A stretch of 64,000 nt of DNA. Source: Mesostigma viride (taxonomy: Eukaryota > Streptophyta > Mesostigmatophyceae > Mesostigmatales > Mesostigmataceae). Below are positions 1 to 64,000 of this stretch, one piece after another (the first letter of the stretch is position 1; every line of letters starts with the position of its first letter). A program made the position numbers and the translations under genes. Location: assembly GCA_009746045.1 (NCBI GenBank), contig RPFO01000050.1:4438539-4502538 (forward strand). Direction: 5' to 3'. Under the pieces are notes generated by a model, which was given only the letters and a program-made list of their open reading frames with translations, searched no databases and had not been told where the DNA came from.

Positions 1-984
1 TCATCTAAGAGGCGGAGTGGGGGTGGGGGCCCGGCCAGACCGAGGGCCATGGCCTCCATTTTGGGCCGGACGGGCTGATTTCCATCGACCGACAGCACGA
101 GCCTCAAGCGCCAGGCAGACTAAGTTCCGGCTTCTCAACATGAGCTAGCGTGATGTCGTCGGCATAAATGGGGTCTGACAGCGAGTAAATCCTGATGGTT
201 GGTCGGCCCCGCCCTTTACCCAAGCTCGTTCTTGATCACTAGTCTAGGCCACAGTAAGCATGGCCAGCAAGCAGAGCAAAGCGGCGGGCACGTGCCGAGC
301 GCATCAACACAATCCACTACAATAATAAACAGGTTAACGGTGACAGGACACAAACCTGCCAAGCAGACGCCAGTCTGCAGACTTGGACATGCCGCATGGT
401 GGGGTAATGCCGTGTTGAGTGCGCACCGACTAAGTGGTCGACCCCTCATACAGCGTGCGGAGCCGACAGTAATCAGGGTAGTGGGGCCGGCCGCGAGCAC
501 GAGCAAGTGACAGCCCATATATAGAGCAGCCTAGCGGACAGAATCAAAAGCCTTGACGAAGTCGATCGACGAAGATCAGGATGGCGGGAAACTCACCTTG
601 AATTAATCAAGCTTGCGGGAGCGCAATTTCCTCGGCAAAGAGACAATTCAGAGAGCGACGAAGATGGCGGCCATGACGGTGTTGCGCCCAGGACAAGAGC
701 CCATTGGCGACTCTCGAGAGCACCTTATTGGGGATCCCCAATAAGGTGACGGTCGAGAGCAGAACGAAGGCGGTTGAGGATCGTGTGGATGAACAACTTG
801 CATGAGCGCGGTGCGCTCTGGATGCACAGACTGTCCTCGCTATACTCGGTGGTTCAATGGCGGGGTCGTCAGGGGAACCTTTGTTTTTGTACAGCATAAC
901 TACGGTAGCTGTGCTGCCACGCAGGAACATTGCAATGTGGTCGGCGCGTCGGCAAGCAGGATCTGGATTGTGCACAGACGTCAA
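1..984 (-). pseudogene. Decayed LINE reverse transcriptase
   Basis: Read on the minus strand in several frames, this is a broken non-LTR reverse transcriptase of the same family as the better copy at 29,225-30,472. In order: 'YKNKGSPDDPA' and 'IPNKVLSRV' (N-terminal RT region, 984-620), 'DFVKAFDSV' (motif A with the first catalytic Asp, about 541-565), 'NLFIIVVD' (about 310-335), and 'YADD' (motif C, 155-166) followed by 'LEARAVG'. Several frameshifts and stops separate the pieces, so it cannot encode an enzyme. It enters the window from the left edge. RT identity is seen from the motifs; family membership rests on matching segments in the 30-kb copy. Confidence 0.85.
721..748. repeat. 28-bp perfect palindrome
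   Basis: A perfect self-complementary 28-mer centred on GGATCC inside the decayed reverse transcriptase. The outer arm is CACCTTATTGGGG. Confidence 0.9.
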
Positions 985-3109
985 GCAGGAACCCCGGTCT
1001 TGAGCGCCGTCAGCTTATTAATCACCGGGGCTGCTGGTCAGGTCCTACGGCGGCTTACATTAGGGGAGTTGTTTGGCGGCGGCCGATGTGCTGCAGTGCC
1101 CTGCAGCTCGGTCTCGGTGAACGGCGGTAGCTCGTCGGGGTCGGCCAGTGACCAGGGGTTCCGTCACTGAGGGGCGGGTACGTGTAGTCCCATGCTTAGT
1201 GGCGGACGGCGTGGGCGGCGCAGCCTGGTACGCGCGCGCCGCAGGCGCCAGGCAGGCGGCCTCCAGCAGCCCTGGCAAGCAGTGGAGGCAGCGGGGGCCC
1301 GGCGGCGCCGAGCATGCAGCCGGGCCACTGGGAGGAAGACCACCGGTTCAGCTGCTCAGTGCTGCGGTGCGGCCAGAGAGCGTCTGGGGCGCCGGCCAGT
1401 GCGTGCCGCCAGCTGGCCGTTAATTGGGCGTCGCGCTGCCGCGGATCTGGCCAGGCGTACTTGCCGTGCTGGTCCTCGAAATCATTGGGCGAAGTACATA
1501 TTCACGGACGTGTCCAGAGCCCCGCGGTCCTGCTCCTTCGTTGCCTGCCGGAATCATGGCCAAGTGGTACTCCTCCGTGAGGTGACAGTGCGTAGCCGCT
1601 ACGCACTGTCATAGCCGCTACGCCCAGGGTGGGGTCGTGGTCGTCGCGGAGGGCGTGCCGTGCCTGGATGACTGCGGGGAGCTGGTCACAGGCTCAGCAG
1701 TGGTGAACTTAGCGGGGCGGACGCCGGGGCCGGGGCAGCCGAGTCCCGGCTGTGGGCATGCTGCCAGCTTGCCAGCTAGGTCAGTGCCCGCAGCTAGGCG
1801 GAGGCCCGGCGCCGGGCCGGCCGACAGCTAGCGGCCAGCCGGGCCATCATTGGCTGTCCGGGATGTCCGCATGCAGCGCGTCGCAACGAACTCCGCGACG
1901 CGCTTGTGGGCAAGTTTTTCGGGGAAGTCTTCCAGAGCTTTGCCATGCACTGAGCTAGATTTCTCAAGCACTGGCTGCAGTTTCCGCAAATCAGGTGGTG
2001 CCACGTGCTCATGAAGGACTGTGCGAGGGGAATCGCATCTGACGCGGATGCGTGGGGTTACTAGTGATATGCGGTGGTATGGGATGGGAGCGCACAAGGG
2101 GGATCAGTCGCGTGCGAGCGGGCAGCTATAGTGCAGATCCTTGGTGGCGCTTGCAAATCACAATAATTAGTCGAGGTAGCGTCAGTGCCATGCATTTGGC
2201 GAGATGTGTGTGACCATGCAGAGCATCATGACTATGCAGAAAGCGGGTCCTGGAAACAGCACCATATCGCCTGTCGTAAGCAAATCAGCTAAAAAGGTGC
2301 AGTAGTACGTGTTGCCATTGTTGGAGTCCGTACCGTCGTGGGCGTGCTGACATCCTCCAGTATACCATGTGGAAGCGTACGTTGCGTTGGCGTCCATGCA
2401 GTAGCCACTGAGAGCGAAGTCAGTAGTTGCGACCATGCAGCCTAGCTGCAGGGGTGCCGTAACGAGAAACTGGCAAACTTCGCCAGTTTCTCCAGCTCAA
2501 CAGCTCAACAGCCTAAAAAAAAAAAAGAAGTCCTTGCGTCATCTTGTTCAGGGTGGCCGGAGACTGCGCGGTGCGTAACCGACGCCCTTGCACCATCAAG
2601 GCGTATAGGTAGAGTGGCCCTCGATCCACAGAATGGAACTGTGGCAATGAGGACTGAGGCGGGCATTGACCAGCTGGGGCTCGCCCATGTGGCGTACGAC
2701 AAGCGGGGAGCAGATCCTCGAGGAGGCCGATGCCCCCGTTCCCAGCGCCGGCGCCGCCCTCCATATATAATAAAACCGCCAGCCGTCAATCTTGTCAGCA
2801 TTGAGGCCAGTAGAGCTCAAAGCTGTGCGCCGGTGTTCATACTGTCTTCAATGGATTCCCATGCAGGAATCATTGCGATGTTACAGTTGTCGATGCAGAA
2901 ACCAATAAGATTGGAGACTCGATGGCACTGCTGACAGTCGTCACTGCGCAGCTGAGGCAGTGACAGCGGTCAGCGTCTGAGGCTGGAGCACGTGTGGGCG
3001 TTGAAGGTACGTGCATGGCGATGACCATTGGCCCGGGTTGACCGAAAGGCGAAAAGCGGGGGGGCATGCGGGCATGGATGGGGGGCGGAGATAGAGCAGC
3101 TGGGTGGTG
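985..3109. other. Non-coding or unrecognised
   Basis: No gene recognised. It holds short open frames on both strands, a 9-bp-stem hairpin at about 2,465-2,489 (GAAACTGGC arms) and an A-run at 2,516-2,526. A minus-strand frame at about 1,890-2,050 has protein-like composition but matches nothing I know. It may be further degraded retroelement sequence. Confidence 0.5.
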
Positions 3110-3210
3110 ATGGGGGTGGGGGTGGGGTGGGGGTGGGGGGGGGGGGGGGGGGGGGGGGGGTGGGGGTGGGGGGGGGGGGGTGGGGGTGGGGGTGGGGGTG
3201 GGGGGTAGGG
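3110..3210 (+). repeat. G-run / GGGGGT low-complexity tract
   Basis: About 100 bp of almost pure G on the plus strand, in GGGGGT-type units plus uninterrupted G-runs. It could form G-quadruplexes. Exact length in assemblies is unreliable. Confidence 0.9.
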
Positions 3211-3223
3211 GTACAGTACCTGA

Positions 3224-3281
3224 TTACCGCGTTAAGATGCGATCGACGCCTGAAATTTGGCGTCGCAACTTGATGCGGTAA
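3224..3281. repeat. Palindromic mini-repeat, copy 1
   Basis: A 58-bp imperfect inverted repeat: TTACCGC...GCGAtCGaCGCC on the left, GGCGTCGCAACTT...GCGGTAA on the right, with a short A/T loop. A diverged second copy lies at 4,897-4,979. Together they bracket the LINE insertion at 3,368-4,425. Confidence 0.7.
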
Positions 3282-3336
3282 CGCAACTTAACGGTATAGA
3301 ATTAGGCTAGCATGATTCCCAACCCCTCCTCCTCTA

Positions 3337-4017
3337 ATGGACTTCTATCTATATATACGGCATTTGAAACTTGAGGCAGTTGCCGCCAAGGTAGACGCCC
3401 TGGCCACGCAGGTCCCCGAGATCGCCGAGCGAACGGCCACCATCGCCGCCCAACCTGCTGGTAGGGCTAGTGATGACCCCTCGACTCGCGCCTCCTGGGC
3501 GGACCTGCTCAAGAGCCAGGCATCCTCTACCACGACCGCCATCACCACCAAGCTCCAGGAGCTGGAAGACACGCGCCGCGAGGCCGCTGACCGCGACCGT
3601 CGCCGCTGCCGGGTCATCCTCAGGCGCTTCGACATGCTGCCGGAGGAGACCCCAGACTCTCTTCTCGACGAGCTGAAGAAACAGCTCTTGGCGCGCATGC
3701 AGCTGCCAGGTGCGATACTGCAGGGCGCCTACCGCCTGCCCCATCCACGGGCCAAGGCTGGGCCCCCTCCAGTGGTCCTCACCTTCAGCGACATCACAGC
3801 CCGAGTTCGGTTCCTCTCTCGCCGCAAGAAGCTGGTGGACACCTCCTGGTCGCTTGACGACGACCTGACGCCAGCCCAGCAGCAGCAACGCCGCGATCAG
3901 TGGCCCGACTACATCCGCCACAAGACCAACCCCGAGAAGCCCCAAGTGTACTGGCGGGGCGGGGACCTCTACGTCAACAAGAAACTGTGGAAGCCCCCCC
4001 GGGCTTCCCCGGGATAG
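3337..4017 (+). CDS. L1-type ORF1 protein, 5'-truncated and fused to host ATG
   Basis: Predicted 226 residues. The first ten or so ('MDFYLYIRHL') come from flanking DNA and the target-site duplication; the rest is retroelement. A coiled-coil-like segment (about 12-90) is followed by an RRM-like region ('RRCRVILRRFDMLPEE', about 88-103) and the C-terminal block 'DDLTPAQQQQRRDQWPDY' with 'YWRGGDLYVN', as in ORF1 proteins of L1-like LINEs, which bind element RNA and act as chaperones. The last 81 residues are identical to a second copy on the minus strand at 41,353-41,598. The ATG at 3,337 is upstream of the insertion, so initiation is fortuitous. No ORF2 follows. Confidence 0.75.
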   Translation: MDFYLYIRHLKLEAVAAKVDALATQVPEIAERTATIAAQPAGRASDDPSTRASWADLLKSQASSTTTAITTKLQELEDTRREAADRDRRRCRVILRRFDMLPEETPDSLLDELKKQLLARMQLPGAILQGAYRLPHPRAKAGPPPVVLTFSDITARVRFLSRRKKLVDTSWSLDDDLTPAQQQQRRDQWPDYIRHKTNPEKPQVYWRGGDLYVNKKLWKPPRASPG

Positions 4018-4425
4018 AGCACTCCAGCTAGTTGTCTAGATGGGGGCAATCGATGATGGGATAGCTTAGGCATTACAGCACTTGAAACGATATTAGCGCA
4101 CAGCGTTATAGTACCTTCAATTAGCTCTGGCACCTTGTGGCCATCAGCTTGCGCCTTAATTAGCCGACGTCTTGAGCCCACCTCACATTTGTAGCATAAG
4201 CTATGCGTCAGCCTACCTATGGTATTGCACTGGTTGTATTGCACCCACAGTGTTGCGCCCCGGCACCATGCCGTGGAGAGAGCGCTCTGTGGCCTGCCCA
4301 CCTGCGGCAGTGAGAGAAGCTAGGGCGCCCTCCCTCCTTCTCACTGTGTATATAGGGTTGAAGGTTCCTTTACTCTGTATTGGCACCCACGTGACGCAGT
4401 CACGTGCTTATTAATTAATTAATTA
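3368..4425 (+). mobile_element. ORF1-only LINE copy A (HAL1-like), with TSD
   Basis: Flanked by a 13-bp direct repeat, ATACGGCATTTGA, at 3,355-3,367 and 4,426-4,438. The body has the end of an ORF1 gene, about 400 bp of 3' UTR, an 8-bp-stem hairpin (CACGTGAC/GTCACGTG, about 4,388-4,407) and a (TTAA)n tail. Everything from 3,747 on recurs at 40,952-41,623 on the opposite strand; the compared open frames are identical. Because both copies run from ORF1 straight into the 3' end, the mobilised RNA carried no ORF2 after ORF1. Confidence 0.85.
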
Positions 4426-4438
4426 ATACGGCATTTGA

Positions 4439-5679
4439 CAGCTCTCGTCAAGCCCGATCCAGCTGCAGTCCTGCAGCATGGTCAACGCCACCCAAAGTCC
4501 ACTTCACTGTTTTCCCACACCACTGAGGTACCTTTTCAAGATTTTTGTGAGAAAGGTGGGCCGGCTGCCGCAATACCGGCGCCGCCCGCCGGGTGCAGCC
4601 AGCCAGCCGCCACACAGTGCGTGAGTGCCTGTCATGCAGTTTTACTGATACCACAAGTGTGCCGTCATGTGCGCCCTGCATGCTACTGATGTACCGCAGT
4701 CCACAGGCTGCAAATAAGTAATTGGAATTGCAATTAGGTAATTGCATTCGCGCATTTCAGGCGGGGAGTCACATCCGTCTGCGCGCCAGGGGAGCTTGCG
4801 TATTTTGCCGCCTACAACCACATAGCGGGTCTGGACTTGGGCAAAAAGTGGCCTCCTGCGCAGGCAAAAATGGCCTGACACCTACAAATTGAGTCATTAC
4901 CTGGTTAAGTTGCGATGGCACTGATGCTTAAGATGCGGTCGCCGCCCAAACTTCGGCGTCGCAACTTAACGCGGTAACGACTGTAGCGGGTTGAGGACTT
5001 ATCAAGGAGACAACCAGCGCAGGCCAGAAATCGGGAGAATCCGGACTTATGCTTTCCGATCACCGTTTCGAGTCTCTCTGCCATGCAAGGCGTCGAGGTG
5101 ACGCCGACGACTGCATGGCTCGGGTGGCCATCATTGCAGGTATAGAATGAATCTGCGTCTGCACGCATTATAGAAAATTATTCGTGCAGTCTGAGGAGGT
5201 TTTGGAGGTGGCCGTGCGGGGTGGGGCGAACCTGGCACACCATGCCGGACCGTTGGCTCTCTCTCCGCGACATGCAGCCCGTCGGAGGGCTGCGAAGGCG
5301 AAGGGGCAGAAAGGGGATTTTTAGGCAGAATAATCCCACTACTAGAGCCGCGAAGCCGCGAGCGTCGTCATTACTTAGTGTTGAGAAGGGTTCAGATGCA
5401 GCGCGGACTCGGGTGCCAAGCGAATGAATTTAGAGGGACGACCAGGCCTCAGTGGCAGCCATATCTGAGCGGAAGTGGCCCGGCCGGCGGCTCCCCACAT
5501 GTACAGGGATCGAGCGGGCATGGCCATCGATGCCGGTGGCGATGGCGCCGGTGACAGCCCGAGCAGGGGGTTGGGGCGCCGGCTGCCACGGCGCCGGTAT
5601 CCATGGGGGTCACCGTCCGGTTGGAGGAAGGTCCTGCATGGCCGTTTATGCGGACGATGAATGCGCCATTGCAGAGGTG
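4439..5679. other. Intergenic, one palindromic repeat
   Basis: No gene recognised. At 4,897-4,979 is a second copy of the palindromic mini-repeat: left arm TTAAGATGCGGTCGCCGCC (about 4,928-4,946), right arm GGCGTCGCAACTTAA (from about 4,955). Confidence 0.5.
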
Positions 5680-6340
5680 GGTTTCTATAGATGCTGCACC
5701 ATAGTTGCGGGTTGGCCTGCTTGGCCGCCCAAGCCTGCATGCTTGACCTTCGGCCGGTTCATGGGGCGGCAGCCCAGGCCTCGAGCTGCTCCGGGGTAGA
5801 GATAGTGAATAATCCATTCTCAAGTCATCCCACAGCATATTCCGGCGGGCCTTCAACACCTGCACTTTTTCCTCTTTGGCGGTGGAATTCCACCAGGACG
5901 GGGGCGGAGGGGCCGCCGAGCCGGCGTGCCTGGCGGATGGCGATGTTCTGGGCCACGCCGAACTTCTCCAGGAAGGGGTCGCCCCGGAGGTAGGTGCCCA
6001 GGCATGCATCGTTGACTTTAAATGGGGGAACGCCTCAAACCACAATACTGCATGAGCGAATTGCAGCTCATGCATAGCATCCAATGTGCTGGCTGAATTA
6101 ACCGCTGTTTTGATTTTGCTGATGAGCTCCTGCCAGGGGGTTGTACACGTAGCGCAGCGCATGTGGGCTTGGCAGGGGTGTTGGAGGCGGCGAGTTGTTG
6201 CTGGAGCTGTTGCTGCTGCTGCAGGCCTGCTTGAAGGTGTGTGATGGCGGATTGGATGGAGGTGTCGGCGTTCGTGTACTGCCGGACGTGGTTGGTGGCG
6301 AGGTGGTGGTGGACAGGGTTGATGTGGCAGCGTTGAGGAG
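5680..6340 (-). pseudogene. Decayed L1-type ORF1
   Basis: Minus-strand segments in shifted frames read as an L1-like ORF1: a Gln-rich coiled-coil-like stretch ('AGLQQQQQLQQQLAAS', about 6,240-6,190), then 'YLRGDPFLEKFGVAQNI', 'QARRLGGPSAPVLVEFH' (about 6,000-5,890), then in a new frame 'KEEKVQVLKARRNMLWDD' and 'PEQLEAWAAAP'. The order coiled coil, RRM-like core, C-terminal 'LxPEQxxAR'-type block matches the ORF1 at 30,946-32,022 and the one at 3,337, but sequence identity to either is low, so it is probably a third family. At least two frameshifts make it non-functional. Confidence 0.65.
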
Positions 6341-6635
6341 GGGGGTGATCGCAGCAGGCTTGGGCGACTTGTTTGGCTGCAATTGTGTCAGATGGCCGGC
6401 GGCGGCAGTGGGGTCCACGTCCCGGGAGGCCACGATGAGGGCCTCGAGGGCACCGTTTTTGAAACACAGGTGCATAGGAAAGCCTGACGCCGCGCGGTCC
6501 CCAGGATTGAGGTGGAGGAAATCCGCAAGGTTGGTAATCCGGCAGTCGCAATTTTGCGCCCTTTCTCGGCAGCCAGTTTCGGAATGGTAATGGCAGCAGC
6601 ATGTGGCACTGAGGCGAAAGATGTATAGCCAGTTG

Positions 6636-6758
6636 AATGAATGAATGAATGAATGAATGAATGAATGAATGAATGAATGAATGAATGAATGAATGAATGA
6701 ATGAATGAATGAATGAATGAATGAATGAATGAATGAATGAATGAATGAATGAATGAAT
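6636..6758. repeat. (GAAT)n microsatellite
   Basis: About 30 tandem copies of the tetranucleotide. The long Ile-His-Ser open frames across it are artefacts of the repeat. Confidence 0.95.
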
Positions 6759-7346
6759 TGCCAGATACGGTCTTGGAGGCACCTGTCTAAGACAAATTTA
6801 TCTTGTGACTGCAACACAAAGCACACATCCTTCTAAGGGAATGGTTTGTGCTCCCCTGCTAGCTTGGGCTATCCTCTACGGACAGTGATTGCTCATATGC
6901 TCACGCTGTACAGTTAGTAAGCTCTCCTAGCTAGTGGTGAGGCCACGTCATGGGGCCTTGTGACCTATGAGATGAATAGGCTCAGTACTGGCGTGGTACG
7001 TTGCACAAAGACAGTTGAAGGGTTGTGCAACCTGTGGTCTGTGGACAATGTATACGCACACGGGCCATGACAGTGGCAATGAAGTTCTTTGTGCCTAACA
7101 ACGTACGTTCTTGCGGGCACCTAGCTACATGGCATAAGCAGTGACTGGACATGTCTGTGTGTACCCATGGGTAAGCACCCATGTTTGGAAGCTAGTCCAA
7201 ATTCCAGTCAACAATTAACTGAACTCGCAATGGAAAAACAAACTATTTCACAATGTTCAGTCTACAACATCATGTCAGACACCTCTGCAAGCCAAGCACT
7301 TATATGATTTCCTCACTTCAAAATGCTTGAAATTTTGAAAATAGAC
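6759..7346. other. Intergenic / 3' flank of RsgA gene
   Basis: No coding signal recognised. The part nearest 7,346 should contain the RsgA 3' UTR. Confidence 0.5.
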
Positions 7347-7918
7347 CTAGTTCTTTACACGTGTTCGTCCCTTTCCACGTTTTGCGTCCACCTCTGACTG
7401 TTGCCTTTCACCCTCTTCTTCCTCTTCTTCTTCTTTGTCGTCATCGTCACCATCACGCGCGTCCTGGTCCTCCTCGTCCATGTGGTCCATCATCGATTGG
7501 TTGGCCCTCTTGCGGGACACGCGGCGGTGCTTGCGCGCGTTCAGCATGGGTTCCGCTGACTGACGACCCTTGCCACGCGACTTGTACCTGCGAGATGCCC
7601 CAGGAACGCCCACCCCACAGTGCCGTCAGCGTACATCCGAAGAAAGCAGGGTAAACAGGCAACAGAGACTACACGACACGAGTGTCGGCAATCGAATTGC
7701 ATCTGGCCAAGGGCCTTCGCAATGCCAGGCCGTGATCTGGTTCTCCCAAAGACACGCTAGTTGCTCATGTACCTTATTCCAATACATCCATGACCCATGA
7801 TCCGATACACCAGTGCGCAAGATTATGGCACAGCAGTGAAATGATTCCCACGTCACCCCCCCCCCGCCCCCAATCCACATCTGACGGGGCCCTCCCCAAC
7901 ACCCTCCGATCCCCCGAA

Positions 7919-7979
<61 letters not shown>

Positions 7980-10900
7980 GCCTGCCACATTTGCACGCAC
8001 ACACGAGCTGTGACATCGCCATCGTGACAAGCACTCCGAATGTGTGCACCCACCTGATGGTCTCAGTTTTCTTTGACATTTTGTTCTCAACATCCTCCAA
8101 CCCCTCGACCTGCAACCGATGCAAGCGCGAGGAGTGAAGCAACACCCGGCCAGACAGAGTCGGGTGCAGCAGAGTTATGCAGCGCAGAGTTGAAAGCGCA
8201 CAGAAAAATTGCATTGATGTACTTACATTCATGAATGGGAGTAGGTCACACTACGCAACCACTGAACCAGTAGGCCCCCCCCTGGTCACAGGAGAGATCT
8301 CGATTACAAAGCCAACTTCAACATGGAGGACTTGAGTTATGGCACATCATCTGGCAGGTTCCATGCTCGACATCTAGAAGCTTCCATGTGCGTGACAGGG
8401 GTACTGCATTTACCAAACCACACCTATACCAGCGTTGCGGGTATTAGTATAAAGCTCTGGACCCATCAAGGAGTTTGCCATTGTAAACATATCGATACAT
8501 AACCCAAGACTGCGGCCCAAAGGAGCGCATTTCCCAACAACCCAAAACTCCTGCAATCTCAACTAGGATGGGGCTATACCGGGGGGAGGCGGACCTGCCA
8601 CGATAGTCCCCACCCCTACCACCCTCCCCCAGGCCACACCTGCCCCGGGGAGCTACGCTGTTACCCCCGGGCAGCTCCTCTCGGCCGCTCCCAGCGTGAG
8701 GGAAGGGCCACGGAAGTCTGCGTGCTGGGTGCTTTGTGACGGGTGACAGGTACCTCACATACTCATGATGGGTGATTGCATGGTCGACTGATGACATGGC
8801 CAAAGACAGAAAACATTCCATGCTTGTACTCAAGCCCATGAACGCTGACAGCAGGATCTACTCCAAGGAACACGAACGAGTACCTGAGCAGTTTCGTACA
8901 TGATATTTGGTAGTACATGTTCACCAACGGAGGCCGCTGTGTCATACCCCGCACCCACCTGTGCCAGGTCCCACCCACCCATCCACCCGCCCACCCACCC
9001 ACCCACCCACCCACCTGTGCCAGGTACTCCAGGTAGTGCGCGTAGCGTTCCCAGTCGCCCCGCACCTGCCCGTGTGGTTTGACACAAATTTAGTTTGGCA
9101 CAGAGAGATTTCACGGGGTGGTTTGTCAACACCGTGGCGTGTTTCAGTAACAAGCCATAGGGGGGGGGGGGGAGGGGGAAGTGATCGTGTGTCCTGGGAT
9201 ATGGCTCATCGAAGACGACGTTAAGTGAGACAACTGTTGCTGGATGCATGGCGTGACAGTAGTCACTGCGATGGTGTACAGCTCAAGAATAATGAGCGAG
9301 GACGCTGCAAGCTTGAGGACGGCGACCGACGTACCTAGCTACCGGAGACACAGAGACCTTGCGGAGGGCGATCGACACACAGAGAGGAACCCCAAGGCGC
9401 TCCCCGACTTGGCACAGCTTCCATACAGATGGCATGCGTTATAGGCTACCGCAGTTCCTGGCACTAGCTGTGAGAATTGGAGGCGGGGTGGTATACCCCA
9501 TGACATACCACCACGCTGCCCACGCTCTATGTTGATTGGTTGGAAATGAGCAGGGCGTGAGGTGGCGTGGGGATGGAAAAGGGAAATTTGGTGAGAGGCA
9601 AGGTGACAGGAGGAAAAGAAGTCACCTGAAAGTTATCAGCTGGGGAAAAAGATTTTTCCCGTTTTGCAGTTCTACTGTCACCCGTTGTATTGCAAGAAAT
9701 GAACACCTACCATGCCCGATGGCCTTGGCTGAAAAAACAAGCAAGGCGTTGCGCATTTTACCATAGATTTTTGACCACGCAAATACGTCCGCCTGAAGAT
9801 TTTTTCAAAAAAGCCTTTAGCTCTGTTATATAAAACCCTATTATACTAATTGCTTGACAAATCCATTCTACTCGTATGAGCAGGTCGCTGTCCCACACAA
9901 CAACAGGCGACTACTTCCCCTCAGCACAGGCAGAAGGAGGATGCCGTGATATGAGGACGCATGCCCGACATCGAAGTGAACACGAGGCAAAGGACGAGAG
10001 GAGAGGGGGGGGGAAAGAAATACCAAAAGTAACCAAGGAGAAACCCAAGAAGAGGACGGAGCTAGTGAAGAGGGATGGAAAGAGACGCCCAGGGTGCGAG
10101 GCCGGCACGAACACCCCACCCATACCCTGGGTAACGCCCGCGGTCCCTCATCCATGCCCCCAAGTGCACGCACCCCGCACCAACACCCCACGCATCCCGC
10201 ACCCATGCACCCACCAGGCACCCTGGCTCGTCGCGGTGCAGGCAGTCGCTGTACTGGCACTTGGCGGTGCGCGCTGAGCGGCCATCACCCTCGTCTTGCG
10301 TCTCGGGTGTCCCTGGGGTAGATGCCTCCGAGGGGGCGCTGGCTGCCTGCAAGCGCGCGCGGATCTCGGGGAAGCACAAGGGCAGCTCGCTCCTGACACA
10401 GGCGCAGGGGGGCGCAGGGGGCACCGTTGGGAACAAGGGTTGCATGATGAGGAAGTCCAAGTGGATTGTGACGCATAGTAGACGGCTGCTGAGAAATAAG
10501 AAATGGGTTATGGGACATAAGATATCCAACCAAGGAACAGGTTCGTAACAGTGAATAGGAGAAACGGGACATCCATGAAACATGCCCGTGCCTGACAATA
10601 CTGCATACAAGACGGGATGTGACTCTCAGACATTTAAGGGTGAAGATGGCGTATACAAACCTCAGAAGAAACGGATCCATGGCACAGACACAGGGCAAGG
10701 AATTGGGGGCAAGCATACAGGAAGGTTTGTTACAAATATACAGAAAAACTGTAGAGTAGTTCTGCATAGTTGAAAACAAGACAAAACCAAAAACATCATG
10801 GCCTTCACCTTTGCCTTTATTGCCTGTAACTATGCAAAGTTAAAGCCCAGCATTCATGGCAACCCCTACAGAAGTAAAACCACGCAATTGCAGCGACAAC

Positions 10901-13900
10901 GACCACGAGCACAAGGCTGCTATTCCAAGACCTAGGATAGCCAGTTATACTGGCAGCGACCTGATGCTTGGTCCCTGCTGGGTGCCGCAGCGCACAATAC
11001 ATCCCACATGCCTAGAAAGAGATCATTCTCCCTCCCCCCCCCTCTCCCCCCCCCAAAAAACAGTTCCATCCTTAAAAGAAGGGAAGAAGACGCAGAAGAT
11101 GAGGTCAAGAGCAGCGGAGGGGTGCGAACGAGGTTGTAGATGAGCAGGTTACTAGGCTCGCACAGACATTATATTCCTTCGCTCACCTTTCCGTCGCATC
11201 GGTCTTGCAGTTGCTATCTACACTATGTTCTCAAACAGCTATCGAACGTACATCTTGCAAATACTCTAATGCGAGCTAAGTGCTCGCTCACTTTTCAATC
11301 GCATCGGTCTTCCGGTTGCTGTAGCCAGGGGTGTCCGCCAGCAGGCCCCCACCCGGCAACCTGCAGGGTGCGGCAGGAATAACAGGTCAACGACGTCATA
11401 CATGAGTACTCACAACAGAAGCCTATCAGGACCAAGTGCGTTTATATAGTTTTAGTTACATTTACAGGATGGGCAGAACATGCACATGGGCAGTGCAGCC
11501 CGCGTGGGCATCCGTGCATAACTTCTAGAGTGTAAGCCTAAGCGCGGGGAGTGCCAGCACAGAGAGCTTTAGTGTGGGCACTCATTACTAGAGTACAAGG
11601 AGGGAGGGCCCTTACAAAGCTGGCACCGCGTGGCCTAATGCTGCCACACATTGGAAGCTTGGTGCTGCCTCACACATCAGACAGCCGGGTCCTGTCATGC
11701 TTCATGAGAGCCTGCCACCTTTATGTGCCTTCATGCTGGCCTCCGCCCCCACCTCAGCAGCGTGGTGCTCCGCGTCGTGTGCCGGCCCTGCCCCGACCGC
11801 TCTGACACGTCCGCTACCGCCAACGGCATGTCGCTGTTGACCACGCCCTGCGCCAGCGCAAACTCCATCCCACCGCCGCTGTCAGCGCTCCCTGTCACAC
11901 CATCCTCCCCCATCTCCGCCTCCTCATCCGCCACCTCATCGTCGCAGGTAGAGCTGGCACGACCCACCTCCCCTTTGCTGCCCAACCACGCGCTTCCCTC
12001 AGCACCATGCGCTTCCCCCTCAGCACCTGCACCTGCCCTGCCAGCTGTTGCCACGGCGTCGCTCGCCGAGGGCACGCCCTGGCGCAGCAGCGGCGCGCGA
12101 AGCTGGTTGATGATGCTGGATTTGCCCACGCCGCTGGGGCCCGTGAGCACAGTCACGCGACCGGCCATGCGGCGCGCCAGCTCATCCATGCCCGCGCCGG
12201 TGCCTGCGCTGATCACGGCAGGGGCGTAGCCCCACCGTGACACGCGGGCTGTCCACTCCTCAATGACCTCAGGGGGCACCTGGGATACTTGGAACGGGTG
12301 TTGGGAGATGTGTGATGACAGACATGATGAGAAAATAATCAGAGTATATGGCCGCTGGTATGGCAGGTCGGGCACGCTGGGTGTGGGGACCGCCGGCTGA
12401 AACAGACATGCATAGGGTGCAGTGCTTCTTTCGAAATGCAAACTAGTAACGGAAACACTGGGGACAGTTGAACGGCGAGGCAGGGGAAAGGGCTATCTAG
12501 TGCCCCTATAGTGCCCCTATAGTGCCCCTATAGTGCCCCTATAGTGCCCCTAGAGTACCTGTCGAATCCCGCTCTCCCGCGTGTCATGCCCCTCCCACCA
12601 CGGGTGCGTGTGCCAGTAGCCATTCGAGCGGCAACTATGATATGGCAAGTCAGAAACGCACCAGAGAGTGCCCAATGGCAATGAAGGTATCAACGAAAGA
12701 ATGGCCACGCGAAGACTGCACAGGAGCAGGGCCCGCAACAAAGCGCTACAAAGTCGATGAACCCCCCCGATATCTCAGAAATTCAGTTATGGCGCGCAGA
12801 TGATCGTGCAACAGCCATCAATCAGCGTGTTTGTGCAATACTGCCCAAGCACGCAGCCACCCACCTCTCTTTACACCATCTGCCTTCTCTAAACGCGCAC
12901 TCAGCAAATGTGCCAATGAAAACCTAAGGAAAGCAATGTCAAGTAAAGATAGATAAATGAAGCCCACCGATTCACGAAAGGGAAACAAATTTTCCAAACT
13001 AATAATCCGTTCTATTCGCCATGTCTAGCTTTGACCATGCCGTAACCAATTTGCATCTTATGAGTAAGGCAATGCTGTCACCAAATGCACCTTTTCTGCT
13101 GTACATGAGAACAATGGGGATGCCAACCCAGTCGCCCTTTTCCTCCTCTCTAACCACAACCACAGCATTGTATTGCCGATCTCAGTTCCGTGATTTATCA
13201 TCCTCAAAAGTATATAACCACACCCTCACCAGGTCGGCCTTGTTGAACACGAGCGAGACGGGGATGCCCCACCCAGTCACCCTATTTGTCTTCTCTACCA
13301 ACAACCGCGCCCTCACCAGGTCGGCCTTGTTGAACAAGAGCGTGACGGGGATGCCCCACCCAGTCACCCTATTTGTCTTCTCTACCAACAACCGCGCCCT
13401 CACCAGGTCGGCCTTGTTGAACACGAGCGTGACGGGGATGCCCCACCCAGTCACCCTATTTGTCTTCTCTACCAACAACCGCGCCCTCACCAGGTCGGCC
13501 TTGTTGAACACGAGCGTGACGGGGATGCCCGTGGCCTCGGACGCCACCAGGAAGCGGCTGAGCTGGCGGTCTGTGACGGCGGGCCGCGTGAGCGAGAAGA
13601 CGACACAGAGCTGGTCCACGTTGGCGATGCCAATGTCCATGACCGCGTTGGAGCGGGGCAGCACGTCGGTGACCATGCCACGCTGGTCTACCCAGTCAAT
13701 GCGGCCAACCGTCACGTAGTCCCCCACGAGCACGCGGCGCTGAATCTTCTTCAGCACCGCCCTGGCGTGGTGGGCGGGTAGGGGGGTGGGGGTGGGGTGG
13801 GGTGGGTAGCGCGTGGAAAGAAGAAAGAGACGGGGTCAGGGGAACAGGTGCTTTGCGACCACAGCGCACACATGACAAGCTCCTGCCAGGCCGGTACCGA

Positions 13901-15399
13901 CATCTCACAAAAATGTGGCATTGTAAGTAGGCAAAGAAGCACTATCCACTGAGCCGCACTCTCAGTCAGATATAAAAGTACTTGCCACGCCCATGCGTCA
14001 TGGCGGTGACGTCACGCGGAACTCCAGGGAGCCGAAGCGGAGCGAAAGTGTGAGCACTCCACCCACCCAACCGCATGCACGCGCACGCCACTTATGCACC
14101 AAACACATGCCACAGGCCCGGTGGGGTATTCGCAACACAGTGCGCCCGAAAAAGGTTCGCCCAAACAGTGCACCCACCTAGGCACATGCGCCGGCACGTG
14201 ACCCACCCCCGTGTGCGCAGATTACCCACCGGACCGCATGCGTGAATATCATGCCATAGGCGACAGCACACCCACAGGACCAGCACGCCACCCACCTGAC
14301 CACGCAGAGCAGCTCCACGCCCACCTGGCCGTCCCGGGCCAGGGGCTGGTCATCGAAGTGGGTGCGCCTCCGCTGCTCCTCCTCTTCGGGAGACCGTTGT
14401 GACGGCGCGCCCACCGCCGTCACCAGCACACGCACAAAGTTGGCCTGGGCCGTCACCACCTGGCGGGTGAAGGGGGGATAGGGGCCAAAAGGGGGGGGGC
14501 CAAAAGGGGGGGGGGGGAGAGGGGCAGGGGCCAAGGGGGCCGCAGACAGGCATTTGGGGAAGGCATAGGAAGATGGGAGGGGAGAGAGATGCGAAGCCGG
14601 AAAATTTGAGGAAGGGGGGACAGGGGAAAGCAAGGGAATGATGGGGGGAGAGCGGGGGAAGAAGAGGGGGCGGGGTCAGCCAGGCATGTGGGCGCAGGGG
14701 GACAGGGGCTCAGGCAGTTACGGTTTATAGCCACAATACTGTACATTGCGATAATCGTATGGATGACCGTGTCCAGAGATGGTGCGCCCTGAAAGCAACC
14801 CCGGGCTGCCATCGCACGTCTAATTAAATACACGTTCCAAGGCGATCCAGGAATACCAAACTCGTACGATATGATACTACTACAGGGGGCACGCGGCAAC
14901 CATCGCTCGGGCTTGACATACAGCGTTCTGTAGTCGGGCATGAACAATTCAAACATGTTCTAGTCCAGAAAAGCAGCTTGAAAGCTCGCACCTGACCCAG
15001 CGCAGCATCCGATGGTAGGGTGTCCGTGGCATTGCCGTCTGCCGCCATCTCAGCCGTACATGTCAGCATGAAATTGCCGCCACGCTTGTCTTTCTTTATG
15101 AATCGAGGCCGACCAAAAGTGCTCTGAAATCGGGACGAATAGCCCAGATTGAAGCATGCTATCGCTTGATAATGCCGTGACTTGTCGGCAATTAGGCGGG
15201 GACACTGTGACCATACTGTGTTCCTTGCAGCGACCTTCACGGGGCACTTCAAGGCAGATGCCTGGAAAAGGGAGGGAAAGGATGCCAAGGCGGTGGAAGG
15301 CTCCACGCTGGAGCACCGCATCTGTGGCAAAAAGTGCTGGAAAGAGGAAGCTGATGCGCAGCGGAAGGCCGCCATCGCACAGGAGGCAACATGGGTCAT
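7347..15399 (-). CDS. rsgA: RsgA/YjeQ-type circularly permuted GTPase, organellar (9 exons)
   Basis: Small-subunit assembly GTPase. Exons (minus): 15399-14992, 14459-14296, 13761-13491, 12279-11753, 11360-11292, 10392-10215, 9065-9015, 8109-8054, 7587-7347; all junctions GT-AG, phases agree, 654 aa. An Ala/Ser/Arg-rich transit-like N-terminus is followed by the OB-fold ('VVTAQANFVRVLV', 'ELLCVV'), then G4 'NKAD' (277-280), G1 'GPSGVGKSS' (328-336), a 75-aa acidic/Gly-Ala insert, G2 'GRHTTR' and G3 'DTPGY'. The order G4-G1-G3 is the RsgA permutation. Zinc motif 'CQYSDCLHRDEPGC' (C-x4-C-x-H-x5-C) precedes 'GDWERYAHYLEYLAQ' and a plant-like tail ('RKHRRVSRKR' plus acidic run). Family knowledge: late proofreading of 30S subunits. 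Chloroplast location is inferred. Three exon ends carry tandem copies of their own 5' splice site. The short exon at 11,360 and the start codon are the least certain parts. Confidence 0.93.
7922..7981. repeat. (CA)n(CG)n microsatellite
   Basis: About 40 bp of CA followed by about 16 bp of CG, in the last RsgA intron. Alternating purine-pyrimidine throughout. Confidence 0.95.
8957..9026 (-). repeat. Duplicated exon end with (GTGG)n between copies
   Basis: On the coding strand the RsgA exon ends ACCTGGCACAG|GTGGGT at about 9,026-9,010. A run of GTGG units follows, then a second copy of ACCTGGCACAGGTGGGT at about 8,972-8,956. Both copies could serve as donor. Confidence 0.75.
11181..11327 (-). 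repeat. Duplicated exon end, RsgA exon 5
   Basis: The end of the G3 exon with its donor (AAGACCGATGCG...GTGAGCGA) at 11,286-11,327 recurs with changes at 11,181-11,220, 105 bp into the intron, again followed by GTGAGCGA. Confidence 0.7.
12501..12555. repeat. 11-bp minisatellite
   Basis: Five tandem copies of TGCCCCTATAG in an RsgA intron. Confidence 0.95.
13231..13540 (-). repeat. 87-bp repeat carrying GTPase G4 motif and 5' splice site
   Basis: Repeat starts at 13,231, 13,318, 13,405 and 13,492 are 87 bp apart. On the coding strand each unit contains 'VFNKADL' codons followed by a GTGAGG donor. There is no stop within the array and 87 is divisible by 3, so every donor is in phase with the next exon at 12,279. 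The rightmost copy (ending at 13,491) is the one I used in the gene model. Confidence 0.9.
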
Positions 15400-15714
15400 G
15401 TGACAATTTTGGCTACAGTAATGAAAAATAATACTCGGTGACTGTCCTCAGTCTCACACATTCACAGAGAAAATAGGTGCAGGCATGGTGGAAACCTGAA
15501 TCTTTAAAATTGCCTGATGATATGCCGCGGTCAAGTGGCAAATCGTGACGGCTTTCGGGCTTTGGTAACGTAGCTAGCAATATCGAGGGTCAATAACGGT
15601 GTTGCGACACTGTCCTTCCACGTTCATGCTGCGCTCCTGGCGTTCAGACTGTTGTTTTTGTACAAGGCCCTTCACACCTTCACTCGCGACACGTCACAGT
15701 GCCCCGATAGTAAT
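15400..15714. other. Upstream region of RsgA gene
   Basis: No coding signal recognised. It should hold the RsgA 5' UTR and promoter; I see no convincing core element. Confidence 0.45.
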
Positions 15715-17205
15715 TGTTGTTGTTGTTGTTGTTGTTGCACGCCGCACATTACCCCCGGCCCCCCCCGTTTAAGATCCCCAGGTTTAAGATCTTGAGACCC
15801 TGGATTTATGAATTTCAGGTTGAAGATCGCAGGGCTGGTTTTGGGAAAAAGATCTTAAAAGTCTACAGGTACAAATAGCTGCTCAGTGGTACAAATGGCT
15901 GGTTAGATTATGTACTCGGGTATACCGCATCAGGTTTAAGATCGCCTACAGCTCTCAACCAGTGTTTTTTTTAAGGTTTTCGTTACTAGTGGCGCTAGGC
16001 CACTTGTGGCGTTTCGAACTATGAAAACTTCAGTTTACTCGGCCAATGTGTGGCTTTAAGCCAATTAAAATTGGGCTTGGCACGGCCACGTGTGGCGGGC
16101 TGGCTTTTTGGTGCAGCAAATGACCCTACCGGCAGCGGGGTCAGCGCGGCGCGGCGCCGTACTGGCATTCCAAGTTCAAAGTAGTTCAGAACAGTATGTT
16201 TAATTATCTTAAGTTCAAACTAGTAGAATTTATTAGAATCATTCACGCCTTAAGTTGGGTTCACGCCTGAAGTTGGGTTGACCAAAAACCTCGAACCCAA
16301 CTTAAGGCGTGAATGCCTGTACACAAGGCGGGCGAGCGTCTCCGTCTCAGGCATCGGCGCCGGGCGTACTTGGTAAATTAACAACAACGATTACCACTAC
16401 AGCCACTGCTTAACAAAACGATTACTGAAGTGCCGAAAGTCGAAACACATAGTCAATGCAATGCAGTACAGTACTGTATGGCTGGCGAGTGACTGGAACT
16501 GAGGCGCCAGCCGCCAGGCCGCCAGCCAGCTGAAGCCAGAAAATGCACACAAGCTGCAGTCTGCACAGTGCACTCTGGTCTCTGGCAGCGGGCCACTTGC
16601 CACTTGGCACTTGGCCGGGCTCTACGTACATGCACTATGCAGTCAGTAAGTCAGTCAGTCATAGTAATACTCATAGTAGTTCTAGTACTAGGGAGGCTTG
16701 TGGCGGAACGCCGGCCGGAAGACCGGCTGACACCGCCAATTGTGGCGTAGCCTGTACTAGAGTGAACTTCAGGCACGGCCACCCTGTGGCGAAACGAAAC
16801 TACAAAGTAGAACAGCACGGCCAAATTGTGGCTTCTTGGGTGCCCTGTCCAAGTGGGTGGCACCGCCACATTTTGCCAAAAAAAGTGCCACACCGCCACA
16901 TTTGGCGGTGTATCGCCACTAAAAAAAACACTGCTCTCAACTTCCAGATCGTCAGCCCTGGATTTGATTTTAGGTTTAAGATCGCAGCCCTGGGTCGGCC
17001 GGACCCCAATCTTAAACGTGTGTGGGGGGTGTAAGCGTAACGCGCCTGTCTGGCCACGGCAACTTGAAAGTAGAGCTAACAGTTGACACACGTGTGGGGG
17101 TCGCCACGCTTTCCGGCCAGGGCGAGCGAGTTGTAGAAAGCAGGAGGCACGTGGTTGGAATATTGTTGTTGTTGTTGCCCAAGCCGCACATATTACGCGC
17201 ACATT
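15715..17205. repeat. Hairpin-rich repeat region bounded by (TTG)n
   Basis: Bounded by similar sequence at each end: (TTG)n followed by GCCGCACAT...TTAC at 15,715-15,752 and about 17,163-17,197. Inside are at least seven short hairpins of the type GCCA(C)-N-TGTGGC (15,999; 16,041; 16,085; 16,735; 16,778; 16,820; 16,893), several diverged copies of GGTTTAAGATCGCAGCCCTGG-like sequence (about 15,781, 15,829, 15,932, 16,973), and a perfect 22-bp inverted repeat (16,241-16,262 with 16,293-16,314). No protein is recognisable. Confidence 0.6.
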
Positions 17206-17788
17206 CGCACCACCGCGTGGATACCTTAAATATAGATTGGCTGATACTCAAATCCCATTATACATCTCTGGTCCATAATTGGATAACCCACTTTTACCCA
17301 GGACTTACCGAAAAATATATTTTACAGCTGCTTGGTTGCGCCACTTGTCCTGCGCACACACTCGCGCACAAATGTCATGGCCACTCTTTCTCCCGCGGAT
17401 CATTCCGGGCATACATGTCAGCAAGACCTCTAGACCTGGCCAAGCAAATCTCGAAGCTAGACCCATGTTCATGTCGCAATCAACATTATTTCGGTACCAA
17501 AGGTGTCCTAACAATGCCTAGGATGCCAAGGTGTACGTATTTGTCATACCAGCAACTGGTCCCTCGTGCATTTTGTAGCTTATTGGAGGTCGGCTAGGCA
17601 TGAAAATGCCCCTGCGAAGTTGTACCCTAGCAAGACTGTTGAAGGCACCACGACCTTTGAGGTCCGTCTCGGTTTCCCTTTAGCTTGCAATCAAAATTGT
17701 AGGCAATTCGAAAAATTTTACAACACGCACGTGCTTACACGTCCTACTTCCCGGGGTTCCTGGCTGCGTGCCTCTTATCCCAACAAGG
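17206..17788. other. Upstream region of exostosin gene
   Basis: No coding signal recognised. It probably carries the promoter and 5' UTR of the gene starting at 17,789. Confidence 0.4.
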
Positions 17789-20700
17789 ATGCCCCCCACG
17801 TCTCACTGCAAGCATTTGCCGCAGTGCTGTAGTCTGGTGGCGGTTCTCTCGACCGCATACTTATTGTTCCTCACCTCAACCGCCGCCCGAAGTTTGACGC
17901 ACGGGACTTCCAGGTCAGTGCAGCTCGTAGCAGAGCTTTCTACGCCCTCATCCCGGTGCCCTGCCGGCTGCTCCCAAGTTGGCACGTGCGACGAGCAGTC
18001 GGGCGTGTGCGTGTGCCCTCCCTGGAAAACCGGGCCAGACTGCTCCCAGCCCGCGCTTCCCAGCTGCATGGAGGGCGTGTTCCCGCTGGGCCTGCTTGGC
18101 TGCGGCGGCTTCCTTACCAGCTGCGACTGCATCCGCGAGTGCGACGAGCGCGGCCTCTACTACTCCTGCGCCACCGTCACCTGCGTCGAGCTGCACCGGC
18201 CCGCCGAGGCGCGCCAGCTGACGCGCGAGGACATGCGCAACACCACGCTGACCGACCTGGGCCTGCTGGTGACCTATCGTCGCGGCGTGAACGGCAAGCT
18301 GGGCCGCGTAGTCGCGCCTGCCACCAAGAAGGACCGCAACAACCCCTTCCTGCCGTCGGGCGAGGCGCCCTATGTCCCGCAGTCGCAGTGCGCTGACGAG
18401 TGCCACGGCGAGGGCCTGTGCGTGCGTGACCGCGAGGGCGAGCGCTGCAAGTACGTCAAAGTGTTGGAGCCCTGCTTGATGGTCGCTGAGGGCCCCCACG
18501 ACCAGTCCCCAAAGCCCCGCCCGGTGCCTGACATGTGGCGCTGCGACCAGATCCTGAACAACTGCTCCAACGCGGGCATATGCGACCGCGGGTTCTGCCG
18601 CTGCGTGCCGGGTCGATTCGGCATCGATTGCTCCCTGGCAACCACACACCACGAGGGGCGGCATGGGCAGGACCCCATCCCTGCCAAGGTGGAGCATGCT
18701 GCGCGCGTGCCTGACTACTCCACCTACGTGCTGAGGGAGGGCGCGTACGTGAGGGGGCCAGAGCCGCCCAACGGAGGGGGCCACATGACCTGGGTGCCTG
18801 CGGACCGTGCCACGGTGGGGGCCACAGGAGACGAGAGCCGCGACGGTGGCAACCCAGGGGCTGACGTCGTACTGGCACCTGCAGCCCACGGGTCGGGGGG
18901 CGGCAGCGTAGTGCCTCGCCCCCGCATCTACGTGTACGAGCTGCCCCCCCGCTTCACGTCGGGCATGCACTTTGTGTGGTTCCTGCACCTGGACGGGCGG
19001 CTGTCAGAGAATGCGGTCCACCTGGCTGCGCTGCTGAGTCAGCACAGGGTGACGGACGCCAAGGAGGCCGACTTCTTCTTCGTGCCCACCTGGAGCCGCC
19101 GCGCGCCGCTGGATTGGCAGACGGGCATGGGGTACCACAGGTGCAGGGGGAGGGTGGTTGGAGGGGAAGCGGGTGGGCTACGACAGGTGAAGGGGAGTGG
19201 ACAGTGTAGGAGAAGGGTATGAGCTATCACACGTAAGTAGGGAAGTGGGAGTAGAATGGGGATGGGTTGGTCTCAAACAATAGGGGTTAGTGTTAGGGTT
19301 CGTGACGCGTTTGGGTAGTGTTGGGGTTTGTGATGCGTTTGGGTAGTGTTGGGGTTTGTGACGTGTTGGGGTAGTGTTGGGGTTTGTGACGCGTTTGGGT
19401 AGTGTTAGGGTTTGTGACGCGTTTGGGTAGTGTTAGGGTTTGTTATGCGTTTGAGTAGTGTTGGGGTTCGCGACGCGTTTGGGTAGTTTTGGGGTTTGTA
19501 ATGCGTTTGGGTTGTGTTGGGGTTTGTGACGTGTTTGGGTAGTGTTGGGGTTTGTAATGCGTTTGGGTTGTGTTGGGGTTTGTGACGCGTTTGGGTTGTG
19601 TTGGGGTTTGTAATGCGTTTGGGTAGTGTTGGGGTTCGCGACGCGTTTGGGTAGTGTTGGGGTTTGTGACGCGTTTGGGTAGTGTTGGGGTTCGTGACGC
19701 GTTTGGGTAGTGTTGGGGTTCGTGACGCGTTTGGGTAGTGTTGGGGTTCGTGACGCGTTTGGGTAGTGTTAGGGTTTGTAATGCGTTTGGGTAGTGTTAG
19801 GGTTCGCGACGCGTTTGGGTAGTGTTGGGGTTCGTGACGCGTTTGGGTAGTGTTGGGGTTCGTGACGCGTTTGGGTAGTGTTAGGGTTTGTTATGCATTT
19901 GGGTAGTGTTGGGGTTCGCGACGCGTTTGGGTAGTGTTGGGGTTTGTAATGCATTTGGGTAGTGTTAGGGTTTGTAATGCGTTTGGGTAGTGTTGGGGTT
20001 CGCGACGCGTTTGGGTAGTGTTGGGGTTTGTGACGCGTTTGGGTAGTGTTGGGGTTCGCGACGCGTTTGGGTTGTGTTGGGGTTTGTAATGCATTTGGGT
20101 AGTGTTAGGGTTTGTAATGCGTTTGGGTAGTGTTGGGGTTCGCGACGCGTTTGGGTAGTGTTGGGGTTTGTGACGCGTTTGGGTAGTGTTGGGGTTTGTG
20201 ACGCGTTTGGGTAGTGTTGGGGTTTGTAATGCGTTTGGGTAGTGTTGGGGTTTGTAATGCGTTTGGGTAGTGTTGGGGTTTGTGATGCATTTGGGTAGTG
20301 TTAGGGTTTGTAATGCGTTTGGGTAGTGTTGGGGTTCGCGACGCGTTTGGGTAGTGTTAGGGTTTGTAATGCGTTTGGGTTGTGTTAGGGTTCGCGACGC
20401 GTTTGGGTAGTGTTAGGGTTTGTGATGCGTTTGGGTTGTGTTGGGGTTTGTTATGCGTTTGGGTAGTGTTGGGGTTTGTGACGCGTTTGGGTAGTGTTGG
20501 GGTTCGTGACGTGTTTGGGTAGTGTTGGGGTTTGTGACGCGTTTGGGTAGTGTTGGGGTTCGTGACGTGTTTGGGTAGTGTTGGGGTTTGTGACGCGTTT
20601 GGGTAGTGTTGGGGTTCGTGACGCGTTTGGGTTGTGTTGGGGTTTGTTATGCGTTTGGGTAGTGTTGGGGTTTGTGACGCGTTTGGGTAGTGTTGGGGTT

Positions 20701-23700
20701 CGTGACGCGTTTGGGTAGTGTTGGGGTTTGTGACGCGTTTGGGTTGTGTTGGGGTTTGTTATGCGTTTGGGTAGTGTTGGGGTTTGTGACGCGTTTGGGT
20801 AGTGTTGGGGTTCGCGACGCGTTTGGGTAGTGTTAGGGTTTGTTATGCGTTTGGGTAGTGTTAGGGTTTGTTATGCGTTTGGGTAGTGTTGGGGTTCGTG
20901 ACGTGTTTGGGTAGTGTTGGGGTTTGTGACGCGTTTGGGTTGTGTTGGGGTTTGTTATGCGTTTGGGTAGTGTTGGGGTTCGCGACGCGTTTGGGTTGTG
21001 TTGGGGTTTGTAATGCGTTTGGGCTTCGACAGGGAAAAGGGATGCACTGCGACCCGGCAGATGGCTGTGGTAGTGCAGGCAGTGGTTACAGGACGAGGGG
21101 CATGCGCGGCGCTTATCTCCCATTACTTATGTTGGGTGTCTTGTCGGCCCATGAAAACTGTAGCGTAGCGATGTTCCTTAAGTGTGGTACCCCATTATAG
21201 CACACATGCAACGCCCCGTCATAGCGATACCCCGCCACAGCAAAACCCATCATGGCCGCGCTGGATGGATGGTGGGCCGCACGGGTATAACAAGCGATGC
21301 GCTGCAATAGGGGGCTGGCATCCCATGGGCGTATCTGTGTGCATATTCATATTCATATTCATATTTGTATTTGTATTTGTATTTGTATTTGTATTTGTGT
21401 TTGTGTTTGTGTTTGTGTTTGTGTTTGTGTTTGTGTTTGTGTTTGTGTTTGTGTTTGTGTTTGTGTTTGTGTTTGTGTTTGTGTTTGTGTTTGTGTTTGT
21501 GTTTGTGTTTGTGTTTGTGTTTGTGTTTGTGTTTGTGTTTGTGTTTGTGTTTGTGTTTGTGTTTGTGTTTGTGTTTGTGTTTGTGTTTGTGTTTGTGTTT
21601 GTGTTTGTGTTTGTGTTTGTGTTTGTGTTTGTGTTTGTGTTTGTGTTTGTGTTTGTGTTTGTGTTTGTGTTTGTGTTTGTGTTTGTGTTTGTGTTTGTGT
21701 TTGTGTTTGTGTTTGTGTTTGTGTTTGTGTTTGTGTTTGTGTTTGTGTTTGTGTTTGTGTTTGTGTTTGTGTTTGTGTTTGTGTTTGTGTTTGTGTTTGT
21801 GTTTGTGTTTGTGTTTGTGTTTGTGTTTGTGTTTGTGTTTGTGTTTGTGTTTGTGTTTGTGTTTGTGTTTGTGTTTGTGTTTGTGTTTGTGTTTGTGTTT
21901 GTGTTTGTGTTTGTGTTTGTGTTTGTGTTTGTGTTGGTGTTGGTGTTGGTGTTGGTGTTGGTGTTGGTGTTGGTGTTGGTGTTGGTGTTGGTGTTGGTGT
22001 TGGTGTTTGTGTTTGTGTTTGTGTTTGTGTTTGTGTTTGTGTTTGTGTTTGTGTTTGTGTTTGTGTTTGTGTTTGTGTTTGTGTTTGTGTTTGTGTTTGT
22101 GTTTGTGTTTGTGTTTGTGTTTGTGTTTGTGTTTGTGTTTGTGTTTGTGTTTGTGTTTGTGTTTGTGTTTGTGTTTGTGTTTGTGTTTGTGTTTGTGTTT
22201 GTGTTTGTGTTTGTGTTTGTGTTTGTGTTTGTGTTTGTGTTTGTGTTTGTGTTTGTGTTTGTGTTTGTGTTTGTGTTTGTGTTTGTGTTTGTGTTTGTGT
22301 TTGTGTTTGTGTTTGTGTTTGTGTTTGTGTTTGTGTTTGTGTTTGTGTTTGTGTTTGTGTTTGTGTTTGTGTTTGTGTTTGTGTTTGTGTTTGTGTTTGT
22401 GTTTGTGTTTGTGTTTGTTGTGTTTGTGTTTGTGTTTGTGTTTGTGTTTGTGTTTGTGTTTGTGTTTGTGTTTGTGTTGTGTTTGTGTTTGTGTTTGTGT
22501 TTGTGTTTGTGTTTGTGTTTGTGTTTGTGTTTGTGTTGGTGTTGGTGTTGGTGTTGGTGTTGGTGTTGGTGTTGGTGTTGGTGTTGGTGTTGGTGTTGGT
22601 GTTGGTGTTGGTGTTGGTGTTGGTGTTGGTGTTGGTGTTGGTGTTGGTGTTGGTGTTGGTGTTGGTGTTGGTGTTGGTGTTGGTGTTGGTGTTGGTGTTG
22701 GTGTTGGTGTTGGTGTTGGTGTTTGTGTTTGTGTTTGTGTTTGTGTTTGTGTTTGTGTTTGTGTTTGTGTTTGTGTTTGTGTTTGTGTTTGTGTTTGTGT
22801 TTGTGTTGGTGTTGGTGTTGGTGTTGGTGTTGGTGTTGGTGTTGGTGTTGGTGTTGGTGTTGGTGTTGGTGTTGGTGTTGGTGTTGGTGTTGGTGTTGGT
22901 GTTGGTGTTGGTGTTGGTGTTGGTGTTGGTGTTGGTGTTGGTGTTGGTGTTGGTGTTGGTGTTGGTGTTGGTGTTGGTGTTGGTGTTGGTGTTGGTGTTG
23001 GTGTTGGTGTTGGTGTTGGTGTTGGTGTTGGTGTTGGTGTTTGTGTTTGTGTTGTGTTGGTGTTTGGTGTTGGTGTTGGTGTTGGTGTTGGTGTTGGTGT
23101 TGGTGTTGGTGTTGGTGTTGGTGTTGGTGTTGGTGTTGGTGTTGGTGTTGGTGTTGGTGTTGGTGTTGGTGTTGTGTTTGTGTTTGTGTTTGTGTTTGTG
23201 TTTGTGTTTGTGTTTGTGTTTGTGTTTGTGTTTGTGTTTGTGTTTGTGTTTGTGTTTGTGTTTGTGTTTGTGTTTGTGTTTGTGTTTGTGTTTGTGTTTG
23301 TGTTTGTGTTTGTGTTTGTGTTTGTGTTTGTGTTTGTGTTTGTGTTTGTGTTTGTGTTTGTGTTTGTGTTTGTGTTTGTGTTTGTGTTTGTGTTTGTGTT
23401 TGTGTTTGTGTTTGTGTTTGTGTTTGTGTTTGTGTTTGTGTTTGTGTTTGTGTTTGTGTTTGTGTTTGTGTTTGTGTTTGTGTTTGTGTTTGTGTTTGTG
23501 TTTGTGTTTGTGTTTGTGTTTGTGTTTGTGTTTGTGTTTGTGTTTGTGTTTGTGTTTGTGTTTGTGTTTGTGTTTGTGTTTGTGTTTGTGTTTGTGTTTG
23601 TGTTTGTGTTTGTGTTTGTGTGCGTGTTTGTGTGCGTGTGCGTGTGCGTGTGCGTGTGCGTGTGCGTGTGCGTGTGCGTGTGCGTGTGCGTGTGCGTGTG

Positions 23701-26559
23701 CGTGTGCGTGTGCGTGTGCGTGTGCGTGTGCGTGTGCGTGTGCGTGTGCGTGTGCGTGTGCGTGTGCGTGTGCGTGTGCGTGTGCGTGTGCGTGTGCGTG
23801 TGCGTGTGCGTGTGCGTGTGCGTGTGCGTGTGCGTGTGCGTGTGCGTGTGCGTGTGCGTGTGCGTGTGCGTGTGCGTGTGCGTGTGCGTGTGCGTGTGCG
23901 TGTGCGTGTGCGTGTGCGTGTGCGTGTGCGTGTGCGTGTGCGTGTGCGTGTGCGTGTGGGTGTGCGTGTGCGTGTGCGTGTGCGTGTGCGTGTGCGTGTG
24001 CGTGTGCGTGTGCGTGTGCGTGTGCGTGTGCGTGTGCGTGTGCGTGTGCGTGTGCGTGTGCGTGTGCGTGTGCGTGTGCGTGTGCGTGTGCGTGTGCGTG
24101 TGCGTGTGCGTGTGCGTGTGCGTGTGCGTGTGCGTGTGCGTGTGCGTGTGCGTGTGCGTGTGCGTGTGCGTGTGCGTGTGCGTGTGCGTGTGCGTGTGCG
24201 TGTGCGTGTGCGTGTGCGTGTGCGTGTGCGTGTGCGTGTGCGTGTGCGTGTGCGTGTGCGTGTATGTGTATGTGTATTCGCATTCGCATTCACGTTCGTA
24301 CTGGTATTCGTGTCCGTATTCGTATTCGTATTCATATTGGTATTTGTGTCCGTATTCGTATCCGTATTCGTGTCCGCATTCGTGTCTGTATTTGTATTCG
24401 TATCCATATTCATGTCCGTATTCATATTCTCATGTCCGTATTCATATCCGTATTCGTATCCGTATTCTTGTCCGTATCCGTATTCATATTGGTATTCGTG
24501 TCCGTATTCGTATCCCTATTCGTATCCGTATTCGTGTCCGCATTCGTGTCTGTATTTGTATTTGTATCCATATTCATGTCCGTATTCATATTTTCATGTC
24601 CGTATTCATATCCGTATTCGTATCCGTGTTCGTGTCCGTATCCGTATTCATATTCGTGTCTGGGCCACTTCTCCACCACCTCATGTTGGTATGGGACTTG
24701 AATGGAGGGGCTGCATCCCCGCGCGCGCGTTTCCCTCTAATGCTTCCCTTTTCTGGTCTCAATGATGGGGCTGAAGTGACATGGTGTTGCTCGTGAACAT
24801 GACCTGGCATGCAGCTCTGCTGTCCCCCGACCCCCCTTTCTCCCCCCTCCCCCCTTTTTTCCTACCCTCCCCATCTCCACCTATGTACTTAACTCCCTCA
24901 CTCTCGTTTTTCCATGTGTGCACCATCTACGCGCCCTGGATCTGATTTCTCATTGTTCGCGCGATCCTCATCGCTTCGTGGAATAATATTTCCATGCGTG
25001 CTCGTAACAAACTTGCCCACGCGCCCATGTGCAGGGACATTGTGGCCCACATCCGGTCGGCCTACCCCTACTGGGATGCCAAGGGGGGCCGCGACCACAT
25101 TTTTGTCTCCTCCTCCGACTTTGGCGCGTGTGGCACTCACAAGCAGCACGCCCACATGCGTCTAGGGTTTGACCCGGACCTCGCCAGCGCCATCTGGCTA
25201 CACCATTTTGGGCTCACCGTAGCCGACATGGAGGGCTACGACACGGGCCCCTGCCACATCCCTGGCCAGGACATCGTGATCCCCTCCAACAGCTTCCTCT
25301 ACCAAATGCACGAATATAATGACATCCACAAGCCATTCTTCAAAAAGTCGCCGCTGTTCGAGCGGGGAGGGGTGGTCCGACCCGCCTACTGGGCCGACCC
25401 GGCCCACACGACGGGCGAGGCCCCCCGCCGGCATCCCCCCTTTGACACGCTGCTCTTCTTCGCGGGTGCCTCAGGCCTGCCCAACTCGGGGCCCCACTCA
25501 AACACTGGCATTCAGTACAGCCACAACGTGCGCCAGCGCGTCTTTCAGCTATTTGAGGGCGCGCCGGGCGTAGAGCTGTCGCGCAGGCGCGTGCCGGACT
25601 ACGCGGGCGCGCTGGTGGGTGCCAAGTTCTGCCTCGCGCCGTCGGGCGCTGGCTTTGGCATCCGCACGATCGATGCGGTGATCATGGGGTGCGTCCCGGT
25701 AATCGTTCAGGACAACGTGGAGCAACCGTTCGAGGACTACTTGCCCTACGAGAGGTGAGGGGGGGGGCTATCTGCCGTATGGGAGGTGACGGGGGGGGGG
25801 ACACTATCTGCCCAATGAGAGGTAAAGGAGGGGGGACTACCTGCTTTACAAGAGGTGAGCGGGGGGGACTACCTCCCTGTCCTACGAGAGATGAGGGGGG
25901 GAACTACCTGCCCTACGAGAGGTGAGGGGGAGGACTGCCTGCACGACGAGAGGTGAGGGGGGGGGACTACCTGCTGGAGGTGAAGGGGGGCGCTTAGTAC
26001 CTGCTGTGTGAGAGGTGGGGGATGGTTGGACTAGCTTCTGCGCACATGGGGGATAACTCTGGAGCCTTCTGGGCCCTGCATTTCTCACATGTGATGACAA
26101 GTGGCCGCTGCACCGTGCTCTGCGCAGCGCAGGTTACTTCCTGGAAAAATGTCGGCGATACACTTTAACCTGCGCTGTTCCAACTGTCACTTCATCAATG
26201 TCCTGGACACAACCTGAAAGCCATTTCCTGTGGGAGTCTGACGGTCGGATGTGGCCATGTTTACCCCCCCCCCCCCCCCCTTGAAGTACAGGTTCTCGGT
26301 CAGACTCAACGAGAGCCAGATCCCCTTCATGCTCGACATCCTTCGAGGCATTGATGACGCCACCTATGCGCGCATGCAGCGTGAATTAGAGTGCTGCATG
26401 ACGCGATTTATCTGGCGGGGGATGGGGCCATCCACGCCGCTGCCCCCGGGACCGGACGCCTTTGCCACGGTTATGGAGATTCTGAGGAATAGGGTGGAAG
26501 GGAGGCCCAACCAGCGGCTGGCGTCGTGCTGCTACCTCGATGATAGCCCGCAACGTTGA
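17789..26559 (+). CDS. EGF-exostosin family glycosyltransferase, type II membrane protein (3 exons)
   Basis: Exons 17789-19140, 25035-25754 and 26292-26559; both introns are GT-AG in phase 2, giving 779 aa. I chose the ATG at 17,789 because in-frame sequence upstream has only a GTG. A signal anchor ('[16 protein letters not shown]', about 18-38) suggests a Golgi type II protein. Two EGF-like modules follow ('[13 protein letters not shown]', about 60-80, and '[14 protein letters not shown]', about 265-285). The exostosin domain starts at '[12 protein letters not shown]' and continues over exon 2 ('[16 protein letters not shown]', '[18 protein letters not shown]', '[10 protein letters not shown]', '[13 protein letters not shown]'). 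Family role: transfer of sugars to glycoproteins or wall glycans; donor and acceptor cannot be read from sequence. Intron 1 (5.9 kb) is nearly all tandem repeat. A TGTAA at 26,907 is a possible poly(A) signal. Confidence 0.92.
19129..19203 (+). repeat. Duplicated exon end, exostosin exon 1
   Basis: The exon-1 end GGGTACCACAG|GTGCAGGGGGAG is followed about 55 bp later by GGGCTACGACAG|GTGAAGGGGAG, a second donor-like copy. Confidence 0.65.
19290..21025 (+). repeat. 28-bp minisatellite, about 62 copies
   Basis: The unit begins GTGTTGGGGTTTGTGACGCG and ends TTTGGGTA. Variants differ at a few fixed positions (GTGA/GCGA/GTAA; GGGG/AGGG). It lies in intron 1 of the exostosin gene. The array is open in some frames because 28 is not a multiple of 3 and the unit lacks stops there; this is not coding evidence. 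Confidence 0.95.
21366..23620 (+). repeat. (TTTGTG)n hexamer array with (TTGGTG)n blocks
   Basis: About 2.25 kb of TTTGTG hexamers with blocks of TTGGTG at about 21,933-22,004, 22,535-22,720, 22,806-23,040 and 23,066-23,173, and a few 3-bp slips (22,418, 22,476, 23,050, 23,173). In intron 1 of the exostosin gene; the intron RNA would be almost pure U/G. Confidence 0.97.
23621..24263 (+). repeat. (TGCGTG)n array, strictly alternating pyrimidine-purine
   Basis: About 640 bp of TGCGTG with a single GGGTGT variant at about 23,957. Every base alternates pyrimidine-purine apart from that variant. Confidence 0.97.
24264..24660 (+). repeat. Degenerate (TATTCG/TCCGTA) hexamer array
   Basis: Irregular six-base units such as TATTCG, TGTCCG and TATCCG, with a longer internal duplication (about 24,300-24,430 resembles 24,480-24,610). 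It looks like the older, mutated end of the neighbouring array. Confidence 0.9.
25736..26020 (+). repeat. Exon-2 end repeated nine times across its donor
   Basis: The exon-2 end GACTACTTGCCCTACGAGAG plus GTGAGG is followed by eight degenerate copies about 32 bp apart (for example at 25,770, 25,803, 25,836, 25,868, 25,901, 25,932, 25,965, 25,996). Most keep an AG|GTRANG-like donor. G-runs separate the copies. Confidence 0.9.
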
Positions 26560-27040
26560 TGAGCTTTCCGCAATGAAAGCGGCTTTGTATAGTTTTCCAG
26601 CTGCCCTGGGTGGGGGGTCAAGGAGCATAGCACCCACGAAATTTTGAGCTTATAGTTTGCCGACGACGATTGGATGGGTTGAAATTCGTGGATGCTCCCA
26701 TTGATGTTGATGGCAGTATGCAGAGAAAGAAAAGTAAACGATTCAAATTGAGCTTACATTATTTTACTCCAAGCCATGCAAAGGACCAAAATCCTACCCT
26801 GTGTCCTAGGACTGGACTGCATGTGGGCCCTGGTAGCATAGAGTGCCACGCAATAAAGCTACTTGTGCTTTATTAATGTTGTGATGGAACTATGATGATC
26901 TACCTCTGTAAAACAATCTGGTGCTGGTGTTACTGGTGACGTGCATGCACGCCGAGGCTTTGCATCTCCTGCGTGGATTTGCTTGTGCACTGGTGAGGGA
27001 TCTGCCTGATGGCCTAATAATTAACGATGTATAGACCTAA
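26560..27040. other. 3' flank of exostosin gene
   Basis: Includes the probable 3' UTR and a TGTAA at 26,907-26,911. No further gene recognised. Confidence 0.5.
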
Positions 27041-27428
27041 GGGCCTTTCCACGTTTGCTGCCGTCCAGGCGCGAATTGGGAGGACTCGGATTGGTCCGGG
27101 CCGGATAATTAGGTACGTTCGAGGTTTAATTGGCGCGGTGAAATAGCGGCGAATTGATTGGGACCTCCTTTCCACAACCAGATCCGATCCGTACCGTCCT
27201 GGCGCTTTCCCTGCCGGTTTCAACAACTCGACCTACCTTTCTTGACCCTAATTCTGATCGGAACTGGCCGGAACGGCTTTTTTGCAGTTCCGGGAGTTCC
27301 ACCCCAGTTCGGGTCGAAATTAGAGGTCGCGACCTGATTGGACGGTCAATTGTGGAATCCTCTAGTTCCGAAACCGGCCGAGTTAGGACCCTCGCTGCCC
27401 GAAACTGAATGCAAATGTGGAAAGGGTC
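27041..27428. mobile_element. MITE-like inverted-repeat element
   Basis: Terminal inverted repeats CCTTTCCACGTTTGC (27,044-27,058) and GCAAATGTGGAAAGG (27,411-27,425), 14 of 15 matching. About 385 bp, no coding capacity. Flanks GACCTAAGG and GGGTCTAAATG are only partly alike, so the target-site duplication is unclear. Confidence 0.6.
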
Positions 27429-27434
27429 TAAATG

Positions 27435-27530
27435 TTTAATTAATATTAATTAATTAATTAATTAATTAATTAATTAATACTCTGTGACTCCCCAACGGGA
27501 GCACGAGTTAATTATAATGACACCATGTTT
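27435..27530 (+). mobile_element. LINE 3'-end fragment with (AATT)n
   Basis: An (AATT)n run at about 27,435-27,478, then the family's 3' stem-loop GTGaCTCCC-CAAC-GGGAG-CAC at 27,484-27,504, then TTAATTATAAT. No clear duplication; possibly two overlapping fragments. Confidence 0.55.
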
Positions 27531-27578
27531 ATATATTCACTGCTTGGACTAACATCAGTTATATATATCTCGGTTCTC

Positions 27579-27642
27579 CCCAAACCCCAACGGGAGCACG
27601 AGTCTAATTAATTAATTAATTAATTAATTAATTAATTAATTA
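27579..27642 (+). mobile_element. 64-bp LINE 3'-end insertion with 16-bp TSD
   Basis: Only the stem-loop core (CCCCAACGGGAG) and an (AATT)n tail, flanked by the 16-bp direct repeat ATATATCTCGGTTCTC at 27,563-27,578 and 27,643-27,658. Confidence 0.8.
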
Positions 27643-27881
27643 ATATATCTCGGTTCTCAATGTCTCTGGTTGTCTCCTTGATATATCTTGCTTCTCAATG
27701 TCCAGAGAATCTGAATCTGGATACCATGGACATGGCCTACACCTGTGCGTCAGAAGCTGACCCCAAAGCTAGGGGTGGGGTTGCCCTCATGCATGGATCG
27801 AACATGGGCACCACCACCATGCCGGCCAATTTTTCCCACTTCAACACCACAGACATATCCACATAGCATCATACCTTGCAG

Positions 27882-28210
27882 TTTGAACACCGCATCCACT
27901 CCCTCTCCCTTCTTTGGACTGCCATGCAGAACAAGAAGAGGTGGCAGAAGATTGTCCAGCCTCACACGCCAGCCCCTGTGGGCAAGCCACCCCCCCCCAA
28001 GAGGAAGGGGCGTTTTGCTGAGTGGCGTAGTTAGGATTTTCTAGACTAGATAGCTTAGAGTTAGGTAAGGTCGATTACGCGGCTTCTCCCACCTCCACCC
28101 ACCCAACATGGAATATGTGCTACATGACCTCCCAACGGAGGCGCATGTTATAATTAATTAATTAATAGACACGTGACCGCGCATGTTATAATTTAATTTC
28201 ATTTCATTTA
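27882..28210 (+). mobile_element. 5'-truncated LINE with 14-bp TSD
   Basis: Flanked by ATCATACCTYGCAG (13 of 14 identical) at 27,868-27,881 and 28,211-28,224. The body encodes the last ~50 residues of ORF2 ('FEHRIHSLSLLWTAMQNK', 'HTPAPVGKPPPPKRKGRF'), matching the C-terminus of the ORF2 remnant that ends at 29,225. A 3' UTR, the stem-loop at 28,122-28,148 and (AATT)n/(ATTTC)n tail sequence follow. Confidence 0.85.
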
Positions 28211-28485
28211 ATCATACCTCGCAGATTATACACACCGGAGAAGGTAGCGCTGCGATTCAGACATCGTTCAGAGCAACATACGGAGTCAATGCACCCGCCA
28301 TTTTACCCCCGCAGTGCGCCACTTCAGCCTTAGTGCACCCATGCAGTATATATGCCAGACTCTCTGGACAGAGATTAGCAGTGTCGCTCGCAGCTGTGGC
28401 TTGCTTCCGCCCTTCGGGCTTGATGGAAGACGGGAGTCTCTGCCCCCTTCTCATTGTGCAACAAACAAAGATGGAAAAGCCCTAT

Positions 28486-28702
28486 TAATTAATTAATTAC
28501 GAACATAACTCCGTTGGGAGTATATGTAGCACATAGCCCTGAGAAGGGGCATATGAGCCTATAATACATTCTAAGCTACTTCCTGCAAGGGTGGGAATGT
28601 AAACAACACTTGCTCTAGGTGCACCAGGGCACCCGCACCCTCATGGTCTATCACGCTATGCCCGGGTAAGGGGGGAGCATGCCTGTGAGGGGGAAGATCA
28701 TC
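28486..28702 (-). mobile_element. 5'-truncated LINE, minus strand, 15-bp TSD
   Basis: A 15-bp direct repeat ATGGAAAAGCCCTAT at 28,471-28,485 and 28,703-28,717 encloses a 217-bp copy. It has an (AATT)n tail at its left end and the 3' stem-loop at 28,503-28,527, whose arms have changed together relative to other copies. Confidence 0.8.
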
Positions 28703-28973
28703 ATGGAAAAGCCCTATCTTCTTGTATTATTGTCCTCCGCAACTCCCCCACAGGAGCGCGTGGCTATTTAGCTGATGCAGAATTTGATAAATCTGGGCAA
28801 AGTCGCCCAGTTAAAATATGAGTGCATAATAACACTAAGGCAAGCGCTCTCACATCTGCTCTCTCACACACTACTGTACTGCTTGTCTTTTGTTACTGGA
28901 CTCGTGCCTCAGCGGCTGTCTCTCTGTTACTGTGCACACGCCCGCTGAGTTACGACGGCTTATGGCTCCCACT

Positions 28974-29075
28974 TTGCTCAGTAGAATAGGTAGGGTTTTC
29001 TAGCTAGATAGAGAGTTAGATTAGCTTAGAGTTAGATTAGTTCGGTTTCGCGGCTTTGTCCCCCCCTCCATCCAG
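28974..29075 (+). mobile_element. LINE 3' UTR, left half, split by the 11-kb DNA element
   Basis: GTAGGGTTTTCTAGC... to ...CTCCATCCAG matches the 3' UTR of the other LINE copies (for example 28,033-28,110). It is preceded by ATGGCTCCCACT (28,962-28,973). Its continuation, including stem-loop and tail, lies at 43,234-43,303 and is followed by the same ATGGCTCCCACT (43,304-43,315). Confidence 0.8.
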
Positions 29076-29224
29076 AGGGGATTCATAAAAAAAAAAAATT
29101 AAATTAAATTATAACATGCCTCCGTGGGGAGGTCATGTAGCACATATTCCATGATGGATGGGGTGGAGGGAGCCGCGTAATCGAACTATACTAACGCTAG
29201 GCTATCTAGAAAATCCTAACTACA

Positions 29225-30472
29225 CTACTCATCAAAACGCCTCCTCCGCTTGGGGGGAGGTGGCTTGCCCACAGGGTCGGGCGTGTGCGCCTTGACAATC
29301 TTCTTCCACCGCGTCTTGTCCTGCATGACAGTCCAAAGACGGGAGAGAGAGTGTATGCGGTGCTCAAACTGGGCTGGGACCACTAGGTCGTCCAGCAACA
29401 TCTGAACGTAGTTGGTGACAGGTTTCCCTACCCTTTTGGGGATGTCCGCGGGGCCAGGCCAGGTCAGAATATGCCGCCCTGGCTGGCCAAGCCGCTGGGG
29501 GCCGGCCAGACCAAGGGTGGTGTCGACCTGGCTAGTGCGGGCAAGGTGTCCTACAAATGCTATCCTACGCTGCCTAATCTCGTCCGAAACACGAGGCATG
29601 CCATGATACAAAGACTCTGATGACGGACGCTCGGAAAAACCTACGTTAAGGACCTGCCGGAGCATCCTGTAAACTGTGCCGTCGAGCCGAGCTGCCAGTT
29701 TGGGTGGGAGGGTCCACGCCTCGGCGCCATACGTGAGCACCGTGAGGACGAGGACCTTGAAGAGCATGCGTTTGCGGTGCCCGTCCAGGCCCTTCGAGCG
29801 CCAGTAAGGTGTGAGCGAACGGAGCTTGGCCCAGGCGAGGGCGATGCGGGTGTCCACATCGTCGTCGGTGTCAGGAAGCCAGCTCCCCAACAGCTTGAAG
29901 CGGTCGCGGAACGGGACCTCCGTCCCGTCGAGCAGGCGCGGCAGCGGTGGTTTACTGGAGGCCCCTATCACCATCGCCTCCGTCTTGACACTAATCTCCA
30001 ACCCCACCGCCCGCGCCTCCAGGCCCAGGCAGTCCAGCCAGGTCTGAATGTGCTCGGGGCTCTCGATGAGGGTGGTATCATCCGCATAAATCAGGTCGGC
30101 AAGGCGGTAACCAGGTCTAACCCCGCCGTGCTCTTTCACGTTAAGGATGTCCAAGCCTGGCTCGAACCCCTTAAGAGCAGTAAAGCGCGCACGTGCCCGG
30201 CGCATGACGTGGTCCACGACAATAATGAACAGGTATGGGGACAGGACACAACCTTGCCACACCCCGTGGTGAAGGGGGAATGGTGGAGTGGTGCCCTCCG
30301 CAGTCCGCACTACTGCCTGTGAGCCCTCATACAGTCGGCGAATGGCAGCAAATATAGATACACGATGCTCGATGCAAAATGCGACTAGCTCCTCGATCCG
30401 ACAGCTATGGTCGTCATCTAGCAATGTGCGGGTGTTAAAAGTGGCAAGGGCCAAGGATGCCTGCTGGCCCAC
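29225..30472 (-). pseudogene. LINE ORF2 with in-frame deletion joining endonuclease start to RT
   Basis: Open for 415 codons, but an internal deletion removes most of two domains. The N-terminus reads as the start of an APE-type endonuclease ('LALATFNTRTLLDDDHSCRI', 'LVAFCIEHRVSIFA') and then jumps to the middle of the reverse transcriptase ('RRLYEGSQAVVRTAEG', 'GVWQGCVLSPYLFIIVVD', 'YADD' at 30,077-30,088). Thumb-like and C-terminal parts follow, ending in a basic tail 'PPPPKRRRRFDE'. The endonuclease catalytic residues and RT motif A are missing, so the product cannot retrotranspose by itself. The frame has no clear ATG at its left end; a different frame (30,774-30,418, 'MPRPNRRVKAMVVPVFRA') overlaps it and may be the original ORF2 start. 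Confidence 0.85.
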
Positions 30473-30945
30473 CAGGGGAGGACGACGATGGATGATGGGG
30501 GTGGATGCGGCGGGGGGTGGAGGTGGGGATGAAACGGAGGGGGAAGGGAAGCGGTAGAAATAGTGCTTTTCATCGCATTTATTTTGTCCTGCAAGCGTAG
30601 GATGCGAGCCTGCCGCTTGCTCGGGGTATTCGGGGTTGGGGCTGATTGCACAACGCCGAGGCGTAGGTAATCTAGCAAACGTTGGGTTTTACGAATCTGA
30701 CATTTGACAGATGAGGTTGTGGCCCGAAATACCGGCACCACCATGGCTTTCACCCGACGGTTAGGTCGAGGCATGGTAGTGGAACGGGACTGTTTAGAGG
30801 CTGTCCCCGAAGCCTGTTAGCCGCGAGCCGACGAGGAAGGTTGTCTACCTACTGTCTACCAACAGAGGCAGCACCCTTCTGGCTAGACACCTGACGAGAC
30901 TCCGCTCCGGGGGTGTTAATCGGAACACCTTTGATCCTCTGCCCA

Positions 30946-32022
30946 TCAAAGAATGCTGCAAAGGAGCCATCCTGAAGCAGACGCAGCCCGCTTACCCGGG
31001 GTCTCGTGCTGCTTGGTCTCCTGGACGATGGGGCTGTTCCACACCGCGCTCCTCGCCTTCAGTTGAGCCGGCGTGTAGTCCTCGTCGAGGCTGAAGTCAC
31101 CGCGTTGGAGCAGACGACGTGCTCCCAGCACGAGGCGTTTGTCGTGCATGGAGGCCATGGTGACGACGACCAGGCCCATAGGGCCTGGCAGCCGAATGGC
31201 ACGTTCAATGGCAACACGGTTCTGGAGCTGCAGCTTCCCCAGAAACTCTGGGCCGCGCAGCTCCTCGGCAAGTGAGTGTGCTGTCTCCTGTGCTGCCGCG
31301 CCTTTCTGGAAGCCTTTGATTACCATATTGCGTTGGCGTTGCTGCACTTCATTCTGGGTGACCGCAGCGGTAGCTGCAGACTTGGCCGCCTGTTGAACAA
31401 TGGTGGTCAATTGCTTGCCGGTGACATCGGCAAACGTGGTAGTTTTGGCAGGGGCTGCCATGGCTTTCTTCAGCTCCAGCATCGTCTCTTTCAGGACCTT
31501 AATGTCGCCCTGCACGGTCGTAAAAGACTGTGCAAGGTCCTGCAGCGGCACGGTAGTGTCGGTCGCGGGGGCTGGCCTGGCGATGGGTGTCGCCGGCAGC
31601 TCGACAAGTTCAGAGCAGCACGAAATAAGACATGCAAGACGGAGATCCTTGGGCTCCACTAAATCCCGAATGGTATCCGAAGGAGCGTCCATAACCTGGC
31701 CGGTGCGAGGGTGGCGAATCGGGGCGTTGTGTTCGTAGCGGAGCTGCAGCACGCGTCGCACCTCGGCGTCGCTGAAGCCGAGGAAGGCAGCGATGTCGTC
31801 CAGGCTCAAACGTGCGTCTGGCATGTAGAATGAGGAAGAAATGGAGTCCGGCAAGGAGGTTTCAACCGCTATCGGAGTTGCTTCCGAAGTCGCTGCCGAA
31901 GTCTTGGTGCGCTTGTTAGCGGCTTTCTTGGCCGCGGCATTGTCGGTGGCGATTTTGTTTGCAGCAAGTTTGTCATCGAGAGACTCGGCAGCAAGAACTG
32001 AAGACGATGCGGGGGCCTCCAT
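30946..32022 (-). CDS. L1-type ORF1 protein of LINE
   Basis: Predicted about 358 residues from the ATG at 32,022 (in-frame sequence upstream has no ATG). The N-terminus is Ala/Lys-rich ('KLAANKIATDNAAAKKAANK'). A helix-turn-helix-like segment ('LSLDDIAAFLGFSDAEVRRV') and a coiled-coil-like stretch ('GDIKVLKETMLELKKAM') follow, then an RRM-like core ('RQRNMVIKGFQKGAAAQE', 'AIRLPGPMGLVVVTMAS') and the C-terminal 'DEDYTPAQLKARSAVWNS'. This is the usual build of ORF1 proteins in L1-like LINEs, which package element RNA. The frame is intact. It is only distantly similar to the ORF1 at 3,337, so the two belong to different subfamilies. Confidence 0.8.
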   Translation of the reverse strand: MEAPASSSVLAAESLDDKLAANKIATDNAAAKKAANKRTKTSAATSEATPIAVETSLPDSISSSFYMPDARLSLDDIAAFLGFSDAEVRRVLQLRYEHNAPIRHPRTGQVMDAPSDTIRDLVEPKDLRLACLISCCSELVELPATPIARPAPATDTTVPLQDLAQSFTTVQGDIKVLKETMLELKKAMAAPAKTTTFADVTGKQLTTIVQQAAKSAATAAVTQNEVQQRQRNMVIKGFQKGAAAQETAHSLAEELRGPEFLGKLQLQNRVAIERAIRLPGPMGLVVVTMASMHDKRLVLGARRLLQRGDFSLDEDYTPAQLKARSAVWNSPIVQETKQHETPGKRAASASGWLLCSIL

Positions 32023-32391
32023 GGCTACGTTTAATAGCACCTAGACGATGGCAGGGGGCGCAGGCGCACGGCTCACGTGCGTGGTGCCGCCATAACGTGC
32101 AGAAAAATAGCGATATCTGCTGGGCAGGCCGCCGGCGATAACTTTCGAAATCCTGGGCGATGGCTGCCAAAAATTAGATCAGCGTGTTCGTCATCAAAAA
32201 GCGAGTCTGTAGCAATTTACCCGACCAAATTTCATGCCCGGAATCAAAAGTTATGAGCATTCTCGGCATCCATAGCTCGGCACACCGATTTTGGGTGCAA
32301 TGCATTCATGATGGGATTCATAAGTGTTTGCTCAATTTCACAAGTCTTCAAATGAGTAAAAAAAAAATCTTTCAGATCTGAGGGTACCTAA

Positions 32392-33800
32392 AGCTGGACT
32401 GTTGCAGGCAGCATGTAGACCATGAAAATAGACCACCCACAAAAATTGGGCTCATTCTGAGCTCAAATGGTGACATGTGACAGCATACATGTGCAGTTTT
32501 TCGTCATTTTCCCCCTTTACTTACATGAAACAAATATGAATAGTGGACAAATGAACTCATTTCAGGCTGGATTCTTGCAGGCAGCATGTAGACCATGAAA
32601 ATAGACCACCCACAAAAATTGGGCTCATTCTGAGCTCAAATGGTGACATGTGACAGCATACATGTGCAGTTTTTCGTCATTTTCCCCCTTTACTTACATG
32701 AAACAAATATGAATAGTGGACAAATGAACTCATTTCAGGCTGGATTCTTGCAGGCAGCATGTAGACCATGAAAATAGACCACCCACAAAAATTGGGCTCA
32801 TTCTGAGCTCAAATGGTGACATGTGACAGCATACATGTGCAGTTTTTCGTCATTTTCCCCCTTTTCTTACATGAAACAAATATGAATAGTGAACAAATGA
32901 ACTCATATCAGGCTGGATTCTTGCAGGCAGCATTTATACCATGAAAATAGACCACCCACAAAAATTGGGCTCATTCTGAGCTCAAATGGTGACATGTGAC
33001 AGCATACATGTGCAGTTTTTCGTCATTTTCCCCCTTTTCTTACATGAAACAAATATGAATAGTGAACAAATGAACTCATATCAGGCTGGATTCTTGCAGG
33101 CAGCATGTAGACCATGAAAATAGACCACCCACAAAAATTGGGCTCATTCTGAGCTCAAATGGTGACATGTGACAGCATACATGTGCAGTTTTTCGTCATT
33201 TTCCCCCTTTTCTTACATGAAACAAATATGAATAGTGGACAAATGAACTCATTTCAGGCTGGATTCTTGCAGGCAGCATGTAGACCATGAAAATAGACCA
33301 CCCACAAAAATTGGGCTCATTCTGAGCTCAAATGGTGACATGTGACAGCATACATGTGCAGTTTTTCGTCATTTTCCCCCTTTTCTTACATGAAACAAAT
33401 ATGAATAGTGAACAAATGAACTCATATCAGGCTGGATTCTTGCAGGCAGCATGTATACCATGAAAATAGACCACCCACAAAAATTGGGCTCATTCTGAGC
33501 TCAAATGGTGACATGTGACAGCATACATGTGCAGTTTTTCGTGATTTTCTCGGTTAACTTCCATGAAACAAATATGAATAGTGAACAAATGAACTCATTT
33601 CAGGCTGGATTCTTGCAGGCAGCATCTAGACCATGAAAATAGACCACCCACAAAAATTGGGCTCATTCTGAGCTCAAATGGTGACATGTGACAGCATACA
33701 TGTGCAGTTTTTCGTGATTTTCTCGGTTTAACTTCCATGAAACAAATATGAATAGTGAACAAATGAACTCATTTCAGGCTGGATTCTTGCAGGCAGCATT
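32392..33800 (+). repeat. 173-bp subterminal repeat array, left
   Basis: Units start at 32,392, 32,565, 32,738, 32,911, 33,084, 33,257, 33,430, 33,603 and 33,777 (partial). Each begins GGCTGGATTCTTGCAGGCAG or a near variant. Identity between units is very high; the last two units share a TCGGTTAACTTCC variant. The same unit is present in inverted orientation at 42,285-43,132. Confidence 0.95.
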
Positions 33801-34056
33801 TAGAAAATGCACATTGCCAGCTTTTACGTCATATCCCATTGAAAAAAAATAGATGAGCCATGAGCCATGAAACCTGTTCACCCAAATATGGTTTTATCCC
33901 ATTTGATATATGTTCTACCAATTGTAAGGACATGTAATAAACCTATGAACCAAGGTCATAAGACACGGAATGTGTTGATCACAAGGCTGCTAGCCGCAAA
34001 GCATGCACCGAGAAGGTAGGGCAGCCATGAAAAATTAAAAGCCACATGCGGCAAGG

Positions 34057-37000
34057 CTAGTCATCAGAGTCTGAATCAGGAATGATGGGAGGCCGGCGCT
34101 TGTGGCGCGGGGTGGCCTTGGCTTGCTTCATTGCCGTGGACCGCTGGGCGACCTGCTTGCGAATGCACTCAGTAATGTCCGCCTTCCCTCGCGCAATGCT
34201 CGCAGGTGGAAGATTTGGCAACTGCACACCGGGGCATGCGCAAAGCGCAGCCTGCACCTCATCAAATCCCACTATTTCATCGTCGCCATCGGAGTATAGC
34301 AGATGGGCCATGTCGTGCTCCTTACTAAAGGCCGTCACATGGCCATGATACCGCTTCTCCCCCGAGTTGGGGCCCGAAAATATCTTGCATACCAGGGTCC
34401 CCACCAACCATTCCGGCTCTGGCACGTCCATGACACGCGATTTGAAAAGTCCCACCGCCGTCTTCTCCGCCATCGCCGGGGTTCCGTACCCATCCCACTG
34501 AATCCAGTCGAGCGAGAGCCCAACAACAGCATCCTTCGTGTGCTGCGTCAATGTGCCACTGCTTGTCAAGCCCACCCGGCGCACCTTGCCCCCCCCGCAC
34601 GCCACGAAGACAAGACGATTGTGCTTGCCTTCACTGAAAATGTGTGGGTACCTGTCCTTGTGGCGGCGGGCAGGGGGAAATGGGCCGAGCTCGGGCTGAA
34701 GGGCGAAAACCGCGTTGTGTACGAGTGCGAGCCGTAGCACTCAAGTTCAACCACGGCGTCTGGCGATAAGTCGCCGGTGATGTTGCGGGCCACCGCGTAC
34801 AGCAAAGGAGTGAAAGGCATTAGGGGGCTGCACAGAAGATCGCAGCCGTCCTTTAGCCCCGGATGTTGACACATCACCGGCTTCCCCACCTCGATGCCCT
34901 CCCATGCTGCAGCGGATGCTTGCTTTAGCGCGACCGCTGCATCCTCTGCGCGTCGCACAGCAGCGGGCCGCCCCGCGTGGACAACGGGGTCAACCAGCGG
35001 CACGAAGCAACGAGCACCCTCCAATGCTAGACGCGTTTCCGCATCCAGGTCAGTGGTGGCACTCGGGCCTGCTCCGCTCTGATTGGGTCGCCGCAGCGCC
35101 TGGATTTCCGCTCTAGTTGGCCACTTGGGGGGCTGCCATTCAGCAGGCACGGTGGCCACACCAGTTGGAACAAGAGGCCAGAAGGCCTCCCACTTGTCCA
35201 TGCCCTCCTTCTTTAAATACTGCGCGTATCCTCCAGCCATCAAGCCCTTGATCTTTCTCTGGATTCCTGGCATCTTGCCCTCCAGGAAGTCCAAATCCAA
35301 GCCTGCTAGCGAGGGCACCGTCCCAAGTGCGCGCTCCACCTTCTCCCCGTCCACCACCAATACCCCATACAACTCCTTGTCGTCGTGTTCCCTAGTCCAC
35401 AGCGGGTGCTCGCCGTCGGCGCCGTCCGGCCTCCACTCGAGCAAGTCATGGAATTTATACCACAAGTAGACTTCCCCGTCCGCAGCACGCCGCAACATCA
35501 GATGGTGAACCTTGCAGGACTTTGTGTTTTTTTCTGCCTCCCCCGTCAGCGGGTTTTCCACCCAATCCGTTGACATCGCCCAGTTCGCGAGCTCCGGCTC
35601 TTTCAAGAGCATGAGCCACGCAGCGATGTTGTAGGCGGCGCCCATGGTCCAGCAGACCGTGCCTGCGGGCGTGGTGCGACCCAGGTCCGACGTGTCCGAA
35701 CGCCGAAACGCGGCAACGACCGCTTCCCCATACTCCTCCACTGTGTGCCACACCGCACCCTTCAGTGCGTTGGCCCCCAGCTTGAAGTACCCCCAAACTT
35801 GTCCGAATTTCTGATCGATGTCGAGATGGGTGTGCCCCCTTGGCAGGCGATGAATCTCGACACGCGCGAACAAGCCCGACGCCACCAGCCACCACGCCCA
35901 CAGCAGCACCGTGTCGTTGCGATTTTCAGATCCCCCGTCGAGTTGCAGGTGGAGGGTATCAGGCATCGGCAGCCCCTTCCCCTCCCAAGGCTTGGCCTTG
36001 ATGAGCTCACAGAGCACCCACATGAGCAGCGTGACGGTGATGCCCCCCGACTGATCTGCCACAGCCACCCAGGGGAGCACCTGGAAGAAACAAGTTTTCC
36101 ACCCGTGGGCTGCGACACAAAAGAGAGAGAAACGAAACAATGTGTTTATTCCGTTTTCCCAACCCTCGTGTTTCGCGCACATGTGCGGCACGTATGACTT
36201 GTTGCTGTCGATCTTATCGCACGCAAGGGATATGATCTGCCAATCCACACCCTCACGGCGGCGCTTCCAAAACTCGCGCCGCGCAACTCGCACGGCAGCC
36301 AGGTGGCGATTCCGCTCCAGGGTGATGCGCTCCAGCTGCTCCCGATTGGTTCCCGCTGCCGCACGGAGGGTACGGTACAGCACACAGTGCCCACAAATCC
36401 CCACATTGCGCCGGTTTTTCTGCATCTCTATTTTCAAGCCGTCGCTGTATTTGCCCTCGCAGACGTCGTTCCACAGAATGGTGAAGGCCGTGTACTTGTA
36501 CATCATTTTCGACTCCGTTGGGTTGCCCCATACCGCGATGCAATCCATACAATACTGCTGCTCCCACAGGTTTTTCAAGTTCTCTTTCTCTAGCAGCAAT
36601 ACATTGTCGCGTGTGGGATCGCGGCAGCCATTCGTCTGCACGTATGCCGCAATCCAGTCCACAGCCCATTCTTTACGCTGTTGCACAACACTCGGCTCGC
36701 GTTTGCCAGCGCCTGCATTGCACAAGGCACACATCACATGGACAAGTTTACCAACAGAGGCATGAAGAATATAAGTTATCCATGCAGGGTCATCCTCAAC
36801 ATGCACACGCGAGAGCAACATCAGGTATTAAATATAGTAATGAAACAACAATAAATGTGCCTGGCAAGCCAAAAAAAAATTTTTCCCCTCGCGGGGGGCG
36901 CTGGAAAACGGCAAAGGCAAAGCGGAGCCCGCCGCCTTTGGGCGGGCGTAGCGGAGCCTTCGCCGTTTTTTTTTGGCTTGCCAGGCACAGTAGCATTTCT

Positions 37001-37709
37001 CATACAGATTTCTCAAAACAGGGCAGCAATAAGGTGAATTGCATCCAAAAGGAGGAAGGGCAGAACGATAGCATGTCTTCTTACCGTGAGAGATTCCTGG
37101 TATTTCACACCCCACGGCGTCGAGGGTGTCCGCCTCCCAGACTTCGTGATCAAGCTTGCAGGCCGCCTTGGCGACGGCCATGTATGTCCTCCACGTGGAG
37201 TGGGCGATGCCAAACATGCGTCGTATCGCATGGTGGCACCCCTCCACGTGGTGCCGTCGCCCATGCACCAGCACCTCCGCCACAACCGGCACCGAGCATT
37301 CGTATTTCCCATGGTGTCGGCCAAACTCTGGCAAGGTGACTGTCACATGCTCCAGGCCGGCAGCGACAAAGAGCCCCACCACCAGCTGCCGGCGTTCATT
37401 GCAGGACAGCCCCCAATATTTGCTACGTGCCGCCTCCCATATTACAAAGGATGACAGGGGGCTCTGGGGATCTTGTATGCATCTATGTTTACAACACCGC
37501 CCGCGCAGCTCTGCCGCGATCACATGGGCATTACAGGCGTATTTCAGTACTGTTGTTGCTGATGATTTGAATCCTGCTGTGCGGCACCCACCACCTACAT
37601 CATCATCGTCATCACTGCCGATATCCAGATGGTCGACCTGATCGTCATGATCAACGTCTACTACGACGTTGTAGGCCTCGTACAAGGGGAATCGACGCTG
37701 CCTGGGCAT
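34057..37709 (-). CDS. DUF7869-family protein, putative DDE-type transposase
   Basis: Exon 1 37709-37085; intron 37084-36713 (GTAAGA...TGCAG, phase 1, holds a MITE); exon 2 from 36712. The hallmark block is in exon 2: 'LQLDGGSENRNDTVLL' followed by 'LPRGHTHLDIDQKFGQVW', the family's 'D-N/G-x-E-N' and 'GHTHxDID' signatures, arranged as acidic residues of an RNase-H/DDE fold might be (inferred). The N-terminal part has a His/Cys-rich segment ('VHGRRHHVEGCHHAIRRMFG'). The C-terminal part ('YHGHVTAFSKEHDMAHLLYS', then 'DGDDEIVGFDEV') looks Tudor-like. A 54-bp in-frame stretch ending TTTTGTGTCGCAG near 36,110 could be a tiny intron. Between about 34,740 and 34,600 the frame changes (an eight-G run lies there), so an indel or unseen splice is needed to reach the C-terminus at 34,057. 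Confidence 0.75.
36856..36989. mobile_element. 134-bp MITE in intron of the DUF7869 gene
   Basis: Near-perfect terminal inverted repeats: TGTGCCTGGCAAGCC followed by an A-run at the left, a T-run then GGCTTGCCAGGCACA at the right. The centre is GC-rich with its own inverted segments. No target duplication is obvious. Confidence 0.85.
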
Positions 37710-37727
37710 CAATTCCCCTTGTACGAG
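37677..37727 (-). promoter_or_regulatory. Hairpin enclosing the start codon
   Basis: 16-bp perfect arms (CTCGTACAAGGGGAAT at 37,677-37,692 and its complement at 37,712-37,727) with a 19-nt loop that contains the ATG at 37,709-37,707. Confidence 0.75.
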
Positions 37728-38040
37728 ACAGGCCCCTGGTGGTCGGGACGTAAGAGCAGCAACACCAAAACGGCAACGAACATTCTCCAGCAAGCTGCCT
37801 CATCCCCGGCTAAAACAGGGGGCCTGGGGCAAGGGTCTTCTTCAATTTCCAACGACATCCAATTCCAGCGCCCCCCACCATATTCGTCACGGCGCCTCCA
37901 ATAGTCTGAACCTTCACGACCGCCCATGGCAGCTCTCGCAATTATGTTGGCACGCCTCTCCCAATTATGCCTCTCCTGCCTCGTTTGTGGCTCGATCTTC
38001 CGCTGACTCAGCGCGGCGCATGAGAGTTCCATTCAGAATT

Positions 38041-38560
38041 CATTCACCGACCCCCAACACTGACCGTACAGCCAGAACAAACGAAAAGGTCTTGCATTCT
38101 CAATGAAAATGGGCTGTAACGGCATTCCATTGAGAATTCCATTCAGAACTCATTCACCGACCCCCAACACTGACCGTACAGCCTGAACTGGGCTGAACAT
38201 GCGAAAAGGACTTGCATTCTCAATGAAAATGGGCTGTTGCGGCATTCCATTGAGAATTCCATTGAGAACCCATTCACCGACCCCCAACACTGACCGTACA
38301 GCCTGAACTGGGCTGAACATGCAAAAAGGGCTTGCATTCTCAATGAAAATGGGCTGTTGCGGCATTCCATTGAGAATTCCATTGAGAACCCATTCACCGA
38401 CCCCCAACACTGACCGTACAGCCTGAACTGGGCTGAACATGCAAAAAGGACTTGCATTCTCAATGAAAATGGGCTGTTGCGGCATTCCATTGAGAATTCC
38501 ATTCAGAACTCATTCACCGACCCCCAACACTGACCGTACAACCTGAACTGGGCTGAACAT
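38041..38560. repeat. 120-bp tandem repeats between divergent genes
   Basis: The phrase CATTCACCGACCCCCAACAC recurs at 38,041, 38,151, 38,271, 38,391 and 38,511. The array lies between the starts of the DUF7869 gene (37,709, minus) and the PHD gene (38,812, plus), where a shared promoter is expected. Confidence 0.9.
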
Positions 38561-39473
38561 GCGAGAAACGAAGGACCATCCAAAAAGTGAAAAAGTGAAA
38601 CAGTCCGCGGCGTTGTCCGAGCCTCGCATGCAAATGGCATTTGAATGAACAAAGCGCAGTGACCGTCGTCTTTGCGCGCGCGCGGGTGGAGGTGCGTGCA
38701 CTAGTCTGCCAAGAAAACACTGCAGGGCATGCGCGCACGAACACAACGAGAACGTGCCAGCCTATGACGTCGTCGACGATGAAGTTCGTCGTCCGCTAAA
38801 TTGTAGGGGATATGGCGGAGTATCTGAGTGAAACAGAGAGGCTGCGGGCAGAACGACTGTGTTATGGACAAACTGCGGGTGTTTGCCTCTTAGGCCATGC
38901 CGATGGGGCAGACAACAACTGTCGGGGCCGAAATGGTGAAAGCTGCAACCTATTTGCTCATGCGATCTGCGTCAAGGCAATTGACGGGAATAAAAATGGG
39001 GAGGAGTGGTGGTGCCCAGGATGCCGTGACGTGGACCCCGGTGGCGTGAAAGTTGCCAATCTCCAAGCTTCGGGTTCGAACGGTCATCATGAGCTCGGCA
39101 CTCCCCCCCCGGCCCTGGGGTCCGCTGCTAACAAGTTTCTTCCAAACACCGACAAAGACCGGCGCATGTTGATGGATGATTCCGGATGCAAGGCCGTTGA
39201 CGACTTCGAGAAAGCACATCACAAGGCACCCGGCAGGAAGCTAGTGTTTCCTGGTACTACCGACGGCCATGCCACCCAGGAATCAGATGCACGCAGCAAG
39301 GAGGACGTGCCGTCAATTCCGGCTGATGCCAGCAAGGGCGTTCAATCGAGTGATGAAAAGTCGACCGCGGGGGTGGTGGACGATGACCTACCCAACTCCT
39401 CACACCCCCCCCACTCCGCGACTCCCCCCTGTGCAGGCGGTGCAGAACATGGAGACCACGCTAACCTTGACGA

Positions 39474-40827
39474 CAGTGATGATTCATACGCGATACGCGT
39501 CGTACGCGGCCCCAGGTGTATAATGTATAATACGCGGTGTATAATGTATTATACGCTGATCGTACGCTAACCGTTGAAAACCCCTTTTTTGGCATGATTT
39601 TGAGGGGTTTTCAACATTCTGAGCAACCAAGCATAGTCTGCTGGTGTTTTTCCATACCTTTTGCCTATACATGACATATATAGCATGACCTTTTGCATCG
39701 CCACCACTACCTAAATACAAGCTTAGTTTCTAACGGTCTAACTTGATAGTTTCTCTTCAAAATCGAGACAACATGCAACTAAGTATCAATACCAGTATCA
39801 ATGCACAACTCACTGGAAAGGATAATAAATTTGTAGAACTCAAGATATGCATGCACTATACATTGCCCCGAGGTGTCGATGACATTGAAGGGCGTCGATG
39901 GCATTGAAAGGCGCAAATGAATGCCTCGCACAGCTCCTCGTCCAGCTGCTCTTTGCTGAGCCCATAAGGTGCGGGCAAATTACCGTCGGTGGATTGGCCC
40001 TTTGATGATCCGCTTGGCCCAGCCGCCCCAGCAGCGCGCCCCGAGGTGTTGCTGGCATGAGGGGACACCCAGTTAGAGGCGTCGGTTTCTACAACGTCTG
40101 CAAGCCTGTCTTTAAGTGCCGCCCGCACATCAGCCTGCTTCTTGGCGTCACTAGTCGCCTTCCTCTTCCTGGTATTGCTTTCCTTCTCCGCCTGCTCGAC
40201 CAGCAGCCTGTAACGGAGTACTCCATCATCCATGTAGTAGTTATTTGTCTGCTGCCGATTCTTGAGGATGCGCTCTTTGCTAATGTATGTCCAGACAGTT
40301 TCGGATGTGGCCTCTTCTTCATCGGGCCGCACATCATCATCGTGTTCCATTGACTCACGTGTAAGCCATGCCTGGATGTCGATATGCTACGATCTAGGTG
40401 CCAGACGACCACGACGTTGCTGGCACACCTTATCACCTTCTTGATCCAGATAAATAGGTGTACGTTTATTTCCAAATATACTGTTGCTTAGGTATCACCC
40501 TCTTGATGATGAATCTTCAGCCTTCCCGCCTTCACCTTCCCGCCTTCACAAGTCACAATGAACGCGCTTTTAGCTTTAGTGCACTATACACTAGCTAGCT
40601 CATCACGCAATTATTTGTTCCTACTACAGGTCGGCGCGCCGCAGTCTAGGCAAGCAAATGCACCCACCTCGTAAGCCAAAAATATGCCAAAAAATACGCG
40701 AAAATACGCAAAAATACGCAAAAATACGCGTTTGCGTATGAAAGTACCCCATTTTCATACGCGCCGCGTGCGTATCGCGTATAATACGCTTCATACGGCG
40801 TATAATACGGCGTATGAATCATCACTG
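39474..40827. mobile_element. Inverted-repeat element with ATACGC subterminal motifs
   Basis: Ends share an 18-bp inverted repeat, CAGTGATGATTCATACGC (39,474-39,491; complement at 40,810-40,827). Inside both ends are many copies of (A/T)TACGC and TATAATACGC (39,485-39,565 and 40,690-40,815). No target duplication was found. It contains the minus-strand frame at 39,856-40,350. Confidence 0.55.
39856..40350 (-). CDS. Hypothetical protein within inverted-repeat element
   Basis: 164 residues from an ATG at 40,350. Acidic N-terminus ('EHDDDVRPDEEEATSE'), a central charged helical region ('VEQAEKESNTRKRKATSDAK'), a Gly/Ser/Ala linker and a short conserved-looking C-terminal segment ('YGLSKEQLDEELCEAFICAF'). 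I do not recognise a family. Its position inside the inverted-repeat element suggests it is that element's own gene or a piece of one, but it could also be an exon of the larger transposon. Confidence 0.45.
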   Translation of the reverse strand: MEHDDDVRPDEEEATSETVWTYISKERILKNRQQTNNYYMDDGVLRYRLLVEQAEKESNTRKRKATSDAKKQADVRAALKDRLADVVETDASNWVSPHASNTSGRAAGAAGPSGSSKGQSTDGNLPAPYGLSKEQLDEELCEAFICAFQCHRRPSMSSTPRGNV

Positions 40828-40951
40828 GCAGCAACTGCAGCAGCTGCTGCAACAACAGCAACACTATCGCCTCCCACTCCCTGCCGCTACAACGACTACA
40901 CGAGTAATTGACGGGGACGCCGAAGTAGCGCCCCTCGCGCAAGTGCAGCAA

Positions 40952-41626
40952 TTAATTAATAAGCACGTGACTGCGTCACGTGGGTGCCAATACAGAGTAA
41001 AGGAACCTTCAACCCTATATACACAGTGAGAAGGAGGGAGGGCGCCCTAGCTTCTCTCACTGCCGCAGGTGGGCAGGCCACAGAGCGCTCTCTCCACGGC
41101 ATGGTGCCGGGGCGCAACACTGTGGGTGCAATACAACCAGTGCAATACCATAGGTAGGCTGACGCATAGCTTATGCTACAAATGTGAGGTGGGCTCAAGA
41201 CGTCGGCTAATTAAGGCGCAAGCTGATGGCCACAAGGTGCCAGAGCTAATTGAAGGTACTATAACGCTGTGCGCTAATATCGTTTCAAGTGCTGTAATGC
41301 CTAAGCTATCCCATCATCGATTGCCCCCATCTAGACAACTAGCTGGAGTGCTCTATCCCGGGGAAGCCCGGGGGGGCTTCCACAGTTTCTTGTTGACGTA
41401 GAGGTCCCCGCCCCGCCAGTACACTTGGGGCTTCTCGGGGTTGGTCTTGTGGCGGATGTAGTCGGGCCACTGATCGCGGCGTTGCTGCTGCTGGGCTGGC
41501 GTCAGGTCGTCGTCAAGCGACCAGGAGGTGTCCACCAGCTTCTTGCGGCGAGAGAGGAACCGAACTCGGGCTGTGATGTCGCTGAAGGTGAGGACCACTG
41601 GAGGGGGCCCAGCCTTGGCCCGTGTT
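40952..41626 (-). mobile_element. ORF1-only LINE copy B (HAL1-like), 9-bp TSD
   Basis: Flanked by GTGCAGCAA at 40,943-40,951 and 41,627-41,635. On the minus strand it carries the last 81 codons of the same ORF1 as copy A (41,598-41,353), the same 3' UTR, the CACGTGAC/GTCACGTG hairpin and a (TTAA)n tail. The 5' truncation point equals position 3,747 of copy A. Three extra bases (GTT) lie between the truncation point and the duplication. It disrupts the PHD gene. Confidence 0.88.
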
Positions 41627-42255
41627 GTGCAGCAAATGCTGGCTCAGATGCAACTTCCCCAGGTATGTCCTTTCCTATTGTGATTTCTTTGAGTCAACAT
41701 AATCTGCCTTTGTGAATAGTTTGTTGGAGTATATAGGATATATTTGTTTGGTTTGTTGATTATTCCTTCATATACCGTGCCCTAAGGCATGCTGGCTTGA
41801 TGTGCTGGGTGGTGGTGTGCAGGTTGGTGGACGCCGGCTCCCATCCATTGACCCCTTCTCTGGCACGGTCTCTGTGGCGGTGGCTGCGCTCAACTCAATT
41901 GCGACACTGGCCATGTCTGGGAACACGACGCCCGTGCCACGATGGCGCCCGGTGACCACATGGGTGCCATCATCCGTGTCAGCTCCGCCCAACTATGGTG
42001 TCGGCCGCCCATTGCAGCAGTGGCCAAACTTCTCCAATGACTGGACTATGAGCAATGACTGGTTTACCAGCTAAGCTTATACTAGTTTCTGATGTATTAT
42101 TAAGTGAGCCAGTGCTTCTAGTAGAAGGTGATGTCTTAGTACTTATTGTATATTCATGCTGGACTGAAAGAGTACGTGGCGTGCCACTGGCAGCCGAGAC
42201 ATGTGCCTTGTCGATGGCCTGGGTTGCTCTTGTGCCATCCCATTTCATCTCAGAT

Positions 42256-42279
42256 TGAATCATGAAGTTTCATGATTCA
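42256..42279. repeat. 24-bp near-perfect palindrome
   Basis: TGAATCATGAA and its complement around a central GT, about 180 bp after the PHD gene stop. Confidence 0.8.
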
Positions 42280-42284
42280 GTTGA

Positions 42285-43132
42285 TGCTTGCAAGTTTCCA
42301 GCCTGACATGATCGATCGAGTTCATTTGGTCGCACAAAAATGTTTTATTCAAGAGAACAGTGGCAATGGCATCAAACTGCATTGTTTTCCTTTCATTTGT
42401 CACCTTTTGAGCTGTAAACAGTCTATTTTCATGGTATAAATGCTGCCTGCAAGAATCCAGCCTGATATGAGTTCATTTGTTCACTATTCATATTTGTTTC
42501 ATGTAAGAAAAGGGGGAAAATGACGAAAAACTGCACATGTATGCTGTCACATGTCACCATTTGAGCTCAGAATGAGCCCAATTTTTGTGGGTGGTCTATT
42601 TTCATGGTCTACATGCTGCCTGCAAGAATCCAGCCTGATATGAGTTCATTTGTTCACTATTCATATTTGTTTCATGTAAGAAAAGGGGGAAAATGACGAA
42701 AAACTGCACATGTATGCTGTCACATGTCACCATTTGAGCTCAAAATGAGCCCAATTTTTGTGGGTGGTCTATTTTCATGGTCTAGATGCTGCCTGCAAGA
42801 ACCCAGCCTGATATGAGTTCATTTGTCCACTGTTCATATTTGTTTCATGTAAGAAAAGGGGGAAAATGACGAAAAACTGCACATGTATGCTGTCACATGT
42901 CACCATTTGAGCTCAGAATGAGCCCAATTTTTGTGGGTGGTCTATTTTCATGGTCTAAATGCTGCCTGCAAGAATCCAGCCTGAAATGAGTTCATTTGTC
43001 CACTATTCATATTTGTTTCATGTAAGTAAAGGGGGAAAATGACGAAAAACTGCACATGTATGCTGTCACATGTCACCATTTGAGCTCAGAATGAGCCCAA
43101 TTTTTGTGGGTGGTCTATTTTCATGGTCTGAA
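42285..43132 (-). repeat. 173-bp subterminal repeat array, right (inverted)
   Basis: Unit boundaries at 42,301, 42,460, 42,633, 42,806 and 42,979 (first spacing 159, the rest 173). Same sequence as the left array on the opposite strand. The two outermost 30-bp inverted repeats lie just outside the arrays. Confidence 0.93.
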
Positions 43133-43233
43133 GGCTGGATGACCCCTGCTTTATTGACAAATATAAGGATTTAATCACATGTGGAAAAATTGAGTAAAAT
43201 TTATGAAATTGAGCAAACACTTATGAATCCCCT

Positions 43234-43303
43234 CCCATCCACGGGAATATGTGCTACATGATCTCCCAACGGAGTCATGTTATAATTTAATTTTTAATTT
43301 TTA
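43234..43303 (+). mobile_element. LINE 3' end, right half, with stem-loop and tail
   Basis: Continuation of the copy begun at 28,974: GGGAATATGTGCTACATG..., the stem-loop at 43,256-43,280, TTATAATTTAATTTTTAATTT tail-like sequence, then the 12-bp duplication ATGGCTCCCACT (43,304-43,315). Confidence 0.82.
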
Positions 43304-43315
43304 ATGGCTCCCACT

Positions 43316-44080
43316 GTAGCTACTGAGTCAGTTACTTAGGCACCACCAGCTGCAGGTCATTGATCGTTGTATAAATCTGGTAATGGCACAGCTGGCCCTG
43401 GAGACGATGCATGTGATGTCTGCTCAACTTGCCGCACAGAGCAAAATGCACTGGACACAGGAAGAGCTGCGGTGACTTGTTGCATCGTGTCTTCAGTCAA
43501 CTGCATGGAGAAATGTTGCAGCAAACGCAAAAGCCAGCGAATGCATGCACATTATTACACAGGACATGTGCACAAACATCATGGAAGCGAAAATGAAACG
43601 CCATAGATCTATTAGCATGTGATTTATTAATGTTGTGTACATTAGCACATGGGTGGGAGCATGTTCATCTCAGCACAAGCTAGCACGTTTGAATCCGAAG
43701 ACGGTTGGTGAACAAATTACAGATAACTATTACCAAGTGCACAGATAAGAACACGCTGCTATAACAATGCGCACACGTGAGGCACGCTCGATGCCCCAAA
43801 CCCGATGTCTGTAACTTGGCCAGCTTTGGGCCACATAGCCTGGTTCGTCCTGTATACACAACTGATGGGCAGTGCACGAGGGACTACAGAATACACACAT
43901 GTGCGTGGTGCTGGCAAAGCAGTAAACATGTGTGCTGTTGCAAAATTGAGGAAAATCTGACTTTCGGTCGTCGTGCAGACGCAGTTGCTTATTATGTGCG
44001 CACGCCAGCAGAAGCATCTGGAGATGCTCTTTGCGGCATTCTTTTCCGTGCCCGTAGCTACCAGCAAAAAGTAAGTCTTC
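43316..44080. other. Intergenic
   Basis: No gene recognised. Short open frames on both strands have no recognisable domain. The right end should include the 3' UTR of the minus-strand gene ending at 44,081. Confidence 0.5.
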
Positions 44081-55793
<11,713 letters not shown>

Positions 55794-57814
55794 GTAGCTT
55801 TTATCCCAGATGGCTAGCGCGCACGGGGCTCATTTTTCATCGCACCCTTCCCGACGTCATGCGGTATACATGCACACAGCGAGCAGCGACAAACACACAG
55901 GCGAGCAATTGACAATGACACCGATGCACTTTGAAGCACCTTGCGAGCAGTTCTTGGGAGTCAATTTGCTGCTGCCTGTGTCTTTTACCCATCAGATCGC
56001 AGCAATCGCTCACCGGCGAACGGGGCAAAATGCTGACAATAATGACCGTTGCGCGTCGGCTGCAGGCATTGCATTGCAGCCAATTTGTCTCCGCTGACTG
56101 AGACACTACCCTGAGACGACCCCCCGGCGATACAGGCCCAGCGGAAAAGACCCAACCCTCCTGAACCAGGCCTGAACGCGTGTGATTTCCATGAAACCCC
56201 CCTGAACCGTGAACCGGTGAACGGGTTACGTCCGCAACAAAAATAATGTTGTTGTTCCTGGTTGTTACGTTGTTACCCACGCCGCAACAAATGTAAGCAG
56301 ATTAAGTTTGGATACAATGATAGATAGCCAGTGACTAGTGAACAACACTGCACAATGCAGGTAGTCGACAGTTGCCTCTAGGTAGTACTTTCGACCTCTT
56401 ACGTGCTCCAACGTGCGACCGGCGTATAAACTGAACTGCACTGAACCTGCGACCTCTCTTTTCAGCATTTTGTCCCCAAATCTGATACTGGCATTCTCCC
56501 GTGCAATCTGACCGAAAAAATATCTCGTCATTCTCGTGCAATCCAGGTGCAATCTGACCAAGAAAAACAATCCCGACGATCTTACTTCCGACGACGACCA
56601 TGAGGTATTGTGGTGTCCCTCATGGCGACAAACGCAAACACTATTTATTAGGTCAAGGTCAGCAGCTGAAAAATGTTGAATGCTAAGCCAAAGGCGGGGT
56701 TATAATCCAGCGCACCTGTTTTTTAGTGGAAAGCAGCACATTTTGTGCCGGACGACGTCGGCATCCTTGGCCTTCTGCAGGTTTTCCACTCCATGCATGC
56801 AAGGAGGACGTATTCATATTTCATACTGTAGAGTGCCCTCGATCAATTCTGGCGTGACCTGAATTAGACTCGGTTACGCGGGGCACCTGGCTCGCGCCAA
56901 GTAGCTAGATACGGACCGCGGCTCTGTGTGGGCTTAACGACCCCGCCCAGCCTAACCCAGGGCGGGGGTTTTGCAGGGCCGATACCTCAGGTGGGAGGGC
57001 CCTGCTCGTGTCCCTAATGAGTCCCAAAGCATGCGTCATGCCTTTGGCCTGTCATGGCGTATAGCAAACGGCTAGATGAATAAACGGAGACCTATGCTCT
57101 ACACGACATGGGCATTAATTATCTGTAGTGTGCCCCCCCCCCCCGGTTGTGCAGCCATGCAAGACACGAGACATAGACCGCCGCTCTGCCAGTAATGGTG
57201 ATTGATTGTGAGTTCCTTCAACGGGCAATGAGCGCTTAATTACTACTGAGACATGGTAATTAATAATTGATAAACATGGTAATTAATCAGTAGTTAATTT
57301 ACACGTAGGATGAGACACGGTAGGAACAGCCTAGCCTTCCTGATGGCTATCTATTCATCTGGGCAATGGCGCAATGGCAACGTAAAGCGCGAATTGGGAT
57401 CACCGGAGAAGCTCGAATTTACACAAATAGTTGGATTTTCCCGCGAAAACATGTACTTTTTCTTGCCTTCATATAAAATCAATGACAGCTTGTACACTGC
57501 ACCACCACATAAAATCAAATGCTGCGGGTGGATGGACATGCTCCCCTAAGTTTTCAGGCCATTCAAACAAGTGCAGATCCAGTTGACGGATTTCTTCGTT
57601 CAAAATATAACGTCTAGCTCACCACTGGTGTATGGTTCGGAAGAGTCCCCCCCCCCCCATTCTACCATGTCCCATCCCCTTGACCATTCACAATCTGGCG
57701 AACTGGGCTGTGGAGCCTACGAAATAAGCTGGTGACGTGGCCAGAGCAAACATGTGCACGGCCATCTCTTCACGGTCTCCTAATTCGATGCCTCCATGTC
57801 CTGGGCCTGACTAA
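55794..57814. other. Intergenic between two minus-strand genes
   Basis: No gene assigned. A minus-strand open frame at about 56,540-56,350 has protein-like composition ('FGQIARENASIRFGDKMLKR') but no recognised domain; it could be an unrecognised exon. An inverted A/T-rich repeat lies at about 57,236-57,300 (TACTACTGA/TCAGTAGT arms). Confidence 0.45.
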
Positions 57815-57815
57815 A

Positions 57816-57940
57816 GGCATTGGTCACACGCAAGTTCCTGTTGCACCAAGTTCAAGGGCAATGTTCACAGCGCAAACTTCTGTTCCACCAAGCTGAGGGC
57901 ACTGGTCACAGCGCAAACTCCTGTTCCACCAGCCGGTCCA
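57816..57940 (-). repeat. Terminal exon end with stop codon, three copies
   Basis: GGAACAGGAGTTTGCGCTGTGACC at the end of the coding region recurs twice downstream with about 41-bp spacing, each copy less conserved. Confidence 0.85.
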
Positions 57941-60900
57941 CGTAGCCATCACACAGGTGCTGCAGCTCCTCCGAGCAGTCGGTCAAGAGGTCCTCCACCA
58001 GCGTGTCGGTCATCCTGGTTGGCCGCCGCGCGAGGCAGGGGCAGTACCAATGAGACAATGAGGCATATGGGAAGAATGGAACCAATCAGCCTTGGCCTCA
58101 AGGCAACGTAGCCCGTGAGATGGGCAGACATGCCTGCAAGAGCTCTGGGCAGACATGCCAGGAAAACGTGAGGCTGTCATCCAAAGAGCTGCTAAATTGC
58201 TTAACCAAATGGACGCCAGATCGAACTGCTATCAATTCGTGCTAACGAGAAACACCGCAGCCAGATGGAAGCGTGATCAATTCGGGCTCAAGAGAAACAC
58301 AGCAGGGGCAAAGAGCAAGCACGCCGGTTGTCGTGAGGAAGTCGATGGGCCATTGCACGCGGTTCCAACGACCGAGGACCCGCTTGAAGGTCGGCAAGCA
58401 TTCAACCAACCAGTCCAGGGAGCTCTGTAGTTTGCGTGGCCGTTACATGACAAAGAGATCGTACGCAGGAAAGTGGATCTCCTTGTGGCACCATCATCGT
58501 TGCCATGTAGCGCGTGAGCTGGCCTGCCAGAAGAAGAAGAAGAATGTCACTGTTTCTACAGTAAACCCCCCCCCCCCCCCTGCATCACCCTGCAGTGACC
58601 CTGCTAACGCGCTTAAACACAGCAACGCAGCATGATACAGGAAAGACCCAGAACAGGGGAAAGCCACCCTGGGCTGGTGCTTATCTCTCTTCTTCAATTA
58701 CCCGTTGATAAGGTGGCATGTGACCCCTACAGGGGGCCATGTGACTACTGGAAACTCAGTTCTTTCCCCTCCCTCTAGTCTATGCTGACACATCTAGCGG
58801 TACTCAGTCACCAATCCATGTGATAAGAATAGGAGCTGCTGCTTGGTGACTACAATCCTCTTCTGGCGCACGTACATCTCAATGAGCTCCACTGGGTTGA
58901 AGTCGTCGCACTGCGAAGACAGCTCTGCCATGCCGTCCTTCTTGAACCTGGCCCCGCCACAGGTCGGCGGGTGTTGTCATGTGGCGTATGCCAGAGGAAA
59001 CACGTGAATATACAAAGGGGCAAGGACAGCAGGGTTGGCAAGGCGGCCGTGGGAGTGAGTGGGTGGCTTACAGACTGCACGTCATTGGGTAGGGTGTCAC
59101 AAGGGGGACATCCTTTGTGTGGGCTGAGCTGCTTCATTGATCATTCTATTTCAAACCTGTGGTTCTGTCACATGAGGTTCAGCATGCAGCCATATGATTG
59201 GGCGATCAATGACAAGCCAATTATCATATCAACAACTACACATCTGTTCAGTAAAGAACGCGTCCACGATCAAGAGAACGCGGGGGGCGGAGCCTGATGA
59301 TTCTCGCCCATTTCTCCTGGCATCCTGCGCCCACACGCATGATGCGAAACGTGCACTATGGTCGCTCCCTTGCTGGTGCTCACCATGAACAGCCAGACAT
59401 AAGAATAGCTGCAGTGGCTTCTCCCATGCTTGTATCCTTGCACTGCAGTAGGAAAGAGGCGACAGGCGACAGGCGACCCCAGGCCAGCCAGATGCCCTGC
59501 TCTGACCCCCAGGGTGACAAGGCAGTCCATTGATACAAGTGTACACATCTGCCATTGAACAACATGTCCTGAGCAGTGCGTGCTTCGTTTCACACCCTGG
59601 AGGCACAGGCAGGAAAAAACAGGAAGTGGCAACGGACTTCTGCTCTGGAGTACTCGTTCAACATCGCATTAAGACAATGAAAGAGCTGAGAAAGTGCCAG
59701 CGGCACCATAGAGCCGAGCTGTGGCAGATGGCCATGTGAGACAATCGCGTGGCGCCCGCAAGTCCAGCTCGCCCACCCACGTTGCACGCTAGCAAGGACC
59801 GCGTGCGGACACACTCACTTGACAAACTGTTCCCGGCGTTGGGTGACACGCGCCAGCATCTCGTCGCTGACACGCGCGGCGCGCCACCTGTCGCACAGGA
59901 ACGTGGCAGAGTGCAGGGGCCAGAAGGCACGATGGCGCATGGATGAGAAGGCAGGCAGCACCATGGGGAAACCGTCCCGAGCGATGCTGCCAGCCAAATG
60001 CATTTAGGGCAAGCGTGCTCGAGCCTGCCCCCCCCCCCGGCCTGCCGAGACCTCAAGCTTCCACAAACTTTTGCTGACCTGACACGGCGCCTGATGTCAT
60101 AGCGACAACCGATGGGACACGGCGCCTGATGTCAAAGCGACAACCGATGGGACACGGCGCCTGATCACAAAGCGACAACCGATGGGACACGGCGCCTGAT
60201 GTCAAAGCGACATCCGATGGGACACGGCGCCTGATGTCAAAGCCACAACCGATGGGACACGGCGCCTGATGTCAAAGCGACAACCGATGGGACACGGCGC
60301 CTGATGTCAAAGCGACAACCGATGGGACACGGCGCCTGATGTCAAAGCGACAACCGATGGGACACGGCGCCTGATGTCAAAGCGACAACCGATGGGACAC
60401 GGCGCCTGATGTCAAAGCGACAACCGATGGGACACAGCGCCTGATGTCAAAGCGACAACCGATGGGACACGGCGCCTCATATGGCAACAGCACAGAAGCC
60501 TTGGGCGGCAGGGCGCCCACATGTGGAAAATGTAGATAGCTGTGAAGAGATGATTATTAGCCATTATGATCAGTGCACTGTGACTAGGAGCCGCAGCACT
60601 GTGACTGCTTCTTTGCACCAACTGATAGCACTGTTACGAATCACTTGCCGGCTGTCCATTACCCACGGCGCCACGGGCAGCCCGTGACCTCCTCCTGCGT
60701 ACCTCCTCCTGTGGCCGCCGCCAGCATCCTCTTCATCGGCCGCACCGCTAGCACTATATGGGCCACCAGCACTGCTGGGATTGTTATGAGATCTGGTCTC
60801 GTCAGCAAGCCCCCGGGGTGGGTGCTGCTCTTGCCGCAGGCGCTCCGCTGTGGATGCTGGCGCCTGGGAACCAATGCCGCTGCGGTCGCCCCTACCATCC

Positions 60901-63289
60901 GTAGCGTCAGCAGCAGTGGCACCCAGACCAGCCGGCCACGGCACATTAGCCTTCCCCTTGTCCGCCGTGGTGGCAGGAGCAGCCCGCGCATGACTGCTGC
61001 CATCTCCACCCACACTCTCAGACCCACCAAGGCCAAGCCACGCCGACCGCTGTGTACTGGCAGGAGGCACGCCCCCTTGGCCCTCGTCGTGGGCCCTGAA
61101 CGGACGACCCAGGGATGTCGCTGGCACCAGGGGAACACCGCGGTGGGAGGCATCCACGGGGACACTGTGCTCTTCCTGGAGGCGGCGACCGTGACGGGCC
61201 ATGGTGTCCCTGGTAGGTGCGTCGGCGCCGCCAGGGTCCCTACCGGCCAGGGGTACCCAGGTATCCCTCTCCGCCGATGGCAGCCAGCCAGCGCTGCCAC
61301 CCGGGTACCCACTGCCACCAGGGTGTGGTGGTTCCGCCGGCTCAGCTGAGCCATCCTGCGCTGCCAGGTGTCGCAAACGCGGCACATGACCCTCGCCATA
61401 GATGGCATCAGGATTGGCATAGGCCGAGGATCCTGCAGCGAGACGGTTGCCAGCATCAGGCCACTGGCTGGCAGCCACTGCCGTCCTTGACAACGTGGCC
61501 CGCTGGCCACGAGGGGGGTTTAGCCCCCCTGTGGCCTCATGATCAGCATCCGTGCCCTCCGCAGCCAGCACCCGGGGGTGTGACATCAGCCAACGCTGCC
61601 AGATCTGCTCACCCTGGCTCCGCAGCTGCCGCACCCTGGCCGGGTACTCCTGGCGCTGCTGTGCTGCCGCGGCCTCCTCCTCCCTGCGTGCATCCTCCAC
61701 CCCCTGGCGCGCCTCCCTGGCGGCCAGCAACGCCACCGTGTCGTCCAGCACGTCCTCCACCAGCATCTCTGCCAGCTCGTCCGCGTGCTCGCGCATGATG
61801 CTGGCGGCGGCGCGGGCGATGGAGGCCAGCAGGGCAGGGTGGTGCGCACCCTCACGCAGCCACTGCTGGCGACGCCACGAGTCCACGTCCACCATGGGAC
61901 CGCCCAGGTCGCCACCAGGTGGCCCACCCTGGGGCACCCAGGCACCGCCTCCCGTGCCTGTGAACACGGCACCCACACCGCCCTCGTAGGCCCCCTGGTG
62001 ACGCAATCGCTGCACCTGGCCAAAGCTTGCACGGCCACCAGTCATGGTAGTGCCATCAGAGCTTGCAAACGCTCCATCCGCCCTCAGCTGCCGCTCAATC
62101 TCCTTCTCCAGCAGGTTCCTGGCCAGCAGCTGCAGGGACCCTGGCAGCCGGGGCACGGGCTCAAGCCTGGCGGCGGCAGCCTGACCGTCGTCTGGCGCCA
62201 CCGCTGCGGTGCCAGTGGGCCGAAGCATAGCAGCGCCCCTGGGGTCTACCTGGTACGCCCCCTCCAGGCTGCCAGGCCTGTTATCATGGAACTGGCCGGC
62301 AGCAGCTGCACCGACCGTCCCACCATCGCGCCCCCTCGACACCGTCTGTGAGGGCAGCGGCAGGAGCGATGCCCACCGCGAGGTGTCGGCACGCGTGGCG
62401 TCGGCATCAGCATCCGCGCGAGTGGGCGCCCGTTTGGACTCGGCATGCGCACGCACGGCGGTGGAGGAAGGGGGCGCGCCGGCAGACCGCAGGCGCGCAG
62501 GGTCCCTGGGTCCCTGGGCGGGCGCCCTCCCGCGATGCGCCCCCTTGTACGAGCGCCTGTCAATCGTTCCACCCCTCCCCGCCCCCCACTCGTCCAGGCC
62601 GTCGAGCCATGTCCTGCGGGGCCTGCGGGGTGACCGTGTGGCAGCGGTGGAGGAGGGGACGTCCACCCACGCGGGACGAGTGGGACGCCTGCGGGGCATG
62701 TCGGCCAGCTGCCCGCCACCTGGCACGTCACTGGCGCCAGCAGCCATCGCTCCCTCGTGCGCTTGATCCCTGCCTTTCCCTGCCGGCATCTCTGCATGAT
62801 GGCGACCCTCACCAGTTGGGCCCTGCACCTCGGCCCCTCGGCCCTGCCAACGCGTGCCAATGGCGTCCGACGCGACGTGGGTAGGGCCAGCAGCAAGCAT
62901 CTCATGTGAGGGCATCGCGTGCATGCTACTGGCATCTGCACCACCACCCTCCCACGCCGCCCTGTGGTTGGCTTGACGAGGGTGTGGAGGGTTGCCGGCG
63001 TCGTGCCGCATGCCATCCACGCCCCGTCCCCCACCAAATGATGCCCCTGGCGGTGGAGTCGTCCTGCCAGCGGCCACTAGACCCTCTGCTGCCTCGCCCT
63101 GCACTGCGCGACCAGCAGGGACCTGGCTCGCTCCGGCGGTGTCGCCTGCCAGGTGTCCAGCATCTGTGGTTGCGGGCGCTAGACCCCGGCCACCAGGGGC
63201 ATGCCGCTGCGCGCTGGGGGAACGCCCCCCCTTTGGGCGTGGGAAGGGGGCGAACATGCCCGAAGCCTGCTGCTCCAGTAGCGCCTGGT
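57906..63289 (-). CDS. Large Ala/Gly-rich coiled-coil protein, partial model
   Basis: Supported pieces (minus): a long exon from about 63,289 (after CACCAG) to 60,703 (donor GTACGC), about 860 codons; 59986-59819 ('RHRAFWPLHSATFLCDRW', in phase with the long exon); 59442-59384 ('ARIQAWEKPLQLFLCLAVH'); 58947-about 58854 ('FKKDGMAELSSQCDDFNPVE'); and the terminal exon 58014-57906 ('MTDTLVEDLLTDCSEELQHL' to a stop). Phases between the last three do not all agree, so an exon or boundary is missing. The long exon is low-complexity (Ala, Gly, Pro, Arg) except for 'HADELAEMLVEDVLDDTVAL' and the coiled coil after it. 'ELAEMLVEDVLDD' and 'MTDTLVEDLLTD' resemble each other, suggesting a repeated helical motif. 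I do not recognise the family. The N-terminus probably lies right of 63,300 or outside the window. Confidence 0.6.
60081..60478. repeat. 35-bp minisatellite, about 11 copies
   Basis: GACACGGCGCCTGATGTCAA plus AGCGACAACCGATGG. In the intron after the long exon. Confidence 0.95.
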
Positions 63290-64000
63290 GGAGGGCGTCG
63301 GGATGCCAGCAGACAACAAAGACAAATGTGCGTGTATGGGTGGAGTATCATGTCAGCCGCCAGGTGGGTGATGGCGGCAGCAACAACTACCCGATGAGGA
63401 CCAATGCATTGCACACCACCCCTAACGTCACCGTTGCGGTGGCGGATCCAGGGGCCATGGGTACCCTGCCTGCCTCCCCTTTCCCACCGCCCAACCAGGG
63501 GCACACACGCAGCGATCGTACCGTTGCATCGCTGGCTCTGCGGTCTGTGATCGACAGGTGCCATGTGCTGATGAGGGAGCAGGTTGGCCGTGGGCGCGTA
63601 CCTTGTTCCATGGGGCCACCCGTGCTGCATGCCCCCTGTGATAAGGATCACGAGCCCCCCATTCTACCCACCAGGATGCATGACTGCTTGGTGGACCCGT
63701 GACCCATGCCTGGCCATGATGAGAGCAGCGAAGGAAGAAAAATCCTCTTCGTGCCTACTTTCATGGCCCACACCCATAAATTGACCAAGCAGCAGGTAAA
63801 CGGCCCTCCAGAGACGAGCGCGGCGGAGCATGGTCCCCCCCCCCAGCCATGATAAGCAGTAGATCAAGCGGCTGATCAAGTGCGCTGGTCAAGCACCACA
63901 AGCGGGTGATCAAGAGCGCCTCCCCTATAGCCATAAGGAGTCAAGCGATAGGCCAACTGCCCTCGCCCTCACGAGCCAACTGGAACACCGCGCCCCACCC
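63290..64000. other. Right-edge region, possible 5' exons of preceding gene
   Basis: Minus-strand frames at about 63,840-63,760 ('MLRRARLWRAVYLLLGQF') have an exon-like look, but I could not place splice sites. Nothing else recognised. Confidence 0.3.

Follow-up and report, generated by a model that had tools for sequence, protein, structure and literature searches.

An apparently recent DNA transposon family in Mesostigma viride and its probable DUF7869 transposase

A 64,000-nucleotide stretch of Mesostigma viride contig RPFO01000050.1 (the window; all coordinates refer to it, and features quoted without a strand were assigned none) contains a segment with inverted ends in which a gene for the orphan domain DUF7869 lies divergent to a PHD-like gene. 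Is this segment a transposon, and is the DUF7869 protein what moves it? Our reading, to which we attach a probability of roughly 87%, is that the element is a copy of a recently moved M. viride DNA transposon family and that the DUF7869 protein is its transposase.

Ends, target duplications and copies of the element

The whole element as it stands (29075..43234) is recognized by its 31-bp terminal inverted repeat, its flanking duplication and the same-ended copies found elsewhere. The terminal inverted repeats match perfectly, with GAGGGG as their outermost letters. The initial annotation was right about the inverted ends and made them 30 bp long; they begin one base sooner, at 29075. The sequence GAGGGGATTCATAA lies at 29075-29088 (plus strand) and 43221-43234 (minus strand) in the window; at ≤2 mismatches, shuffles of it average 0.18 matches. 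The right terminal inverted repeat occupies 43204..43234 (minus strand). The left one is severed by a LINE (LINE A), leaving an outer part at 29075..29088 (plus strand); 32313..32340 (plus strand) holds the right copy (32313-32323) of the LINE's 11-bp target duplication, GGGATTCATAA, together with the remainder of the repeat. The left copy of that duplication is at 29078..29088. Because LINE A sits within the left terminal repeat, the element spans 14.2 kb, and subtracting LINE A and one duplicate leaves 10,925 bp, in agreement with the ~11 kb first proposed. LINE A (29089..32312, minus strand; RVT_1, E 5.8e-9) contains an RT ORF (30688-29225, minus strand) and, judged by position alone, a presumed ORF1 (32040-30946, minus strand). 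Its 3′ UTR resembles LINE B, the outer LINE, whose reported 12-bp duplication, ATGGCTCCCACT, is indeed present at 28962 and 43304.

The element is flanked by CCA on the left (29072..29074) and on the right (43235..43237). In the window copy alone, the duplication can be read as 3 bp or, at its longest, as the 7-bp CCATCCA (29068-29074 on the left). The 7-bp reading was dropped, since 16 other end pairs show 3 bp, and the window duplication is consequently taken as 3 bp. Aligning ends, a check suggested at the outset, gave an exact 3-bp target duplication in 16 of 17 end pairs outside the window, the remaining pair being a nested compound; this length is established for the Mesostigma family only. 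Empty-site counterparts, matching across the junction, were likewise sought and found among the sequences searched for 5/18 joined sites, these being paralogous sites in repeats rather than the same locus of another strain.

Genome-wide, 280 element ends were counted at ≤2 mismatches, against none for a reversed-pattern control, so the search for further copies that had been proposed was amply answered. Right ends at 99–100% identity over 435 bp number 40, the window's own included. Over the DUF7869 gene, five full-length copies share 99.9% identity with the window, and deletion derivatives retain both element ends. Ends, 3-bp duplications, near-identical copies, deletion derivatives and empty sites identify a family of DNA transposons. 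The window copy itself is not intact.

Gene content and internal repeats

The DUF7869 gene was confirmed by a profile match to PF25273 (E 2.3e-14; 53.9 bits versus a curated cut-off of 26). On the minus strand, the gene model (P0001) comprises exon 1 (37085..37217), an intron (36713..37084, GTAAG...CAG) and the stretch from exon 2 to the stop (34566..36712), which encodes the predicted DDD transposase; the splice site was read. The exon 1 frame is open to 37799, and an earlier start is possible near 37709. The intron contains a stem-loop segment, the interior of which occurs in either orientation among copies. That the stem-loop is an insertion private to the window copy was rejected: four of five other copies with the site carry the opposite orientation. 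An ORF (34057..34740, minus strand) that overlaps the DUF7869 frame where the latter ends gives a weak PTM/DIR17-like Tudor match (PF21743, E 4.8e-4) under the curated cut-off.

A protein search for DUF7869 found 291 proteins; all 120 listed are annotated PF25273, many of them from animals. The DUF7869 ORF matched no PDB sequence at E 10, and phage records gave no match. Among viral contigs, peptide patterns taken from the protein itself found no counterpart, the GHTH motif matched eight stretches and the terminal repeat two (none of the ten a relative on inspection), and patterns from a DUF7869 alignment matched 70 stretches, none a relative. Genome contigs yielded 46 stretches, of which two (L011 and L012), in bins called Bacteroidetes, are relatives. 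Both look eukaryotic by their interrupted frames, as does L011 by a gag-like ORF. No inverted repeat was found flanking the match in these two contigs; as the contigs are only 5–6 kb long, they neither support nor weaken the case.

The divergent gene is present as described, while its assignment as a PHD gene is weak: the PHD finger (PF00628) scores E 0.15 and 12.6 bits in the window ORF, and E 0.54 and 10.8 bits in a longer version of the ORF from a different copy, both under the cut-off of 24. In the window copy this PHD-like gene is broken into a 5′ part (38800..39473, plus strand) and a 3′ part (41627..42074, plus strand), the latter with an intron proposed before 41823 and ending NDWFTS stop. 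The intervening 39474..41626 is mostly foreign sequence, of which 40828-40951 is common to other copies; a LINE ORF1-like frame stands at 41353-41643. In the copy on contig C1469 the gene is an open frame of 715 aa. The PHD-like ORF matched no PDB sequence at E 0.01, and a UvrD_C match in the protein (E 0.0017) was disregarded, as it falls in a glutamine-rich part.

The inverted subterminal arrays of a 173-bp unit were both found, with 8.2 copies on the left (32393..33804) and 4.1 copies, inverted relative to these, on the right (42421..43137). A 120-bp tandem array (38075..38564) separates the divergent DUF7869 and PHD-like genes.

Predicted fold and role of the DUF7869 protein

The predicted structure of the DUF7869 protein has RNase H/integrase topology. 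Three aspartates are candidate catalytic residues: D210 (codon 36216..36218), D303 (35937..35939) and D344 (35814..35816, in GHTHLDID), all on the minus strand. Of 93 aligned sequences, 89 conserve all three and the remaining four are gapped at D210; the second and third acids are spaced by 40 or 41 residues. A structural aligner gave 50 of 50 DDE integrases or transposases among the matches listed, including retroviral integrase and the Mos1 and SETMAR/Metnase transposase domains, at 5–15% sequence identity in the aligned rows; the absence of other transposase families from that list does not exclude them. Foldseek alone returned nothing significant. The fold, as a prediction, and the three acids, both named in advance as points to check, were found; neither of the two outcomes set beforehand as refuting, a lack of second copies or a fold lacking an acidic triad, came about, and the earlier proposal of a transposase gains support from prediction and residue conservation: very probably, the DUF7869 protein is the transposase.

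If so, D210, D303 and D344 would hold a pair of metal ions at an active site of RNase H type, and the protein would cleave the element at its inverted ends and attach these to the target strands at positions 3 bp apart, a stagger that host repair would convert into the target duplications. The 173-bp arrays, one inside either end, are probably where the transposase binds, and the PHD-like protein, with the possible Tudor part, may be an accessory, perhaps chromatin-reading; both roles are guesses.

Large transposons are known to carry passenger genes, and DUF7869 could be a passenger or accessory in a real transposon moved by a known-superfamily transposase encoded elsewhere. Three of ten copies examined do have both ends and no DUF7869 match, a pattern that deletion derivatives would share. 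Against a passenger stand the conserved acids and the integrase topology predicted for the protein itself, the lack of any other Pfam transposase domain at its cut-off in six frames of the element, and the retention of an open DUF7869 frame in 6/10 copies versus 1/10 for the PHD-like frame; we consider this explanation improbable. A host gene trapped between unrelated repeats, as the annotation of DUF7869 as an ordinary gene model might suggest, is scarcely credible, for the gene is nearly identical in six of ten other copies examined, on different contigs, and in five of these six both ends were found, each copy with its own 3-bp duplication.

A further alternative concerns novelty, not mechanism, and is compatible with DUF7869 as the transposase: the family may belong to an already named superfamily (in Repbase, e.g. 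Zator, Academ, Novosib or Sola) whose transposase has gone unconnected with Pfam's DUF7869. PMC10045372 counts 21 superfamilies in eukaryotes that have a DDD/E transposase and gives target duplications of 3 bp for Zator and 3–4 bp for AcademX, for which a nuclease is mentioned. The lack of a match to any other Pfam transposase family, of an XPG domain and of a C/DxxH motif between the second and third acids, and a literature search in which no mention of DUF7869, PF25273 or GHTHEDID was found all point away from this reading, which we hold to be possible and rather unlikely.

Wider meaning and relation to known superfamilies

We lean towards DUF7869 marking out a superfamily of DDD transposons in eukaryotes that has not been described before, with members in green algae as well as in molluscs, corals, echinoderms and amphioxus. 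It may add a lineage to those counted in PMC10045372. Were this true, the hundreds of animal DUF7869 proteins labelled “uncharacterized” would either be transposases of this superfamily or derive from such genes by domestication. The orphan domain gains a testable function, and the family, apparently recent and with nearly identical copies whose ends are defined, could be assayed directly.

Zator shares the 3-bp duplication length; no Zator ISAzo13-type transposase matched at E 0.5 in the element's six frames, using Pfam profiles only. The AcademX duplication length also fits. AcademX carries an XPG nuclease, and no XPG domain was found in the six unspliced frames of 33800-42420. Harbinger/PHIS elements, which use a 3-bp, TNA-type target, share short duplications, but only 1 of 17 of the family's duplications is a TNA target and no Pfam match was obtained. 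EnSpm/CACTA elements have CACTA-type ends and a 3-bp duplication; the length fits, whereas the ends here read GAGGGG and no Pfam match to the EnSpm/CACTA transposase was found. According to PMC3706591, the target duplication measures 6–7 bp in Dada and from 4 to 10 bp in hAT, Kolobok, P and MuDR. These five share an RNase H-type transposase with the element, which differs in its 3-bp duplication and in the absence of a C/DxxH motif between D303 and D344 of P0001; Dada was ruled out on both counts. Retroviral integrase, Mos1 and SETMAR/Metnase are alike in fold only and belong to different element types.

Inverted ends, duplications of fixed length, deletion derivatives and a predicted integrase-type fold with three acids are features that the element has in common with class II DDE/D cut-and-paste transposons. 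It is distinguished from them by a putative transposase in PF25273, outside the Pfam transposase families, by its second-to-third acid spacing, and by its paired inverted subterminal arrays.

Ends, nested insertions and genomic copies

The DNA transposon carrying the DUF7869 gene occupies positions 29075-43234. In a pattern search of the window its outer end sequence, GAGGGGATTCATAA (29075-29088), recurs inverted at 43221-43234. The two ends are identical over 31 bp once the nested LINE is left out; the inverted ends described in the initial annotation therefore stand, with their length corrected from 30 bp and the element's start from 29076. The rest of the structure described there is also present. 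The element splits the 3' UTR of a LINE (LINE B) whose 12-bp duplication lies at 28962 and 43304, and 173-bp arrays at 32393-33804 and 42421-43137 face in opposite orientation, with complementarity up to 98% over 717 nt. The left terminal repeat is itself split by a second LINE, LINE A (29089-32312, minus strand; RVT_1 E 5.8e-9), which is flanked by an 11-bp duplication; because of this insertion an element of 10,925 bp, in keeping with the ~11 kb first estimated, is spread over 14.2 kb. The same LINE 3' UTR occurs three times within ~15 kb, at 28111 (+), 29133 (-) and 43245 (+), and two of these take part in the nesting. Elsewhere in the window, ~5.4 kb at 19288-24657 is mostly tandem arrays (62 copies of a 28-bp unit, followed by 379 of TTTGTG and 108 of GTGTGC).

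Further copies with the same ends were found in the Mesostigma viride genome that holds the window (439.9 Mb, 2243 contigs). At two or fewer mismatches, 143 + 137 matches to a 28-base piece of the terminal repeat were counted, against 0 + 0 for a reversed control. A 435-bp right-end query gave 40 full-query matches at 99-100% identity, the window's own among them (40 scored of 324 candidates). The first 10 non-window copies from this search were taken as 20-kb stretches. Both ends were present in nine, all nine with an exact 3-bp duplication; the second end of the C1518 copy was not found within reach of its stretch. Among eight further convergent end pairs less than 12 kb apart, taken from 100 listed places of 280, seven have an exact 3-bp duplication, and the absence of one from the C2 pair comes from pairing the ends of nested copies. 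Aligning the ends thus defines a 3-bp target duplication in 16 of 17 pairs outside the window. The 17 duplications, window included, are GTA, ATG, ACT, TGT, GCT, ACA, TGC, ATG, CCA, CCA, ACA, TAT, TTT, TCG, AAC, ATA and TCA, with no common motif evident among them. The window's own flanks can be read as a duplication of 3 or 7 bp; its length is taken to be 3 bp on the strength of the other copies. A nested or compound insertion is seen at C2:4797725-4797790 (genome G000, stretch L057), where two of the family's terminal repeats adjoin end to end with few or no bases separating them.

Empty target sites, observed like the ends and duplications, matched across the junction for 5 of 18 joined sites (17 pairs and the window) among the sequences searched. 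The C25 copy is inserted in a LINE coding region; its empty version has a single ACA and matches at 100% over 57 bp, and a second match, 48 bp at 100%, falls within the window's own LINE A (30304-30351). The other matches are at 98% (C1579b), 98% (C1391), 96% (C1043) and 86% (the window's own site). These empty sites are other copies of a repeated target, not the same locus from another strain.

The DUF7869 protein and its predicted fold

In six unspliced frames of 33800-42420, PF25273 (DUF7869; E 2.3e-14) was the sole family above cut-off. Protein searches with the window protein returned only the annotated protein P0001 (EukProt Mesvir1 Mv26525-RA.1) in one case and no match in another. Over positions 61-759 a single residue separates P0001 from the window frame, and both exon-1 pieces tested match the window. 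An approximate bait retrieved 291 proteins; all 120 listed carry PF25273, many of them from molluscs, amphioxus, echinoderms and corals. Two relatives with QIDGG(P/S)EN and GHTHEDID, on short contigs from bins called Bacteroidetes (L011, 2584-3429; L012, 5679-6254), are probably eukaryotic contamination.

We aligned P0001 with 92 of the 120 listed proteins, the 28 left out being nearly all short; its identity to the others is 17-23%. All 93 rows share D303 and D344; D210 is the same wherever its column is filled, in 89 rows, and falls in a gap in the other four. Between the second and third acids the separation is 41 residues in 89 rows, 40 in three (P0001 included) and 56 in one. D213 and D342 are each also conserved in 86 of 93 rows, and the choice of D210/D303/D344 as the triad therefore rests on the structure model.

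The RNase H/integrase fold runs beta1-beta2-beta3-alpha-beta4-alpha-beta5-alpha. Structure prediction, the check proposed in the initial annotation for an RNase-H fold with three acidic residues, yields a DUF7869 model that follows this order: D210 sits at the end of strand 205-211, D303 is the last residue of strand 297-303, and helix 341-356, which follows the fifth strand, contains D344. Mean pLDDT for the whole protein is 70.3 (pTM 0.69); the ten-residue blocks from 201 to 360 have values of 67-94, with 8 of the 16 reaching 86 or more, and those holding D210, D303 and D344 have 93, 77 and 84. From the predicted fold and conserved acids we infer that the DUF7869 protein is the enzyme that moves the element. 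Most likely it would bring both ends together, cleave at GAGGGG and join the 3' ends to the target strands at points 3 bp apart.

Gene content and variation among copies

Of the gene pair proposed at first, the DUF7869 member is borne out by the PF25273 match, and the PHD finger is a weak call: the cysteine-rich stretch of the divergent gene (38800 onward) scores 10.8-12.6 bits against a cut-off of 24. The window's PHD-like gene is interrupted at 39474-41626, of which only 40828-40951 is common to the other copies checked. Inside this broken gene, 25-nt inverted arms (39467-39491 and 40810-40834, 88% complementary) may mark the termini of a nested element. Among the fetched copies and the window, only in C1469 does the PHD-like frame stay open, for 715 aa with a glutamine-rich second half; we propose that it continues, past an intron, into a last exon resembling window 41823-42074. 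A Tudor-like match (PF21743, E 4.8e-4) is below cut-off, and its frame overlaps the end of the DUF7869 gene. Any roles of the arrays, PHD-like and Tudor-like parts in transposition are guesses.

Over 34000-36870 the window shares 99.90-99.97% identity with each of five full-length copies. End-to-end length ranges from 5.7 to 15.0 kb among the nine copies with both ends; C1956, C1965 and C2133a retain both ends but show no match to DUF7869, and in C1613 both ends remain with only parts of DUF7869. The DUF7869 frame is open in the window and 6 of 10 fetched copies, including C1518 (L025-L026), where a very long in-frame tandem expansion in 66-bp steps, giving a 4243-aa open frame, may be an assembly fault. 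The DUF7869 intron holds a stem-loop (36878-36966) whose inverted arms are long (GGCTTGCCAGGCA...). The segment between the arms seems to invert: it reads one way in the window and C1912 and the other way in C1391, C1518, C1579 and C1469. By eye, a short inverted repeat (TCGTACAAGGGGAAT / ATTCCCCTTGTACGA; ~37675-37730) surrounds the possible start of the longer DUF7869 frame.

Relation to named superfamilies

Full-text searches of open-access papers, a scope outside which most subscription journals fall, found no mention of DUF7869, PF25273 or GHTHEDID. AcademX elements carry XPG; a domain search of six unspliced frames of 33800-42420 found no XPG, and detected no Zator domain. According to PMC10045372, AcademX has 3-4 bp duplications, Zator shares the 3-bp length seen here, and the eukaryotic superfamilies with DDD/E transposase in Repbase number 21. 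Dada, as PMC3706591 describes it, has 6-7 bp duplications, in contrast to 3 bp here, and the C/DxxH common to Dada, P, hAT, MuDR and Kolobok does not fit the DUF7869 protein; we rule out Dada on both features. On this comparison by described features and domain matches, the element may nevertheless be a member of an already named superfamily, above all Novosib or Sola. The DUF7869 element has, in our judgement, a better than even chance of representing a new superfamily.
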